Shown here in pieces: positions 1-64,000 of a stretch of 64,000 nt of DNA. A program made the translations under genes and the position numbers. Positions within the stretch are counted from its first letter, which is position 1, and each line of letters starts with the position of its first letter. The stretch comes from Bartonella kosoyi. GTDB taxonomy: Bacteria > Pseudomonadota > Alphaproteobacteria > Rhizobiales > Rhizobiaceae. The notes beneath the pieces were generated by a model that saw only the letters and a program-made list of their open reading frames with translations, was not told the origin of the DNA and searched no databases. The stretch lies in assembly GCF_003606325.2 (NCBI RefSeq), contig NZ_CP031843.2:930001-994000 (forward strand). Direction: 5' to 3'.

Positions 1-1
1 G

Positions 2-355
2 GCTCTTTCGGATTATGAGGAAATGCTAGAACCTGGAAAATCTTTTATTATTACGGTGAGCGCAGAAAATCGCTCTGAAGGGGCTAGTTTGCGAATTGAG
101 ACAATTCAGTCTTTGGAAAATGAAGCACTACAGCAGCATAAAATGATGCGTCTTTTTATAAAAACAGTTGATATGCTTCCACAAATTGAACAAAATTTAA
201 ATCTTGGGGGAAATGGAGAGGTCGGACTTATTTTAATTCAAGAGGGTGGCTTGCGAGAAGTCGAAATTGCACTTCCTAAGCGATATAAGGTCAATTCACA
301 TGTAGCAAATGCTATGAAATTAATTCAGGGTGTTGTCGATGTCGAATTGAGTTAA
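2..355 (+). CDS. dnaE: DNA polymerase III subunit alpha, C-terminal end (partial)
   Basis: The reading frame is open from base 2, so this is the 3' end of a gene that starts before the window. The roughly 117 visible residues look like the extreme C-terminus of DnaE, the replicative polymerase subunit: a small OB/tail region with the run LILIQEGGLREVEIALPKRY and a final helix ending in VVDVELS. The catalytic PHP and polymerase domains are outside the window. A T/A-rich stretch follows the stop, and the next gene is convergent. The assignment rests on recall of alphaproteobacterial DnaE tails, not on a catalytic motif. Confidence 0.8.
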   Translation, partial: ALSDYEEMLEPGKSFIITVSAENRSEGASLRIETIQSLENEALQQHKMMRLFIKTVDMLPQIEQNLNLGGNGEVGLILIQEGGLREVEIALPKRYKVNSHVANAMKLIQGVVDVELS

Positions 356-534
356 AAAAAAGTTTAAAGATGAGGAGCTATTGGAGAAGATTTTTGCTTT
401 TGGAAAAGTTAAAAGTTGCGTTTTGAAAATCAGATAAGTGATTTCGAAAAATCTTGTTTTTATTTGAGTAAACTGCGATGAACTTTTGTCAAAAAATCTC
501 GTTTCTTGATAATATTCAAAGTACTGGAAGAATT

Positions 535-1782
535 TTATAAATTTTTATCACGATTTTTTATTGAATTTATTGCATCATACCTATAAAGCCAATGGAGGCT
601 TGACATAATGCTCTCTGGTGTACGAATTTTCATCATGAAATTACGGGCGATTGCTATGGGACCTGTTGCATGATAGGCTAATCTGTTGAAATTCGTGCGT
701 TTTTTTACTTTTTCAAGACGGGGTGTGCGTGTTTTTTCATAAAGTGAAAGAGCTTTGGTTAATGAAAGATCTTTCAATGAAAGTGCTTCTGCTAACGTGG
801 CAGCATCTTCGATTGCCATAGCGGCACCTTGCGCTGCAAAAGGTAAAGCTGCATGTGCACAATCACCAACGAATACTTGTCTCTCTAAGCCTAGAAAACG
901 ATTTTGTTTCATGTGAAAGAGCGGCCAATATCTCCATTCATCAATATGATCAAAGATTTGTAAGATTTTTGAATTCCAATCCTTAAAAAGAGATTTAAGT
1001 TTTTCTTTATCTCCTTTATGTGCCCATCCTTCTCTTGAATTTTCTCCATGCGTAATAGCGACAAAGTTAAAAATTTTTTCTGACGACTGAAGGGGATAGA
1101 CAACAAGATGATTGTTTGGTCCCATCCATGCTGTGATTGTTTTCATATTGTGCAATGAAGAACGAAAGCTTTGAGGAAGATTATCACATGTTGTTGTTGC
1201 ACGCCAAGCAATAAAGCCACTAAAACTTGCTTTTTCATAAAAAGGAGATTGTTGCCGTAATGTTGACCAAACGCCATCACATCCGATCAGGAGGGGCGTT
1301 GAATAAAGTTGTTTTGTTGCTGTATCTGTTTTTGTTGTCGTTATTTTAATGTTGGTTGCGGAGTGGGTAGAAGATATGATTGTTTCGCCTGCTTTGTATT
1401 GAATCAGAGGGTTTTCAATCACTGCATTATATAAAATTTTTTGTAAAGCTGCACGATGAATGGTCATATAAGGGGCTTTCCAATATTTTTCTGTTAGATT
1501 GATAAGATGAGCATGTAGACGTGTTTTTAAAGATATGCCATCTTTTAACTCAAGAAAATCTGGGATTATTGCGACTTCAGTGAGTTTGTTAAGAAGTTTC
1601 CAGTGAGCAAGAATAGATGTTGCATTTGGAGTGAGTTGAATACCAGCACCTATCGTTTCAAGTTGCTTACATTTTTCGATAATGGTGCTTGCAATTCCTT
1701 TATGAGCGAGCGCTAAAGCGGTGCTTAAACCCGCAATTCCACCTCCAACGATGATGGGTGATTGCTCCACAAATGGTTTCAT
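535..1782 (-). CDS. FAD-dependent monooxygenase (salicylate hydroxylase/UbiH-like)
   Basis: This 415-residue protein is a class A flavoprotein monooxygenase. Residues about 10-25 hold the Rossmann FAD-binding motif (IIVGGGIAGLSTALALAHKG). Near residue 165 is IGCDGVWSTLR (the family DG motif), and around 305 is the second FAD motif GDCAHAALPFAAQGAAMAIE. The family uses NAD(P)H and O2 to hydroxylate aromatic substrates; the substrate cannot be read from the sequence. Length is normal for salicylate hydroxylase-like members. It is followed on the same strand by no close partner, and the zinc-finger gene at 1829 lies just upstream (46 bp), so the two may be cotranscribed. A ubiquinone-pathway hydroxylase is the main alternative. 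Confidence 0.85.
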   Translation of the reverse strand: MKPFVEQSPIIVGGGIAGLSTALALAHKGIASTIIEKCKQLETIGAGIQLTPNATSILAHWKLLNKLTEVAIIPDFLELKDGISLKTRLHAHLINLTEKYWKAPYMTIHRAALQKILYNAVIENPLIQYKAGETIISSTHSATNIKITTTKTDTATKQLYSTPLLIGCDGVWSTLRQQSPFYEKASFSGFIAWRATTTCDNLPQSFRSSLHNMKTITAWMGPNNHLVVYPLQSSEKIFNFVAITHGENSREGWAHKGDKEKLKSLFKDWNSKILQIFDHIDEWRYWPLFHMKQNRFLGLERQVFVGDCAHAALPFAAQGAAMAIEDAATLAEALSLKDLSLTKALSLYEKTRTPRLEKVKKRTNFNRLAYHATGPIAIARNFMMKIRTPESIMSSLHWLYRYDAINSIKNRDKNL

Positions 1783-1828
1783 ATTAAATAAGCAGAACTA
1801 AAAGAGTGGTAGAAAGCCCGATAACGCA

Positions 1829-2077
1829 TTACACTCGCTCTTCTGGATGATATAAACATCCTGTTGGATTTGTTTGATCGTAGGAGAGTGAGGGAACATA
1901 ACGATAAAGGGTTGAGCAATAAGGGCAGATTTTCTCATCAGCTGCTCCCATATCGATAAAGATATGAGGATGATCGAATGGTTGTGTTGCGCCTACGCAC
2001 ATAAATTCTTTCACACCAATTTCGATTGTTTTATATCCAAGATCATTTTGAAAATGGGGAATGTTATGATCAGCCAT
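1829..2077 (-). CDS. Zinc-finger domain protein (zf-CHCC, NDUFS6-like)
   Basis: This is an 82-residue protein with the zf-CHCC signature: Cys in EFMCVGA, His in DHPHIFIDMG, and the CPYC pair in KICPYCSTLYRY. The fold is that of the Zn-binding NDUFS6/13-kDa accessory subunit of respiratory complex I, and free-standing bacterial versions of this length are common in alphaproteobacteria. The C-terminus (TGCLYHPEERV) adds one more Cys/His. The gene reads toward the monooxygenase, 46 bp away. A complex I role is inferred from family resemblance; the window also carries an NDUFS4-like gene at 31918, but the two are not linked. Confidence 0.8.
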   Translation of the reverse strand: MADHNIPHFQNDLGYKTIEIGVKEFMCVGATQPFDHPHIFIDMGAADEKICPYCSTLYRYVPSLSYDQTNPTGCLYHPEERV

Positions 2078-2402
2078 GGTGTATAAACTCCAGAATAAAT
2101 TGTCTCATCCACTATGATGAGGCTCTTCCATTTTACAAGCATGAGTTTGTAATAATGCTTATAATAATGCAAGATGCTTTTTAAGACAAAATGCTCTTCT
2201 ATTATGCTATATAGAATGATCGGCATGTGTTTAGCACTTTGCATATGAAACTTTTTTCTAAGTATTTTTAAATATTAAATGGAAACATAATAATAAAAAT
2301 GAGACATTGATGTATTATGAGGATGATAACATATTATAGAATGTTATGTGAGGTATTTCGTCAAGGATTTTAGAAAATATAAAAGAAGATTAATGAGCGT
2401 AT
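2078..2402. other. Intergenic region between divergent genes (no gene seen)
   Basis: AT-rich stretch between the minus-strand zinc-finger gene and plus-strand ppk. Short open frames here are low complexity and lack ribosome-binding sites. It should contain the divergent promoters, but I cannot single out a convincing -35/-10 pair. Confidence 0.5.
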
Positions 2403-4586
2403 ATGGAACAGAGGGTGGCAGATAAAATTTCTCTATCGGATATAACAATGAAAAATCCGGTGCGGTTTATTAATCGAGAGTTTTCATGGTTACAATTTAA
2501 TAATCGTGTTTTGATGGAAGCGGCTAATTCTAAACATCCTTTATTAGAACGGTTACAATTTCTTTCGATTTCAGCAACAAATCTTGATGAGTTTTTTATG
2601 GTTCGTGTTGCTGGTCTTGTGGCTCAAATTCGTGCTCATGTTACAGCGTGCAGTGCAGATGGGTATACTCCACAAGAACAACTTGATGTTGTGCTCGCTG
2701 AGATTTCACAGTTGCAGGCTCATCAACTACGGGAATTGAATGTTTTACGTGGCGAATTAAAAAAGAATGATATTGAAATTATTTGTTCTAATGATCTTTC
2801 AGATATTGAAAAATCGTGGCTTGAAAAATATTTTCTTGATACAATTTTTCCTGTTCTCAAACCTTTGCCTGTTGACCTTACACATCCTTTTCCTTTTATT
2901 CCTAATTTAGGGCTTTATCTTGCGTTTCAATTGTCTGAAGAGGCGGGGCAACACGTATGTACAGTGTTATTACCCATTTCAATTCTTTTAAGGCGTTTTA
3001 TTCTTCTTCCTCAAGAAGAGGGGCATCATTTTCGTTTTATTGCATCTGAAGATGTTATTTACCTTTTTATTAAATATCTCTTTCCTCGCTATGAGATTAA
3101 TGAAATTGGTACATTTAGAGTGATTCGGGACAGCGATATTGAAGTAGAAGAAGAAGCTGAGGATCTTGTTCATTTTTTTGAAAAGGCGCTTAAAAGGCGG
3201 CGGCGTGGGCAGGTTATTCGCGTTGAATTTGATGCAAAAATGCCAGAGAATTTACGCCAATTTATAGCGAATTGCCTTGCTGTTCCTGATAATTGTATTC
3301 ATGTTCTTGATGGGCTTTTGGCACTTAATATGGTCTCAGAAATTGTTTCTATTCCCCGTAATGATCTCAAATTTATTCCTTATATTCCTCGTGTTCCGGA
3401 ATCCCTTCGTAAATATAATGGGGATTGTTTTGCGGCTATTCGTGAAAATGATATTGTGATTCATCACCCTTATGAAACGTTTGATGCTGTTGTCCAATTT
3501 TTACGTCAAGCTGCCCACGATCCTGATGTTGTAGAAATTAAACAAACACTTTATCGTACATCAAATGATAGCCCAATTGTTAACGCTTTGATTGAAGCTG
3601 CTAAACGGGGAAAGTCTGTAACGGCTTTGGTAGAACTTAAAGCACGTTTTGATGAGGAAGCAAATATTCGTTGGGCACGGGATCTTGAATGTGCTGGTGT
3701 TCAAGTTATTTTTGGTTTTATTACCTTAAAAACACATGCCAAGATGTCTTTGGTTGTAAGACGTGAGGGGAAACGTCTTTGTTCTTATGTTCATCTTGGA
3801 ACAGGAAATTATCATCCCATTAACGCTAAAACTTATACGGATCTTTCTTTTTTTTCCACGGATGATGATATCGCTCATGATGTTGTGTTATTGTTCAATT
3901 ATATTGTGCAATATGAGCGTCCACACGAAACAATGAAGATTGCTTTTTCGCCCTTAACATTACGTGGTCGTATTCTTCAACATATTGAAGGAGAAATTGC
4001 TCATGCACAACAAGGAAAGCTTGCTGCTATTTGGATGAAAGTAAATGCATTAGTTGATCCTGAAATTATTGATGCTTTATATCGTGCTAGTCAAGCAGGG
4101 GTACAGATTGATTTGGTTGTGCGGGGGATATGTTGTTTACGTCCTCGTATTCCAGGAATTTCGGATAATATTCGTGTAAAATCAATCGTAGGGCGTTTTC
4201 TTGAACATAGTCGCATTTTTTGTTTTGGAAATGGTCAGGATTTGCCTAACGAAAATGCACTTGTTTATTTAGGCTCTGCTGATATGATGCCTCGTAATCT
4301 AGACTACCGTATTGAAATATTGGTTCCAATTTTTAATAAAATGGTGCGGCGGCAGATTCTTTTACAAATTATGCTGGCTAATCTCATTGATAATCAACAA
4401 AGCTTTGATATACTGGAAGATGGAACATCGAAACGTATCACACCGCAGAAAGGTGAAAGTCCGTTTAATGCGCAGGAGTATTTTATGGTCAATACAGGTT
4501 TTGCGGGGAAAAATGATTCTTTTGAATCTTCTATTCCGCGCTTGGTTGCGTTGCATCGCCAACAAGCTAAAATACATAAAGACTGA
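2403..4586 (+). CDS. ppk: Polyphosphate kinase 1
   Basis: This 727-residue protein matches PPK1, which makes polyphosphate reversibly from ATP through a phosphohistidine. The N-terminal domain starts with [16 protein letters not shown]. The middle holds the PLD-like catalytic region with [14 protein letters not shown] (histidine of the autophosphorylation motif) and [10 protein letters not shown]. Late in the protein is [17 protein letters not shown], a conserved C2-domain motif. Length is typical (about 690-740). The first ATG gives the start MEQRVADKI; an internal ATG (MKNPVRFIN) 16 codons on is an alternative. ppx starts 6 bp after the stop, so the synthesis and degradation enzymes form one operon. 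Confidence 0.95.
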
Positions 4587-4592
4587 AATCCA

Positions 4593-6110
4593 ATGACACA
4601 TAGAGATGCTCAAGGTCGGCTAAAAGGGCGTAAGCCTGTTGCTGTTATTGACATTGGATCAAATTCTGTTCGGTTGGTTATTTATGAAGGGCTTGTTCGC
4701 TCCCCAACGGTTTTGTTTAATGAAAAGATTCTTTGTGGTCTTGGTCATGGTGTTGCAAAAACGGGGTTTTTAGAAGAAAAAGCGGTGAAAATGGCGTTGC
4801 AAACGCTCAAACGATTTCGAACATTGTGTCAACAGATTGGGGCAGATGAGGTCTATACTTTAGCAACGGCAGCAGCACGAGATGCAAGAAATGGTGTCGC
4901 GTTTATTCAAAATGCTGAAGAGATTTTACAAAATAAAATATATCTGCTTTCAGGAAGTGAAGAAGCAATGTATTCCGCCTATGGGGTTGTTTCTACTTTT
5001 TATCAACCAAAGGGGCTTTCTGGAGATCTCGGGGGTGGAAGTCTGGAACTTATTGATATTGATCATTCTGATGTTGGTGAAGGGATTACGCTTCCATTGG
5101 GTGGTTTACGACTACAGTATATGTCAAATAATGATAGTGCTGTTGCTGCAAAAATTGTACATGAGCAATTTTATAAATCTTCTGTTGTGCGTACGCGTAA
5201 AGGTATGGCACGTTATTTTTATGCCGTAGGGGGAACATGGCGTAATTTGGCAAAACTCCATATGGCAATGAAACACTATCGTCTCCCTGTTATGCATGGC
5301 TATGAAGTTGATGCTATGGAAATGGAGAAATTTTTACGTCTTGTAGCAGGCGGCAATATTGATAATATGAGAGGGATTGCGGCGGTTTCACAGAATCGTC
5401 GGAAACTTTTATCGTATGGGGCAATTGTCCTTATTGAACTCATTCAGTCTATGGAGTTTGAAAAGATCATTTTTTCTGGTGCTGGTGTTCGTGAAGGTTT
5501 TCTTTATTCACGCTTGACGCAGGCGATACAACTTTCAGACCCTCTCATTGCGGCGTGCACAGAAATGGCTGTTTTACGGGCACGTTCTCCCAAACAAGCA
5601 GAAGAGCTTATTGATTTTACGACGAATGCCTTTGACGTTTTTGGAATTTCAGAAACTGAAAATGAATGCCGTTATCGTCAAGCGGCTTGTCTTCTTGCAG
5701 ATATTGGTTGGCGTATACATCCAGATTATCGAGGCAATGAAGCAGCCAATCAGATAGCATTAGGATCTTATCCAGGAATTTCTCATGAGGGGCGCCTTTA
5801 TGCAGCGCTTGCGGTTTTTTTTCGCAATACAAGTGTATTGGTTGATAAAGAATCTCTTCCCATTTTTCAATTAGCAACGCCAAATATCATTGAGAAAGCA
5901 CGTATTCTTGGTGAAATCATGCGTATTGCTCATCTGTTTAGCGCTTCTGTTGCAGGGATTTTACCTCATTTATTGTGGCTTAAAAAAACAGATCATATCG
6001 TTTTGCAGATCCCCCAAAATTACGCTGGATTATTGGGAGAACGTCCTCTTGGACGATTAAAGAAGTTATCGAAAATAATAAAGAAACCTCTTGCTTTTGA
6101 AATTTCTTGA
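4593..6110 (+). CDS. ppx: Exopolyphosphatase (Ppx/GppA family)
   Basis: The 505-residue protein opens with the ASKHA phosphatase motif VIDIGSNSVRLVIYE (about residues 18-32), followed by ATAAARDARNG and the second phosphate loop SGDLGGGSLELIDID. The C-terminal half carries an HD-like helical domain (SHEGRLYAALAVFFR), as in longer Ppx/GppA members. It removes terminal phosphate from polyphosphate and may also act on pppGpp. It lies 6 bp downstream of ppk and is certainly cotranscribed. About 480 bp without a gene follow its stop. Confidence 0.93.
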   Translation: MTHRDAQGRLKGRKPVAVIDIGSNSVRLVIYEGLVRSPTVLFNEKILCGLGHGVAKTGFLEEKAVKMALQTLKRFRTLCQQIGADEVYTLATAAARDARNGVAFIQNAEEILQNKIYLLSGSEEAMYSAYGVVSTFYQPKGLSGDLGGGSLELIDIDHSDVGEGITLPLGGLRLQYMSNNDSAVAAKIVHEQFYKSSVVRTRKGMARYFYAVGGTWRNLAKLHMAMKHYRLPVMHGYEVDAMEMEKFLRLVAGGNIDNMRGIAAVSQNRRKLLSYGAIVLIELIQSMEFEKIIFSGAGVREGFLYSRLTQAIQLSDPLIAACTEMAVLRARSPKQAEELIDFTTNAFDVFGISETENECRYRQAACLLADIGWRIHPDYRGNEAANQIALGSYPGISHEGRLYAALAVFFRNTSVLVDKESLPIFQLATPNIIEKARILGEIMRIAHLFSASVAGILPHLLWLKKTDHIVLQIPQNYAGLLGERPLGRLKKLSKIIKKPLAFEIS

Positions 6111-6592
6111 TTTTTCCTGCTCATTTATTCGCGTTTCAGATCTTAAAAGATTAGGTGTTTTAGTTTCTATGCTCGTTCATTTTTAATGATTGGATTGCAA
6201 TTTCGATAAGGATTTTTTTATTATAATAGGGTGATATAATACATCATCTTTCAGTGCTTTTCTATTATGCTAAGGCGCTTTCATTATAAGATTTTTTTAA
6301 AAAAACTTTTATAAGAAGCTATCTATTTTTTAAATTTATCAGCCGCAGACTTTATTTATCCTATTTGCCTTGTTCTATAGCCATACCAATTGATATAGTA
6401 GTGTAATGGATTTTTAAAAATGAAAATGTTTTAAATTTACTCAGAGGTTCTTTTACATTATTTCAAATAAAATTGATGTAATAAGATGCCGTTGCAAAAT
6501 TTTTCTCTTTTAATTTTCTACTCATTTTGACATAAAATAAATTTCTTTTTAGAAGATCTTATGGAAATCTCAGAATATGTGAGAAATGTAAA
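6111..6592. other. Intergenic region between convergent ppx and rnd (no gene seen)
   Basis: AT-rich DNA where the two transcription units converge. I see no ORF with a ribosome-binding site, no tRNA and no strong hairpin-plus-T-run terminator. Confidence 0.5.
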
Positions 6593-7744
6593 TTAAAGCT
6601 GTTTTGTGCTTATCTTCCCATCGTTAAAGTAAAATCCTATCTGTCCCTTTAGTAGTTGTTCAGCTTTTTGACCAAATATTTCATAGCGCCAACCATTCAT
6701 AGCGGGGATATTTTTCTTTATTCCTCCATTGGCGATTTTTTCTAAATCATTAGATGTTGCAATAATTTTAGGGGCAATACTGTTTTCGTTTGCAACAAGT
6801 TTTAGTAATACTTTGAGTAGATCGATAGCAGCGGCTGTTGTATCGTTGAGTGGGTTATGTTTAGGAATAGGGGGTAAAGTAGAAAGATCGACCTCTAAGC
6901 CTTCGTGGACAGCTTTGATTAATGATGGCGCAATTGAGCGTTTATCCCAATTTTTATTAAGACTGCGCAACCGTTTTAACGCAGATTCATCTTTTGGTTG
7001 TTGGATTGCTATTTCTATAAGACATTCATCTTTCATGAGATGGCGACGTGGCATATTGTATTTTCGTGCTTCACGTTCACGCCAAGCAGCTATTTTTTGT
7101 AATACCGCAAGTTCACGCGGTTTTTTAACTTTTCCTTTCACTTTTTTCCATGCTTCATCTTCCGGCATATCATAGGTTTTAGGATTTAAGAGGATGGTGA
7201 CTTCATCATCCATCCAATGAGTCCGTTGATTTTTTTCTAACCTTTTTTTCAAGAGGAGGTAAACATCCCTTAAATAGGTTACATCGGCAAGGGCGTAGAG
7301 CAGTTGTTTTTCAGACAAGGGGCGACAACTCCAATCTGTAAAGCGAGAGGATTTATCAAGATGATGCCCCGTGCAGTGTTGTACAATTTGATCATAGGAG
7401 ATCGAATCACCAAATCCGCAAATTGATCCTGCTATTTGTGTGTCGAAGAGAGGGGAAGGAATAACGCCTCCAAGATAATAAATTGTTTCAATATCTTGGC
7501 GGGCAGAGTGAAAAACTTTGACAATTTTTTTATCGATCATAAGATCAAAAAATGCTTGTAAATCAATATCTGGTGCTATGGGATCAATCAGAACTGTAAC
7601 GTCTGGTGATGCGAGTTGGATTAAACACAGTTGAGGCCAAAAAGTTGTTTCGCGGATAAACTCAGTATCGACTGTTACAAAATCAGAGTTACGTAAAGCG
7701 TTCAGTGCAATTTCAAGATCTGTTGTTTGTGTAATAAGATTCAT
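6593..7744 (-). CDS. rnd: Ribonuclease D
   Basis: This 3'-5' exoribonuclease acts on tRNA precursors. DEDD catalytic residues are visible: VTVDTEFIRE near the N-terminus (Exo I), HSARQDIETIYYLGG (Exo II) and YALADVTYLRDVYLLL (Exo III, DEDDy type). HRDC-type helical domains follow (LQKIAAWREREARKYNMPRR). I place the start at the ATG reading MNLITQTTDLE (7744), giving 383 residues, the usual length. The frame is open upstream to a TTG at 7822, but that would add 26 lysine/asparagine-rich residues not expected in the family. The gene is divergent from aspS, which starts 136 bp away. Confidence 0.92.
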   Translation of the reverse strand: MNLITQTTDLEIALNALRNSDFVTVDTEFIRETTFWPQLCLIQLASPDVTVLIDPIAPDIDLQAFFDLMIDKKIVKVFHSARQDIETIYYLGGVIPSPLFDTQIAGSICGFGDSISYDQIVQHCTGHHLDKSSRFTDWSCRPLSEKQLLYALADVTYLRDVYLLLKKRLEKNQRTHWMDDEVTILLNPKTYDMPEDEAWKKVKGKVKKPRELAVLQKIAAWREREARKYNMPRRHLMKDECLIEIAIQQPKDESALKRLRSLNKNWDKRSIAPSLIKAVHEGLEVDLSTLPPIPKHNPLNDTTAAAIDLLKVLLKLVANENSIAPKIIATSNDLEKIANGGIKKNIPAMNGWRYEIFGQKAEQLLKGQIGFYFNDGKISTKQL

Positions 7745-7879
7745 CATTCTATTATAATTCGATATATTAAATTTGTCTTTTATTGACTTTATTTTCGCGT
7801 TTTTATTCTCATATCTTGACAAATGGTACTTAAAAAGCGTTTGTAGCGCATGTGAATATTATAATCAAAGGCAAAAAAC

Positions 7880-9673
7880 ATGCACCGTTATCGCAGTCAT
7901 CATTGCGCGGCTCTTCGTAAATGTGATGTAGGAACAAAAGTTCGTCTTTCGGGATGGGTTCATCGTGTTCGTGATCATGGAGGAATTCTTTTTGTGGACT
8001 TGCGTGATCATTTTGGAATCACACAAATTGTTGCGGACCCTGCTTCGCCGGCTTTTAAAGTTATTGAAAAAGTGCGTTCTGAATGGGTTATTCGTGTGGA
8101 TGGGGAGGTATGTGCTCGTTCTGATGAGGTTATTAATGCAACGCTTCCAACAGGTGAGATTGAAATTTTTGTACAAGAGGTAGAAATTCTTTCAAAATCT
8201 GAAGAGCTTCCTTTACCGGTTTTTGGTGAGCCTGATTATCCAGAAGATATTCGATTAAAATATCGTTTTCTTGATTTGCGTCGGGAGACTATGCACAAAA
8301 ATATCATGCGTCGGACTGAAATTATTGCGGCTATGAGATGGGCTATGCAAAATAATGGTTTTACGGAATTTTCAACGCCGCTTTTAACAGCCTCATCGCC
8401 GGAAGGTGCACGTGATTTTTTGGTTCCAAGTCGTGTTCATCAGGGAAAATTTTATGCATTACCGCAAGCACCACAGCAATATAAACAGTTGTTGATGATG
8501 TCAGGCTTTGATCGTTATTTTCAAATTGCGCCATGTTTTAGAGATGAAGATCCACGCGCCGACCGTCTTCCTGGTGAATTTTATCAATTAGATGTTGAAA
8601 TGAGTTTTGTTGAGCAGGAAGATGTTTTAGCAACTATGGAACCCATTATGCGTTCTATTTTTGAAGAATTTTCTAATGGAAAAACTGTGACACAAAACTT
8701 TCCTCGCATTTCTTATGATGAAGCAATACAGAAATACGGTTCTGATAAACCTGATCTGCGTAATCCGATCATTATGGAAGATGTTTCTCAGCATTTTTAT
8801 AACTCTGGTTTCAAAGTTTTTGCTCAAATTTTAGCGGATGATGAGAATGCACAAGTGTGGGCTATTCCGGCTAAAACGGGTGGGAGTCGTGCTTTTTGTG
8901 ATCGTATGAATGTATGGGCACAAGGTGAGGGGCAACCGGGGCTTGGTTATATTTTCTGGCGCAAAGAAGAAGAAAAATTTGAAGGAGCAGGGCCTATCGC
9001 CAAAAATATTGGTGAACAGCGAACTGAAGCGCTTCGTATACAACTTGGACTTGAAAATGGTGATGCTTGTTTTTTTGTGGCTGGAGATCCAAAAAAATTT
9101 GCATCTTTTGCTGGAGCAGCCCGTACTCGCGTAGGAGAGGAATTAGACCTTGTCGATAGAGAGTGTTTTTCTTTAGCGTGGATTGTTGATTTTCCATTTT
9201 TTGAATGGAATGAAGATGAGAAAAAGATTGATTTTGCACATAATCCTTTTTCCATGCCTCAAGGGGAAGAAAATGCTCTTGAGTGTCAAGATCCTCTTAC
9301 GCTTAAGGCTTTTCAATATGATCTTGTTTGTAATGGTTATGAGATTGCATCGGGTGGAATTCGTAATCACTTACCAGAAATGATGCTTAAAGTTTTTGAA
9401 CTTGTAGGGCTTTCTAAGGAAGTTGTGAAAGATCGTTTTGGTGCTCTTTATCGTGCATTCCATTATGGGGCTCCACCCCATGGTGGTATGGCCGCGGGAA
9501 TTGACCGTATCATTATGCTGTTGCAAGGTGTTAAAAATTTACGTGAAGTTGCTTTATTTCCTATGAATCAACAGGCTCTTGATCTTTTGATGAATGCCCC
9601 GTCTGATGTTTCTTCTACACAATTACGGGATTTAGGAATCCGCATGGCTCCTACGCACAAAAATAGTTCATAA
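7880..9673 (+). CDS. aspS: Aspartate--tRNA ligase
   Basis: The 597-residue class IIb aminoacyl-tRNA synthetase attaches Asp to tRNA-Asp. It has an N-terminal OB anticodon-binding domain ([23 protein letters not shown]), class II motif 2 ([10 protein letters not shown]), the bacterial GAD insertion in the middle, and motif 3 near the C-terminus ([14 protein letters not shown]). Length fits the bacterial type. The ATG start ([12 protein letters not shown]) has AAAGGCAAAAAAC upstream, a modest ribosome-binding site. It is divergent from rnd. Confidence 0.96.
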
Positions 9674-10728
9674 AGTGATTTATAGATTGTTGTCGTTTCT
9701 TTCTCGATAGTGTGAAGTTTTTGATGCCTCTCAAGAGCATATGTGTTGTTTATCAACTTAGAGAGGTGAAGAATACTATTGTATTAATCCTTCCAGAGGC
9801 ATTGTTTATAAAAAATATCTCTCAATGTAGTCTATCTCGTGTTATGACCCTCACTCATGAAGGATATAACTTAAAACCTCATAAGTGCTATGAAAAACCA
9901 TTGCCATCTTTATTGAATAAAGAGTAAGCCGTCATTTTCCTTTCTTAGATATCGCTCTTCCCTTTGTGATAAGCAGGAAAATGATTGTGATTGATTTATC
10001 ATGAATAAATTGGAAATGAGAAAACTTTAGAATACTGGGTATTTTTATTTAAGTTATATATATCAATATGTTATTTATATTTTGTTGAAGTTCTTACAAC
10101 ATTGTAAAAGATAATTATCTCTTTTCGCGTTTATGAAAATAATGCATTTTTTCTTCCTATGGGCTGAACCTTGGGGAACTCTATAAGCTTTGAATATTTT
10201 TTAAGTTTTTCATAGAAAAACAGGATGAAGTTGTTATACAGTTTACCTTATACTAAAAGATGATGTTTGAAAGGTGCTTTTTTCAAAATATGTTTTGGGG
10301 GAAGTTGTTGTTGTTGAAAAAATAATAAAAATTTATTTTATATCGTTTCGAAAAGTTATATCGTAACTCCAGTTTGCTTAGTAATAATAGCATTGTTTTT
10401 GAGATTTTTATTTGTTTAAAAATGCTTGTCGCTTTCCTTAATAAGGAAAATATTTTCTATTTCTTTTGGTTTATTTTTTACCTCTTAAAGAGGATATTGA
10501 AAGAAGTCTTCGATAATCTATTAAATATTTTCATATATTGTTTAGGAAAAGAGGAAAGAACATGTATAAATTTTTCAAATTGATATAATTTTCTGTTCAT
10601 GTTCTAATTATAATGTTTATTTTTATGTTGTTGACTTTTAATAAAAAAGTTGACTCATAAAAATTTTCATTAAGTAAATCCTACACAATAATTTTTTTAT
10701 TATTGTGGGAATTTTTTGTTCTAATATT
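9674..10728. other. 1 kb gene-poor region between aspS and parC
   Basis: Very AT-rich. Two small open frames lie here. One at 9712-9927 (71 codons, reading MKFLMPLKSICVVYQLREV...) contains no recognisable domain and no good ribosome-binding site. The other, at 10374-10583, starts with TTG and is low-complexity Phe/Ile/Lys. I do not call either as a gene. They may be remnants. Confidence 0.5.
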
Positions 10729-12978
10729 ATGTCTGATAAAATGAATTTACCTTTTGATAAAGAACATATTGAGCCAATAGAGCTACGTTCTGCTTTACAG
10801 GAACGCTATTTGGCTTATGCACTTTCTACGATTACGCATCGTGCATTGCCTGATGTGCGTGATGGATTGAAACCTGTTCATCGTCGGATTGTTCATGCAA
10901 TGCGCCTTCTCAAACTGAACCCTGGACAATCTTATGCAAAATGTGCGCGGATTGTTGGTGATGTCATGGGAAAATTTCATCCTCATGGAGATGCCTCTAT
11001 TTATGATGCTTTGGTGCGTTTGGCTCAAAGTTTTTCGGTTCGTTATCCGTTGGTTGATGGACAAGGCAATTTTGGTAATATTGATGGTGATAATGCTGCG
11101 GCTATGCGTTATACTGAAGCACGCATGACTGAAGTGGCTGCGTTGTTGCTTGAGGGAATTAATGAAAATGCTATTGATTTTCGTTTGACCTATAATGAAG
11201 AAGATGAAGAGCCTGTTGTTCTTCCAGGTGCTTTCCCTAATCTTTTAGCTAATGGTTCTTCAGGTATTGCTGTTGGTATGGCAACATCTATTCCTCCCCA
11301 TAATGTTGCTGAGCTTTGTGACGCGGCGTTGCATTTGATTGCACACCCTGATACGTGTGATGAGGATTTAAACCAATTTGTGCTGGGACCTGATTTCCCA
11401 ACCGGTGGTATTTTGGTTGAACCTAAAAAGAGTATTGAGGAATCTTATCGTATAGGACGGGGTTTTTTTCGATTACGTTCACGTTGGCATCAAGAAACTG
11501 GTAGCCGTGGTTCTTATGTGATTGTTGTGACTGAAATTCCCTATCAAGTTCAAAAGTCACGCCTTATTGAAAAAACTGCGGAATTGTTGCTTGCGCGGCG
11601 CTTACCAATGCTTGAGGATATTCACGATGAATCAGCAGAAGATATCCGCATTGTGCTTGTTCCTAAAAATCGGTCGGTTGATCCTGAACTTCTTATGGAA
11701 TCCCTTTTTAAATTGACTGATTTTGAAGTAAGGTTTCCTCTTAATCTTAATGTTTTATCTTTGGGAAAAAGACCCAATGTTCTTTCGCTGCGAGAAAGTT
11801 TGCAACAATGGCTTGAACATCGTCAAGAAGTGCTTATTCGACGTTCTTGCTATCGGCTTGATCAAATTGATAGCAGATTGGAAATTCTTCATGGGTATCT
11901 TATTGCCTATTTGAATCTCGATGAGGTCATTCAGATTATTCGTGAAGAGGATGAACCGAAAAAGCAGCTGATTAATCGTTTTGAATTAACAGAAAATCAA
12001 GCAGAAGCTATCCTTAATATGCGCTTGCGTTCTTTACGGAAGCTTGAAGAATTTGAAATTCGTAAGGAATTTGAAACTCTTAAAGCTGAAAAAGAAAAAC
12101 TACAGAATTTGTTAGCCTCTCCTATAAAACAATGGAAAATAATTTCAGAAGAAATTAAAAAAGTTCGCAACACTTTTGGTCCTGAAACGCTCTTAGGGAA
12201 AAGGCGTACGACATTTGAAGAAGCACCAAGACATGATCTTGATGATATTCAACAAGCAATGATCGAAAAAGAACCGGTGACTGTTGTTATTTCTGAAAAA
12301 GGGTGGGTGCGTGCTTTGAAGGGGCATTTGCACGATTACAAAGCGCTTTCTTTTAAAGAAGGAGACAGTTTGAAGTTGGCATTTCCCGCATTTACGACCG
12401 ACAAGATTGTGCTGATAAGTAATGGTGGAAAGTTTTTCGCACTTGGTGCAAATAGTTTGCCTGGAGGACGAGGACAGGGTGAGCCCATTCGTCTTTTAGT
12501 TGATATGGATGATGAGCATGATGTTCTTACAGCTTTTGTGCATCATGCAGAAGAAAAATTGCTTTTGGTTTCATCTCAGGGCAATGGCTTTATCGTTCCT
12601 GCTGCAGAAGTGATTGCCAACACACGAAAAGGAAAACAAGTGATGAATGTGAAATCTCCTGACAAGGTAAAGCTTTGTGCTTCGGTTCATGGTGATCATG
12701 TTGCCGTGGTTGGTGAAAACCGCAAAATGCTTATTTTTTCTATTGAACAAATACCAGAAATGAATCGTGGTAAAGGGGTTCGTTTACAACGTTACAAAGA
12801 GGGTGGTATTGTTGATGCTAAAACTTTTAATTTATCAGAAGGTTTAAGTTGGCAAGATACAGCTGAACGAATCTTTAACCGTCAAGCTGATGATCTCATT
12901 GAATGGATGGGAATACGTGCGGGGGTTGGGCGTATGGTTCCAAAAGGATTCCCAAAATCAGGCAAATTTACCAATTAA
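10729..12978 (+). CDS. parC: DNA topoisomerase IV subunit A
   Basis: ParC decatenates daughter chromosomes with ParE. The N-terminal domain shows [20 protein letters not shown]. The catalytic tyrosine is in [13 protein letters not shown], followed by the tower and coiled-coil regions, and then a shorter ParC-type C-terminal beta-pinwheel ([20 protein letters not shown]) instead of the GyrA-box blades. I chose the ATG at 10729 ([10 protein letters not shown], 749 residues). An in-frame GTG at 10705 would add 8 hydrophobic residues; neither start has a strong ribosome-binding site. The gene stands alone between two gene-poor stretches. Confidence 0.93.
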
Positions 12979-13527
12979 ATAACAGAACGTTTTTATTCTA
13001 AGCCTATAAAAGCGTAAAGAAAATTTCTTATGGGTTTTTATTATGTGATAACATAATGATTTATAAGGATAGTTCAATATCATTTCATCTTAAATGAGAG
13101 GGGCTATAATATTCATGGATTTTTTTATTTCAATCTTGTTTATATTGAAACAATCAAAATAATCTGTTTGCTACATCAAAAGTGGGGGGGTAGATAGAAA
13201 TTTATGAAGAGAAGAATTAAAAATATCTTTGCTGAGCTGTCTCAAGTGCCAAGAGTTTTTGTAACATTGGGAACGGAGTTTAAATACAATGGGCTTTCAT
13301 ACTTCATAAGTGTGAGGATGATAGAAGTGTTTTTATACATTTTATTGTTTTACCATTATATTATCCACGGCTACTATCGTGAAATGATTTTATGTTTTGA
13401 GAAGTGTACTTTTAAAAACTATACATGAATATGTAACACAAGAGAGTATCGTAGGGGTATTCTGTTTTTGTGATAGGCATACCTTTCTTGTTCAAGAGAG
13501 GTGTATTAGCCTTGCTTTTAGCAATAT
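12979..13527. other. Intergenic region between convergent parC and MFS gene
   Basis: AT-rich. A 74-codon open frame at 13204-13428 (MKRRIKNIFAELSQVPRVF...) is preceded by a G7 run about 12 bp upstream, which could act as a ribosome-binding site. It has no recognisable domain and I leave it uncalled. Nothing else is visible. Confidence 0.45.
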
Positions 13528-14784
13528 CTATTCGTTAGGATTATGATGATATTGCCTAAAGAGATGACCACGTTCAGCCCATAAAACAAGAACAATAGCA
13601 ATGAGACTTAGAAAGAAAAATCCTGCTGAGTTTGGGATGGTTGTTTCATTAAATTGTTGCGCTACAAAAAAGCTCAATCCTGCACCGATAGATGTTTGGA
13701 GAAATCCGGAGACAGAAGAGGCTGTACCAGCAATTTCGCCCACAGATTCTAGAGCGAGTGTATTGAAATTGGCCATAATACCACCGCAGGTAAACATTAA
13801 TATACAATATAACGCCATATAAAAGGGAAAAGAGATAACGCCACCTGCTAAGACGGATTCAATAAACCAAATGCATGAAGTGGCGCAAAAGAGCAAAAGC
13901 ATAGCATGGGCAATCCGTCGCATTCCAAGACGTCCGACAAGTTGAGAATTCATAAACGATGAAAAAGCTTGAAATGCGGCACCGATGGCAAATGCTATCG
14001 GAAACCAAAAGCCTAAGTTATAAATTCCTTCATAGGTTTGTTGTGATGTATTAACAGCAATAAAAATACAGCCTAAAATGATGGACGTTGCGAGTGTATA
14101 GCAAAGTGTTGTACGATTTGTAACGACAATCCATAAATTGTGTTTAATGGAAGAAAAAGAAAGAGGGCGTTGTTCATGAAGTGTTTCAGGAAAGCGGAAT
14201 AGAATCCAAATCATTAGCCCAAAACCAATCATTGCCATGAAAATAAAAATAAATTGCCAATGTCCGAGAAGCAAAATGATCTGTCCTGTTGCGGGACCAA
14301 TCATAGGTGCAACAAGAAAAACCATCATAACAATAGACATAACCTCTGCCATTTTTCGACCATTGTAGAGATCACGTACGACGGAAACTGTAAGGACCCG
14401 CATAGATGCGCCTCCAATGCCTTGCAAAACACGCAAAATAAGCAGGAGAGAAAAATCCTTTACAAAGGCACAGCCAATCGCCGTAAATGAATAAAAAGCA
14501 AGCCCAATAAGTATAAGTTTGCGTCGCCCATATCGATCACTTATTGGACCGAAAAATATTTGAGCAATACCATAGCTAATAAGATAACTCGAAATGATAT
14601 AATGTTGATCATTCTCGTTGAGAACATTTAAGCCTTCCAAAATATTAGGCATAGCTGGCAACATAATGTCCACAGCTATAGCATTAATGGCCATGAGTGA
14701 AGCAATAAGAATAACAAATTCTTTATAGCCAATTTTTTTCTTAATCGCATCACTATGCATCTGTTCATCAACTGAATATGACAT
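13528..14784 (-). CDS. MFS drug-resistance transporter (Bcr/CflA family)
   Basis: The 418-residue inner-membrane protein has about 12 predicted transmembrane segments in two six-helix halves separated by a charged loop (FPETLHEQRPLSF). The MFS motif A is clear: GPISDRYGRRKLILIG after TM2. Motif C-like residues (GPATGQIILLLGHWQ) in TM5 mark a drug:H+ antiporter of the 12-TM Bcr/CflA group. Substrate is unknown. The first 20 residues are a hydrophilic cytoplasmic tail. It lies 71 bp upstream of grxD on the same strand but is probably a separate unit. Confidence 0.88.
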   Translation of the reverse strand: MSYSVDEQMHSDAIKKKIGYKEFVILIASLMAINAIAVDIMLPAMPNILEGLNVLNENDQHYIISSYLISYGIAQIFFGPISDRYGRRKLILIGLAFYSFTAIGCAFVKDFSLLLILRVLQGIGGASMRVLTVSVVRDLYNGRKMAEVMSIVMMVFLVAPMIGPATGQIILLLGHWQFIFIFMAMIGFGLMIWILFRFPETLHEQRPLSFSSIKHNLWIVVTNRTTLCYTLATSIILGCIFIAVNTSQQTYEGIYNLGFWFPIAFAIGAAFQAFSSFMNSQLVGRLGMRRIAHAMLLLFCATSCIWFIESVLAGGVISFPFYMALYCILMFTCGGIMANFNTLALESVGEIAGTASSVSGFLQTSIGAGLSFFVAQQFNETTIPNSAGFFFLSLIAIVLVLWAERGHLFRQYHHNPNE

Positions 14785-14855
14785 ACGGTATCCTTGAAAT
14801 AAAAATTTCGTCTGAAAACAGCTCTTTTTAAGAGTCTGAATAAAATGAAAGATAC

Positions 14856-15188
14856 CTATGATGGGTTATAAGGAATATTCTTTTCTTTCAAAAGTTCCTG
14901 TAACTCACTGTTTTGAAACATTTCTTTAACAATATCACAGCCTCCAATAAATTCACCTTTGACATAAAGCTGTGGAATTGTTGGCCAATTTGAGTATTCT
15001 TTGATCCCTTGACGCAGTTCGTCAGAAGTTAAGATATTAATTCCTTTATAATTTAATCCCAAATAGTCAAGGATTTGAACGACTTGTCCTGAAAAACCAC
15101 ATTGTGGAGCTTCAGGAGTTCCTTTCATGAATAAAATAACGTCGTTTGTTTTAATCTCGTTATCAATAAAATCATGAACAGTGGTCAT
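14856..15188 (-). CDS. grxD: Monothiol glutaredoxin (Grx4 family)
   Basis: The 110-residue protein has the monothiol active site CGFS (QCGFSGQVVQILDYLG, about residues 29-44), the TVP-like PTIPQLYVKGEFIGGCDIV stretch that binds glutathione, and no N-terminal extension. Monothiol Grx proteins carry [2Fe-2S] clusters between scaffold and target proteins and form heterodimers with BolA proteins. The bolA-like gene lies 97 bp upstream on the same strand, which supports that partnership. The start MTTVHDFID has a plausible AGGGAT ribosome-binding site. Confidence 0.94.
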   Translation of the reverse strand: MTTVHDFIDNEIKTNDVILFMKGTPEAPQCGFSGQVVQILDYLGLNYKGINILTSDELRQGIKEYSNWPTIPQLYVKGEFIGGCDIVKEMFQNSELQELLKEKNIPYNPS

Positions 15189-15285
15189 TTTTATCCCTCG
15201 ATATTTCAGATTTTTATAAATGTGTAATTATGTTCGTACTCGTTTTAATCGTATTGAACGAATGAATGCAAGAAGAAAATTTAGA

Positions 15286-15522
15286 CTATTTTGGGATATT
15301 TGTTTGCAACATTAAGGCATGAAGGTCATTTCCCATATTGCCTTTAAGGGCATCATAGACCATTTTATGTTGCTGAACGCGGGTTTTACCACGAAAACTT
15401 TCAGAAATAACTTCTGCAGCATAATGTTCCCCATCTCCAGCAAGATCACGAATTATGACTGTAGCATCGGGAATACCTTCACGAATAAGCATTTCAATTG
15501 CATGGGCACTCATTGCCATCAT
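15286..15522 (-). CDS. BolA family protein
   Basis: A 78-residue BolA-fold protein with the family core AAEVISESFRGKTRVQQHKMVYDAL, including the conserved C-terminal histidine region. BolA proteins pair with monothiol glutaredoxins to bind [2Fe-2S] clusters, and grxD follows directly. In alphaproteobacteria this gene often sits between purL and grxD, as here (purL stop to bolA start is 58 bp). Start MMAMSAHAIEML; the second or third Met could be the true start. Confidence 0.9.
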   Translation of the reverse strand: MMAMSAHAIEMLIREGIPDATVIIRDLAGDGEHYAAEVISESFRGKTRVQQHKMVYDALKGNMGNDLHALMLQTNIPK

Positions 15523-15580
15523 TATTCTCCTATATTATTCATCTTTTTGTAAGAGCCGTTTCACAAGAAAGAATAAATTT

Positions 15581-17797
15581 TTACTCTTCACCCATAAATT
15601 GTGGAAACCAGTTTTCATAGGCTTGTGTAAGACTTTCGACTGAAAGTGTGAATACCCCATCTATGTTAAGAGAATCTCCCTCAACTTGACCTAGCTCTGT
15701 TAAAGAAACGGCATGGGTTTGTGCATATTCTTTAAGATTATTGAGAGCTTCAGGTTTGACGGCTAGAAGATAACGACCTTGGTCTTCTCCAAAAAGTTCT
15801 GCATGGTGGGGAGATTTATTGCTTAATTTCGCTTTGATTCCTTTAGCTGCTTTAATGACCATTTCTGCAAGTGCAATCGCTAATCCCCCATCAGAAATGT
15901 CATGAGCGGCATGAACAAAACCGTTATGAATAATATCTCGAACGAACTGACCATGTCTTTTTTCAAGTTCTAAATCTACGGGAGGAGGGGCACCTGCATC
16001 AATATTTAAAATGTCACGTGCATAAATTGATTGTCCTAAATGAGAACCGCAATCTCCCACTAAAATGATGCTATCTCCATTTTGCATACCACTTATTGTT
16101 ACCATTTTAGACCAATCACTCAGAAGGCCTACACCAGCAATTGTGGGGGTAGGAAGAATAGCTTCCCCATTTGTTTCGTTGTAAAGAGAAACATTGCCTG
16201 AAACGATGGGGAAGTCGAGGATTCTGCAAGCTTCTCCGATGCCTTTAATAGCCAAAACCAGTTGTCCCATGATTTCAGGTTTTTCAGGGTTTCCAAAATT
16301 GAGATTATCTGTCGCAGCTAGTGGTATTGCACCTGTCGTACTAATATTTCGCCAACATTCTGCGACAGCTTGTTTTCCTCCCTCATAAGGGTCTGCTTCA
16401 CAATAGCGCGGCGTTACATCAGAAGAAAAAGCAAGAGCTCGTTTACTCTTATTGCTTATGCGGATAACACCTGCATCACCTCCTGGACAAATGAGGCTAT
16501 TTCCTTGAATAAGTGTATCATATTGTTCATAAACCCAGCGCCGTGAACTTTGATCAGCAGAATTCAATAAGGTCAGAAGTGCATCACCAAGATTCTCAAC
16601 TTTTTTGACGTCTTCTGCTTTCAGAAGTGCTTTTTTTACAGGCTCGCTCCAAGGACGGTCATAAACAGGTGCTTCATCACCAAGTTCTTTGATGGGGAGA
16701 TTAACAACTTCTTCTCCTTGATGAAATACACGGAAACGTAAATCATCGGTTGTTTTTCCAATAATGGAAAAATGAAGCCCCCACTTATGAAAAATGGCTG
16801 CGGCTTGCTTTTCTAGTTCTGGTTTAAGGACCATGAGCATACGCTCTTGGCTTTCAGAAAGCATCATTTCATAGGCTGTCATGTTTTCTTCACGAACGGG
16901 AACTGTATCGAGATTAAGTTGTATTCCTAGATTTCCTTTTGCACCCATTTCAACGGCAGAAGAGGTGAGACCTGCAGCCCCCATATCTTGAATAGCAACC
17001 ACGGCTCCAAGTTCCATGAGCTCTAAACATGCTTCAAGGAGACATTTTTCTGTAAAAGGATCACCAACTTGAACAGTTGGGCGTTTTTCACTGATTGAAT
17101 CATCAAATTCAGCAGAAGCCATTGTTGCGCCACCGACACCATCTCGCCCTGTTTTTGCACCAAGATAAACAACAGGGAGCCCTACGCCTTGTGCTTTGGA
17201 ATAAAAAATGGCATCTGTCTTTGCAATGCCGGCAACAAAAGCATTAACGAGGATATTACCATTATAACGCTCATCAAAATTGACTTCTCCACCAACCGTT
17301 GGAACACCAAAAGAATTGCTGTACCCCCCTATTCCAGAGACAACACCAGAGACAAGATGGCGTGTTCGGGGGTGATCAGGAGCACCAAAACGCAATGCAT
17401 TCATCGCTGCAACAGGACGGGCACCCATTGTAAAGACATCACGTAAAATACCACCAACACCTGTTGCGGCCCCTTGATACGGTTCAATATAAGAAGGATG
17501 GTTATGACTTTCCATTTTGAAAACAACACATTGTCCTTCACCAATATCAACAACACCAGCATTTTCACCAGGACCTTGAATGACACACTTTCCTTCTGTC
17601 GGAAGAGTTTTGAGCCATTTTTTAGAGGATTTATAGGAACAGTGTTCGTTCCACATTGCAGAAAAAATTCCCAATTCAGTAAATGTTGGTTCTCTCCCGA
17701 TTAACGTTAGGATACGTTGATATTCATCCTCTTTTAGGCCGTGTTGTGCAATGAGCTCTGGTGTAATCGTGATGTTATTGCAAGGATTCATGAGCAT
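15581..17797 (-). CDS. purL: Phosphoribosylformylglycinamidine synthase subunit PurL
   Basis: A 738-residue small-type PurL, which needs PurQ and PurS to convert FGAR to FGAM using ATP and glutamine (purine synthesis step 4). Conserved stretches include [11 protein letters not shown], the [12 protein letters not shown] loop, [20 protein letters not shown] and [14 protein letters not shown] near the C-terminus. It lacks the glutaminase domain found in long PurL, which fits the separate purQ and purS just upstream. The ATG at 17797 has ACGGA seven bases before it. 287 bp without a gene separate it from purQ. Confidence 0.96.
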
Positions 17798-18084
17798 TTA
17801 TCCGTCAAATTAATCGAAATTCAGCATTTTATTTTTTTTAATCTAGCAGTTTAGATTATGGAAAATTACGTGTTTAATCATTAAAATATTCATAGACCCT
17901 AAGCTGAAATTTTGTTCGTTTGGTTGGTTGGGTTTCAAGACCAAAAAACAATCTTAAATAATTATATGTTTAGAAAATAATATCCATTGTTATTTGTATA
18001 GAACTTCTGTTTATAAATTTACAACCTAAGAAATGATATAGACCTTTATTTTTATGCTTTTAGAGGATAACACCTTTTGTGGCA

Positions 18085-18756
18085 TCATCCATTGGTTAAT
18101 TCTAAAGTGCTTTGAAAAAGTAAACGACCGTCAATTCCTCCATGAGCGGGTTCAATAAAGTTTTCAGGATGGGGCATCATACCAAGAATATTACCAGCTT
18201 TATTAACAATACCAGCAATATTTTTTATTGAGCCGTTAGGGTTTGTATTTTCTGCGTAGCGAAAAACAATCTGTTCATTATCTTCCATTTGTTTTAACGT
18301 TTCATCGTCAACAAAGTAATTTCCATCGTGATGGGCAACAGGACAACGAATAATTTGTCCTTTAGAATAATATCGAGAAAATTTTGTCCTGGCATTAACG
18401 ACTTCAAGTTTGACTTCACGACAAACAAATTTTAAAGAAGCGTTACGCATTAAAGTTCCAGGGAGCAATCCAGCTTCCAACAAAATTTGAAATCCATTAC
18501 AAATACCTATGATTGTAATGCCTTCTTGTGCTTTTTCACGAATAGCTTTTAAGACGGGGGTTCGTGCTCCAATAGCCCCACATCGCAAATAGTCGCCATA
18601 AGAAAAACCACCAGGAATAATAATAACATCTACATCGGGAATTGTTGTTTCTGTTTGCCAAATTTTGAGTGGCTCAACTCCTGTTATATGATGCAATGCT
18701 GCAACCATATCTCGGTCGCGATTTAATCCAGGAAGTTGAATGATGGCAGTTTTCAT
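18085..18756 (-). CDS. purQ: Phosphoribosylformylglycinamidine synthase subunit PurQ
   Basis: The 223-residue class I glutaminase supplies ammonia to PurL. The nucleophile cysteine is in [17 protein letters not shown], and the His/Glu pair is in [11 protein letters not shown] near the C-terminus. [14 protein letters not shown] is the oxyanion/structural motif. Length is standard. It starts 11 bp after purS, so the two are cotranscribed. Confidence 0.96.
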
Positions 18757-18767
18757 GAGTGTTCCAC

Positions 18768-19007
18768 TTAAAGAAGTTCAATAGTATAATTTTCAATGAC
18801 AGTATTTGCGAGTAATTCTTCACACATCTGTTCAAGTTTTTTCTTTGCTGTTTCAGACGGTTGATCATCAAGAACGATATCAAAAACTTTTCCTTGACGA
18901 ATGGAGTGAATACCTTCGAAAGCTAAACTTTTTAAAGCACCGACAATTGCCTCTCCTTGTGGATCAAGGACGCTTTCTCTTAAAGTAACTATAATGCGTG
19001 CTTTCAT
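18768..19007 (-). CDS. purS: Phosphoribosylformylglycinamidine synthase subunit PurS
   Basis: This 79-residue protein is the third FGAM synthetase subunit; it bridges PurQ and PurL. Family marks are [19 protein letters not shown] at the N-terminus, IRQGKVFDI, and [18 protein letters not shown] at the end. AGGAAG lies upstream of the ATG. An 86-bp gap with a small hairpin (19032-19050) separates it from purC. Confidence 0.95.
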
Positions 19008-19031
19008 TTTTTGCTTCCTGTTGTCAAAAGA

Positions 19032-19050
19032 ACCTCTCCTTTGAAGAGGT
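19032..19050 (-). terminator. Hairpin in the purC-purS gap (attenuator or weak terminator)
   Basis: The arms ACCTCT (19032-19037) and AGAGGT (19045-19050) pair perfectly around a 7-base loop. On the minus strand the hairpin is followed by a T-rich stretch (TCTTTTG), so it could reduce read-through from purC into purS. Confidence 0.4.
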
Positions 19051-19093
19051 GTATTTATAGAAGATGGTAATTATTTTACCTTGACGCGTTTTC

Positions 19094-19858
19094 TTATTTT
19101 ACCAATACGGGACCACTTGGCCGAGTTGGTTCATTTTCATTCATAATACCAAGGCGTTTGGCAACCTCTTGATAGGCATTAATAAGCCCCCCCATATCAC
19201 GACGAAAACGATCTTTATCCATTTTTTCTCGTGTTTGCATATCCCATAGTCTTGCAGAATCAGGTGAAATTTCATCAGCAAGAACAATGCGCATTGTTTC
19301 ATCTTCCCACAGGCGACCAAACTCCATTTTAAAATCAATTAACTGGATGTTGACACCGGAAAAAAGCCCAGAAAGAAAATCATTAATACGAATTGAAAGT
19401 TGCATGATATCTTCTAGCTCTTGTGGGACAGCCCACCCAAAGGCAGTGATATGTTCTTCTGTTACCATCGGATCATCGAGAGAATCATTTTTATAGTAGA
19501 ACTCAATGATAGATTGCGGGAGTAGGGTTCCTTCTTCTAGTCCTAAACGTTTTGCAAGAGAGCCAGCCGCGACATTGCGAACAACAACTTCCAATGGGAT
19601 GATTTCCACCGCTTTAATAAGCTGTTCGCGCATATTTATGCGTTTGATAAAATGTGTTGGGATGCCCAAACGTCCAAGATGGCTAAAGATATGTTCCGAA
19701 ATTCGGTTGTTTAAAACCCCTTTTCCGTCGATAATTTCATGTTTCTTGGCATTAAAGGCTGTAGCATCATCTTTAAAAAATTGAATATAAGTTCCTGGTT
19801 CAGGTCCTTCATATAAAATTTTAGCCTTGCCTTCATAAATACGGTGGCGACGATTCAT
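19094..19858 (-). CDS. purC: Phosphoribosylaminoimidazole-succinocarboxamide synthase
   Basis: The 254-residue SAICAR synthetase joins CAIR and aspartate with ATP. Signature regions are [17 protein letters not shown] at the N-terminus, [19 protein letters not shown] (SAICAR synthetase signature 1) and [13 protein letters not shown] (signature 2). Length is typical of the bacterial single-domain enzyme. It is the first gene of the purC-purS-purQ run on the minus strand. Confidence 0.96.
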
Positions 19859-20031
19859 TACGATTCTCTATTTATTTTGAGAAGTTTTTAATAATACTGG
19901 TAGACGATACTATCCTAATTGATAGAAATTCTCAATGATATTGCTACGATACTTTTATAATTTTTGTCATGATACATCTATCCAAAGGTGGAGAGACAGA
20001 GGCAATGAGAAAAAGGATTACCTCTTTTGAG

Positions 20032-20580
20032 TCAAATTTTTGCAAGAAAGTGAGAGAGGACCATAAGCCCTTCAGGCCAAGGTCCGTGCCCAGATTCTGC
20101 ATTAATATGCCCAGAATACCCAGCATCAAAAAAGAGTGAGCCCCAGTCATTGGCAATTTTTTCTGCGACTGAAAATTGACAAAATTCATCATTACGGCTG
20201 GCTATGACAATAGAAGGAAAAGGCAACTTTTGACGATGATAGGGACCAAATGTCATTAAATGTTTAGGACGTATTTTCTCATTGGCAACATCTGGAGGCG
20301 CAACAAAGAAAGCGCCACAAATTTTTTCTGCATTTTGTACAGTTGCATGAAGTGCGGTAGGAACGCCTAGTGAATGAGCAATAATCATAACAGGCCTTTG
20401 AGCTTGTGTGATGGCGGTTTTAACTTCATTAACCCACTCATCACAAACAGGTTTTGACCAATGGGCTTGTTCTATACGGCGGGCTGTCGACAGTTTTTTT
20501 TCCCAACGTGTTTGCCAATGATCAGGGCCAGATCCTTTGTAGCCAGGAACAATAAGGATATCGAGTTGATTTGCTTTCAT
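20032..20580 (-). CDS. RBBP9/YdeN-type serine hydrolase
   Basis: This 182-residue alpha/beta hydrolase belongs to the RBBP9/YdeN (DUF452-like small hydrolase) group. The nucleophile is in IAHSLGVPTAL (about residue 70), the acid in ASRNDEFCQF, and the histidine in AESGHGPWPEG near the C-terminus. The start shows the typical ILIVPGYKGSGPDHWQTRWE. The substrate is unknown. The gene lies 68 bp downstream of purB on the same strand and may be cotranscribed with it. Confidence 0.85.
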   Translation of the reverse strand: MKANQLDILIVPGYKGSGPDHWQTRWEKKLSTARRIEQAHWSKPVCDEWVNEVKTAITQAQRPVMIIAHSLGVPTALHATVQNAEKICGAFFVAPPDVANEKIRPKHLMTFGPYHRQKLPFPSIVIASRNDEFCQFSVAEKIANDWGSLFFDAGYSGHINAESGHGPWPEGLMVLSHFLAKI

Positions 20581-20648
20581 GAATTGTTTTCTTTGTTACA
20601 AGAGTTTTTTGATCATAGAGGGAATAGATTTAGGTTTTCTATGTTGTT

Positions 20649-21959
20649 CTATTGTTGTTCAAAAACACGTTTAAAAATCGTATTGATATGTTTGGTGTGA
20701 TAAGAAAGATCAAATTTTTCTCGAAGCTCTGGTTCACTTAAAGCTTTGCTAACATCTTTGTCGTTGAGCAGTTCTTCTAAAAAATCTTTTCCTTGTTCCC
20801 AAACCTTCATCGCATTTCGTTGTACAATCCGATACGCATCTTCGCGACTGATTCCTGCTTGTGTGAGTGCTAAAAGTACCCGTTGTGAGTGAACAAGACC
20901 TCGGAATTTATTGAGATTTTTTTGCATATTTTCTGGATAGACAATGAGATTTTCAATGACAGATGTGAGGCGAGAAAGAGCAAAATCAAGTGTAATCGTT
21001 GCATCAGGGCCAATATAACGCTCGACAGATGAGTGAGAAATATCACGTTCATGCCAAAGTGCTACGTTTTCCATGGCAGGGAGTGCAAATGCACGGACCA
21101 TACGGGCTAATCCCGTTAAATTTTCTGTTAAAACTGGATTACGTTTATGAGGCATTGCTGATGAACCTTTTTGCCCTGGTGAGAAATGTTCTTCTGCTTC
21201 GAGAACTTCCGTTCGCTGTAAATGGCGTATTTCTATCGCGAGCCTTTCAATAGAAGATGCAATAACACCAAGTGTTGCAAAAAACATCGCATGACGATCC
21301 CGTGGTATAACTTGGGTGGAAACGGGTTCAGCACGCATCCTCAAGGCTTTTGCGACGTGTTCTTCAACGCGTGGATCGATATTGGCAAAAGTTCCTACAG
21401 CGCCCGAAATTGCGCAAGTAGAAATTTCTTCGCGTGCAGCTAGAAGACGTTTGCGACAACGGGAAAACTCAGCGTATGCGAGAGCGAATTTGACTCCAAA
21501 TGTCGTTGGTTCAGCATGAATGCCATGACTCCGCCCAATAGTGATGGTTTCTTTATGTTCAAAAGCACGTTTTTTTAAGGCTTCAAGGAGTTGGTCTATA
21601 TCCTTGAGCAAAATATCACTCGCACGCATCAATTGAATGCTCAGCGTTGTATCAAGAACATCAGATGATGTCATACCTTGGTGGATAAAACGTGCTTCTG
21701 GTCCAATGAATTCAGCGAGGTGGGTTAGAAAAGCAATAACATCATGTTTGGTAACAGCTTCAATTTCATCAATACGATTGACATCAAATTTAGCGGCTGC
21801 CCCTTTTTCCCAAATGACTTTGGCGGCTTCTTTCGGAATAACTCCCAGTTGAGCAAGAGCATCACAGGCATGGGCTTCAATTTCAAACCAAATACGATAT
21901 TTCGTTTCGGGAGACCAAATTGCGACCATTTCAGGGCGGGAATAACGTGCGATCATCAT
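20649..21959 (-). CDS. purB: Adenylosuccinate lyase
   Basis: The 436-residue fumarase-superfamily lyase acts twice in purine synthesis (SAICAR to AICAR, adenylosuccinate to AMP). The family signature [13 protein letters not shown] is present about residue 262, as are [11 protein letters not shown] and [14 protein letters not shown], which hold catalytic residues. Length is that of the short bacterial PurB. Its ATG overlaps the rpe stop codon by 4 bp, so translation is probably coupled. The second Met (21956) is an alternative start. Confidence 0.96.
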
Positions 21960-22642
21960 TTTTTTCCTTGTTGTGAGAGGAGTGCTGCTTGGCGCAATGC
22001 ACTTATGCGTGTTTTGTAAAGCTCTTTGTTTCCGTTTTTATAAATTGCAGAGCCTGCGACAAATACATTTGCACCAGCTTTTGCAGTTATTCCAATTGTA
22101 TCAACGGTGATACCACCATCAACTTCAAGATCAATAGGGCGGTTTGCAATCATGCTTTTAACGCACTTAATTTTATCTTTTATTTCTGGGATAAAATTTT
22201 GTCCACCAAAACCGGGATTGACGGTCATGATGAGGATGAGATCTAATTGATCAAGCAAATATTCAAGGACATGTTCAGGGGTGCTTGGATTGAGTGCAAT
22301 TCCTGCTTTTTTACCCATTGCTTTGATTGTCTGGAGTGAACGATGAAGATGGGGACTTGCTTCAGCATGAATGGTTATAATATCTGCACCCGCTTTTGCA
22401 AAAGCTTCCAAATAAGGATCAACAGGTTTGATCATCAGGTGCACATCAAATATTGCTTTGGTGAATGGACGCAGAGCCTTGATAATTTCAGGGCCAAAGG
22501 TGATGTTAGGAACAAAGTGCCCATCCATAATATCAAGATGGAGCCAATCTGCACCAGCATCAACAACATCTAATATTTCTTGACCAAGTTTAGAAAAATC
22601 AGACGCCAAGAGCGAAGGTGAAATGAGATGAGAATGGGGCAT
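21956..22642 (-). CDS. rpe: Ribulose-phosphate 3-epimerase
   Basis: A 228-residue TIM-barrel epimerase that interconverts ribulose-5-P and xylulose-5-P. Motifs seen: [15 protein letters not shown] at the start, [19 protein letters not shown] (metal and catalytic Asp), [12 protein letters not shown] and DLEVDGGI. It is the first gene of an rpe-purB (and perhaps hydrolase) operon. Confidence 0.96.
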
Positions 22643-22786
22643 AAAAAACTCCTTGATTGGCTGTTTTTATCATGTCGCTGTGTATACACAAATATCTTTT
22701 GTGTTATGACGAAAAAGAAAAATACGTATTATAGATTTTTTTATACAAAGACCGCTTGAAATTTTAAAGTTTGATAAGTGAAAGAT

Positions 22787-23320
22787 ATGTCGAATCATAA
22801 AACATGTTTGGTGCCTAAACTTCAACATAATATTACCGTTTCTTCGCAAGAATATCGAGATGCTATGAGCCATTTTGCAGGCGCTGTGCATATTGTGACA
22901 ACAGATGGCATTAAAGGAAAGCGCGGTGTAACCGTTTCGGCGTGTTGTTCTTTATCAGATGATCCTCCAACGCTTCTTGTTTGTCTTATGCGCCATAATC
23001 TGAAGAATCATGTGTTTATGGAGAATGGAATTTTTTGTGTTAATAGCTTGGCAGGAAAACATCGTCCATTAGCGGATGCCTTTTCAAGGCGTTGCAATGT
23101 TACACAAAATGAGCGTTTTGATAGGACTCAATGGGGAACTTTGCAGACGGGAGCGCCTAGTCTTTCAGATGCTTTAGCCTCTTTTGATTGTCGTTTGATT
23201 TGTTGGCATGAGCATGCAACCCATTGTGTCTTGATTGGTGAAGTTGTTGCAATCAATCGTAGTCACGGAAAAGATGCTTTGATGTATTTGAATCGCGGAT
23301 ATCATACTTTACCTTTATAA
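22787..23320 (+). CDS. Flavin reductase family protein
   Basis: The protein of about 177 residues is a flavin reductase-like split-barrel FMN-binding protein (HpaC/RutF-like). Family marks are HFAGAVHIVTTDG, RGVTVSACCSLSDDPPTLLVCL, the FCVNSLAG stretch and ALASFDCRLICWHEHATHCVLIGEV. Such proteins supply reduced FMN to two-component monooxygenases; no obvious partner lies nearby. I use the ATG at 22787 (MSNHKTC); a GTG three codons upstream is equally possible. It is divergent from rpe. Confidence 0.85.
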   Translation: MSNHKTCLVPKLQHNITVSSQEYRDAMSHFAGAVHIVTTDGIKGKRGVTVSACCSLSDDPPTLLVCLMRHNLKNHVFMENGIFCVNSLAGKHRPLADAFSRRCNVTQNERFDRTQWGTLQTGAPSLSDALASFDCRLICWHEHATHCVLIGEVVAINRSHGKDALMYLNRGYHTLPL

Positions 23321-23623
23321 AGATTTTTATTTTTTGTATTGGTGAAACGATTTATCGGTGTTCCATTTAAATTTTAGTGCACTGAAAAAGGAGGAGAGAG
23401 ATTGCTTGGAACTTTCTTCTTTTTGAGGTTTCTTAATAAATGAGAAAGATGATTTTGGGGTAATCTTTGATCAAAGTTCCAACTTAGGCAAAAAAGCGAT
23501 TAGGTTCAAACAGCGTATTTAGACATATTTGTAGATTGTTATGAAAGAACATTTTATTCTTGTGTTGATGGGTATTGCACAATATATAGACCCCACAGAG
23601 CAGATGTGGAGGTTTTTTATTGC
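23321..23623. other. Intergenic region upstream of dksA (no gene seen)
   Basis: About 300 bp without a convincing ORF. It should carry the dksA promoter, but I cannot place it with confidence. Confidence 0.4.
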
Positions 23624-24040
23624 ATGAGCGAAGAGATTGATGCTCAATATCGCCCTAGTGAAGATGAGCCTTTTATGAATGAACGGCAGAAAGCATATTT
23701 TCGTGCTAAATTAGTTTCTTGGAAGAATGATATCTTAAAAGAAGCGCGTGAGACTTTGGAAAATTTGCAGGAAGAGAATGTTGGTCAACCTGATTTGACC
23801 GATAGGGCATCTTGTGAAACTGATCGTACAATTGAATTACGTGCTCGTGATCGTCAAAGAAAACTTATTTCAAAAATAGATGCTGCCTTGGAGCGAATTG
23901 ATAATGGGACATATGGTTTTTGTGAAGAAACCGGCGAGCCCATTAGTATCAAGCGTCTTGAGGCTCGGCCGATTGCCGTTTTGTCGCTGGAAGCACAAGA
24001 ACGTCACGAACGTCGTGAAAGAGTTTATCGTGATGATTAA
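23624..24040 (+). CDS. dksA: RNA polymerase-binding factor DksA (cysteine-poor)
   Basis: DksA binds the RNA polymerase secondary channel and, with ppGpp, controls rRNA and stress promoters. The 138-residue protein has the coiled-coil arms and the tip region (VGQPDLTDRASCETDRTIELR), then the globular zinc-finger region. Only one cysteine of the classical four remains (GFCEETGEP, then LSLEAQ), so it cannot bind Zn the way E. coli DksA does. To my knowledge this is common in Rhizobiales. ATG at 23624 has GTGGAGG 11 bp upstream; that GTG at 23606 opens the frame but is better read as the ribosome-binding site. Confidence 0.92.
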   Translation: MSEEIDAQYRPSEDEPFMNERQKAYFRAKLVSWKNDILKEARETLENLQEENVGQPDLTDRASCETDRTIELRARDRQRKLISKIDAALERIDNGTYGFCEETGEPISIKRLEARPIAVLSLEAQERHERRERVYRDD

Positions 24041-24091
24041 AGTTATGAGAGCGATAAATAAACGAAGTTTCTAGAGATAAAATTGTATATT

Positions 24092-24568
24092 TTATTTTGG
24101 AGGGGTAGGAATAAACAAAGATGGTTCTTGTCGCCCTTCAATTTCGGCCGTGATGGCTGAATCTTTTACCGTTTGATTCGTAAAAGAAGAGGAGGTTTTA
24201 TCTGTCGTCTCGTTTCTTTCTGTAAGGGAGGAGGTGGGGTGGGGATGTATTTCTTTCTTCTGTGTGCTGGATGTGCTGGTAATATCCGATTCTACAACAA
24301 CATCTGTTAATCCGCCAATAAGGAGTAAATGTTCTTTATTATCACAACGGATTAAAACAAGGCGGCGTGTTCGATCTATAGAAATTGCTTCACATAATGC
24401 TAACCGTGATAGATTTTTTTTTCTATTAGTGTTGAATCTTCCCATATTCAAACGGCGTAAAAAAAAGATAATTATGATAATAGCTGTGATTGTTATTATA
24501 AAAAACAAAAAGCTTATCGTTATGTTTGCAGCAGATATACCTATTTGGTCTGATAACCAGATAACCAT
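24092..24568 (-). CDS. FliO-like single-pass membrane protein
   Basis: A 158-residue protein with one long transmembrane segment (about residues 15-37, FLFFIITITAIIIIIFFL), then a basic stretch and a small domain RLALCEAISIDRTRRLVLIRCDNKEHLLLIGG. This resembles FliO/MopB, the accessory protein of flagellar export. The C-terminal 60 residues are Ser/Thr/Pro-rich and likely disordered. No other flagellar genes are in the window, so a flagellar role is doubtful; free-standing FliO-domain proteins occur beside dksA in related alphaproteobacteria. It is convergent with dksA. Confidence 0.65.
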   Translation of the reverse strand: MVIWLSDQIGISAANITISFLFFIITITAIIIIIFFLRRLNMGRFNTNRKKNLSRLALCEAISIDRTRRLVLIRCDNKEHLLLIGGLTDVVVESDITSTSSTQKKEIHPHPTSSLTERNETTDKTSSSFTNQTVKDSAITAEIEGRQEPSLFIPTPPK

Positions 24569-24725
24569 AGATTTTCTCCCATTTTGGTATGGAAACTATC
24601 GTTTTTTATTGAGATAAATTTATAAACATCCCCTTAAAAGTTTCACTTAAAGACAAACAAATAAACTTTTTAACATTAAGTGAGCTTTCTTAGAAAGGTA
24701 ATATCATAGTATATATTTTATAACA

Positions 24726-27326
24726 ATGAATATAAAGGAAGTTTCTTGGTATAAGAGACAGCTAAATCTAAGGCAAAGAGAGATGGATAAAGGTTTTGAG
24801 AATAATGAAAGATCAGCGTCTTCGTATTTTGTTCGTCGGAGAGTTGTGATTTTAGGTGTTATTTTTATCTTTGTTTTCCTTTTTACTGTGGGCGTTTTAG
24901 ATTTTTTTTATCCACAAAGTTATTTGCAAAAGGCTGTGGTAGCATCTTTTTTGATTCTAGCCACTATTGGTGTTGCAACACTCATTTTAAGTGGAATGGG
25001 AATTTTAAGATATCATGCATTGTGGTTGCATGAAGATTTTGATTTTAGCTTCTTTAATAGAAGCGATGATGCGATTGTAATCTCTGATCTTTCTGGTTTT
25101 GTTTATTATTCTAATCAAAACTATCAAAAAATTCTAACCTATAAGCCTGAAGGGTCTTGTTATAGGGTTATTGCTGATCTTCCAGGAGCTGGTGCACTTT
25201 CCTATCGCTTAAAAGCTGCTGCCTATAATAATCTTTCAGCGCAAGAAGAGTTAAGAGTAGAGCAACCAATTTTTATCGATTCTACACAAAAAAAATCTTT
25301 TTGGTATAATATCTCTGTTCAACCTATTACAAAACGGAAAAAAAATCTTTTATTTTGGCGCATTAGCGATATTTCGCATTTACAACAAAACCGAGAAGTT
25401 TTTTTCTCTAACCTTCAAGAGGCGATTAATCACTTAGATCAGGCACCTGTTGCTTTTATATCCATTAATACACAAGGTGCACTTCTCTATGCCAATGCGG
25501 TTTTTGCCGAATGGTTTTCAATTGATTTAGCAAATTTCTCAGTTGGTCAATATCATTTTGATTCATTATTTGAGAGCGTTGGCGCTAAAAGTTCATGGAG
25601 TGATATTTGTTTACAAACTAATAGATATCAAAACTCAGGTTACCCTTTACCTTATAGATTTTCATTGTGTTTAAATTCACAGACGATAGGTGAAAAAATA
25701 TTTCATTGTTTTATTTCTGCTTCTCCTCTCTTAGAGGAGGAAGCCGTTTATCGTATTGTGATCATTCCACAGCAAATACAAAAAGAAGAGGCTGATGAAG
25801 CAAAATTGCCCAGTATATTAGGTGAATATTTTGATGCGAGTCCTTTTGCAATCGCCGTGGTAAATCGGCAAGGGAAATTGATTCACATGAATAATGCTTT
25901 TTCATCACTTACGGCGTGTATGGATAAGACTATCAACTTTTATGATATTATTTCTCGTCGTGATTGTGTGCAGTTAGAGCGTGCTTTTCAGAAAATTGCG
26001 ACCAATAAAAATTATTTTGTTTCTTTGGAAACGGTTTTGGAAAAGAATGAAGAACGCCATTTGCGCCTCCATGTTATGTCTGTTCCACCCTATCATGGTG
26101 ATGCACTACAAGATTTGGTCATTATCTCTGTCATTGAAACAACAGAACAAAAAACACTTGAAGATAAAATAATGCAAAGTCAGAAGATGCAAGCTGTTGG
26201 ACAATTGGCAGGTGGTATTGCTCATGATTTTAATAATGTTTTAACAGCAATTTTAATGTCATGTGATCTTCTTTTAAATACGCATCGTAGTTCTGATCCT
26301 GCCCATGCTGATCTCATCAATATTAAAAATAATGCTAATCGTGCTGCTGCTCTTGTACAGAAATTACTCGCTTTTTCTAGAAAACAAACACTTCGACCTG
26401 AAGAGGTTGATTTCACAGAATTTTTATCCGATATTCGCAATCTTGTTTTACCACTTTTGGGGAATAATATTCAGTTAAAAATTATCCATGGAAGAGATTT
26501 GTGGAGCGTTGAAGTTGATCAAGCTTCTTTTCAGCGTGTGATTATGAATTTGGTTATTAATGCGCGTGATGCCATGTTTGATGGCGGTATTGTTACGATT
26601 GCGACAAACAATATTACAAAACAACAAAGTGCTGAATTTAATCATCTGGGTTTAGCAAGTGGTGAATATGTGCAATTGACTATTTCAGATACAGGGACTG
26701 GGATATCTGCTGCTATACAAGAAAAAATGTTTGAGCCATTTTTTACAACAAAAGAAGTTGGAAAAGGAACAGGCCTTGGTTTATCGATGGTTTATGGAAT
26801 TATCAAGCAAAGCGGTGGGTATATTTATTGTGAAAGTAAAGAGGGAGAAGGAGCAACATTTCATATTTTTCTGCCCCGTTATATCCCAGATATAAAAGGA
26901 GAAATCTCTCAAAAGATTGAAAAAGATGAAGAGAAAGATAAAAATATAGATTTAACAGGATCTGCGACTGTTTTATTGGTTGAAGATGAGGATGCGGTCA
27001 GAATGGGGGGGGTAAGAGCTCTTCAAATGAGAGGATATACGGTTTTGGAGGCAGCTAGTGGGGTGGAAGCCCTTTCTATTCTTGAGGAAAAAAAAGGCAT
27101 TGTTGATATTATTGTTTCCGATGTGGTGATGCCAGAAATGGATGGGCCTACTTTATTGAAGGAAGTGCGTAAAAGCTACCCTGATATCAAATTTCTTTTT
27201 GTTTCTGGATATGCAAAAGATGCTTTTGCTAAGAATCTTCCACAAGATGCTGTTTTTGGTTTTTTATCTAAACCCTTTACACTCAAACAGTTAGCTCTAA
27301 CAGTTAAAGAAACACTTTCGTCATAA
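24726..27326 (+). CDS. cckA: Cell-cycle hybrid histidine kinase CckA
   Basis: CckA starts the CckA-ChpT-CtrA/CpdR phosphorelay that controls the alphaproteobacterial cell cycle. The 866-residue protein has two N-terminal transmembrane segments (about 40-60 and 69-90), PAS-like sensor domains (about 105-475), a HisKA domain with the phospho-histidine in [14 protein letters not shown] (H500), a HATPase with [10 protein letters not shown] (N box) and SDTGTGI (G1), and a receiver domain ([11 protein letters not shown]; phospho-acceptor D799 in [11 protein letters not shown]). The unusually short HDFNN H-box is typical of CckA. The gene stands alone. Confidence 0.94.
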
Positions 27327-27600
27327 AACCCAAATTGATGTAATAGAAAAATTGCGTATTTTAAAATTTTTAAAGGGAAATACGAGAGTATTTTGATTCA
27401 GTAGAGCTCGTGATAATATCCGGAGAACTTAAATAAGCAAGAACAATTTGGAAATTTAAATAATAAAAAAATTACATATTCTATGCAAAAATTTATGAAG
27501 AAATAGACTTTATCCTGCCAACATGAGAGGTTTTTAATGATAGGCGCTGGAGAATAAATTGCATGTACAACGTTAAAGATGCTATAGACTGCCGATATAC

Positions 27601-28212
27601 TCAAAAGGATAAAAGCTGTTGTTGCGTATCGACTCTTTTGCTTTTTCCTTCAATAAATGCTTTTAAGGCTTCGGGGTAGAGTTTATGCTCTACTTTAAGG
27701 ACTCTTTGTGCTAAGCACTCAGTGTTATCATCCGGATAGACCGGAACGGCTGCTTGGGCAAGGATTTTGCCAGCATCCATGTCTTCTGTAACAAGATGAA
27801 CAGTACAACCCGTGATTTTTACGCCTGCTTGTAAAATTCTTTCATGCGTGTTTAAGCCTTTAAATGAAGGCAAAAGAGAAGGGTGAATGTTTAAAATTCG
27901 CCCCTCATAACGTTTTACAAAGCGTGATGAGATAAGGCGCATATATCCCGCAAAGCAGATAAAATCTGGCTTATATTGATCTAAAATCTTGAAAATATCT
28001 TCTTCATGTTCTTCTTTCGTTTTATAGATTTTGCGATCAACAATATGAATTGGTAAATTATGATTTTTTGCCTTTTCAATACCGTTTGCACGTGGATTAT
28101 CGCAAATAACTGCGACGATTTTAGCGGGATATTCCTTTTGTTGACTTGCTTGAGCAAGGGCGACCATATTGGACCCATTACCAGATATGAAAACGACGAT
28201 TTGTTTTTTCAT
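27601..28212 (-). CDS. purN: Phosphoribosylglycinamide formyltransferase
   Basis: A 203-residue GAR transformylase using 10-formyl-THF (purine synthesis step 3). Seen: [13 protein letters not shown] at the N-terminus, the catalytic region [17 protein letters not shown], and [19 protein letters not shown]. It overlaps the purM stop by 4 bp (28209-28212), so translation is coupled. Confidence 0.96.
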
Positions 28213-29300
28213 AAATGCAGTTTCCCTTTATAAAGTATTCCTTTATTTTGATCTTGGCGTTTTGTTAAAATGCCAAGGGGAGTCACAGCTTCTCCATTTT
28301 TTTCAAGAGCTTGTGTAATTGTTTCAGCAGCATACTGTGCCACGATAATGATCATGCCAATACCACAATTGAATGTTCGTAACATTTCTATTTCTTCTAT
28401 TTTACCTTGTTTGGCAATCCATGAAAAGACGGAGGGGACCTTGATGGTAGAAAGATTAATTTCAGCGCAAAGAGAAGAGGGAATGACACGTGGAATATTT
28501 TCAGGAAAGCCTCCGCCCGTAATATGCGCTAGAGCCTTAATTCCTTCGTATTTTTGCATGATGGGAAGAAGCGATTTCACATAAATGCGTGTTGGTGTCA
28601 AAAGTGCTGTACCAAGGCTGTTTTCGGGGGCAAAAGGGGCAGGGTCATTCCATTTGAGATGACTTTGTTGAATGATTCGTCGAACAAGTGAAAAGCCGTT
28701 GGAATGAATTCCAGAGGCGCTTAGACCTAGGATAATATCGCCTTCTGTCAAGTCCTTTGAAGGGAGAAGCGCACAGCGTTCACATGCGCCTACCGCAAAA
28801 CCTGCTAGATCATAATCTCCTTCTGCATACATTCCTGGCATTTCTGCAGTTTCTCCTCCAATAAGAGCAGCGCCGGCTTGTTTACATCCTTCTGCAATGC
28901 CAGAAACAATTGCAGCACCTTGTTCAGGGTCAAGCTTACCCGTTGCAAAGTAATCCAGAAAAAAGAGAGGTTCCGCTCCTTGTACAAGTAAATCATTGAC
29001 ACACATAGCAACCAAATCAATTCCTACAGTGTGATGATAGCCTACTTCAATGGCAATTTTTAGTTTTGTTCCCACTCCATCATTAGCTGCGACTAAAATA
29101 GGATCTGTAAATCCGGCTGCTTTTAAATCAAAAAGGCCACCAAAACCACCAATTTCTGCATCTGCTCCGGCTCGTTTTGTCGCGCGTATAAAGGGTTTAA
29201 TTTTTTCTACCATAGCATTACCCACATCGATGTTTACACCGGCTTTTGCGTAGGTAAGACCAGCTTTGGATTTAGTATTTGTAAGATCTTGATTGCTCAT
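28209..29300 (-). CDS. purM: Phosphoribosylformylglycinamidine cyclo-ligase
   Basis: The 363-residue AIR synthetase closes the imidazole ring using ATP. Seen: [17 protein letters not shown] at the start, [14 protein letters not shown] (the conserved DGVGTK loop), [24 protein letters not shown] and [13 protein letters not shown]. Standard length. First gene of the purMN operon; divergent from the AI-2E transporter gene. Confidence 0.96.
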
Positions 29301-29459
29301 TGGAGCCTTCCTTTAATGGAAAATCAGGTTTTGACGTTATGCAATGCCATGATAGAGTTTTCTCTGCAAGAGATATTGATAAGAAAATAAGCAACTTTAC
29401 TTGTACCTTATTTTGAAGATGTTTATAATTTTTGTGAAGAATTTTTTTTAGGATATTTT

Positions 29460-30671
29460 ATGAGCAAGATATCAGATAATCATGGGCAGTCTTCGTGGAA
29501 ACTTATGAAAAAGAAAGGGAGTGAGAGTACATCCCGTGACCGTTATAAGACTTATACGCCAGCATATACACAATTACCGTTGCCAAATAATATGAAAAGA
29601 CAAATCTTTTTTTGGCTGGGAACGCTGATTTTTTTCATTTTTTTTATGTTTGTTTTTGGATCAATTTTGCTTCCTTTTGTGGCAGGAATTGTTTTGGCTT
29701 ATTTTCTTAATCCCATTGTTCAACTCCTTGAAAAGTTTGGTATTCGCCGTGTTTTTGGTACTGTCCTTATTACCTTATTTATTGTTATTATCTTTGTTGC
29801 TGCTTTAGTTATTCTGATTCCTATTATTAGTTCGCAAATACAGCAATTTGTGAGTGATGGCTTACCTGTTTATATTAATCGTATTCAAACTTTTTTCGTT
29901 GAGCATGATTTTGATTGGATAAGGCACTATTTTGGAAGTGATCCAAATGAATTACGGAGTAATATTAAAGGGCTTTTGGGAGAAGGTTCTGATTTTATTA
30001 CATCTCTTTTGAATTCACTTTTGAAATCAGGAAAGTCTATTGTTAATATTGTTAGCTTATTTGTTGTGGCGCCTGTGGTGACATTTTATATGTTATTAGA
30101 TTGGCCACGTATGGTGACAGCAATTGATTCGTTAATACCGCGTGATCATCTTGAAACCGTTCGAAGTATTTTTCATGAAATGGATAGAGCTATCGCAGGC
30201 TTTGTTCGTGGACAAGGAACCGTTTGCCTCATATTGGGGGGGTATTATGCGATTGGTTTAACGATTGCAGGACTCAATTTTGGTCTTTTGGTTGGTATGT
30301 TTATTGGCCTTATTAGTTTTATTCCTTATATTGGAACAATGAGTGGTTTGGTTCTTTCTGTTGGGATTGCATGGGTCCAGTTTTATCCCAATAATTGGGG
30401 GGGAATCATCATTGTGATGGTACTTTTTTTAATTGGTCAATTTATTGAAGGTTATATTCTTCAACCAAAACTTGTTGGTTCATCAGTGGGATTACATCCC
30501 GTGTGGTTGATGTTTTCGCTTTTTGCTTTTTCTTCACTTTTTGGTTTTACTGGTATGCTTGTTGCTGTTCCGGCAGCGGCGGCGGTGGGCGTTTTAGTTC
30601 GTTTTGCCCTTCATACTTATCTTAGTTCTCAGATGTATTCGCGAAGTGGAAAGTCGGAGCCACTAAAATGA
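29460..30671 (+). CDS. AI-2E family transporter (PerM-like permease)
   Basis: The 403-residue inner-membrane protein has about 8 transmembrane segments. The first pair lies around residues 47-85, and the C-terminal half holds the family's conserved glycine-rich helices (GLISFIPYIGTMSG, GYILQPKLVGSSVGLHPVWLMFSL). The family name comes from a presumed autoinducer-2 exporter, but most members have unknown substrates, and some move Na+/H+. A hydrophilic N-terminal 45 residues precede TM1. The stop overlaps the hdaA start by 4 bp, an arrangement I recall as conserved in Rhizobiales. Confidence 0.88.
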   Translation: MSKISDNHGQSSWKLMKKKGSESTSRDRYKTYTPAYTQLPLPNNMKRQIFFWLGTLIFFIFFMFVFGSILLPFVAGIVLAYFLNPIVQLLEKFGIRRVFGTVLITLFIVIIFVAALVILIPIISSQIQQFVSDGLPVYINRIQTFFVEHDFDWIRHYFGSDPNELRSNIKGLLGEGSDFITSLLNSLLKSGKSIVNIVSLFVVAPVVTFYMLLDWPRMVTAIDSLIPRDHLETVRSIFHEMDRAIAGFVRGQGTVCLILGGYYAIGLTIAGLNFGLLVGMFIGLISFIPYIGTMSGLVLSVGIAWVQFYPNNWGGIIIVMVLFLIGQFIEGYILQPKLVGSSVGLHPVWLMFSLFAFSSLFGFTGMLVAVPAAAAVGVLVRFALHTYLSSQMYSRSGKSEPLK

Positions 30672-31357
30672 ATGGGCGAGAAACGCAATTATCTTTAAAC
30701 TTCCCTTATGAGCCAATTTTTCAATTTGATGATTTAGTCATAACCGATAGCAATCGTATGGCTTTTCAGCTTATTGATCACTGGCCTAATTGGAGCGTGC
30801 CTATTGCAGTTTTAGTTGGAAAAGAAGGATCTGGAAAAACGCACTTTTCGAGTATATGGCAGCAAAAAGCAAATGCATTCAGGATTCAGCGCAATAAAAT
30901 TGATCAGGCTGTTGCTATGGCTTCTTTAGGCAGATCATTTTTAATAGAGGACATTGATGCAGAGAAAATTAATGAGACAGAACTTTTTCATTTAATTAAC
31001 AGTGTTAAGCAAGCAAATGTCGATACACGACAAGCTACTTTATTGATGACGGCACGAACACTTCCTTCTACTTGGAAGTTAAAGTTAAATGATCTTAAAA
31101 GTCGTCTTAATTCAGTAATGTTTGTTGAAATTAATCAGCCTGATGATGCATTGTTAACAACTGTTGCCTTTAAGCTTTTTTCCGATAGGCAGCTTATTGT
31201 GCATCCAGATACGGTTTATTATCTTATCAGCCGTTGTGAACGTTCTTTATTTTCATTGAAGCATGTTATTGATTCTGTTGATCAGTTGGCGTTACAAAGA
31301 AAAAGAAAAATAACGCGTGCTGTGATTGCTGAAGTTTTGAATAGAAAAAAAACATAA
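30668..31357 (+). CDS. hdaA: DnaA-related regulator HdaA
   Basis: A 229-residue DnaA-paralogue AAA+ protein without the DNA-binding domain IV. Walker A is LVGKEGSGKTHFSS (about residues 55-68), and SFLIEDIDA is a Walker B-like region. HdaA, with the beta clamp, promotes ATP hydrolysis by DnaA (regulatory inactivation), limiting initiation to once per cell cycle. The N-terminal QLSLNFPYEP is a good clamp-binding motif (QLSLNF), as in Hda proteins. It overlaps the permease gene by 4 bp. Confidence 0.9.
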   Translation: MNGRETQLSLNFPYEPIFQFDDLVITDSNRMAFQLIDHWPNWSVPIAVLVGKEGSGKTHFSSIWQQKANAFRIQRNKIDQAVAMASLGRSFLIEDIDAEKINETELFHLINSVKQANVDTRQATLLMTARTLPSTWKLKLNDLKSRLNSVMFVEINQPDDALLTTVAFKLFSDRQLIVHPDTVYYLISRCERSLFSLKHVIDSVDQLALQRKRKITRAVIAEVLNRKKT

Positions 31358-31752
31358 ATACTCCTTATCGTAGTTCTATATGTCCTTGCCTTTTATTATT
31401 ATTTAGATATGAGGAGAGACACGTCATTTAAAGTTTCTACTTTTTTATGCGTTTTGTTTAAATGGCTTTGAGATTTTATTGGATGGATATTTGTTTTATC
31501 ATTTTTACAAGCCATATATTTTGTGTTTGGAAATATTTCTAAAAAGAGGCTTATTATTTTTTTCTATTGGTGGAGTTTGGGTACGGGTGCTATTTTCTAT
31601 TTTCGTCAATAAATATGTTATTGAGGAGGAAAAAAATTTAAAAACATTCTTTTTTGTAAAGAAATGCAACAAAATTGAAAAAAAGTGTGTTTTTCTCTTG
31701 CACTTCTGTTGTGAAAATTTTAGGAAATGTGCATCAAATAAATGTTAAATGG
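31358..31752. other. Intergenic region upstream of tRNA-Pro
   Basis: About 390 bp. An open frame at 31479-31748 is Phe/Lys-rich low complexity, has no ribosome-binding site and ends against the tRNA, so I do not call it. The region presumably holds the tRNA promoter. Confidence 0.5.
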
Positions 31753-31829
31753 CGGAGCGTAGCGCAGCCTGGTAGCGCACCTGATTTGGGATCAGGGGGT
31801 CGTAGGTTCGAATCCTATCGCTCCGACCA
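31753..31829 (+). tRNA. tRNA-Pro (anticodon TGG)
   Basis: A 77-nt cloverleaf with encoded CCA: acceptor CGGAGCG pairs with CGCTCCG, and the anticodon stem CCTGA/TCAGG closes the loop TTTGGGA, giving anticodon TGG. The T-loop is GGTTCGAATCC. Position and folding are unambiguous. Confidence 0.97.
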
Positions 31830-31917
31830 TATTTGATAAGGTGTATGAGAAGACCCAGTTGGGTACGTGTGGTGAAAAACGATCATTCAAGCACTATGTA
31901 ATCTGAAGGGAAAAGGC

Positions 31918-32223
31918 ATGATCGCACGTATTTATAGTCCTGCTAAGACTGCTATGCAGTCAGGGAAGGGAAATACAGGCTTTTGGATTCTACAGTATGA
32001 GCCGATCAAAGCAAAAATGCTGGAGCCTCTTATGGGTTACACGGCAACATCTGATATGAATAATCAGGTAAGAATCCGATTTAATAGAAAGGAAGAAGCG
32101 ATTGCTTTTGCACGCAAGAATGCTATCCCCTATCGTGTAGAAAAGACACATATGTCTATTCGGCGTGCTGTTTCTTATTCTGATAATTTTCGCAGTGATC
32201 GGCAGCAATCTTGGACACATTGA
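31918..32223 (+). CDS. NDUFS4-like complex I accessory protein (ETC complex I conserved region)
   Basis: A 101-residue protein with the ETC_C1_NDUFA4/NDUFS4 fold: ARIYSPAKTAMQSGKG at the start, WILQYEP, the conserved PLMGYTATSDMNNQVRIRF core (compare LMGWTSSGD in mitochondria), and AIAFARKNAIPYRV. In alphaproteobacteria and mitochondria it is an accessory subunit of NADH:quinone oxidoreductase. It is flanked by two tRNA genes, between which it reads in the same direction. Confidence 0.9.
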   Translation: MIARIYSPAKTAMQSGKGNTGFWILQYEPIKAKMLEPLMGYTATSDMNNQVRIRFNRKEEAIAFARKNAIPYRVEKTHMSIRRAVSYSDNFRSDRQQSWTH

Positions 32224-32262
32224 GTTGAAGATGCTATTTTGAATTGAGAAAATAATCAGTTG

Positions 32263-32339
<77 letters not shown>

Positions 32340-32439
32340 TTTTAAGAAAATTAATAGACAAAAAAATCGGGAGTTTCCCTTTAATTCTCTTAATTTGTTT
32401 TTCTGTACACCTTGAACCTTTTTCATGTTTTTTATTAAT

Positions 32440-32650
32440 GCTATTGCCTTTTTTGTTGGTTGTTTGAGTATAAAGTGATGACATGCTATTTTCTGGCCAG
32501 CCAAAAGTACTTTAAGTGATGATATAGTAGCTCCTGTATTTGCTTACCACGTATTGCTGATCATTTTTTACCCATTGCTGATTTTTTTAAATGCAGCTGC
32601 ATTCCATGCTTTAGAAAACAGATTACCAAAGCTTTTTTTAGGTGATTTTT
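32440..32650 (-). pseudogene. Decayed tyrosine integrase (C-terminal remnant)
   Basis: The minus strand reads STFGWPENSMSSLYTQTTN, clearly homologous to AIFGWTNDAMPSLYTKSAD of the intact integrase at 34370. Nucleotide similarity continues for about 150 bp upstream of it: compare CTGGCCAGCCAAAAGTAC here with TTGTCCAGCCAAAAATTG at 34462, and both hold the string GCTGATTTTTT. The remnant has stop codons (for example within the region matching the HxxR motif) and no N-terminal part. It is an older integrase gene at the tRNA-Arg site, now dead. Confidence 0.8.
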
Positions 32651-34369
32651 TTATTTTTCTAAAAATGAATGTGCTATTTCTTAGGTGAGGGGTAAGCATT
32701 GAGGCTAATGCCGATAAAATTGCAAAAAATGTCTACTTTAAATTTTTTTTATGAATAATATTATGATATTTTTCAGTATGATTTTGTGTACGATTGGTTT
32801 TCAAGACATGATAGATTCTTTTAGTATTTTATGGAACATTGAAGAATAAAGATGGTGTCTGTTTATGATGAGAGTTTACAGAAATATCCTCTGAAGGGAT
32901 GAAAGGTGTTTCTTGTATTGAAAGCTTTGCTTTATAACGCGTTACGACTTTAGAGTTTTTGGGATAAAAAGATGTTGCGTATGTGCAATTTGGATAAGAT
33001 ATTGTTTTTTTTATGTGATATATTTATTGCCAATCTGATTTAATGTGGTTGTTATTGTTTCTCAGGATAGGGCAATAGATTTCAGCAATGTTTATGGTTT
33101 TCTGAATTTTATCAGTTTAAGCATACATGCTGCATATTATAGGTTATTTTGTGCATATTCTGTTTGAATTATGAATGAAGATAGATTGTATCTCAGAGTT
33201 AAGTTTTTAGATTTCATATTTATATTTTCAAATATTTTTTCTTATTTCTTTATAGTTTTTACGTTATGCGAGAGCTATTTAGTATTGAGTTAACGATTAC
33301 ACTAAAATGTTATGCGATAAGATCTGATGTTCTAAATACATACAATTTAAAGTGATCATTGTTTCAATAGGAATATAGCATCAAGAACAGAGCGCTATTG
33401 TATTGTATATTATGCGCTTGTTTTAAAAATACGTCCTTTAAATCCCAAAAACTCATTTCACGCCGACGCTTGTGAATGGTATAACGGCAAACCCATTGAA
33501 TGCAATCATTTGTACGCTTGTGAAGGAATAAGTCGGCACATTACATACTTTTTGTCTATTTGCTAGCCGACAATGTTGCAATAGATCTCGGTTCTTTAAA
33601 TTATTATAGGTGTTTTAGTGCTTTCTTGTACAATTTTTATCCACACGCCAATCCTTCTTATGACGTGCAAAAGAGATGATTTTGATTTATTCAACATGGG
33701 AGAGGTTTGGAATAAGAAGACTCTATAATATTCGGATTTTCTATTCAATATGTCAAATAATAAAATATTCTTATAAATCAATTTATTGACAGAATAAAAA
33801 CTTTCTTTTGTATTGTTTTTACTCTTTCGAATATTTTATGACAACGTGTTATTGGTAAATTTAAAATACCGCTTTAAAAGCTAAAGTGTTTTACATACTG
33901 AAGAGACTGTTATTATATATCTAACTATTTTAGCAACAGGGTGTGTCAATAGAGGAGAAAGAATCAAAAAAATAGAGAATAGATTGGAAGATAAACAACG
34001 CCTTTTAGAAAAAAGCTTATCTTTGTCAAAAGAATTTTACAACAAAACCTTTTAACCCGTCGCAATTGTAACTGTTGTTGCAATTATGGTGCTTTCTAGA
34101 TGGCTTATCTTGAGAGTCGTTATCAGAATTCAATAAATATCAAAAATATCCCGTAGAGTATGCTCTTTGGAGAGGTATGTTGCAAAATACTATTCCCTAA
34201 CCTTTTTGTGCGTCTCATACTCTGAAAAAGATATGACAAACCATAAGTTATTCATAGTAAAAGTTGCATATGGTGGGCGTGACAGCCAAATAAAAAGTAA
34301 GTAAAATGAAACAGTTATATCTAATATGAGGGAATAGGTTAATATTGATTCTATTACGTTTTTTTTCCT
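32651..34369. other. 1.7 kb gene-poor decayed region
   Basis: AT-rich DNA between the dead and the live integrase genes. No intact gene is visible. Around 33452-33560 both strands are open for short stretches and two near-repeats of ACGCTTGTGAA occur (about 33469 and 33509), probably debris of an old gene. A possible broken gene at 33889-34136 is listed separately. Confidence 0.5.
33889..34136 (+). pseudogene. Possible frameshifted small membrane/lipoprotein gene
   Basis: Three frames carry consecutive pieces of what could be one protein: a start like LKRLLLYI, then LTILATGCVNRGERIKKIEN (lipobox-like LATGC followed by a charged helix ending in KEFYNKTF), then, after a frame change at about 34054, the hydrophobic stretch IVTVVAIMVLSRWLILRV. 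Two frameshifts would be needed to join them. This is a reading of decayed sequence and could be chance. Confidence 0.3.
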
Positions 34370-35419
34370 CTATCCCTCGTTTTTTTGAAGCTTTTTTATA
34401 GCTTCAAGAGCTAGCCTTTTACGGTCTGCGCTCTTTGTGTAGAGAGATGGCATAGCATCATTTGTCCAGCCAAAAATTGCCTTGAGTTGTGAGACTGTTG
34501 CACCAGAGTTAGCTGCGCGTGTTGCCGCTAATTTTCTTAAACCATGGGCTGATTTTTTAATGCCTGCTGTATTACAGGCGTTTCTAAATAAGTTTCCGAA
34601 ACTTTCTTTAACAAGTTTCTTACCTTCTTTACCACAAATAAATGTTTCTTCACCAATAGGACCATCTTCAAGTGTTTTGGTTAATTCTGGTAAAATAGGA
34701 AGAAAAACATCTGTTTGGAATTTGCTTTTCTCTGTTTTGAGATGAATGATGTTATTTGTTACATCTTTCCAACCGATACGAATCGCATCACCACGACGTA
34801 AACCCGTATATAAAAGAACATCAATCCAGACACGTTCATGGGTACCATGATGCCATTTTTGATAATATTTCTCAACATCATCTTCTGTCCAAACAGCGAA
34901 TCCGTCTTTATTGCTAAGAGCTGGTCTTTTTACTCCTATTGTTGGATTATTTTCCAAAAGTCCTTGGTCAATTGCCCAATTAAAAAGCCCATTAAGAGCT
35001 TTCAAAAAATTTTGAGCAGCTGATGGTGTTTCTTTACGCCGTTCAACACCGGCTATAATATGTTTTTTTTCAATTGCTTTGTATGGAATATTTCCTATGC
35101 TATCGCATACCTTCATAAGAATGAGTTCTTTTTGTCTTTTCGTAGCTTTAGCAAGGCTATGCCAATTGACGCTATTAAAATATTGTTTAAGCAGCCATGC
35201 AAATGACCCTTCAATCAGTTTTCCGGTTTTAGGTTTTGGAGGGATTATGCCTTGTAATTCGGCAAGTGCGCTTTTGTAGTTATCAACAAACTCTTGCGTT
35301 CCATAGGTTCCGCGTATTCGAATACGTTTTCCATGACCAATACGTACATACCATATGATTTTGTTATGGCGTGTGACTTCTTTTAGAAGATAGGGGGGGC
35401 GTGGTTTTGGCATGATCAA
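34370..35419 (-). CDS. Tyrosine-type site-specific integrase
   Basis: A 349-residue phage-type integrase. Catalytic residues: Arg in LLYTGLRRGDAIRI (about residue 206), HGLRKLAATRA (HxxR, about 290-293), GW in FGWTNDA, and the nucleophilic Tyr in MPSLYTKSADRKRLA. An N-terminal SAM-like core-binding domain (FAWLLKQYFNSVNWHSL) precedes the catalytic domain. It reads toward tRNA-Arg, as expected for an element integrated there, although about 2 kb of decayed DNA lies between. It starts 3 bp after the stop of the small gene upstream. Confidence 0.93.
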   Translation of the reverse strand: MIMPKPRPPYLLKEVTRHNKIIWYVRIGHGKRIRIRGTYGTQEFVDNYKSALAELQGIIPPKPKTGKLIEGSFAWLLKQYFNSVNWHSLAKATKRQKELILMKVCDSIGNIPYKAIEKKHIIAGVERRKETPSAAQNFLKALNGLFNWAIDQGLLENNPTIGVKRPALSNKDGFAVWTEDDVEKYYQKWHHGTHERVWIDVLLYTGLRRGDAIRIGWKDVTNNIIHLKTEKSKFQTDVFLPILPELTKTLEDGPIGEETFICGKEGKKLVKESFGNLFRNACNTAGIKKSAHGLRKLAATRAANSGATVSQLKAIFGWTNDAMPSLYTKSADRKRLALEAIKKLQKNEG

Positions 35420-35421
35420 TT

Positions 35422-35640
35422 TTACATCTTAGAGAGTGCGATTTCGTAATATTCATTCTTTGACAAATCTAAAAGTGTGTCTGGGTGGCTAACGGAATTT
35501 AGTCTTGGAATATCTGCTTTAAGATAGATAAGCAGTTCACCGGTAGGTTTGATTTCTATGAGTTCGCAGCCTTGCTTTTTTGCTTCTTTTAAAGCGCGTG
35601 CAATGTCTGCTTGCGTTATGATAGCTTTACGAGGCGCCAT
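35422..35640 (-). CDS. Small phage protein of unknown function
   Basis: A 72-residue protein starting MAPRKAIITQADIARALKEA, with the second half KPTGELLIYLKAD. The start at 35640 has AAGGAGA 8 bp upstream, which decides against the longer frame to 35688. It sits directly upstream of the integrase (2 bp), so the two are cotranscribed; the pattern helix + strand could suit an excisionase or other integrase partner, but I recognise no domain. Confidence 0.7.
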   Translation of the reverse strand: MAPRKAIITQADIARALKEAKKQGCELIEIKPTGELLIYLKADIPRLNSVSHPDTLLDLSKNEYYEIALSKM

Positions 35641-35716
35641 ATCTCTTCTCCTTACATTGAGACGCAATTCACTCGTGTGGTGAGTCACGAATTGATTAAA
35701 AATTGTTAGGAAAGGG

Positions 35717-35756
35717 TGGGGGTGCTAGGAGGCGTTGGTGAGGATAAGCACCCCCA
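35717..35756. terminator. Perfect 10-bp inverted repeat downstream of the exonuclease gene
   Basis: Arms TGGGGGTGCT (35717-35726) and AGCACCCCCA (35747-35756) pair perfectly around a 20-base loop. It lies 6 bp past the YqaJ-gene stop and is GC-rich in an AT-rich setting, but lacks a T-run, so it may be a transcript-end hairpin rather than a classical terminator. Confidence 0.5.
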
Positions 35757-35761
35757 TAGTT

Positions 35762-36385
35762 TCAAGCGGCTTTTATTGAGATTCTTTGTATCTCTTGTTC
35801 TATTTCTGCTAAAAAAGCTTCGACGGCTTGATTAATCTGTTCAATTTGTTTGTCATCACGGTAGATGCGTTTGATTTTCATACGCAAGTGAGATGAATCC
35901 CCCACAAAACGCGGGTCATAACTGATAAAATCACACCATTTTCGCTCTGTACAAGCCATTTGGAATTGCATTTGCGCATGATATTCTGGTTTAATTTCAT
36001 CATCTATACAAAAGCGTAAATGGTTGATTGATTGTGGACATTTGATTTCGATTAAACCGTTTTCACCAATAAGCCCATCAGGGCTAGCCCCCGCCATTTT
36101 GATTGTGGGGTGTTGGATAAAACCACATTGAGTGATTTCTGTATCATAAATGAATGCATATTCTTTTAGAGCATCTTCTTCATGTTCAATGCCCCATTGC
36201 ATAGCCGGCGTTGGATAAGATTGGCTTATTTCACCCGTTAAACGCTCTGTCATAAGTTTGATTTTGTAATCTTCATATTTGCTTGTAGGAGTTCCCTTTG
36301 CTGTTTTACTAATGACGTTATAAACGTTTGAAGCGGTGACTTTGCCTAACCGTGCTTGAAACCATTGTGCTGTTCTTTGTTCCAT
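35762..36385 (-). CDS. YqaJ-type phage exonuclease (lambda Exo-like)
   Basis: A 207-residue PD-(D/E)XK nuclease of the YqaJ viral recombinase family. Seen: RTAQWFQARLGKVTASNVYNV at the N-terminus, then AGASPDGLIGENGLIEIKCP, which supplies the catalytic Asp and the ExK pair, and a C-terminal helix. It resects double-strand ends 5'-3' to load the RecT annealase. Start at 36385, one base after the recT stop (the frame runs open upstream inside recT), so the pair is translationally coupled. Confidence 0.9.
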   Translation of the reverse strand: MEQRTAQWFQARLGKVTASNVYNVISKTAKGTPTSKYEDYKIKLMTERLTGEISQSYPTPAMQWGIEHEEDALKEYAFIYDTEITQCGFIQHPTIKMAGASPDGLIGENGLIEIKCPQSINHLRFCIDDEIKPEYHAQMQFQMACTERKWCDFISYDPRFVGDSSHLRMKIKRIYRDDKQIEQINQAVEAFLAEIEQEIQRISIKAA

Positions 36386-36386
36386 C

Positions 36387-37208
36387 TCACACCGCCGTTT
36401 GTTGTTGAGTGGGTGCATATTCGATATCTTGGATATGAATATATTCGGCATCTTGTATAGGCGCGTCTATTTGCTCTTGTTGCGGGTGAGATTGTAGAGC
36501 TCTTTCTTTTTGAATATTTTGCTTTTTTTCCAATAGCTCTAAAATCTCTTGTGCTTTTTCACAAGACAGATCTGTTAGGTTTTCGATATTTGCGTAAGAG
36601 AGAAGAATATTTTCATTGGTTTGTGTTTCTTTAATTAACAGTTTGATTTGTTCGAGCATGGCATGAGAAACAAATTGTACTTGTGTATTCCGGCTTGCTT
36701 CATTAATACGCGCTGCTTCATCTTCTTCATAAATGCCAGAAAAGCCAAAAGCGTAGCGAGCGCATTGTATAGTTGCTTTATGACGTAACATACGAGCGGG
36801 GTATTTTTGCCAAGTGTCACTTTTTTGTTTGCATTCATTTAAATATTCGGTGACTTCGATAGGGTCTTGAATACCTTTGAGACGAATAGCGCATTTAATG
36901 GCAATGATATTACCGTTTTTATCGAGTTGATCTTGAAAGGTCATACCATCAAATTGAGGATTAGATTTAATGATCTTAATCCAGCCATCAATAGAGACAA
37001 CAGGGATAATGCCGCCACCTCTTTTAGGGAGCGCATAGATTTCTTTTGTTAATGGGTTAAGCCCATAAGTATTTGCCACCGATATAAAAGCAGCGAATTC
37101 TTCATCAGAGAAGTTATGATTGATACAAGTTTTGATAATTGTTTTACGGAATTGATCATGAGAAAATCCATATTTGCTAGCCATTGTTGTTAAAGGAGAA
37201 TTTGTCAT
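36387..37208 (-). CDS. recT: RecT/Bet family single-strand annealing protein
   Basis: The 273-residue protein is a phage Bet-type annealase: NTYGLNPLTKEIYALPKRGG, VVSIDGWIKIIKSNPQFDGM and MLRHKATIQCARYAFGFSGIYEEDEA are the conserved core. The C-terminal 90 residues are Gln/Glu-rich and probably form the partner or SSB interaction tail. With the adjoining YqaJ nuclease it makes a complete lambda-Red-like recombination module. A short hairpin (GCGTG/CACGC near 37240) precedes the start, and a related one (CGTG/CACG near 35680) precedes the integrase-side gene. Confidence 0.92.
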   Translation of the reverse strand: MTNSPLTTMASKYGFSHDQFRKTIIKTCINHNFSDEEFAAFISVANTYGLNPLTKEIYALPKRGGGIIPVVSIDGWIKIIKSNPQFDGMTFQDQLDKNGNIIAIKCAIRLKGIQDPIEVTEYLNECKQKSDTWQKYPARMLRHKATIQCARYAFGFSGIYEEDEAARINEASRNTQVQFVSHAMLEQIKLLIKETQTNENILLSYANIENLTDLSCEKAQEILELLEKKQNIQKERALQSHPQQEQIDAPIQDAEYIHIQDIEYAPTQQQTAV

Positions 37209-37284
37209 TATTGTTTCCTTGATTTGCGCGCAATTCCCCCGTGGCGTGAATCACGCTTGTGTTAAAAGTTGTTTGGTTTGGTTG

Positions 37285-37815
37285 TTAGAAAGGATTGTAA
37301 TCCTCTGTTGAAGGTTTGCGGTTATCGCCAATCATGGCTAGTCCAGAAAGTTCAAAGTCTCCATAAACATTTACATAACCACAGACCAATACCTTGTCGT
37401 AAATTTTTGTATTTCCGTAGATAGATGCACCGCAGCAAGCTTTTGCATTTCCATAAATCTGCGCATTTTCATAAATCACTGTACCGGAAACACATGCGTT
37501 GTCGTAGATACGTGCATTATCGGAAACTTTAGCACCATTGGTAACCTGCGCATTACCAAAAACCTTGGCATTTTTACTAACTTGCGAGGCAACATCAACT
37601 ATCGCATTATCACAAACTACAGCATCATCATAAACAGCGGACAAACCACGAACCCAACAATTTCCATTATGCGAGAGGTTTCTTTCGTGCTCTACAAAAC
37701 CACCTAAATCACCAGCCTTTACATCTCCAAAATCTCTCAATGCACGAATGCGATAAGTTAACTTATTTCCGTATATCCAAGTTGTCTCATCAGTAAGTTC
37801 GTATTTTTTTTCCAT
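37285..37815 (-). CDS. YdcK-like beta-helix protein (cluster B, third)
   Basis: A 176-residue protein. The first 55 residues form the family head (KYELTDET, YRIRALRDFGDVKAGDLGGF, NLSHNGNCWV). Then about 15 six-residue turns of the type [AV]xVYDN/AxIYGN follow, as in left-handed parallel beta-helices of the hexapeptide family. The head and the repeats resemble E. coli YdcK, whose function is unknown. There is no signal peptide or membrane segment. It starts 3 bp after the stop of the second gene of the cluster and ends the antirepressor-to-beta-helix operon. Confidence 0.8.
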   Translation of the reverse strand: MEKKYELTDETTWIYGNKLTYRIRALRDFGDVKAGDLGGFVEHERNLSHNGNCWVRGLSAVYDDAVVCDNAIVDVASQVSKNAKVFGNAQVTNGAKVSDNARIYDNACVSGTVIYENAQIYGNAKACCGASIYGNTKIYDKVLVCGYVNVYGDFELSGLAMIGDNRKPSTEDYNPF

Positions 37816-37818
37816 GGT

Positions 37819-38286
37819 TTATTGCTTCTCACGATCTAAGATCACGGTGGATCCACTAATTTTACAATCTCCAGCAATGTCTACACGACAGCAAATATAT
37901 GCTTGATTATAAATTTTAGCATTTCCGTAAACGTGTACACTCCCCCCTATAACAGAATTTTCATAAATCCGTGCATAGCCATAAATTTTGGCATTATCTC
38001 TAACAGAAGAACCACTAACTTCGGCATAATCGGAAACTTGTGCATTTTCAGAAACGAGTGCATTCCCATAAATCCGCGCATCACCATAAACTTTGGCATT
38101 ATCATAAACTTGTGCATTGCCAAAAATCCAACAGTCTCCCTTATGGCTTAAGTTGCTCTCTTTTTGTATAAAACCGCCAAGGTCACCTTTTTTGACATAT
38201 CCAAAATCTTTTAAGGCACGTATGCGGTGTAGAGTATGTCTATTAACTTCGATTGTCTCATCAGTCAGTTCGTATTTTTTCACCAT
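37819..38286 (-). CDS. YdcK-like beta-helix protein (cluster B, second)
   Basis: A 155-residue paralogue with the head LHRIRALKDFGYVKKGDLGG and SNLSHKGDCWIFGNA, then repeats such as VYDNAKVYGDARIYGNA and a C-terminal turn region CRVDIAGDCKISGST. Its start overlaps the stop of the preceding paralogue by 7 bp. No catalytic residues of acyltransferases are evident. A structural, binding or scaffolding role is a guess. Confidence 0.8.
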   Translation of the reverse strand: MVKKYELTDETIEVNRHTLHRIRALKDFGYVKKGDLGGFIQKESNLSHKGDCWIFGNAQVYDNAKVYGDARIYGNALVSENAQVSDYAEVSGSSVRDNAKIYGYARIYENSVIGGSVHVYGNAKIYNQAYICCRVDIAGDCKISGSTVILDREKQ

Positions 38287-38681
38287 GCTTTTTCTCCAGT
38301 GGACATGATATTATCGCCATCAATATCCGCATCACGATAAATTTTTGCGTCACCATAAATACGTGCATTACCGGAAACCGTTGCCATTCCATAAATTTCG
38401 GCAAAACCGTAAACATGTGCATTATGTTTAATTCGTGCACTACCATAAACTTCAGCATCATCATAAACTTGAGCATTATCGTAAACGCAAGCACAAGATA
38501 AGACGAATGCATTACCACCTACCCAGCAATTACCATGATGCGATAGGTTGTTTTCATGTTCTATAAAGCCGCCTAAATTACCTTTTTTAATAACTCCAAA
38601 GTCTCTTAAAGCTCGGATACGGTGAAGAGTTACCCCTTTAAACTCAGCTTTCTCATCAGTAAGTTCGTACTTCTTTTCCAT
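38280..38681 (-). CDS. YdcK-like beta-helix protein (cluster B, first)
   Basis: The shortest paralogue, 133 residues: head LHRIRALRDFGVIKKGNLGG plus NLSHHGNCWVGGNAFV, then about 10 hexapeptide turns (VYDNAQVYDDAEVYGSA). It begins 12 bp after the antirepressor stop, so it is in the same operon. Genes of this cluster abut or overlap and lack the GC-rich spacers seen in the other two clusters. Confidence 0.8.
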   Translation of the reverse strand: MEKKYELTDEKAEFKGVTLHRIRALRDFGVIKKGNLGGFIEHENNLSHHGNCWVGGNAFVLSCACVYDNAQVYDDAEVYGSARIKHNAHVYGFAEIYGMATVSGNARIYGDAKIYRDADIDGDNIMSTGEKAW

Positions 38682-38693
38682 GGTTTATTGCCT

Positions 38694-39455
38694 TTAATGC
38701 ATGTTTTGTCGTTTAAATTCTTGAGACAGCAGCCCCATACCTTTTGTTGTGATTTTTGCTGAAGGAATGACTTTTTCTGTTCCATTTTCGGTTTGAACAG
38801 TGTGTGTTGAGCAATCCATAAGACCTTTTTGGATTTTATCTTGATAAGGCAATAAATGCGCCCCGAAAGTGCGTCGATACACCCATCCTTTTTTCTGTAG
38901 GAACTGAATGAACTGTTTTGGTTGAATTTCGAGAATTTTAGCAGCTTCAGTAAGACCGAAGAGCCCATCAGCGCGTTGCAAGCTTTCCAAAGCCATTGCT
39001 TTTGGTTTTAAATATTCAATGATAGTATCTTGTTGATCTATTTGACTTTGTAGGTAATTCAAAAAGCCCATCATAGCTTTTGGACTTGAATAGTCGATTT
39101 GTTGTAGTGTTAGTGCCTGCTTTGCACGCCGCTCGCACTCGATAAAGTATAAACGAGCTTGTTTTCCTTTTTCATTACGCTCTACCATGGAAAGTTCTTT
39201 TGCCATTTCCAAGGTGAGATGATAATTAATTGCAATAACAGATCTAGATTTTGCGCTCGCCAAATTTGGTGACCGCAAATCTTGTGTTTTTACAAAGTCT
39301 TGTCCTTCTATAAAATTGTATCTGCTAATACGGTCCTTAATCCAATTGGAAAAGTCTCGTTTTGCTTCTAAGAATGCGTGCAAATCACGAGCATTGACTG
39401 TTTGAACGTCTTCTCCGTTAACCGTGTTATTTGTAATAGCAATAGGATTATCCAT
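38694..39455 (-). CDS. Phage antirepressor (AntA/KilAC-type)
   Basis: A 253-residue protein. The N-terminal AntA/AntB domain reads VNARDLHAFLEAKRDFSNWI with a following FIEGQDF. The C-terminal KilAC domain contains GLFGLTEAAKILEIQPKQFI, VYRRTFGAHLLPYQDKIQ and ITTKGMGLLSQEF. Such proteins inactivate CI-like repressors to induce the phage. The start at 39455 has GGAG 9 bp upstream; the frame is open 28 codons further, but that stretch overlaps the upstream gene's end. It heads the operon with the cluster B beta-helix genes. Confidence 0.88.
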   Translation of the reverse strand: MDNPIAITNNTVNGEDVQTVNARDLHAFLEAKRDFSNWIKDRISRYNFIEGQDFVKTQDLRSPNLASAKSRSVIAINYHLTLEMAKELSMVERNEKGKQARLYFIECERRAKQALTLQQIDYSSPKAMMGFLNYLQSQIDQQDTIIEYLKPKAMALESLQRADGLFGLTEAAKILEIQPKQFIQFLQKKGWVYRRTFGAHLLPYQDKIQKGLMDCSTHTVQTENGTEKVIPSAKITTKGMGLLSQEFKRQNMH

Positions 39456-39535
39456 AAGTTTACTCCGTCCGATATTTAATAAGAGGAAAGAGGGGGCGCT
39501 CTTAAAAACGCCCTTCATAGTTTTTAAAGCACATC

Positions 39536-39895
39536 TCAAGGATAACGGTTCTGTTCTTCATAGGTACCATAGACCTCATCATTATATTTTTCTTTTGCTA
39601 AATCATCTAAAAGGTCATTGTAAGAAACACTTTCGCGAACAAAGTCATGAACATTACTATTCTCATCGAGATGTTCGATATTTTTTTCTACATATGCTTC
39701 TGCAATCTCTTCAGAAATGTCTTCACAACTCTTTTCAGAAGGATTTATACGAAAGATTTGTATAACATCATCTACCCCATCAACAATGCTTAGAATTTGG
39801 CTCGCATCAAGCGGTCCAGACTCTGCAATGTTTTGATCATCATCGCAGGAAACTAGTAAAATTTCATCAGAATTTATAAGCACTGGTTTGTTCAC
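39536..39895 (-). CDS. Hypothetical acidic phage protein
   Basis: About 119 residues starting with GTG (39895), which has GGAGG five bases upstream; ATG codons at 39907 and 39928 lie before that site and are unlikely starts. The protein is rich in Asp/Glu/Ser, contains ILLVSCDDDQNIAESGPLDA and ends GTYEEQNRYP. I recognise no domain. It is the first gene leftward of the immunity region, transcribed from a promoter overlapping the repressor operator (39978-40006), which is the usual place for an early leftward gene. Confidence 0.65.
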   Translation of the reverse strand: MNKPVLINSDEILLVSCDDDQNIAESGPLDASQILSIVDGVDDVIQIFRINPSEKSCEDISEEIAEAYVEKNIEHLDENSNVHDFVRESVSYNDLLDDLAKEKYNDEVYGTYEEQNRYP

Positions 39896-39977
39896 AACTA
39901 CCTCCATTATCAAAATATTTAAATACATTTTGAAAAAAACGCCTTGACATAGGTTTTTTTTTTCAGGGTATGGTGCT

Positions 39978-40006
39978 GTGATAATTGTATTTTATGCACA
40001 AGTCAA
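39978..40006 (-). promoter_or_regulatory. Leftward early promoter with repressor operator
   Basis: On the minus strand TTGACT (40006-40001), a 17-base spacer and TATCAC (39983-39978). The spacer, TGTGCATAAAATACAAT, nearly matches the spacer of the rightward promoter at 40557-40585 (one string with two base changes), so one repressor probably binds both. Confidence 0.6.
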
Positions 40007-40087
40007 CTAAAATTTTGCATAAAACGCAAAAATAAATCTTAAAATATATAATTAATTTATGCGCTATCCACAATTTAGGAGATGTTT

Positions 40088-40270
40088 ATGAGCGATATAG
40101 ATAAAAAAATAGAATCTGTTTTCTCATTATTTAATGAGAAAGAGCAGTTAATTCTTACTTATTTTGTTTTTAATTTTTTTAATAATTCAAGAAAATCAAG
40201 CACCGCTTCTTTGTCGACTGGATCAAGCGATGCACATATTTTCATAAAATCCAAGTCTACTTCTTTATAA
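40088..40270 (+). CDS. Small ORF convergent with and overlapping the repressor gene
   Basis: Sixty codons starting MSDIDKKIESVFSLFNEKEQ, with AGGAG 7 bp before the ATG, a good ribosome-binding site. From about codon 25 on it overlaps the 3' end of the repressor gene on the other strand, and its C-terminal half (Ser/Thr-rich) looks like antisense sequence. The N-terminal 25 residues look like a genuine helix. It may be real with a tail that overlaps, or a remnant. Confidence 0.4.
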   Translation: MSDIDKKIESVFSLFNEKEQLILTYFVFNFFNNSRKSSTASLSTGSSDAHIFIKSKSTSL

Positions 40271-40488
40271 AAACTGGGTGGAGGTTCATTAAAAAATTCA
40301 GAAATCTTCACTAGTTCATCTATTGTTATATCTCGCGTTTTCCCATTCTGATAGGTATTAAGCATGCGATTCACTGCTGACGGGTGTAGCTCTAAATGTA
40401 ATGCTAATAATGTTTGTGCGCCGTGTCCTCGTTCTTTAAGACGCTCTTTAATCCATAGCTTAAGTTTGGACTGAATATCTTGTTCCAT
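40159..40488 (-). CDS. CI-like HTH repressor
   Basis: A 109-residue protein with an XRE-type helix-turn-helix (GAQTLLALHLELHPSAVNRMLN, about residues 18-39) followed by ITIDELVKISEFFNEPP and a C-terminal helix ALDFLELLKKLKT-like. It has no peptidase domain, so it would not be self-cleaved by RecA; induction presumably goes through the antirepressor. The start at 40488 (MEQDIQSKLKLW) is preferred to the open frame up to 40578, which runs through the operator region. Divergent from the cro-like gene. Confidence 0.8.
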   Translation of the reverse strand: MEQDIQSKLKLWIKERLKERGHGAQTLLALHLELHPSAVNRMLNTYQNGKTRDITIDELVKISEFFNEPPPSFYKEVDLDFMKICASLDPVDKEAVLDFLELLKKLKTK

Positions 40489-40556
40489 AGTTTGTATAAT
40501 CCTTGAAAATATATTTTTATGCAAATGTGTAAAAATGATAAAAACGCATAATTTTG

Positions 40557-40585
40557 TTGACTTGTGCATAAAACGCAATTATTTG
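40557..40585 (+). promoter_or_regulatory. Rightward early promoter with repressor operator
   Basis: TTGACT (40557-40562), 17-base spacer, TATTTG (40580-40585), 23 bp upstream of the cro-like start. The spacer holds TTGTGCATAAAACGCAATT, an imperfect palindrome (TTG.GC...GCAA). Related copies occur at about 40013-40030 (TTGCATAAAACGCAAAA) and 40516-40552. Confidence 0.6.
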
Positions 40586-40608
40586 TTACGCTGTTATGGA
40601 GATTACAT

Positions 40609-40890
40609 ATGCCTGCGAGATTAATTATAAAATATTTAGGCGGTTTAAAAATTGTAGCAGCTATAGTGCAAAGAGATGCGTCGTCTGTTTCTAGATGGCA
40701 TGATTTTATACCAGCAAAGCACCAACAAAAATTATTAAATTATGCGCGTGAACATGGGATAGATTTACGTCCAGAAGATTTTTTTTATCCCGAGCGTTTG
40801 CAGTCATTAATGCAAGAGCAACGCCCCCCATTGTCGAAAATTTGCAAGAGCCGCGTTGTTGATCACACCGGCGAGACTTTGCAGCCTTAA
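40609..40890 (+). CDS. Cro/YdaS-like HTH regulator
   Basis: A 93-residue protein: LIIKYLGGLKIVAAIVQRDA then SVSRWHDFIPAKHQQKLLNYAREHG, the pattern of YdaS/Cro-type antitoxin-like regulators in which helix 3 reads SVSRW. The ATG at 40609 has GGAGA 6 bp upstream. It lies directly opposite the CI-like gene across the operators, the position of Cro in lambdoid switches. Overlap with the next gene's open frame is only apparent (its true start is 40901). Confidence 0.78.
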   Translation: MPARLIIKYLGGLKIVAAIVQRDASSVSRWHDFIPAKHQQKLLNYAREHGIDLRPEDFFYPERLQSLMQEQRPPLSKICKSRVVDHTGETLQP

Positions 40891-40900
40891 GGAGATCAAA

Positions 40901-41317
40901 ATGGGATTAAGTGAAGTGGTATTGATAGTTGTATGTGTGACGCTTGGTTCTTTGCTTTTTAGTGGGATGTCGTTGCTTTGTGCTTTGAATTATAGCGAAA
41001 AGGTTAAGGCGCTTAAAAAGGAGATTGAAGATGAAGAATTTGCAGCTAGGGCTTTAGAAAAAGAACGCGAAGAAATTAGAGAGATCATTAGTGGATATGA
41101 TGAGAATGTAGAAAAATATGAAGAGGAAATTAAGAGACTTAAAGAAACTAGAGACGAGTACAGAAAAAAATTACAACGAAAAAACGAAATTATAGATACC
41201 CTTGAAGCAGAAGCTAAATCACGTGGTGAAGAAATAGAAAAACTTACACAAGAGCTTAAGCAGCGTGGTGAATCTGTAAAAGAAAAGTCTCATAAAAATA
41301 AGAAGAAAAGTAAGTGA
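40901..41317 (+). CDS. Membrane-anchored coiled-coil protein
   Basis: A 138-residue protein: one transmembrane helix (about residues 4-28, VVLIVVCVTLGSLLFSGMSL) followed by about 100 residues of charged heptads (KALKKEIEDEEFAARALEKE onward), ending in a Lys-rich tail. AAGGAGATCAAA precedes the ATG at 40901. No family recognised. The place, right after the cro-like gene, and form suggest a superinfection-exclusion or Rz-like protein, but this is only inference. Confidence 0.65.
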   Translation: MGLSEVVLIVVCVTLGSLLFSGMSLLCALNYSEKVKALKKEIEDEEFAARALEKEREEIREIISGYDENVEKYEEEIKRLKETRDEYRKKLQRKNEIIDTLEAEAKSRGEEIEKLTQELKQRGESVKEKSHKNKKKSK

Positions 41318-41327
41318 GGAGAGAGAG

Positions 41328-41510
41328 ATGGCAATGATACCTACAGCTATTTTTATGGCTACTAATTTTTATCTGCTCTATCAAGTTTATTACTGGTTTA
41401 AACTGACACAAGAATTGAGAGATGAGATAGACGAAAAAAACAAAATAATATGGGATTTAGAGGATGAGCTTAGCCTGAAAAACAACCGACGAAATGTGTC
41501 CAAAAAATAG
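41328..41510 (+). CDS. Small membrane-anchored coiled-coil protein
   Basis: Sixty residues: a hydrophobic N-terminus (MIPTAIFMATNFYLLYQVYY) and a charged helix KLTQELRDEIDEKNKIIWDL. It follows the larger coiled-coil gene by 10 bp with a GAGGAGAGAG ribosome-binding site, and resembles it in layout, so the two may work together. Its last 41 bp overlap the end of the convergent gene at 41470. Confidence 0.6.
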   Translation: MAMIPTAIFMATNFYLLYQVYYWFKLTQELRDEIDEKNKIIWDLEDELSLKNNRRNVSKK

Positions 41511-42180
41511 ACTTCATTGTTTTTTGGGGATGATTTGATGAGGTGTGTTCTAAAATGAAGAGTGGAGAAGCTGCTTTATCTAAATTTTGGGGCAGGATAA
41601 AAATCTCCCATTTAATTTCTTCTCTTGGGTCGATGTTAAATGGAGCAACAGTGTATCCATTAAATAGTATTTGTGGTTTAGTTTTAGGATTTATAAGATT
41701 AATGTGCTTTGATGATGTTGGATAAATTTCTATCGTTTGACTAAGTCTAGGAGGACAACACTTTATCTTATAAAATTCGAAAGGGCACTTTTTATCTATC
41801 CAGATATTATCCATTTGAATTATTCGTTCGGTAGGATTTATGATACGTACTATTATACTGATGGGGCCATTATTAGGGTCATCTTCATCTGGAGTGGGGC
41901 TATTAGGCTTAAAAAGTAGCGATGGTCCTAAATCCAGCTCTTCTTTTGTTTTTAGTAAAAAATTGACGTGTTTTTCTGCTAATGTAGCTTGCTTTTGCAA
42001 TGATTTATTTTGGTCTTCTAAATGGTTAAACTGTTTTTCTACATTGCATAAATCTTCTCGTCGAGTTTTCTCTGCTCTTTTTAGGTCTGCGTTTCTCACA
42101 CACCATGACAGCAAAAACGAGATCGTACTACCAATGAGAGCAGAGATGATACTACTGAGTATATCAAGTGGTATTTCCAT
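41470..42180 (-). CDS. Hypothetical membrane protein with coiled coil and beta-rich domain
   Basis: A 236-residue protein with an N-terminal transmembrane helix (ILSSIISALIGSTISFLLSW), then a coiled coil (about residues 32-80, DLCNVEKQFNHLEDQNKSLQ) and a beta-rich C-terminal half (ISIIVRIINPTERIIQMDNI). It is the only minus-strand gene within the rightward early operon, which is typical of a moron or lysogenic-conversion gene expressed from the prophage. No family recognised. Confidence 0.65.
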   Translation of the reverse strand: MEIPLDILSSIISALIGSTISFLLSWCVRNADLKRAEKTRREDLCNVEKQFNHLEDQNKSLQKQATLAEKHVNFLLKTKEELDLGPSLLFKPNSPTPDEDDPNNGPISIIVRIINPTERIIQMDNIWIDKKCPFEFYKIKCCPPRLSQTIEIYPTSSKHINLINPKTKPQILFNGYTVAPFNIDPREEIKWEIFILPQNLDKAASPLFILEHTSSNHPQKTMKSIFWTHFVGCFSG

Positions 42181-42255
42181 ATTCTATACACCCTTCTTTC
42201 CTTCATTTTCAGAAAAAAACAATCTTATAAAATACGTTTTGTATGGAGTGGTGCG

Positions 42256-42720
42256 GTGATTAACACGATTCTTTGTTTTGATCTAGGTACGAAGATGGGG
42301 TGGGCGATACGAGGGGGAAATGGTCATATATTCAGTGGTACGATGAGTTTGCAACCCCGTCGTTTTGAAGGCGGGGGAATGCGTTATTTACGCTTTAAGC
42401 AATGGCTTAATGAGATAAAGCATACAGCAGGTGATATTGACGCGGTGTATTTTGAAGAGGTGAGGCGTCATGTTGGAACCGATGCAGCGCATGTTTACGG
42501 TGGTTTATTAGCAGCATTAACGGCGTGGTGTGAAGATCATGAGATACCGTATGAGGGGATACCAGTTAGCACAATTAAGAAAGCGACGACGGGCAAGGGG
42601 AATGCGTCAAAAGAAGAAATGATTAAGGCGATGCGTGCAAAAGGACACGCGCCTTGTGATGATAATGAAGCGGATGCTTTAGCAATTTTACATTTAATTA
42701 AAGAGAGGGAGATCTTATAG
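42256..42720 (+). CDS. RuvC-like Holliday junction resolvase (phage type)
   Basis: A 154-residue RNase H-fold protein: ILCFDLGTKMGWAI (first catalytic Asp), VYFEEVRRHVGTDAAHVYGG (catalytic Glu), IPVSTIKKATTGKGNASKEE, and DDNEADALAILHL (last Asp pair). This order matches the phage/RuvC-like crossover junction endodeoxyribonucleases. It starts with GTG (ATGGAG 10 bp before). Together with RecT, YqaJ and SSB it completes a phage recombination set. The next gene starts 2 bp after its stop. Confidence 0.85.
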   Translation: MINTILCFDLGTKMGWAIRGGNGHIFSGTMSLQPRRFEGGGMRYLRFKQWLNEIKHTAGDIDAVYFEEVRRHVGTDAAHVYGGLLAALTAWCEDHEIPYEGIPVSTIKKATTGKGNASKEEMIKAMRAKGHAPCDDNEADALAILHLIKEREIL

Positions 42721-42722
42721 CG

Positions 42723-43088
42723 ATGCCCAGTAACAAAGTAGAGTGTGTAAAGTTTAATTCAGATCAGTTTTTAAAAGAGCTTATGGGTTTAAAAGCAACA
42801 GAGAAGGCAGTTTATACAACACTTGTGTTGCTTATGAATGATAAGAAAGCGCCTCTTATCAATAATGGGTCTTATTTATCAAGTTGGTGTGGGTGTTCAG
42901 TAAGAACGTTTCAAAAGACATTAGAGACTTTAATAAGCATGGGTTACATCACGCGTTTAGAGAATGGGAACTTATGGCATAGGTCATTAGCTTTTGATTA
43001 TAGCATCAGTAAATTTTCAGAAAGAGCTTCAAAAGCAGCGCATATGAGGTGGAGTAAGAAAAGAGAGGAGGCAATACATGTCAACTAA
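42723..43088 (+). CDS. DUF1376/YdaU-like phage replication protein (short)
   Basis: A 121-residue winged-helix-like protein: LKATEKAVYTTLVLLMNDKK, then LSSWCGCSVRTFQKTLETLI and GYITRLENGNLWH. The tail ISKFSERASKAAHMRW is the basic motif found in DUF1376-family proteins. It looks like the N-terminal domain alone of its neighbour, a tandem duplication. Its stop overlaps the neighbour's start by 11 bp. Confidence 0.72.
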   Translation: MPSNKVECVKFNSDQFLKELMGLKATEKAVYTTLVLLMNDKKAPLINNGSYLSSWCGCSVRTFQKTLETLISMGYITRLENGNLWHRSLAFDYSISKFSERASKAAHMRWSKKREEAIHVN

Positions 43089-44193
43089 GTTGCCATGGAC
43101 GAGGCTTTTTGCAGACAAGTGGCTTCTTGATCTTGCGCATTTGCCCGCTTTTGAAGGTTTTATATATGTGAAGTTGCGATTTCAAATGCTTCGCACTGGA
43201 GAACCGCTTAAGAATAATTTTCGAGTATTGTCTTTATTGGCTGGTTGCTCAGTTAAAAGATTTCAGAAAGCATTAGATCTTTTATTAGAAACTGGACACA
43301 TTATTTTTTCAGAAGATGGTCGTTTGTGGAGTTTACAAGTTGAAGAGGAACTCAATAACTCAAATGAAAATTTAAGCAAGTTTTCAGAAAGAGCACAAAA
43401 GGCAGCGAAGGCAAGATGGGATAAAAATAAAGATAACAGTGATGATGATGCTAAACATGCTACAAGCAATGCACAAGCAATGCTTAATGATGCCATTAAC
43501 AATAACATTAACATTAACATTAACAATAACAAAAAAAATAAAAATATTATTTTATCAAAAAGAGAAATTGAATTTGAAAATTTAGAAACAAACGATTTGG
43601 TTGACGAGCCAATCGAGTGTGATGATGTTCAATCAGAAGAAATCAAAACGATAGAAACTAAACAACTAATCATTCACGAGCAAAATAACAACATTTCAAA
43701 CGAAGCTAATAATCGATGGCAAAGTAACGAAGCAATGATTGAGAAATTGCCTTCACGAAAAGGTAAAAAGGTTGGCAAACAACTTTCAGAAATCGTTGAC
43801 AAGATAATGCCTGCTTATTTTCCAGAGCAAGCAAACTTTTTTGAGAAAGACAAGAAAATGAGAGAAAAACAAGAAGTTGAAAGCATGTTAGAAGATTTCA
43901 ACCCCGATTTTCAATACGCAATTGATCTAGGATTAACGCATGATGAAGCGTTATCAGAGTTTAAAAAATTTATACGCTTTTCAAAAGCCAACCCATATCG
44001 AAATGCTCATGAACGTGATTGGCAAAGCGCTTGGGATAATTGGATTACACACCCGAAATATGGATTGGTAGCTAAGAGACACGCAGAATTAGAAATGAAA
44101 GAAAGATATACAATCACATGCTGTAAACCACTAACAGAGAGCTTGGCAAAATATATCAGAAATATAGAGCCTATCAGTTCATTTGCAACATAA
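43078..44193 (+). CDS. DUF1376/YdaU-like replication protein
   Basis: A 371-residue protein: N-terminal DUF1376-like winged helix (PAFEGFIYVKLRFQMLRTGE, LAGCSVKRFQKALDLLLETG, KFSERAQKAAKARW), a long Asn/Asp-rich low-complexity linker (about residues 120-220) and a C-terminal domain ending DWQSAWDNWITHPKYGL, typical of phage replication-initiator (O-like) C-termini. The linker holds hexanucleotide repeats and an A8 tract (43504-43538), so the frame could slip. Role: presumed origin binding/helicase loading. Confidence 0.75.
   Translation: MSTKLPWTRLFADKWLLDLAHLPAFEGFIYVKLRFQMLRTGEPLKNNFRVLSLLAGCSVKRFQKALDLLLETGHIIFSEDGRLWSLQVEEELNNSNENLSKFSERAQKAAKARWDKNKDNSDDDAKHATSNAQAMLNDAINNNINININNNKKNKNIILSKREIEFENLETNDLVDEPIECDDVQSEEIKTIETKQLIIHEQNNNISNEANNRWQSNEAMIEKLPSRKGKKVGKQLSEIVDKIMPAYFPEQANFFEKDKKMREKQEVESMLEDFNPDFQYAIDLGLTHDEALSEFKKFIRFSKANPYRNAHERDWQSAWDNWITHPKYGLVAKRHAELEMKERYTITCCKPLTESLAKYIRNIEPISSFAT
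43504..43538. repeat. Short tandem hexanucleotide repeat and A8 tract inside a gene
   Basis: AACATT occurs three and a half times at 43504-43524, followed by AATAAC and eight A's (43531-43538). It encodes Ile/Asn alternation in the linker. Loss or gain of hexamers keeps the frame; slippage of the A8 tract would not. Confidence 0.8.
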
Positions 44194-44264
44194 TGAAATC
44201 GTATTTAGTTGCATTTGAAAAAACAGCAAACTAGTGAAAAGAGCTGATAGTTTTGAGAATAGAT

Positions 44265-44380
44265 ATGGGTTTAAACAGCTAAAAAAGTACCGTACAGAGC
44301 GATTTTAGATTTTTATGATAAAAACCACATTGAAAATAAAAACGCTACTGCACGGTCCAATATGAGGCAAATAAACCCAT
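44265..44380. repeat. Nested inverted repeats upstream of the 44391 gene
   Basis: Outer arms ATGGGTTTA (44265-44273) and TAAACCCAT (44372-44380) pair perfectly; inside, ACCGT (44289-44293) and ACGGT (44352-44356) also pair. The 10 bp to the next ATG suggest a structured 5' leader or an operator. This is the whole of the 197-bp gap between the two genes. Confidence 0.5.
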
Positions 44381-44390
44381 CGGTAAAGTT

Positions 44391-44930
44391 ATGGATTTAA
44401 GCAAGGGGATATTAAATCAAATGTTTTTAAAAAAACGTAAATCAAGACAGAAAAAAAAATTTATTGCAACGGCGGTTGGATATGCACCATGGGGATTAGG
44501 GGTGGCTGAGTATTTTTACAATCTCTATGAATATGATGATGGTATGAGAGAATACGAGGAATTCGATGGTGGTCAGTATCAAGAGATACCTTCAAATGTT
44601 GATTATAGTACCAAAGCGCAAGTGAAAGCATGGATATATGGGGGTGATTTACCAAAAAGCGTGTTGAGTTATGAACCTTTGATAGATGAGGTAAATGTGA
44701 AAATTAAAAAGCGTACAGAGAAAGATCAGTTGATTTGTGAGATTACGAATGATGGGGAATGGGGTTATCCCTTGTCTTGTGAAGAGATGGATCGCGAGCT
44801 AGAAAAAGCGCTTGATATTCAATTAGGTAGATATCAAAATGAAAAAAATAAAAAATACGTATTGACTTTAAAGGAAAGGTCGTTTATTAAGGTTGGCAAG
44901 TGCTCAAAACACTGTAATACGAGCGGATAG
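44391..44930 (+). CDS. Hypothetical protein, C-terminus possibly altered
   Basis: A 179-residue protein without a recognised family: a very basic N-terminus (KKRKSRQKKKF), then FIATAVGYAPWGLGVAEYFY, an acidic middle and a helix (MDRELEKALDIQLGRYQ). No strong ribosome-binding site; ATG at 44421 (MFLKKRKS) is an alternative start. The last about 25 codons run through the promoter of the downstream beta-helix operon (TTGACT-17-TATTAA at 44862-44890), so the C-terminus may have been created by cassette insertion. Confidence 0.55.
   Translation: MDLSKGILNQMFLKKRKSRQKKKFIATAVGYAPWGLGVAEYFYNLYEYDDGMREYEEFDGGQYQEIPSNVDYSTKAQVKAWIYGGDLPKSVLSYEPLIDEVNVKIKKRTEKDQLICEITNDGEWGYPLSCEEMDRELEKALDIQLGRYQNEKNKKYVLTLKERSFIKVGKCSKHCNTSG
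44862..44890 (+). promoter_or_regulatory. Sigma-70 promoter of beta-helix cluster C
   Basis: TTGACT (44862-44867), 17-base spacer, TATTAA (44885-44890). The homologous place in the inverted copy is TTGACA-17-TATATA (52722-52694). Both give a 5' untranslated region of about 240 nt. Confidence 0.65.
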
Positions 44931-45001
44931 GTTACGAAACGACCTCTTCCCATATTTCTAAAATATACTGGCTTTCTTTTGTGCTGTTATTGGCATATAA
45001 C

Positions 45002-45108
45002 GATTTTGCCGGGTGTGGTTATACTATACAATACCCTTCATAGGGGAAAGTGTAACGACGGTCTCGTATCCGTGTTTTGAGCGCCCGGCGCCCTTATGGG
45101 TTGTCAAT
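45002..45108 (+). ncRNA. Conserved structured leader RNA, copy A
   Basis: The core of the roughly 240-nt leader of cluster C. P1: GCCGGGTG (45008-45015) with CGCCCGGC (45082-45089). P2: GTTATAC (about 45018-45024) with GTGTAAC (about 45051-45057). P3: CCCT/AGGG (45034-45045). P4: ACGG/CCGT (45058-45073). P5: CCC/GGG (45091-45100). Copy B (52479-52586, minus) keeps all stems with compensatory changes in P1 and P2. Stem P5 lies about 37 nt before the start codon. It may be a riboswitch-like or protein-binding leader; no known class recognised. Confidence 0.6.
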
Positions 45109-45136
45109 CAAAATGTTAAAATACGAGGTAGTTATT

Positions 45137-45643
45137 ATGCAAAATTCTGTAAAAAAATATCAACTCACAAATCAAACAATTCTTCGTGAGGGTAAAAAAC
45201 TTTATCGCATTAAGGCGTTAAGAGATTTCGGTGATGTTAAAGCTGGTCAACTTGGTGGTTATATTGAATCTGAAGAAAATCTTTCCCATGATGGTAATTG
45301 CTGGGTTGGTGATCAGGCCATTGTTGTGAGCCCTGGTCGTGTTTACGAAAATGCGCAGGTTTATGGCAATGCAGGTGTTGGTGGTTTTGTATATGGTAAT
45401 GCTCGCGTCTACGATTCAGCAAAGGTTTTTGCCAATGCCCATGTGTATGATAATGCCCATGTTTTCGATAGTGCAAAAATTGTAAGTAAAGTGCATGTTT
45501 ATGAAAATGCCAATGCATGTGGCATGGCTATTGTTACTAAGAATATTTGTGGTGACACAATGAATAATGTTTATACAGAACGCCTTTCTCCTTATGGTGA
45601 AATTTGCTTTGTTATGTGTCGTCCTCATAGGAAAACAGCTTAA
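45137..45643 (+). CDS. YdcK-like beta-helix protein (cluster C, first)
   Basis: A 168-residue paralogue: head KKYQLTNQTI, LYRIKALRDFGDVKAGQLGG, NLSHDGNCWVGDQ, then turns such as VYENAQVYGNAGVGGFVYGNARV. The C-terminus LSPYGEICFVM matches LSPYSELEIVWV of the gene at 50377, so these two are orthologous positions in the two inverted clusters. The start at 45137 has GAGG 9 bp upstream; upstream open frame to 45077 runs through leader stem P5. Confidence 0.8.
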   Translation: MQNSVKKYQLTNQTILREGKKLYRIKALRDFGDVKAGQLGGYIESEENLSHDGNCWVGDQAIVVSPGRVYENAQVYGNAGVGGFVYGNARVYDSAKVFANAHVYDNAHVFDSAKIVSKVHVYENANACGMAIVTKNICGDTMNNVYTERLSPYGEICFVMCRPHRKTA

Positions 45644-45648
45644 ATAAC

Positions 45649-45673
45649 GCGCGGGCGCGGCGGGGGCGCCCCC
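45649..45673. repeat. GC-rich stem-loop spacer, copy 1
   Basis: Directly after the stop codon: GCGCGGGCGCGGCGGGGG then CGCCCCC. Arms GGGCGC/GCGCCC enclose GGCGGGG, followed by TTTT. Almost pure G+C within an AT-rich island. Copies: 46392-46418, 50342-50367, 50961-50983, 51621-51648. Confidence 0.75.
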
Positions 45674-45724
45674 TTTTAAACATTTCATTTTAAAATTTAA
45701 ATCTTTTTATAAAGGAATAGTGTT

Positions 45725-46387
45725 ATGCAAAAGAAATTTGCACTCACAAATGAAACGCGTATATTTAATAATAAAACTCTTTATCGCATTAAAGCTTTAA
45801 GAGATTTTGATGATGTCAAAGCTGGGGCTTTAGGCGGCTTTATTGAAAGTGAAAACAATCTCTCTCATGATGGCAACTGCTGGGTTTATGATAATGCTCT
45901 TGTTTTAAGTCCAGCCCATATTTACGAAAATGCCAAGATTTTTAATAAGGCTATTATAATGGGTAATGTTTATGGCAATGCTCATGTGTATGACAGTGCC
46001 CGCGTTTATGCAAATGCTCATGTTTATGACAATGCGCATCTTTCTTATAATGCTTGGGTTTATCATCAGGCGCGGGTTTATGGCAATGCAAAATTATCAG
46101 GAAGTGCACGTATTCATGGCAATGCTGAGGTTTATGATTATGCTGTTGTTAGTGGTGCTGCTAAAATTTATGGCAAGGTTTATGGTCGTGCTAGTGTGGG
46201 GTGCCATGCTGAGATTAAAGGCTGTGTTTATGGCAATGCAAAAATCTCCGGTTATTTCATGGTTATAGGTAATGTTTATGGTAATGCAAGGTTAAAAAGA
46301 CATAGTGATCTTTATTGGGTTCCTAAAGATTGTGAGGTTTATGAAAGCGATACCGTTGTAAAGATTAGTGAAAATAACGCTGCGTAA
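45725..46387 (+). CDS. YdcK-like beta-helix protein (cluster C, second)
   Basis: A 220-residue paralogue with about 24 hexapeptide turns, many of the exact form VYGNAHVYDSARVYANAHVYDN. It closely matches the gene at 50989 (both start MQKKFALTNETR, have NALVL.PAHIYENAK and end DTVVKISEN.AA). The ATG has AAAGGAA 8 bp upstream, within a 5' stretch (TTTAAATCTTTTTATAAAGG) that is also conserved before the genes of cluster D. Confidence 0.82.
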   Translation: MQKKFALTNETRIFNNKTLYRIKALRDFDDVKAGALGGFIESENNLSHDGNCWVYDNALVLSPAHIYENAKIFNKAIIMGNVYGNAHVYDSARVYANAHVYDNAHLSYNAWVYHQARVYGNAKLSGSARIHGNAEVYDYAVVSGAAKIYGKVYGRASVGCHAEIKGCVYGNAKISGYFMVIGNVYGNARLKRHSDLYWVPKDCEVYESDTVVKISENNAA

Positions 46388-46391
46388 ATAA

Positions 46392-46418
46392 TGGCGCGGG
46401 GCGCGGCGGGGGCGCCTC
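46392..46418. repeat. GC-rich stem-loop spacer, copy 2
   Basis: Follows the stop of the second cluster C gene: GGCGCGGGGCGCGGCGG then GGGCGCCTC. Same stem (GGCGC/GCGCC) as copy 1, then CTTTAAACC. Confidence 0.75.
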
Positions 46419-46471
46419 TCTTTAAACCTCTTATTAAAAATTTATTCAAATGTTAGATTAGGGAGCTACCT

Positions 46472-47155
46472 ATGACCACTAAAAATGTATCCAAAAAATA
46501 TGAAATTACTGACGAAATCAAAGAAGTTTGCGATGCAGAAACCCGTCAACCTAAACACTTTTATCGCATACGCGCATTAAGGGATTTTGATGATGTAAAG
46601 GCTGGTGATTTAGGTGGTTTTATTGAAAATGAAAGCAACCTCTCTCATGATGGGAATTGCTGGGTTTACGATAACGCTATGGTTTCACATGGTGCTATTG
46701 TTAGTGAAAATGCAAAGGTACGTAATGATGCTTGTGTTTTTATGGAAGCAAGGATAGCAGGAAATGCAGTGGTTAGTGATAAAGCACGGGTTCTTGAAAA
46801 GACCGCTTATATTCATGGCAATGCAAAAATATGCGATAATGCAGTAATTTGTGGTGAAATTTATGGGAATGCCATTGTTTGTAATAAAGCCATGGTATCT
46901 CCAGAAGCAAGAATTTATGACAATGCAAAAATTTTGAATAGTGCTTGTGTTGCTGGCTTTATTTATGGGAATGCAAAAATATCGGGGTCGGCTTGTATTT
47001 ATCCCGAGGCAGAGATTTATGATAATGCATGCATTCAAGGAAAAGTTAAAGTTTATTTCTCTGTAAAAATTAATGGCAATACCGTTATTAAAGGCAATAG
47101 AAAAATTTATAAAGATATTGATGGTAGTGAACAAACTTTAGATAAAACAGCGTAA
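46472..47155 (+). CDS. YdcK-like beta-helix protein (cluster C, third)
   Basis: A 227-residue paralogue: N-terminal extension MTTKNVSKKYEITDE, head FYRIRALRDFDDVKAGDLGG, NLSHDGNCWVYDNAMV, then about 25 turns. The repeats IVSENAKVRNDACV and AVVSDKARVL match the gene at 51653 (VSENAKIRNNACV, AVISDKAWVL), so these two are counterparts. The C-terminal turns (KVYFSVKINGNTVIKGNRKI) are less regular. GGGAG 9 bp upstream of ATG. A partial GC-rich spacer (GTGGCGGGGGGC) follows the stop. Confidence 0.8.
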   Translation: MTTKNVSKKYEITDEIKEVCDAETRQPKHFYRIRALRDFDDVKAGDLGGFIENESNLSHDGNCWVYDNAMVSHGAIVSENAKVRNDACVFMEARIAGNAVVSDKARVLEKTAYIHGNAKICDNAVICGEIYGNAIVCNKAMVSPEARIYDNAKILNSACVAGFIYGNAKISGSACIYPEAEIYDNACIQGKVKVYFSVKINGNTVIKGNRKIYKDIDGSEQTLDKTA

Positions 47156-47189
47156 ATAAGTGGCGGGGGGCTGGTTTATAGCAAAAAGG

Positions 47190-47219
47190 AAAGCCGCGTC
47201 CTTTGAAGACACGGCTTTT
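47190..47219 (+). terminator. Hairpin family copy 1 (end of cluster C)
   Basis: AAAGCCGCGTC (47190-47200) pairs with GACACGGCTTTT (47208-47219), one mismatch, ending in T's: a Rho-independent terminator for cluster C. Three more copies of the same hairpin occur at 47323, 47496 and 49398. Confidence 0.7.
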
Positions 47220-47322
47220 GATTCCAAAACCAATCCAAAACTACTTTTTGATAGATACAAACAAAAAGAGGAAAATACCTCCTCATTACACAAAACGTAT
47301 CAAAATGCAAGACTTAATACAT

Positions 47323-47357
47323 AAAAACCGCATCAAAATGAATTGATACGGCTTTTA
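47323..47357 (+). terminator. Hairpin family copy 2
   Basis: AAAAACCGCATCAA pairs with TTGATACGGCTTTT around AATGAA. Same core (CCGC.TC/GA.ACGG) as copy 1. Confidence 0.6.
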
Positions 47358-47495
47358 TAACTAATGAATCAAACAAAATAGAATTGAAAATTAAACACAA
47401 AAGCGTTTAAAAAAAATCTTTTCACTACTAAAATACATATTTTGTGTATAAACACAAGTTTATTTCAAATATTTGATGATGATTGTTCATATGAT

Positions 47496-47523
47496 AAAGC
47501 CGCGCTCTTTATGAACGCGGCTT
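47496..47523 (+). terminator. Hairpin family copy 3
   Basis: AAGCCGCG pairs perfectly with CGCGGCTT around CTCTTTATGAA. The T-run is short. No gene lies directly upstream. Confidence 0.55.
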
Positions 47524-47672
47524 CTGTTTTGCGATGTGTTTCTGTTATCGTTATTCGTAAGTTTACGAACACCTCTTTTATTGCACATTACGTATCAAAA
47601 CACAAGCAAATAAGTAAAATAAAAACAGGATTAATTCTTTAGATTCAGTTTATTAAAACTATTTTTGCTTGT

Positions 47673-47701
47673 AATAATATAGCATAATGTGTTATATTAT
47701 T
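47673..47701. promoter_or_regulatory. Palindrome upstream of ssb (possible operator)
   Basis: AATAATATA (47673-47681) and TATATTATT (47693-47701) are perfect inverted arms with an 11-base spacer, 62 bp before the ssb start. Likely operator or promoter element; which protein binds is unknown. Confidence 0.4.
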
Positions 47702-47762
47702 GTTATGTATCAGTTATTTCCGTTTCTAAGTACCATTTCCCATAAAAAGGATAGCAAAGCAA

Positions 47763-48203
47763 ATGCTTAATAAAGTGATGTTAATTGGTCATTTAGGTGC
47801 AAATCCTGAAAGCAAAACAATGTCATCTGGCGCCGAGGTGGTCAATTTTCGTATGGCAACTTCTGAAAGCTACACAGATAAGGCAACCAATAAGAAAGTA
47901 GACAAAACAGAATGGCATTCCATTGTGGTGTTTAATTCGCATTTGGCAAAAATAGCACTCCAGTATCTCAATAAAGGCAGCAAAGTTTATATCGAGGGGC
48001 AGCTTCAAACGCGTAAATGGCAAGATAAAAACGGTATTGAACGATATACAACAGAAGTCATTTTGCCTTCGTACAAAGGCGACTTAAAGCTTTTAGATGC
48101 CAAAAATGATGATAATCAAGAGCAGTCATCATCTGCTTATGCAAGCATTCACAGACCTCTTGATATGCCTACAAACTCTTTAAATGATGATGTTCCTTTT
48201 TAA
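47763..48203 (+). CDS. ssb: Single-stranded DNA-binding protein (phage-encoded copy)
   Basis: A 146-residue SSB: OB-fold start MLNKVMLIGHLGANPESKTM, VVNFRMATSESYTDKATNKK, EWHSIVVFNSHLAKIALQYL, KVYIEGQLQTRKWQDKNGIE, then a short linker and the acidic tip NDDVPF that recruits partner proteins. Shorter than typical chromosomal SSBs, it probably serves the element with RecT, YqaJ and the resolvase. AAAAGGATAGC upstream gives the ribosome-binding site. Confidence 0.94.
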   Translation: MLNKVMLIGHLGANPESKTMSSGAEVVNFRMATSESYTDKATNKKVDKTEWHSIVVFNSHLAKIALQYLNKGSKVYIEGQLQTRKWQDKNGIERYTTEVILPSYKGDLKLLDAKNDDNQEQSSSAYASIHRPLDMPTNSLNDDVPF

Positions 48204-48216
48204 ATAGAGGGTATAA

Positions 48217-48363
48217 GTGAAAAGAAACAAGAGGGGACGCCCTAAAATCATAGGGCAAATAAGAGAAGCCAATGGTCGTATATCACGTGCAAATCCGTAT
48301 CATATCAAAAAACACAATAAAGTCAATAGTTTGTTTGTAATTATTTTATATGAATCCACTTAA
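48217..48363 (+). CDS. Short protein, N-terminal fragment of a phage gene
   Basis: A 48-codon frame starting with GTG (GAGG 6 bp upstream): VKRNKRGRPKIIGQIREANG then RISRANPYHI. The K-R-G-R-P...REANGRISRA pattern is one I associate with the N-terminus of small phage proteins, so this is probably the start of a truncated gene. It follows ssb by 13 bp, consistent with an operon that has lost its downstream part. Confidence 0.5.
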   Translation: MKRNKRGRPKIIGQIREANGRISRANPYHIKKHNKVNSLFVIILYEST

Positions 48364-49491
48364 GAATCCATCTTTTTATGCATGTTTAAATTGACCATTT
48401 TTTACATAGGATTGCTATGTGTGAATAGACCATAAAAAGCAAATCATGGTGCAAATATTATAACGCATGTAAACGTTCATATGAAATGAAAAGCAGATAT
48501 TATTCATAACAGTTTATAAATTTTATGATACGTTTTTATCATAGCACAAATCACATTGTTTAAAAATTTAGTTGTTTGAAATTATCGATAACATAAATTG
48601 TATACGTTTAAAGAATGGTATGAGTTTTACTCTTTTTTGAGCTAAACCTTCAAAGGAATAATCGTTTGAAGCAGTCATAAGCTTATAGGTTTAATTCATA
48701 AAGATTGCATAAAAGGATTAAGGATAAGATCGCTTTTAAAACGCTTACTAAAAATTTAGAAAACGATAAGCAGGCATTATACAGACCCTATCATCACAAT
48801 AAATATGAAATTCAAAACGTCATATCTTATGAAATTGAAAACCTTTATGAATGATCTAACGCAAGCAAGCAAAAAATGTTTTAAGAGTATAAATTGAAAG
48901 ATATGAAAGCAAACGAGGTCAATCCAAAATTGGATTGGTTGCTTTTTCCAGCCCAAATATGGACCGGCTAAATTTTAAAGAAATTAGGTTTTAAAGAAAA
49001 GTGAAAATACGCTTATGAGAGCCTCTCTAAATGAATGTTTAAACGTTTGAAACGGATGTTTATAACAGTTTTTAAAGCCTTGCGTTTGATAAAAGCGGTT
49101 GTTTGGTTGTTTATTGTCTTTATGAGAGCTTGTTTTAAAAGAAGCATTTTGATCATGTGCTTTATTTCAAAAGACCACCTCAAAAATGAGGGAGTTATGA
49201 TTGATAGGTTTAATAGCAACGAAAAGCGTTTATAGGCTTTCTTATTCAAATGAATGATTAAAGATCATATGCATCATCATTCCTTTTGATAAGTTTTCAT
49301 ATCTTTAATAAAGCGCTTGCAATATGATACGTTTTGTATATATGAATTAACTCCTCCATTGTGGATGATTAATTTTAATCATTAGAATCGTTCTTAGAAA
49401 GCCGCGTCATATCAATTGGCACGGCTTTTTTTTGAATTCTTTCTTTTATGATGGGTTTATAACCATCAAGAAGGCGCTCCCATACCTATTT
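48364..49491. other. 1.1 kb gene-poor stretch between ssb and cluster D
   Basis: Two overlapping opposite open frames at about 49013-49249 encode Lys/Phe/Ile-rich peptides; one (MFKRLKRMFITVFKALRLIK on the plus strand) looks like a small membrane peptide, but neither has a ribosome-binding site. The fourth AAGCCGCG hairpin lies at its end (49398-49433). The rest is AT-rich with no recognisable content. Confidence 0.45.
49398..49433 (+). terminator. Hairpin family copy 4, with long T-run
   Basis: AAAGCCGCGTC (49399-49408 and flanks) pairs with GGCACGGCTTTT, followed by TTTTTT. This is the most terminator-like copy. It lies between the ends of converging units, 60 bp past the stop of the last cluster D gene. 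Confidence 0.65.
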
Positions 49492-50271
49492 TTATTCTGT
49501 TTTATCAATAATCTTAACGACATTATTGTTTTCATAAACCTCATAATTTTTAGGAACTAACTTTGCTTTGCTTTTTGTGTTGATTATTGCATTGCCATAA
49601 GCACGCCCCCAGATCGTTGCACAATGTGAGATTTTTGCATTGCCATAAACAGAGCCATAAACCTCACAAGAGCCCCCCACGCGTGCATTGCCATAGACCT
49701 TGCCATAAATCTTTGCACGACCATTAATAACAGCATAATTATAAATTTTTGCATGGCTATAAATACAAGCAGAGCCACAAACCTTGGCATGACCATAGAC
49801 GCGGGCATAACTAAAAACCGTAGCATCATAAGAAACATGGGCATGGTCATAAATATGAGCATCAGCAAGAACGCGAGCAGCACCACTCACATGAGCATTG
49901 CCATAAATATTGCCATACACATGAGCATTGCCATAGACAAAAGCATTGTCATAAATCTTGGCATATTGAGAGATAAAAGCCTTGCTATAGACCTCGGCAT
50001 TGCCATAAACTAGACCACAGACTTGCGAATAATGCCGTATTTTTGCATCATCATAAACACGGGCATGACCATAGACACAAGCATCATCATAGACCCAGCA
50101 ATTGCCATCATGGGATAGGTTAACTTCCTTTTCGATAAAACCGCCTAAAGCACCCGCTTTTATATCATCAAAATCTCTTAAAGCCCGAATGCGATAAAGG
50201 CTTGTAATATTTCGAGTAAGTGCATGTTTGATTTTTTTGATTTCACTGGTTAATTCGTATTTTTTACACAT
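49492..50271 (-). CDS. YdcK-like beta-helix protein (cluster D, fourth)
   Basis: A 259-residue paralogue, among the longest, with about 30 turns such as VYGHARVYDDAKIRHYSQV and IYGNAHVSGAARVLADAHIYDHAHV. Head: SLYRIRALRDFDDIKAGALGG, VNLSHDGNCWVYDDA. The C-terminus (NYEVYENNNVVKI) matches the end of the cluster C second gene. Last gene of the minus-strand cluster. Confidence 0.82.
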   Translation of the reverse strand: MCKKYELTSEIKKIKHALTRNITSLYRIRALRDFDDIKAGALGGFIEKEVNLSHDGNCWVYDDACVYGHARVYDDAKIRHYSQVCGLVYGNAEVYSKAFISQYAKIYDNAFVYGNAHVYGNIYGNAHVSGAARVLADAHIYDHAHVSYDATVFSYARVYGHAKVCGSACIYSHAKIYNYAVINGRAKIYGKVYGNARVGGSCEVYGSVYGNAKISHCATIWGRAYGNAIINTKSKAKLVPKNYEVYENNNVVKIIDKTE

Positions 50272-50341
50272 AGGGATACCCTCACAATCTAATGTGATAA
50301 ACAGTTGATAAAATTTGAAATGGAAAATTTATTTAGAAAGC

Positions 50342-50367
50342 AGGCGCCCCCACCGCGCCCGCCGCTG
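50342..50367. repeat. GC-rich stem-loop spacer, copy 3
   Basis: Between the third and fourth cluster D genes: AGGCGCCCCCACCGCGCC then CGCCGCTG on the plus strand. Same GGCGC/GCGCC stem, here on the minus strand after the stop codon. Confidence 0.7.
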
Positions 50368-50376
50368 CTTTATTGA

Positions 50377-50907
50377 TTAAACCCAGACAATCTCTAATTC
50401 GCTATAAGGGGAAAGCTGTTCAATATAGGTTTTTATTTTAGTAGACCCACCGACATTTTCACGAATAACAGCAATGCCATGGATATGAGCATTTTCATAA
50501 ACATGCACGTTATTTGCTATACGAGCGTATTCATAAACCCTAGCATTGTCATAAATATAGGCATTATCATAAATAATAGCATTGCCATAGACATGAGCAT
50601 TGCCATAGACATGGGAATTATTAGAAACAGCAGCCTTGCCATAAACATGCGCATGACCATAGATATAACCAGCCACGATAGCGTTGTTGTAAACTCTTGC
50701 GTTTTCATAAACATGACCATTTTTAAACACAAGAGCATCATCATAGACCCAGCAATTGCCATCATGAGAGAGGTTGCTTTCACTTTCAATAAAGCCGCCC
50801 AATTGACCAGCTTTAACATCAGAAAAGTCTTTTAATGCTTGGATACGATAAAGAGTATGATTCCCTAATACACGCGTTTCATTTGTGAGTGTAAACTTTT
50901 TTTGCAT
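50377..50907 (-). CDS. YdcK-like beta-helix protein (cluster D, third)
   Basis: A 176-residue paralogue: start MQKKFTLTNETRVLG, head LYRIQALKDFSDVKAGQLGG, SNLSHDGNCWVYDDA, then about 16 turns (HVYENARVYNNAIVAGYIYG). It ends with LSPYSELEIVWV after a degenerate turn region, like the first cluster C gene. AAAGGAATTGTGTT precedes the ATG. Confidence 0.82.
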   Translation of the reverse strand: MQKKFTLTNETRVLGNHTLYRIQALKDFSDVKAGQLGGFIESESNLSHDGNCWVYDDALVFKNGHVYENARVYNNAIVAGYIYGHAHVYGKAAVSNNSHVYGNAHVYGNAIIYDNAYIYDNARVYEYARIANNVHVYENAHIHGIAVIRENVGGSTKIKTYIEQLSPYSELEIVWV

Positions 50908-50960
50908 AACACAATTCCTTTATAAATAGATTTAAATTTTAGAAGGAGATGTTTAAAGGA

Positions 50961-50983
50961 GGGCACCCCCGCCGCGCCCGCAC
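50961..50983. repeat. GC-rich stem-loop spacer, copy 4
   Basis: Plus-strand GGGCACCCCCGCCGCGCCC follows the second cluster D gene (read on the minus strand). One stem pair differs (GGGTGCCC in place of GGGCGCCC). Confidence 0.7.
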
Positions 50984-50988
50984 GTTAT

Positions 50989-51570
50989 TTATGCAGCTTT
51001 ATTTTCACTAATCTTTACAACGGTATCATTTTCATAAATTTCACAATCTTCAGGAATCCCATATGCATAGTAAAAGTTTTGTTTGACATATGAATAACCA
51101 TCTCTTTTTAACCTTGCATTGCCATGCACCAAACCTCTAATGGTGTGATAACCAGTCACTTTAGCATTGCCATAAACAGAACCGTAGACTTGAGTATACC
51201 CTCCCACGCTAGCCTTGCCATAAACCTTGCCATAAATTTTAGCAGCACCACTGATAACAGCATGATCATAAACCACGGCATTGCTATAAATACGCGCATT
51301 TCCTGATAATTTTGCATTGCCATAAACAGTACCCATTATAATAGCGTTATTAAAAACCTTGGCATTTTCATAAATATGGGCTGGATTTAAAACAAGAGCA
51401 TTATCATATACCCAGCAGTTGCCATCATGAGAGAGATTATCTTCACTTTCAATAAAGCCGCCCAATTGACCAGCTTTAACATCAGAAAAGTCTTTTAATG
51501 CTTTAATGCGATAAAGAGTTTTATGATTAAATACACGTGTCTCATTTGTGAGTGCAAACTTCTTTTGCAT
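50989..51570 (-). CDS. YdcK-like beta-helix protein (cluster D, second)
   Basis: A 193-residue paralogue nearly identical in its first 75 residues to the gene at 45725 (MQKKFALTNETRVFNHKTLY, HIYENAKVFNNAIIMGTVYG) and in its last 20 (DCEIYENDTVVKISENKAA). It lacks several turns present in that gene, which shows loss or gain of whole repeats between copies. Confidence 0.82.
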   Translation of the reverse strand: MQKKFALTNETRVFNHKTLYRIKALKDFSDVKAGQLGGFIESEDNLSHDGNCWVYDNALVLNPAHIYENAKVFNNAIIMGTVYGNAKLSGNARIYSNAVVYDHAVISGAAKIYGKVYGKASVGGYTQVYGSVYGNAKVTGYHTIRGLVHGNARLKRDGYSYVKQNFYYAYGIPEDCEIYENDTVVKISENKAA

Positions 51571-51620
51571 AGCACAATTCCTTTATAAAAAGATTTAAAT
51601 TTTAAAATGAGATGGTTAAA

Positions 51621-51648
51621 GAGGGGCGCCCCCGCCGCGCCCGCGCCA
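51621..51648. repeat. GC-rich stem-loop spacer, copy 5
   Basis: Plus-strand GAGGGGCGCCCCCGCCGCGC then CCGCGCC, after the stop of the first cluster D gene. The flanking AT-rich tail before the next ATG (TTTTAAAATTTAAATC type) is also conserved with copy 1. Confidence 0.75.
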
Positions 51649-51652
51649 TTAT

Positions 51653-52450
51653 TTACGCAGCGTTATTTATAGCCTGATCAGCACCACAGACATCTTCAGA
51701 AAATTTCTTATTTTCATTAAGCACCGCATTGCCATAAATCGTTGTAAATTGGCAAATTTGTGCCTTGCCACTCACATGAGCATTATCATGAATTTTTGCA
51801 CAGGGACCAACACGCGCCGAGCCAGAAACCTTGGCATTATCATAAATATTGCTCCCATCATAAACTATAGCCTTATCAAAAACATGAGCATTACCATAAG
51901 CTTTTGACCACGTAGCAAGGCGTGATTTACCGTAGACATGGGCATCATTAAACACAAGCCCACTCACATGAGCATTTTCATAAACACGGGCGTTATCGTA
52001 AATAAGAGCCCCCTCCGTAATAACGGCATTATCACTCACAACGGCATTGCCAAAAACATAGCCTCCAATTTTTGCATTGCCATTAATGATTGCATTGTCA
52101 TAAACATGTGCTTTATTACTCAAAACCCATGCCTTATCACTAATCACGGCATTCCCATAAACCCTAGCATAATTCACAACACAGGCATTATTGCGTATTT
52201 TTGCATTTTCGGAAACGCTTGCTTGGATAACCATAGCATCATCATATACCCAGCAATTGCCATCATGAGACAGATCACTTTCATCTTTAATAAAGCCGCC
52301 GAATTGACCAGCTTTAACATCATCAAAATCTCTTAAAGCTTTAATGCGGTGTAAAGTCACGCCGTTAACAACGCGGGTTTCATTAGTAAGTTCATATTTT
52401 GGAGATGTTTTTTTCTTATTAACGGGGGTGTTTTTTGATATATTTGTCAT
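51653..52450 (-). CDS. YdcK-like beta-helix protein (cluster D, first)
   Basis: At 265 residues the longest paralogue; N-terminal extension MTNISKNTPVNKKKTSPKYE, head LHRIKALRDFDDVKAGQFGG, SDLSHDGNCWVYDDA, then about 30 turns (IYDNARVYENAHVSGLVFND). It shares the VSENAK, NACV and VISDKA turns with the third cluster C gene. It directly follows leader copy B, with AGGAT 8 bp before the ATG. Confidence 0.82.
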   Translation of the reverse strand: MTNISKNTPVNKKKTSPKYELTNETRVVNGVTLHRIKALRDFDDVKAGQFGGFIKDESDLSHDGNCWVYDDAMVIQASVSENAKIRNNACVVNYARVYGNAVISDKAWVLSNKAHVYDNAIINGNAKIGGYVFGNAVVSDNAVITEGALIYDNARVYENAHVSGLVFNDAHVYGKSRLATWSKAYGNAHVFDKAIVYDGSNIYDNAKVSGSARVGPCAKIHDNAHVSGKAQICQFTTIYGNAVLNENKKFSEDVCGADQAINNAA

Positions 52451-52478
52451 AATTAAATCCTAACTGTTTATATTTGTT

Positions 52479-52586
52479 ATTGACAGCCCCCAAGGGCGTC
52501 GGGCGCTAACAAACACGGCAGTTAGTCCGCTGCTTACACTTTTCCCTTTAAGGGTATTGTATGATGTAAGCACACCCGACAAAATC
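52479..52586 (-). ncRNA. Conserved structured leader RNA, copy B
   Basis: Inverted counterpart of copy A. P1: GTCGGGTG (52580-52573) with CGCCCGAC (52505-52498). P2: CTTACA with TGTAAG. P3: CCCTT/AAGGG-type hairpin (52544-52554). P4: CGG/CCG (52516-52529). P5: GCCC/GGGGC type (52486-52497). P1 pair 2 is U-A here and C-G in copy A; the first P2 pair is C-G here and G-C in copy A. These are compensatory changes. Shared unpaired strings include ATACAATACCC. Confidence 0.6.
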
Positions 52587-52693
52587 ACTATATATGCTAA
52601 TTAGAGCATAAAAAATAGTCAATTTTTATAACAGGATTAGGTTTATCGTAACCTATTCGCTAACTGTTTAGTGTTGTTAATCACTTGATTATT

Positions 52694-52722
52694 TATATAA
52701 CAAAATACGTATTTATTGTCAA
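52694..52722 (-). promoter_or_regulatory. Sigma-70 promoter of beta-helix cluster D
   Basis: Read on the minus strand: TTGACA (52722-52717), exactly 17 bases, TATATA (52699-52694): near-perfect consensus. Transcript start would be about 52687, giving a 5' untranslated region of about 237 nt. Confidence 0.7.
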
Positions 52723-54019
52723 TTAATATTCTATCTTTTTTGATATTTTTTGTATTTTTTAAAATGCGTTATGTATTGATAATATCTTATGCTTATTAAT
52801 TGCTTCTTTTATATTTATATGCGTTTAAAGCTATATTATAGGCTTTATAAAACGATTGCGTTATGTTTTGAATCTATACATTTATAATATTTAAAAACGC
52901 TCTTATCATGCGTATTTTTATCTTTATAACCTATCAATTTTTTTACTAAATGAATTTAAATTTTTTTGTGAATTTTGTTTATAACAAATTTGCAACTTAA
53001 CAGCCTTTTATAGGAACTCTTTTTATAACCAATGCATTCATTTGCATTATGATTATAAAACTTTGCTATTTTACGCATTCTCTATAGCCATGGCATCATT
53101 TTTCATTTTCATAAGAGAAACGATAAATAGGATAATTGCGATTTATAGACTGTTATGAAAATATCTAAAGAGAGATTGATAATTATAGAGATTAGAAAAA
53201 TACCTTTTAATAGACCGTGTCAGTTTTGTCAGTTCCTTTTAGACCCTATAATTATTTTTGCAAATGAGTAAAATTAAAAACATTATTTTTCAATAGGTTA
53301 ATGTCTTTAAAACACAACCCATATCAAGAATACAATCTTTAAAGATAATCAATGATGTGAATTGATTAAAACTTGTCAGTTATGTGTCAGTAAATTGAAC
53401 CGACAAAAGTGGTTATTTTAGTGTTTCATTAAAACGTGTCTTATGAAAAGCGTATGAAAGTAAAAACTGATTACGTTATCAAAATCCTTTTTATGAATTT
53501 TATCAGTTCTTTTGCAAATATAACCTTATGATTTTAGACTAATGATTAGAACACATCTTATGAAAAGCATATGACCCTTTAAAGCCTTTCAAAAGATGTC
53601 TTGTAACTCATAAGAGATGCTATCAAGATCATTAGGTTATGAGTTTTGAAGATTTTGAGTATTTTGAGGGTGTGAGAAACCTTCAAAACCTATAAGTAAT
53701 ATAAGAAAATGAATATATATAACTCTCTTTAAACAAAGCTTTTAAAAAGGATAAAGCTATCATTTGAGATTACGGTATAATCTCTTAAAGGCAATGTAAA
53801 AAAATCTAACTCTATTTAAGATGGGATTTCTTAAAAGTCTTAAAGCAATCCAAATGAGAGTATTTAAAAGTGCAAATGATTTCTTTTTAGAATAACGCAT
53901 GATAAATTATCCTTTGAAAGATTGTATGTAAGCAATGTATAAAGGGGGTATAGACTGTTATAAGACCCTATACCCCTTGTGAGTTTATCATACCCATTAT
54001 GTGAGCATGCTTTATAAGC
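52723..54019. other. 1.3 kb AT-rich gene-free region
   Basis: No ORF worth calling. It holds a direct repeat TCTTATGAAAAGCRTATGA (53439-53457 and 53556-53574) and several TGTCAGTT-like words (about 53218, 53228, 53373, 53384). These might be protein-binding sites or remains of an origin, but I cannot support either. It marks the outer border of the phage-like island. Confidence 0.4.
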
Positions 54020-57000
54020 TTATTCAGTTTCTCTTAATACCAATTTTGGTAAGTTTTTAACGATTTTCATTGTTTCTAAACTTACAGTAATAACCCTTTG
54101 AAACAACTCTAGAGGGTAGGCAGGGTTTCCAACGGTTTCAACAGCATAGCGATTGGCATCATTGACAATACTACTCTTTTTATCAATCTTAACACATTGA
54201 CGCCCCATAACCCATTCAAGAGCAGGCTTGCCATTTACAATATACTCATAAGCCTCAAGAGGGATATCTGTTATTGTGATATTGCTATTGTAAAAAACAG
54301 TCGATTTATCCTTTTCCTTACTATTCCCAGCAAATTTCATTTCAGTCACATAATAGAATTTTTCGGGATTAGAGATCTCAGTCTGTTTTGGGTTACCCTT
54401 TTTAAAGGTCACTGGATAAGGCTCTACATCTTCATAATTTACGTGTAAATGACCCAGTTCACGCCCTGCTGTTACAAACTTCCAAAAATCATCAGCACTC
54501 TTTACGCAAGGAATACGAGGCAGTTCTTTGCATAAATTATGTGCATAACGAGTACGGTAATCTTCCGAATGAAGTAAACCGTAAACATAATAGAACAAAT
54601 CATCTTTTGTTATGGTTTCATTAGGATAAGAGGTTTTAAAATGGTCTAGACCTTCATCAGTAATGGCATCATACCTCTGTAAACCAGCTGTTGTGTTTGC
54701 TTCTGTAAATAAATGGGATTGTTTCTTGTTTTTATCTTTTAAAACTTCAGTATCTTCGTAAATATAGCGTGGAAAGCATTGGCTATTATCTATCACACCC
54801 ACATCAGGCACATTTTTAGTCATCAAGACAGAAAATCCACCTCTTGCTCCTACAGCAGCAATTTTCATAACTCTATTTTCAACTATTTTTCCCATAGGAA
54901 ATATCTGTGGCATTTGATAAACTGATTCATTAAAAATGCGACTATAATAGAGCCATTGTTGTATAAAAGGACGATACAAGCTCTGAGTGAGGCATGTTTC
55001 TTCAAATTTAAAAGTTTTTCCTCTAATTAACTGTTGCTTAACACTATAGCTCCAGCTAATTTTACCGTCATCGGAATTGACAAAACTATCTACATACTTT
55101 GCACGCGCTTTACTGGCGGCATGTGTATAAGCACCATTAAAACGTTCCACTTCACTATTGTAGAAAGCAATCATATTACTCATGTTTTTCTTTAAAGTTT
55201 CATGGCTTGAATTGTAAGCCCAAGCGTCACGATTGGTTTTTAGACCACATGAAAACGTTTCAAAGAGTTTTTTATTATGATCTTTTTTATAACCTTTATC
55301 ACCTATAGCTAAAAAAGCGTTGAAATTGTCATCACGTTGACCAAGCCAATCACCATGTTTATCTGGTGTAATTATTTGCCAACCTTTTTTGCTCTGTGTA
55401 ATGCCATCAATGCTCCTAAATTTTTCAATTATTGTTAGCTTTTCTTTTCTCGTAAGGTAATCTCCAATATCACGAAAATATATTTTACCATGCTGTTGTG
55501 CATTTGGATTTTTAACCAAAATAGAAATCGCTATAGGGGCACGAGAGCCAGACCCGAAAATTTTGCCACCTTCTTTTCGCGAAACTTCTCCAGACGTTCG
55601 TTGATTACCCCGTAAATGGAAAATATAAAGGCTGCTAAATTCCTCAACGAGACATTTGCGTAAACCATCCATAGAACTTCCATCAATAAAACCCGCGTTT
55701 GTGACAAAACCAATAACACCGCGTTTTTTTATTCGGTCACTAGCCCAACGAATAGCACGAATATAACTGTCATATAACTTGTGCGTACTAGTTGCTTTAG
55801 ATTGAGCAGCGTAAGTTTCACCGATACGTTTATTTAATATGGGATAGGGAGTATTCTTTGCATTATCATTTTCGCTTTTTTGTCCTACCGAATAAGGAGG
55901 GTTGCCAAAGATAACTTCAATATTTAGTTTCTTTTGATGCTCTAAATATTCACTATTTTCTTTGAGTATACCGTCTATCAAGTTTTTTTCTTTAAGTGTT
56001 TGAAACGTATCAGCCAAACCAATATGCTTAAAGGGAATATACTCACCTTTCATGATACTATGATAAGTCGATTCAATGTTAATCGCTGCTATGTAATAGG
56101 CAAGTAAAACAATCTCATTAGCATGGATATCATGACGAAACTTATATTCCATATCCTCTGGTTTGATGAGATTGGATTGTAAAAGCCTTGTGATAAAGGT
56201 TCCAGTTCCCGTGAAAGGGTCAAGAATAGAAACACCCCGTGACCCCAAGCTTTTTCCAAATTCATTGCGTAAAACGTCATCAACAGAATGAATGATAAAA
56301 TCCACTACCTCAACGGGGGTATAAACAATCCCAAGTCTATCCGTGGTTTTCTTAAATGCCTTGGCAAAAAAGCTTTCATAAAGCGTGATAATAAGATTTT
56401 GCCTTGCTAAAGGCGAGGTAATCCCAGAAGCACGAAGCCTTACACTGTTATAAAACTCTTGTAATTCCTTGGATTCTTCCTCGATATTGGTTTTATCAAG
56501 TTCTGTTAAGATCCTTTCCATGGCTTGCGAAATGGCATTGTTTTGCACAAATTCATTGCCCTCAAACAAGGCTTCAAACACGGGACGCGTGACAAGATGT
56601 TGGGCTAACATCTCAATCGCTTCCTCTTTCTTTATTTCACTGTTTAAGTTGTTCTTTAATTCTTTATGAAACGCATCAAAAGCATGAAAGGCTTCACTGT
56701 TTTCATCAGCAAGCAGGTTTTGAAGATGGGTGATATGGTTTTGAGCAATCTCAGCAACATTACCCGCCCAATTTTCCCAATAATCCGCAATGGCAAATTT
56801 CTTCGCAAGAAGGGTTTTAAGGGCATTGGGAAACTCTTTATAAAAGGGTAATCTCATTTGCCCTTTATAACTATGCTGCGGTTCAGGAGCGGCTTTTCCA
56901 ATCTCAAGACCCATATGTTCTGATTTCTCATGGATATGGAGTTTATCCTCAACCGCGGTCATGCTCTTTAAGGCAGCAATCTCCAAAACATCACTAACGT

Positions 57001-58981
57001 CTTGCCCTAAAATCATCTGGTTAAGGGTGATTTCAAAATTCTCATCATGAGCAAGCAAAGCATTGATCACTTGCCAGACAACACTGTATCTTTTGTTGTA
57101 TTTTAAAGCCTGTTCAGCAGAAACCCCAGCAGGAATCCCAACGGGTAAAATGATATAGCCTCTTTTTTTGCCCCGAGCACGACGCATGATACGCCCCACC
57201 GCCTGTATCACATCCACATGACTTTTACGCGGGTGTAAAAACATAATGGCATCAAGAGCAGGGACATCCACCCCTTCAGACAGACATCTTACATTGGTAA
57301 GTACACGACACGTATTTTCCCCCGCATCTTCCTTAAGCCAATCAAGGGCTTTATGACGCGTTTTGGCACTTTGTGTTCCGTCAATATGATCAAAGGTACA
57401 GTCAAGAGGCGGGGTCTCTTTATAGACCTTATGAAGATCATACAGTTCTTTCTGTATTTCTTGAGAATTGAAGGTATCACGGATACGTTCAGAGGTTTTG
57501 ATATCTTTACAAAAAGCCAAAGCCCGCCGCATGGGATTGGGGTCATCACTCAAATCAATCTTTAGATCTATTTTAGCAAGGGCTTGATAACAGCCTATGA
57601 TTTTGGTTTTATCATCAAGGATAAGTTCATAATTCTCATCGGTCATCAGATGTTGAATGGATTGACTCACTTCCTCTTCATTAACACCCAAAACAATAAT
57701 CTTATAAGGTGCTAAAAGTTCATTCTGAACGGCTTTTGAGAAGGTATAGGTATAAAGCTCTTTTCCATAGAGCTCTTCATCATCCATAGAGGCGAGAACA
57801 GCATTGATCTCATCGGCACGTCTTTTGGCATCATCGGTAAAGATCTTAGGCGTTGCTGTCATGTACAGACGTTTTTTGCCTTGAATAATGCTGTTATCAT
57901 GAACCTTGATAAAATCAGATTCATTGTCCTCTGTTCCCAATGAAGCCCCAGTGGTACGGTGTGCTTCATCACAGATGATCAGATCAAATTCGGGTAAATC
58001 ATACTTTTTTTGTGCATCGGAAATCACTTGGATTGAATGATAAGTGGAAAACACCACGGTCATTAGATCATGGGAAACCTTACCTGCTTTGCTAGCCAGT
58101 TCTTTTGCATCAGTTGTTGCAGGCAAGGCAAGATCAGAGCTATCAAATTCAAGAGTATCATTTTTATTATTCTTACGACGTTTACCCACTTGTGTATCGG
58201 AACACACAGCAAAGGAACGCAAAGGCACTTCTGTATCTTCTGTCCATTCACGGATTGTTTGCGAGACTAAAGCCAGAGAAGGGACCAGAAACAACACACG
58301 CTTGCCTTTTCCTGCTATGGTTTCTGCTATCTTCAAACTCGTGAAAGTCTTGCCTGTACCACATGCCATAATCAGCTTGCCACGGTCTGCTTCTTTTAAC
58401 CCTTCACAGACTTTCTCAAGGGCTTCTTTCTGATGATCTAAAAGCTTTTTTTTCAGCTTTTCTTTAAGGACGGCTTGTCCTTGTTCTTTATAAGCGCTCC
58501 AATCGATTTGACTGCTTTCCAAATCAAAAAGGTTTATGCGTTGAATACGAACTTCTTGCCCCTCACAAGTCAGTTCAACATTATTACTCCAATCTGTTTC
58601 GGTGCTATCAACCAGTATACGACGGGTGAAGATCTTTTTGCCCGAGGCAGCAATAAAACTATCAATATCTTCTTTTTTAATTATGTGAGAGGCGTTGTAG
58701 CATTTACATTGAATGGCAGCATACCCCCCTTCATCACGGATTGTAGCCACCAGATCAATCCCAATATCCGTTCCATCTTCATCATGCTCTTTTGCCCATT
58801 CCAAATAAGTTTGAACCTTTTCGTATTCTTGCTTTTGAAGAGGGGCTTCACTCAAATAAACCATGACAAGGTTTTCAAACATGGTTCCTAATTCACGGGG
58901 TGATTTAGCTTTTTGACGATAATATTTCAACAGAGAGCGTAAAGTGACGTGTTCATTATCAGAGTTAACAGATTGCAGCAT
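54020..58981 (-). CDS. Single-chain Type ISP-like restriction-modification enzyme
   Basis: A 1653-residue fusion. N-terminus: Mrr-like PD-(D/E)XK nuclease (D76 in GIDLVA, QCK at 91-93). Then a superfamily 2 helicase/translocase with Walker A CGTGKT (207-212) and DEAH (338-341), and RVLTNVRCLSEGVDVP with QAVGRIMRRARGK (motif VI). Then an N6-adenine methyltransferase: ILDPFTGTGTF (motif I, about 921) and NPPY (about 1025), followed by a target-recognition region (about 1250-1650). The order nuclease-translocase-methylase-recognition matches LlaGI/LlaBIII. It needs no other subunits. All key motifs are intact. Recognition sequence unknown. Confidence 0.92.
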   Translation of the reverse strand: MLQSVNSDNEHVTLRSLLKYYRQKAKSPRELGTMFENLVMVYLSEAPLQKQEYEKVQTYLEWAKEHDEDGTDIGIDLVATIRDEGGYAAIQCKCYNASHIIKKEDIDSFIAASGKKIFTRRILVDSTETDWSNNVELTCEGQEVRIQRINLFDLESSQIDWSAYKEQGQAVLKEKLKKKLLDHQKEALEKVCEGLKEADRGKLIMACGTGKTFTSLKIAETIAGKGKRVLFLVPSLALVSQTIREWTEDTEVPLRSFAVCSDTQVGKRRKNNKNDTLEFDSSDLALPATTDAKELASKAGKVSHDLMTVVFSTYHSIQVISDAQKKYDLPEFDLIICDEAHRTTGASLGTEDNESDFIKVHDNSIIQGKKRLYMTATPKIFTDDAKRRADEINAVLASMDDEELYGKELYTYTFSKAVQNELLAPYKIIVLGVNEEEVSQSIQHLMTDENYELILDDKTKIIGCYQALAKIDLKIDLSDDPNPMRRALAFCKDIKTSERIRDTFNSQEIQKELYDLHKVYKETPPLDCTFDHIDGTQSAKTRHKALDWLKEDAGENTCRVLTNVRCLSEGVDVPALDAIMFLHPRKSHVDVIQAVGRIMRRARGKKRGYIILPVGIPAGVSAEQALKYNKRYSVVWQVINALLAHDENFEITLNQMILGQDVSDVLEIAALKSMTAVEDKLHIHEKSEHMGLEIGKAAPEPQHSYKGQMRLPFYKEFPNALKTLLAKKFAIADYWENWAGNVAEIAQNHITHLQNLLADENSEAFHAFDAFHKELKNNLNSEIKKEEAIEMLAQHLVTRPVFEALFEGNEFVQNNAISQAMERILTELDKTNIEEESKELQEFYNSVRLRASGITSPLARQNLIITLYESFFAKAFKKTTDRLGIVYTPVEVVDFIIHSVDDVLRNEFGKSLGSRGVSILDPFTGTGTFITRLLQSNLIKPEDMEYKFRHDIHANEIVLLAYYIAAINIESTYHSIMKGEYIPFKHIGLADTFQTLKEKNLIDGILKENSEYLEHQKKLNIEVIFGNPPYSVGQKSENDNAKNTPYPILNKRIGETYAAQSKATSTHKLYDSYIRAIRWASDRIKKRGVIGFVTNAGFIDGSSMDGLRKCLVEEFSSLYIFHLRGNQRTSGEVSRKEGGKIFGSGSRAPIAISILVKNPNAQQHGKIYFRDIGDYLTRKEKLTIIEKFRSIDGITQSKKGWQIITPDKHGDWLGQRDDNFNAFLAIGDKGYKKDHNKKLFETFSCGLKTNRDAWAYNSSHETLKKNMSNMIAFYNSEVERFNGAYTHAASKARAKYVDSFVNSDDGKISWSYSVKQQLIRGKTFKFEETCLTQSLYRPFIQQWLYYSRIFNESVYQMPQIFPMGKIVENRVMKIAAVGARGGFSVLMTKNVPDVGVIDNSQCFPRYIYEDTEVLKDKNKKQSHLFTEANTTAGLQRYDAITDEGLDHFKTSYPNETITKDDLFYYVYGLLHSEDYRTRYAHNLCKELPRIPCVKSADDFWKFVTAGRELGHLHVNYEDVEPYPVTFKKGNPKQTEISNPEKFYYVTEMKFAGNSKEKDKSTVFYNSNITITDIPLEAYEYIVNGKPALEWVMGRQCVKIDKKSSIVNDANRYAVETVGNPAYPLELFQRVITVSLETMKIVKNLPKLVLRETE

Positions 58982-59636
58982 ATTGTAATAAAAATCCCTT
59001 GCCTTAAGAGATGATCAATAATCATCAAAAGAATCAAAACGAACTCAATCAAGTTGACTTAAAGCAAATAACGATAAAAATGGGAAAAAACTGATAAAAA
59101 AAGCAGACATTTTTTCAAAAGGAGTTTTTACAGGTTGTTTATCAACAGCCTATGACATGGAGTATATCAGCAAAATAGTGAAATTTGCTGTTCGTTTGAC
59201 GGGTTAATCAAGATAAATGCACTATGTACTTTAAAATATCAGAATAAGTATTTTGATGCATTTTATAGATAGATTTTGAAGGTTTCTAACACCCCAAAAA
59301 AAACTTCAAAACTAATGATGGGGAGTGCTTTGAAGGTTCCATTCTATGAATAAGGGGACATGGTTTAGCAAATTTATCCTTTATATTGATGGGGATATTG
59401 AGGCTTACACATTGACTTTCTGGACAATTTTGGTTATAGGTCTGAGAGTATAAGTATGGGGGGAATATCTTCACACGATTACAATCAAGGTGTTTTGTCA
59501 CTTGGTCTTTGGTGACAGAGGTATATGCTTTTATTAAAAGCGTCATAGGGTAGTGGCTGTTTTAATTTCTATTATCAACCAGGGTTGATGAAGCGATAGA
59601 ACGCTTCATGAATGCTGCAAAGCGGGGCAATCTGTA
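58982..59636. other. Intergenic region between the RM gene and tpsB
   Basis: About 650 bp, AT-rich. A minus-strand frame at 59286-59546 (86 codons) has no ribosome-binding site or recognisable domain. The region should hold the divergent promoters. Confidence 0.45.
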
Positions 59637-61400
59637 TTGTTATTTATCTTTTTACGTTGGAAGAGTTTTTTTAGGTTTTTTCTTGCCTCAGTATTGTTTG
59701 GCATGTTGAGTGGCGTAACCGTTTATGCGCGCTCCTCAGCTGTTTTTCATTCTCCAACAGATAATTTTTCTCGCGGATATTCAGAAAAGCGGCAATTAGA
59801 AAGAATTGAGAATTTACGGGCTTTAACGCCTCACGGTATGACAAGACCTTCTGAAGGAAAGCAAGGAGCACTTTTGGGGAGTGGGTACTGCTTTCCAATT
59901 CATGATATAGTTGTTGATGGGGTTTATCATATCAAGAAGAGCTCTGTAGCCGCTGTAACAAATCCCTATGTTGGAAGATGTATCGGTCTTGTCGATATCC
60001 AGCTCTTAATCAAGCAGTTAACCAAGGTTTATTTGGATCAAGGCTATGTAACGGCGCGTTTTTATATCCCAGACCAAGATATAAAAAGCAGTAAGACGTT
60101 AAAGTTTGTTGTTGTTGAGGGGAAGCTTTCAGATATTTATTACAACGGTTTACCAGCTTCTTCTCATAATTATGTTGTGTGGAGTGCTTTTCCGGGTTTG
60201 GAAGATCATATTCTCAACATGCGCGATATTGAACAGGGTTTAGATCAAATCAACAGACTTTTTTCAGCACATGCTCAAAGCGAACTTCTCCCAGGTCGTG
60301 AAGAGGGGAGCACCATTGTGAATATTAATAATCAGCCTAGTAAAGTTTTCAAGGTTCGTGTTTCTCATGACAATATGGGACAACCCTCCACGGGTTATGC
60401 GCGTTATAGTGCGGGCTTAAAGCTCGAAAATATTTTAGGTCTCAATGATGCATGGGATTTTAACTATCAACGCAGTGAGACAGATTATTGGGGTGGGAGT
60501 GAACAAGAAGGACATAGCAATAATATTTCTGCAAGTGTGAGCATTCCCTATGGTTATTGGACTTTTGGTTTAAATGGCACTGTTTATAATTATCAAAGCA
60601 TTATCCATGGCAATTTTACCGATATTGAGACGACGGGGGATTCCAGTGAATTACATGCCAGTGCAAGCAGGGTTCTTCACCGTGATAGTGTTTCACTCAC
60701 AACACTCAATTTAGGTCTTTCTTATAAAAGAACCAACAATTATCTTCTTGGCAATAAGATAGAGGTCGGCAGTCGTCAATATAGTGTCGCCAATTTTGGC
60801 ATTTCGCATTCGCGTCAGATGTTAGGGGGAACCTGGACCTTTGATGTGAGTTATTTGCAAGGAGTTCCACTTTTTCATTCTGTAAAGAAACATGCTCCAG
60901 GAGCGGGGGATGGGGAGCCTCAATTTGCAAAATTTACCGGCACACTCAGCGTTATGACACCCTTTAAGGTTGGAGAGTGGAATTTTCTGTTGAGCAATCT
61001 TTTGAGTGGTCAATATTCACCACATAATTTATTGGCTGCAGAGCAGATTTCGTTGGGGAGCGCTTCCAATGTTCGTGGCACGCGCGAGAGTTTGATTTTT
61101 GGCAATAACGGTTTTTTTATCCGTAATGACCTGTTTCTGCGAACCATTCCATGGAGCAATAATGCGACGTTCAAAAAGACTTTGGGTGAACTTCGCCCTT
61201 ATGTTGGTTTGGACTATGGTCGTGTTTTTTCGCAAGCTTTGTATGGATTTACGAATGAACAACTTGCCGGTTGGACAGCAGGCATCAAGCTTGCAGGGGG
61301 GATGGTTTCTCTTGATGCCAGTTATTCCAGTATTTTCTGGAGCACAGTTAAGCACAAGAAGTCAGGCACATTTTTAATGACATTAGCAATGGAACTTTAA
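59637..61400 (+). CDS. TpsB outer-membrane transporter (FhaC/ShlB family)
   Basis: A 587-residue two-partner-secretion transporter. N-terminal signal peptide (about residues 1-31, FFLASVLFGMLSGVTVYA), POTRA region (DIVVDGVYHIKKSS ... GLVDIQLLIKQLTKVYLDQG ... VVVEGKLSDIYYNG, about 85-180), then a 16-strand barrel with the family motif region VRGTRESLIFGNNGFFIRND and a terminal LAMEL strand. It exports the TpsA protein encoded 24 bp downstream. The start is TTG (59637), with AGCGGGG about 8 bp before; the first ATG (59703) would cut the signal peptide. Confidence 0.9.
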   Translation: MLFIFLRWKSFFRFFLASVLFGMLSGVTVYARSSAVFHSPTDNFSRGYSEKRQLERIENLRALTPHGMTRPSEGKQGALLGSGYCFPIHDIVVDGVYHIKKSSVAAVTNPYVGRCIGLVDIQLLIKQLTKVYLDQGYVTARFYIPDQDIKSSKTLKFVVVEGKLSDIYYNGLPASSHNYVVWSAFPGLEDHILNMRDIEQGLDQINRLFSAHAQSELLPGREEGSTIVNINNQPSKVFKVRVSHDNMGQPSTGYARYSAGLKLENILGLNDAWDFNYQRSETDYWGGSEQEGHSNNISASVSIPYGYWTFGLNGTVYNYQSIIHGNFTDIETTGDSSELHASASRVLHRDSVSLTTLNLGLSYKRTNNYLLGNKIEVGSRQYSVANFGISHSRQMLGGTWTFDVSYLQGVPLFHSVKKHAPGAGDGEPQFAKFTGTLSVMTPFKVGEWNFLLSNLLSGQYSPHNLLAAEQISLGSASNVRGTRESLIFGNNGFFIRNDLFLRTIPWSNNATFKKTLGELRPYVGLDYGRVFSQALYGFTNEQLAGWTAGIKLAGGMVSLDASYSSIFWSTVKHKKSGTFLMTLAMEL

Positions 61401-61424
61401 GCATATTTATTGGGGAGTTAAAGC

Positions 61425-64000
61425 ATGGGACATGAGAAGAGAGAAGAAAGAGCAAAGTTATTAAGCGTTTTAATTTCTAGTACGATGCTCAAGAAGGTTT
61501 TATTTGGGGGGCTTGGTTTTTCTTGTTTGTTAGTCCCTTCAGGGTTACAGGCGCAAATTGCCGTTGATGCGAACGCGAATGCCGCCCATCGTCCAGATAT
61601 TGTGGCAGCGCCCAATGGGGTTCCTTCCATTGATATTGTTACCCCCAACAGCAGCGGTTTATCGCACAATAAATATAATGATTTTAATATTGGCAATGGA
61701 GGTGTGATTTGGAACAATCATGCGCAAGAAGTAGGGCAATCGCAATTGGGGGGCATTATGCCGGGCAATCCGCATTTGCGTGTTACGGGTTCAGCGAAGG
61801 TTATTTTAAATGAAGTGACCAGCAGTAAACGCAGTGCGCTTCATGGTCCAGGAGAGGTTTTTGGGCGCCCAGCCGATGTGATTATAGCCAATCCCAATGG
61901 GATCAGTTGTGATGGTTGTGGGTTTATCAATACGCCCCATGCGACCTTAACCACCGGTGTTGCGGAAATTGATGCATCTGGTTTTCTAAAAGGTTTTGTG
62001 GTGAGAGGTGGTGATATCACTTTTGGAACAAAGGGCGCGAATTTTTTCTCAGGAAAAGGGGCGGTTGATATCGTTGATATTGTATCGCGCACAGTGCATT
62101 TTGAAGGTCCTGTTGCGGGGAAGGATATTGGGGTTGTTGCTGGAACGGGCCGTTATGACTATGCTTCTCGTGAGATGAAGGAGCTCACCGATATTACTGG
62201 TAAGCCAGAATATGCGATAGATGGTTCTGCTTTGGGGGCTCTCCAGGCGGATCAGATTAAACTTGTGGCAACCGAAAAAGGTGTTGGGGTTCGCATGCGC
62301 CATGATATGGCGGCCAATGCGGGGCAGTTACATCTTTCTGCGGATGGAAAAATCTCCCTACAGAATGCCTTTGGTCATGGGGGTGTTTCCCTTAAGTCGA
62401 AAAGCCAGAGCATCTTGGCAAAACACATCACCTCTAAAAAGCATATTGATATTGCAGCAAAAAAAGATGTGACATTAGAAACTGTTGGGGCGGATGGTCA
62501 TTTTACAGCAGAGGCACAAGAAGGTTTTTTAACCATTGCAGGGCAAGCAACCTCTGGGGGCAATATGAAGCTGTCCTCACGCGAAGCCATCAAAGTCTCA
62601 GGGCTAGGGGCAGGGGCTGATATGGCGTTTGAAACGGGCGGTGATCTGACCATTGCTGGCACTGTTTTGTCTGGGGGCAATTTAAAAGCACATGCCGGTG
62701 GTGATATCAGGGCGTATCTTTTAGCCGGTGGGGTTGATATGGCAGCAACGGGGGCTGCTGGAAATCTTGTTTTGGGAAGCCATGGGGGTGTTGATCTCCA
62801 GAGTAGTCAAGGTGCGATTGTTGCTGAAAGCATTTATGGAGCGGGAGATATCACACTGGTTTCTCATAACGGGCTATCTGTTTCTCAAACAATCCTCTCT
62901 CATGATAATGTTGTCATTCATACACAACCTGATGCTGGAGTTCATTTTGGACAACTGATTGCTTATGGAAAGGCAGACATTGATGGTGGAGCGGTTGATT
63001 TTTCTTCGCTGATGGCGGGTGGAGATGCTGTTTTGAAGAGTGGCAGCCTTGATGCTGGCACATTGATGACAGGGTTAGATTTTGTTGCCTCTCAGGCAAG
63101 TCCTTCGAATCCTTCCGGTGATCTTGTTTTTTATGATAAAGGTTCTCTTTCGATCACAGCAGAAAAAGGGATAAAGGTTGGACATATTATCAGTGGTGAA
63201 AATATTGACCTTTTTGCTGGCAACGATATTTATTATGATCAGATCATAGGCTACGGCACAGCAACACTGACATCGGTATCAGGAGGGATTAGTGTTGAGA
63301 ATGTGCTGTCTGTTCTGGGGGATGTGAGGTTGACAGCACCGAGACTGGATTTAAGCAATAATCGTTCTCATATTTACACGCCTCAAACGCTGTATTTAAT
63401 TGCAGATCATATTGATGTTTCGGGAAGCGAATTAACGTATGGTGGTTTAGATTTTAACAGCACCAATGCCCTTGATATTCACCATGCACGGTTGCAAGCC
63501 GTGACAGATGAGGGTGGGACGGGAGATATTCTTTTTGTAGCACCAGGTGTTCTGGTTGATGAGGCAACATCAGTTTTAGCGGCACGAGATTTTGCCATCA
63601 AAACAGGGGAGCTTCACAATAGTGGTCAATTGGCAGCGGGTCAGAATTTAGCCTTTAGCGTGACGGGGGATTTGACCAACAGCAAAACGGGATTAATCTA
63701 TGTGAAGGGCCATGGTGCTCTCAAAGTTGATGGGGCTTTGTTGAATGATGCTGGTGTCGTTATGGCAGAGGGTGATTTATCTTTTACCAATGTGGCGGGT
63801 ACTGGAAAAAGCCTTTCCCTTGTCAATAAAGCAGGCTTGATTCAAGCCGGTGGAAACTTATTGATCCAAACCAAAACCTTGCAAAATGAAGCCGATAGTA
63901 CGCCGGTCATCACGGAAAAAAAGGAATATAGGGATATTTCTTTCCAAAAACCAGAAGGTTCTGATCAGCTCAGTGATGGGATGTTATATCAGGAGGACCC
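61425..64000 (+). CDS. TpsA filamentous haemagglutinin (partial, 3' end outside window)
   Basis: Open from ATG 61425 (GGGGAG 9 bp upstream) to the window end, about 859 codons. Extended signal peptide (basic ERAKLLSVL, then VLFGGLGFSCLLVPSGLQAQ). The TPS secretion domain carries NPNGISCDGCGFINTPHATL (about residue 156), the classical FhaB-type motif recognised by TpsB. Beyond about residue 300 are degenerate parallel beta-helix repeats rich in Gly/Ala/Asn (GGNLKAHAGGDIRAY and similar). It forms a secreted or surface adhesin. The C-terminus and any toxin tip are not in the window. Confidence 0.93.
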   Translation, partial: MGHEKREERAKLLSVLISSTMLKKVLFGGLGFSCLLVPSGLQAQIAVDANANAAHRPDIVAAPNGVPSIDIVTPNSSGLSHNKYNDFNIGNGGVIWNNHAQEVGQSQLGGIMPGNPHLRVTGSAKVILNEVTSSKRSALHGPGEVFGRPADVIIANPNGISCDGCGFINTPHATLTTGVAEIDASGFLKGFVVRGGDITFGTKGANFFSGKGAVDIVDIVSRTVHFEGPVAGKDIGVVAGTGRYDYASREMKELTDITGKPEYAIDGSALGALQADQIKLVATEKGVGVRMRHDMAANAGQLHLSADGKISLQNAFGHGGVSLKSKSQSILAKHITSKKHIDIAAKKDVTLETVGADGHFTAEAQEGFLTIAGQATSGGNMKLSSREAIKVSGLGAGADMAFETGGDLTIAGTVLSGGNLKAHAGGDIRAYLLAGGVDMAATGAAGNLVLGSHGGVDLQSSQGAIVAESIYGAGDITLVSHNGLSVSQTILSHDNVVIHTQPDAGVHFGQLIAYGKADIDGGAVDFSSLMAGGDAVLKSGSLDAGTLMTGLDFVASQASPSNPSGDLVFYDKGSLSITAEKGIKVGHIISGENIDLFAGNDIYYDQIIGYGTATLTSVSGGISVENVLSVLGDVRLTAPRLDLSNNRSHIYTPQTLYLIADHIDVSGSELTYGGLDFNSTNALDIHHARLQAVTDEGGTGDILFVAPGVLVDEATSVLAARDFAIKTGELHNSGQLAAGQNLAFSVTGDLTNSKTGLIYVKGHGALKVDGALLNDAGVVMAEGDLSFTNVAGTGKSLSLVNKAGLIQAGGNLLIQTKTLQNEADSTPVITEKKEYRDISFQKPEGSDQLSDGMLYQED

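Follow-up and report, generated by a model that had tools for sequence, protein, structure and literature searches.

RF02221 RNAs in the leaders of two YdcK-like operons of Bartonella kosoyi: loops that match the ribosome-binding site of the next gene point to C4-type antisense control

We analyzed a 64,000-nucleotide stretch of the Bartonella kosoyi genome (contig NZ_CP031843.2, positions 930,001 to 994,000; "the window" below) and find that the 5' leaders of two operons for YdcK-like proteins each carry an RNA of the Rfam family RF02221 (sRNA-Xcc1), whose P3 loop complements the ribosome-binding site of the gene behind it. In our judgment, these RNAs probably repress translation of that gene as antisense RNAs in the style of C4. 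The loop is an exact seven-letter complement of sequence ahead of the start of its own gene in 15 of the 16 copies in this genome, and hence likely holds translation off. We name the parts after phage P1: the P3 loop is called b', and b2 is its target at the ribosome-binding site; a' denotes the joiner after P3, with a2 as its target upstream of b2; a1 and b1 are a second target pair upstream of the RNA. The RF02221 family and the C4 mechanism are both already known. What appears to be new, within the literature searched, is that RF02221 RNAs carry a putative antisense loop that co-varies with both the ribosome-binding site of the neighboring gene and a further target upstream, and that this apparent layout recurs before antirepressors, SymE-like toxins and YdcK-like solenoids.

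An initial annotation of the window had described an element at 45002-45108 (plus strand) and 52479-52586 (minus strand), and reading and alignment of the sequence place two copies there. The proposed fold is also recovered, comprising stem P1, a long P2 that encloses an inner hairpin, P3 and a small hairpin at the 3' end; the lowest-energy fold of copy B draws P3 differently. Both copies are stabler than dinucleotide shuffles (z -2.8 and -2.2), and the compensated differences reported between them, C-G versus U-A at pair 2 of P1 and G-C versus C-G at the first pair of P2, are seen in the aligned leaders. Of the further upstream stems, the AGTG/CACT hairpin is present; its loop is a copy of the a target and a copy of the b target then follows, a likely role for this stem being that of target carrier. 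The features of the two leaders are as follows.

44862..44890, plus: likely promoter of copy A, TTGACT-17 nt-TATTAA, read from the sequence
44899..44913, plus: upstream AGTG/CACT hairpin of copy A, with loop CTCAAAA (44903-44909) as target a1
44917..44923, plus: copy A target b1 (ATACGAG), which is complementary to the P3 loop and stands before CGG
45008..45097, plus: RF02221 element, copy A, 52.5 bits, E 8.5e-9, model positions 1-87 of 87
45063..45069, plus: P3 loop CTCGTAT of copy A (b'), antisense to the ribosome-binding site
45075..45080, plus: a' of copy A, joiner between P3 and P1, TTTTGA
45090..45101, plus: small 3' hairpin of copy A, GCCC-TTAT-GGGT, from the fold (P5 of the initial annotation)
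45108..45113, plus: a2 of copy A, TCAAAA, complement of a'
45121..45127, plus: copy A target b2 (ATACGAG), which overlaps the Shine-Dalgarno AGG of the following gene
45137..45643, plus: first gene of operon A, YdcK-like beta-solenoid protein (PF18836, 31.3 bits, cut-off 30)
52694..52722, minus: likely promoter of copy B, TTGACA-17 nt-TATATA, read from the sequence
52670..52685, minus: upstream AGTG/CACT hairpin of copy B, with a1 (TAACAA) in the loop
52660..52666, minus: b1 of copy B, CAGTTAG
52490..52580, minus: RF02221 element, copy B, 47.6 bits, E 1.3e-7, model positions 1-87 of 87
52519..52525, minus: b' of copy B, P3 loop CTAACTG
52507..52513, minus: a' of copy B, TTTGTTA
52473..52479, minus: a2 of copy B, TAACAAA
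52460..52466, minus: copy B target b2 (CAGTTAG), which overlaps the Shine-Dalgarno AGG
51653..52450, minus: first gene of operon B, YdcK-like beta-solenoid protein (PF18836, 63.2 bits)

In the isolated RNA, b' of copy A has an unpaired probability of 0.94-1.00, and the P3 loop of copy B is only partly free in the ensemble. For an isolated 55 nt around the upstream hairpin of copy A, the lowest-energy fold favors other pairs. The first gene of operon A also matches phrog_5070 (E 1.7e-51), its match to NF040481 being partial and below the cut-off. Copy A lies inside a part of the window (34370-48203, near a tRNA-Arg) that looks like the early region of a prophage, with genes for an integrase, RecE- and RecT-like proteins, primosomal proteins, a RuvC-like resolvase and SSB. 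Beyond copy B, a 1653-residue type ISP restriction-modification enzyme is found at 54020-58981.

At the gathering threshold, two tRNAs are the sole Rfam matches in the window. Searching Rfam at E<=5, a check that had been proposed together with the remark that no known class was recognized, assigns both copies to RF02221 by a match over the whole model, with scores just under the gathering score of 53 bits. Nor is the element confined to two copies, the outcome that had been named as counting against it: the genome (2.28 Mb, 2 contigs) contains 16 RF02221 matches, all full length and one on the small contig, none of which reaches 53 bits. In the genus, 41 of 61 genomes (this one included) carry RF02221 at E<=0.001, with up to 44 copies in one genome, and 32 of the 61 have a copy above the gathering score (best 66.4 bits). 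RF02221 is also present in 12 of 61 genomes of the taxonomic family at E<=0.01, and in 58 of 398 genomes of the phylum at E<=0.001 (39 over the cut-off), this genome being included in both counts. With copy A as query there was no match in the phage collection searched, and with a relative as query we obtained 38 phage records and 169 of 5426 E. coli genomes. The RNA precedes annotated antirepressor genes in Escherichia phages PhiR5_2 and Rac-SA53 and a BRO-family gene on a Pseudomonas aeruginosa plasmid; in Vibrio phage VPBES an annotated sRNA-Xcc1 lies 30 nt before a small gene, which is followed by one for a DNA-binding protein. The best complementary run with the leader is 7-10 downstream and 7-8 upstream in these four cases, the downstream run of PhiR5_2 and Rac-SA53 belonging to the joiner and the best run of their loops lying upstream. 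Matches to K_chan_RES, DUF2693, PepN_thermometer and other Rfam families were weak, far below the cut-offs, and were set aside.

Selection on RNA structure, which the initial annotation had proposed for the leaders of both YdcK-like operons, is borne out by a covariation test on 42 Bartonella-type leaders (41 distinct), the alignment omitting four of the 46 loci of this genome and the genus (L045, L245, L250 and L268). Pairing is retained in 97.4% of cells and 10 of 21 pairs change on both sides; neither value is reached in 500 shuffles, the number of further pair types is reached in one of 500, and only 37-48% of cells pair when partners are slid by one to three columns. With RNAalifold, the first alignment yielded no more than 10 pairs. 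According to the available text of PMC11701678, RF02221 is among the Rfam families that gained covarying pairs on revision, two in this case. The conserved stems are the scaffold of the RNA, and its informative parts are the variable P3 loop and joiner.

The evidence for targeting comes from comparing each element with its own leader and with the leaders of other loci (swapped pairs). Three sets were used: the 16 copies of this genome; 30 loci of the genus, one each from 30 of the 40 other genomes with matches; and 70 phylum loci, taken from the 72 matches outside this genome with E<=1e-7 (none weaker), several of which share one genome. An exact b' run of at least 7 with the downstream leader is found in 15/16, 29/30 and 29/70 loci, respectively, compared to 2.5, 4.7 and 5.4% of swapped pairs, which leaves 41 of the 70 phylum loci without such a run. 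The corresponding b' values upstream are 14/16, 28/30 and 43/70 (swapped, 5, 6 and 10%). For a', runs of at least 7 are present upstream in 15/16, 29/30 and 55/70 loci (swapped, 25, 40 and 10%) and downstream in 13/16, 27/30 and 7/70 (swapped, 17, 25 and 3%). None of 20,000 permutations reaches the observed sum in any of these 12 run-length tests, and a control segment from P2 exhibits no excess of own over swapped pairs in six of six tests. With start codons that were partly mis-picked, downstream b' runs of at least 7 had been counted in 14/16 copies of this genome and 24/70 phylum loci, and the conclusion is unchanged. Outside Bartonella, contact between a' and a2 is weak (7/70), and the two downstream targets stand in the expected order in only 12 of 25 loci.

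Duplex energies give a similar picture. The summed energy of own pairs for the 16 copies is -269 compared to a permuted mean of -178 (sd 10), a value reached by none of 20,000 permutations, and a first script ranked the own target as best of the 16 for nine copies. In the 70 phylum loci z is -9.8 downstream and -13.6 upstream, compared to -0.4 and -0.8 for the P2 control; the own target ranks first by energy in none of these loci downstream and in 8/70 upstream, because base composition varies between loci. For neither window copy is the b'-b2 duplex predicted by RNAcofold, a program unable to form loop-target pseudoknots.

Co-variation between loop and target was also counted pair by pair in 139 distinct Bartonella-type leaders, by script, as the gaps that MAFFT placed in the 42-leader alignment disrupt its b2 columns. 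The script's rule gives a b2 block in 132 leaders and a b1 block in 137, three further leaders (L113, L154 and L143) having been excluded beforehand. All seven b'-b2 pairs are Watson-Crick in 122 of the 132 (shuffled mean 6.1, maximum 16), and all seven b'-b1 pairs in 127 of the 137 (shuffled mean 7.0, maximum 16); these leaders share descent, for which partner shuffling corrects incompletely. The leaders contain 36 distinct b' strings, which vary at positions 3 to 7 and exhibit all four Watson-Crick types, some rare, at positions 3 to 6. Among the exceptions, L242 is a mis-pick by the script and the target of L119 carries another key, that is, another seven-letter string. A pattern-based set, comprising 89 distinct elements with enough flank out of 141 places, contains runs of at least 6 in 79/89 downstream (swapped, 9%) and 83/89 upstream (swapped, 14%), and the misses include two from Oscillospiraceae MAGs that appear to be fortuitous hits of the pattern. 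A fitting downstream target is absent from copies C1:1010470, L268, L121, L156, L133 and L162, and in L081 and L123 a target-less copy stands directly ahead of a second unit with another key.

The co-variation of P3 loop and joiner with the ribosome-binding site and the upstream site points to C4-type antisense RNA rather than to the riboswitch or ribozyme that the initial annotation had considered. C4 of phages P1 and P7 (RF01695, clan CL00128) likewise has three stems P1-P2-P3, and we compared the sequence for phage P1 alone. There (AF234172), the annotated c4 RNA lies between a1/b1 and a2/b2, ahead of icd and ant1. The phage P1 RNA folds into a stem P1 of 17-18 pairs, a short P2, a P3 with b' in its loop and a joiner with a', and by the measure used above it gives runs of 8, 7, 7 and 7 at the four contacts. 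Shared with the elements described here are b' in the P3 loop facing the ribosome-binding site, a' in the joiner facing a site just upstream, second targets a1/b1 upstream with a terminator-like hairpin, and the antirepressor operon that follows. Two features of C4 are found here: the layout of stem, loop and joiner against the ribosome-binding site, and the upstream a1/b1 module. The RF02221 elements differ in their shorter stem P1 (8-9 pairs, not 17-18), in their long P2 with a near-invariant internal loop, and in also preceding YdcK-like and SymE-like genes. Moreover, the RF01695 model has no match in either leader at E<=5 or in the genome at E<=1, and the RF02221 model does not match phage P1 C4, so that the elements appear to work like C4 without being filed as C4. 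A search of 20 phylum loci at E<=0.1 with the c4-a1b1 model (RF03163) found no match in their upstream modules. A match to c4-2 (RF02944; 34.8 bits, cut-off 41) is present at L177:2890-2958 (minus strand), approximately 1.3 kb from an RF02221 copy.

Two other phage RNAs can be likened to the elements by description. In Salmonella prophage Gifsy-1, the terminated upstream RNA IsrK/STnc1160 is complementary to a stable RNA downstream, ahead of an antirepressor-like gene, whereas the short upstream RNA there activates translation by binding orf45, and the CI RNA of satellite phage P4 (seqA, seqC) is a processed antisense RNA with complementary sites on both sides (PMC4825925, in the text available). 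The P4 RNA acts by transcription termination of replication genes. A match of the isrK model to the upstream module of phage P1 is weak (17.0 bits, cut-off 50).

The upstream modules consist of an a1 hairpin, b1, CGG and then a terminator-like hairpin with a T-run, and are alike in phage P1; in many relatives outside Bartonella, the terminator-like hairpin follows a1/b1. A covariance model of the module, R1, built from 18 RF02221 loci, has as its best hit in 145 kb the a1/b1-terminator stretch of phage P1 (21.1 bits, E 8e-4 by a rough calibration), the next hit scoring 13.0 bits. At E<=0.01, R1 also recovers an upstream module for 38 of another 51 RF02221 loci; some of these share genomes with the 18, and L213 was left uncounted because its sole hit belongs to a neighbor. 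R1 misses the AT-rich modules that lie upstream in the window copies. RF02221 systems and phage P1 share a conserved GCGG or CGG after b1, and a CCG in the terminator loop. Pairing of this GCGG with a terminator arm as an antiterminator was considered and set aside, being inconsistent between loci by eye.

The main promoter is likely to sit immediately ahead of the a1 hairpin: a TTGAC motif occurs 140-149 nt ahead of the element in all 16 copies of this genome, and within -190 to -95 in 28/30 genus and 36/70 phylum loci, compared to 6-10% of 95-nt windows behind the element. When the two leaders were scanned for consensus promoters and terminators, the results did not rise above shuffles and included neither promoter, the promoter scan demanding T at the last -10 position. 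A second promoter-like site, TTGACT-18 nt-TATAAT, ends 5-6 nt before the RF02221 match in 6/16 copies of this genome and 12/30 genus loci; counting sites with at least 9 of 12 matches, the values are 10/16 and 17/30, compared to 6 and 4% after Markov shuffling, and 1/70 in the phylum. This second site is not seen directly before stem P1 in the window copies (6.5 and 8 of 12 matches), and the pattern TTGACT-17..19-TATAAT has no match in the window. It is found mainly in genus copies that resemble the antirepressor type. Transcripts from this site would start near the first base of stem P1, so that no 5' cut would be needed there, and would also run into the gene. With regard to processing, one RNase P hallmark, T at base -1, is present in 15/16 copies of this genome, 26/30 genus and 36/70 phylum loci, and the other, RCC after stem P1, in 5/16, 14/30 and 16/70. 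Sequence signs of RNase P cleavage are thus weak with regard to the RCC motif, which occurs in a minority of copies, and many genus copies have a promoter at this place instead. The available text of PMC5320573 describes C4 of phage P1 as cut by RNase P at the 5' end of stem P1, with b' covering the ribosome-binding site and a' conferring specificity. In X. campestris, sRNA-Xcc1 is reported as a band of approximately 100 nt with ends mapped to 88 nt (PMC2996969, available text). This extent and the 87 positions of the Rfam model make a free RNA of similar length likely here.

From these sequences we infer repression, release of the RNA and action in trans. The promoter upstream of a1/b1 would make a leader transcript, from which an RNA of approximately 90 nt would be released; alternatively, in many antirepressor-type Bartonella copies, the RNA might start at the second promoter before stem P1. 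The free RNA would bind a2/b2 on its own mRNA or on a sister mRNA, blocking the ribosome, and the upstream a1/b1 copy may serve as a decoy or attenuator that tunes the lock, comparable to IsrK in Gifsy-1. The genes presumably locked in this way encode antirepressors, YdcK-like solenoids and SymE-like toxins, which a prophage or cassette would hold off while silent.

The P3 loop and joiner might instead pair with a2/b2 of the same transcript as a pseudoknot that hides the ribosome-binding site, with no need for a free RNA. Such a purely cis-acting arrangement fits the fact that in 15 of the 16 copies element and targets share one stretch, the start codon following the element at a distance of 38-41 nt, and the outcome of searching for the expected targets of target-less copies elsewhere, for which a strict match was found in one of three genomes, ahead of an unrelated short frame and unconvincing. 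Against it, a second target pair lies upstream of the RNA, and a fitting b1 was found by the script in five of the seven leaders that have no b2 block. In addition, the family member in X. campestris is a separate RNA of about 88-100 nt (PMC2996969, as far as available), and C4 of phage P1, alike in layout, is cut out and binds target mRNAs (PMC5320573, as far as available). We therefore regard action in cis alone as unlikely, while still giving it some weight.

A general trans-acting sRNA with many unrelated targets has been proposed for sRNA-Xcc1 and its Xylella homologs, on the basis of target predictions and HrpG/HrpX control (PMC2996969, PMC12444791 and PMC12189769). By covariance model, sRNA-Xcc1 of Xanthomonas belongs to the same family as the window elements over its full length; it is described as trans-acting under HrpG/HrpX and linked to virulence, and the available portions of these three papers neither mention nor consider pairing with the adjacent gene. 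The segments that vary from copy to copy are mostly exposed, however, and match the next gene of each copy, which makes a general trans-acting role very improbable for the elements considered here. Reading the leader as a riboswitch, ribozyme or protein-binding element, with the conserved P2 part AUACAAUACCC...GGGGAA binding a ligand or protein, would account for the near-invariant P2 internal loop, which antisense pairing leaves unexplained. In Rfam, no riboswitch or ribozyme family matches either leader, whether at the gathering threshold or at E<=5, and the co-variation of loop and target needs no ligand; we consider this reading slightly more improbable still. A protein bound at P2 would be compatible with antisense action. 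The P2 strings AUACAAUACCC and GGGGAA (window 45026-45048) are strongly conserved in the aligned loci and lie outside the target pairing; a protein or tertiary contact is possible. Finally, that the fit is an accident of shared Shine-Dalgarno letters or recent copying can be dismissed almost entirely, for although b' starts with CU and b2 blocks end in AG by the script's rule, and many Bartonella copies are so closely related that leaders are not independent, swapped partners retain the Shine-Dalgarno bias and yet fit in only 2.5-5.4%, less often than own pairs, the outcome that refutes an accident, the 36 distinct b' strings involve changed pairs at five positions, and the fit holds in distant phylum loci.

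The sequences thus point to RF02221 as a C4-like antisense regulator of the adjacent gene rather than a virulence-linked trans-acting sRNA. No paper joining the RF02221 and C4 families was found in the literature searched, nor, among the top results, one on sRNA-Xcc1 together with an antirepressor or ribosome-binding site; sRNA-Xcc1 and C4 antisense RNA occur together only in PMC12189769 among the papers found, as annotations in one table of its available text. According to that text, sRNA-Xcc1, C4 and isrK annotations lie close together in one Xylella strain, and the available text of PMC12444791 places sRNA-Xcc1 upstream of symE in the most widespread Xanthomonas integron cassette. Antisense control of the adjacent gene would place RF02221 beside the C4, IsrK and P4-CI kind of phage antisense regulators, and would provide a directly testable function for an Rfam family present in 58 of the 398 phylum genomes searched. 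Reports on sRNA-Xcc1 in plant pathogens would be recast, with the neighboring gene, e.g. symE, as the first target to test, and the many matched loop-target pairs within one genus would be a natural set of orthogonal translation switches. More tentatively, and at a confidence that falls a little short of even, RF02221 might be a widespread, mobile, self-targeting lock of the C4 type, and not a virulence sRNA, that rides with the genes it is to silence (antirepressors, SymE-like toxins and beta-solenoids), its seven-letter key changing with the lock. Within such a mobile-lock reading, the 36 keys in Bartonella-type leaders and the up to 44 copies per genome suggest that copies form immunity groups of their own, and gene-less copies would be RNA guards against phages with the same key.

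The element is found ahead of YdcK-like genes beyond the two operons, which the initial annotation had named as a sign in its favor, but is not tied to such genes. By N-terminal sequence, 7 of the 16 copies in this genome precede a gene for a YdcK-like beta-solenoid, 8 precede an antirepressor gene (AntA or Rha type) and one precedes neither. In 13 of these copies the script placed the start codon 38-41 nt downstream of the RF02221 match; for copy A and C1:728558 the script's start is further up, in frame with an ATG 39 nt behind the element, and unrelated DNA follows the element at C1:1010470. Next-gene tallies refer to loci with a script-found frame (15/16 in this genome, 28/30 in the genus and 66/70 in the phylum), some frames being possibly wrong. 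Among the 43 next proteins of the genus (15 from this genome and 28 others), Pfam identifies AntA in 17, Rha in 8 and the YdcK repeat in 13, with phrog_63 (anti-repressor Ant) in 25/43 and phrog_5070 (YdcK-like) in 16/43. The 66 phylum proteins include SymE (6), Bro-N (5), Rha (4), HTH_38 (2), P22_AR_N (1), KilA-N (1) and three further Pfam families with one each, the rest having no Pfam match at E<=0.001; eight of the 66 belong to the NCBIfam XAC0095 family. Six of eight proteins inspected singly are SymE-like (L168, L188, L198, L205, L213 and L237). Grouped by eye, approximately 13 YdcK-like clusters are present in the B. kosoyi genome, seven with the element ahead of the first gene and about six without it. 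One YdcK-like cluster without an RNA leader is located in the window at 37285-38681, with matching places at C1:753334-754703.
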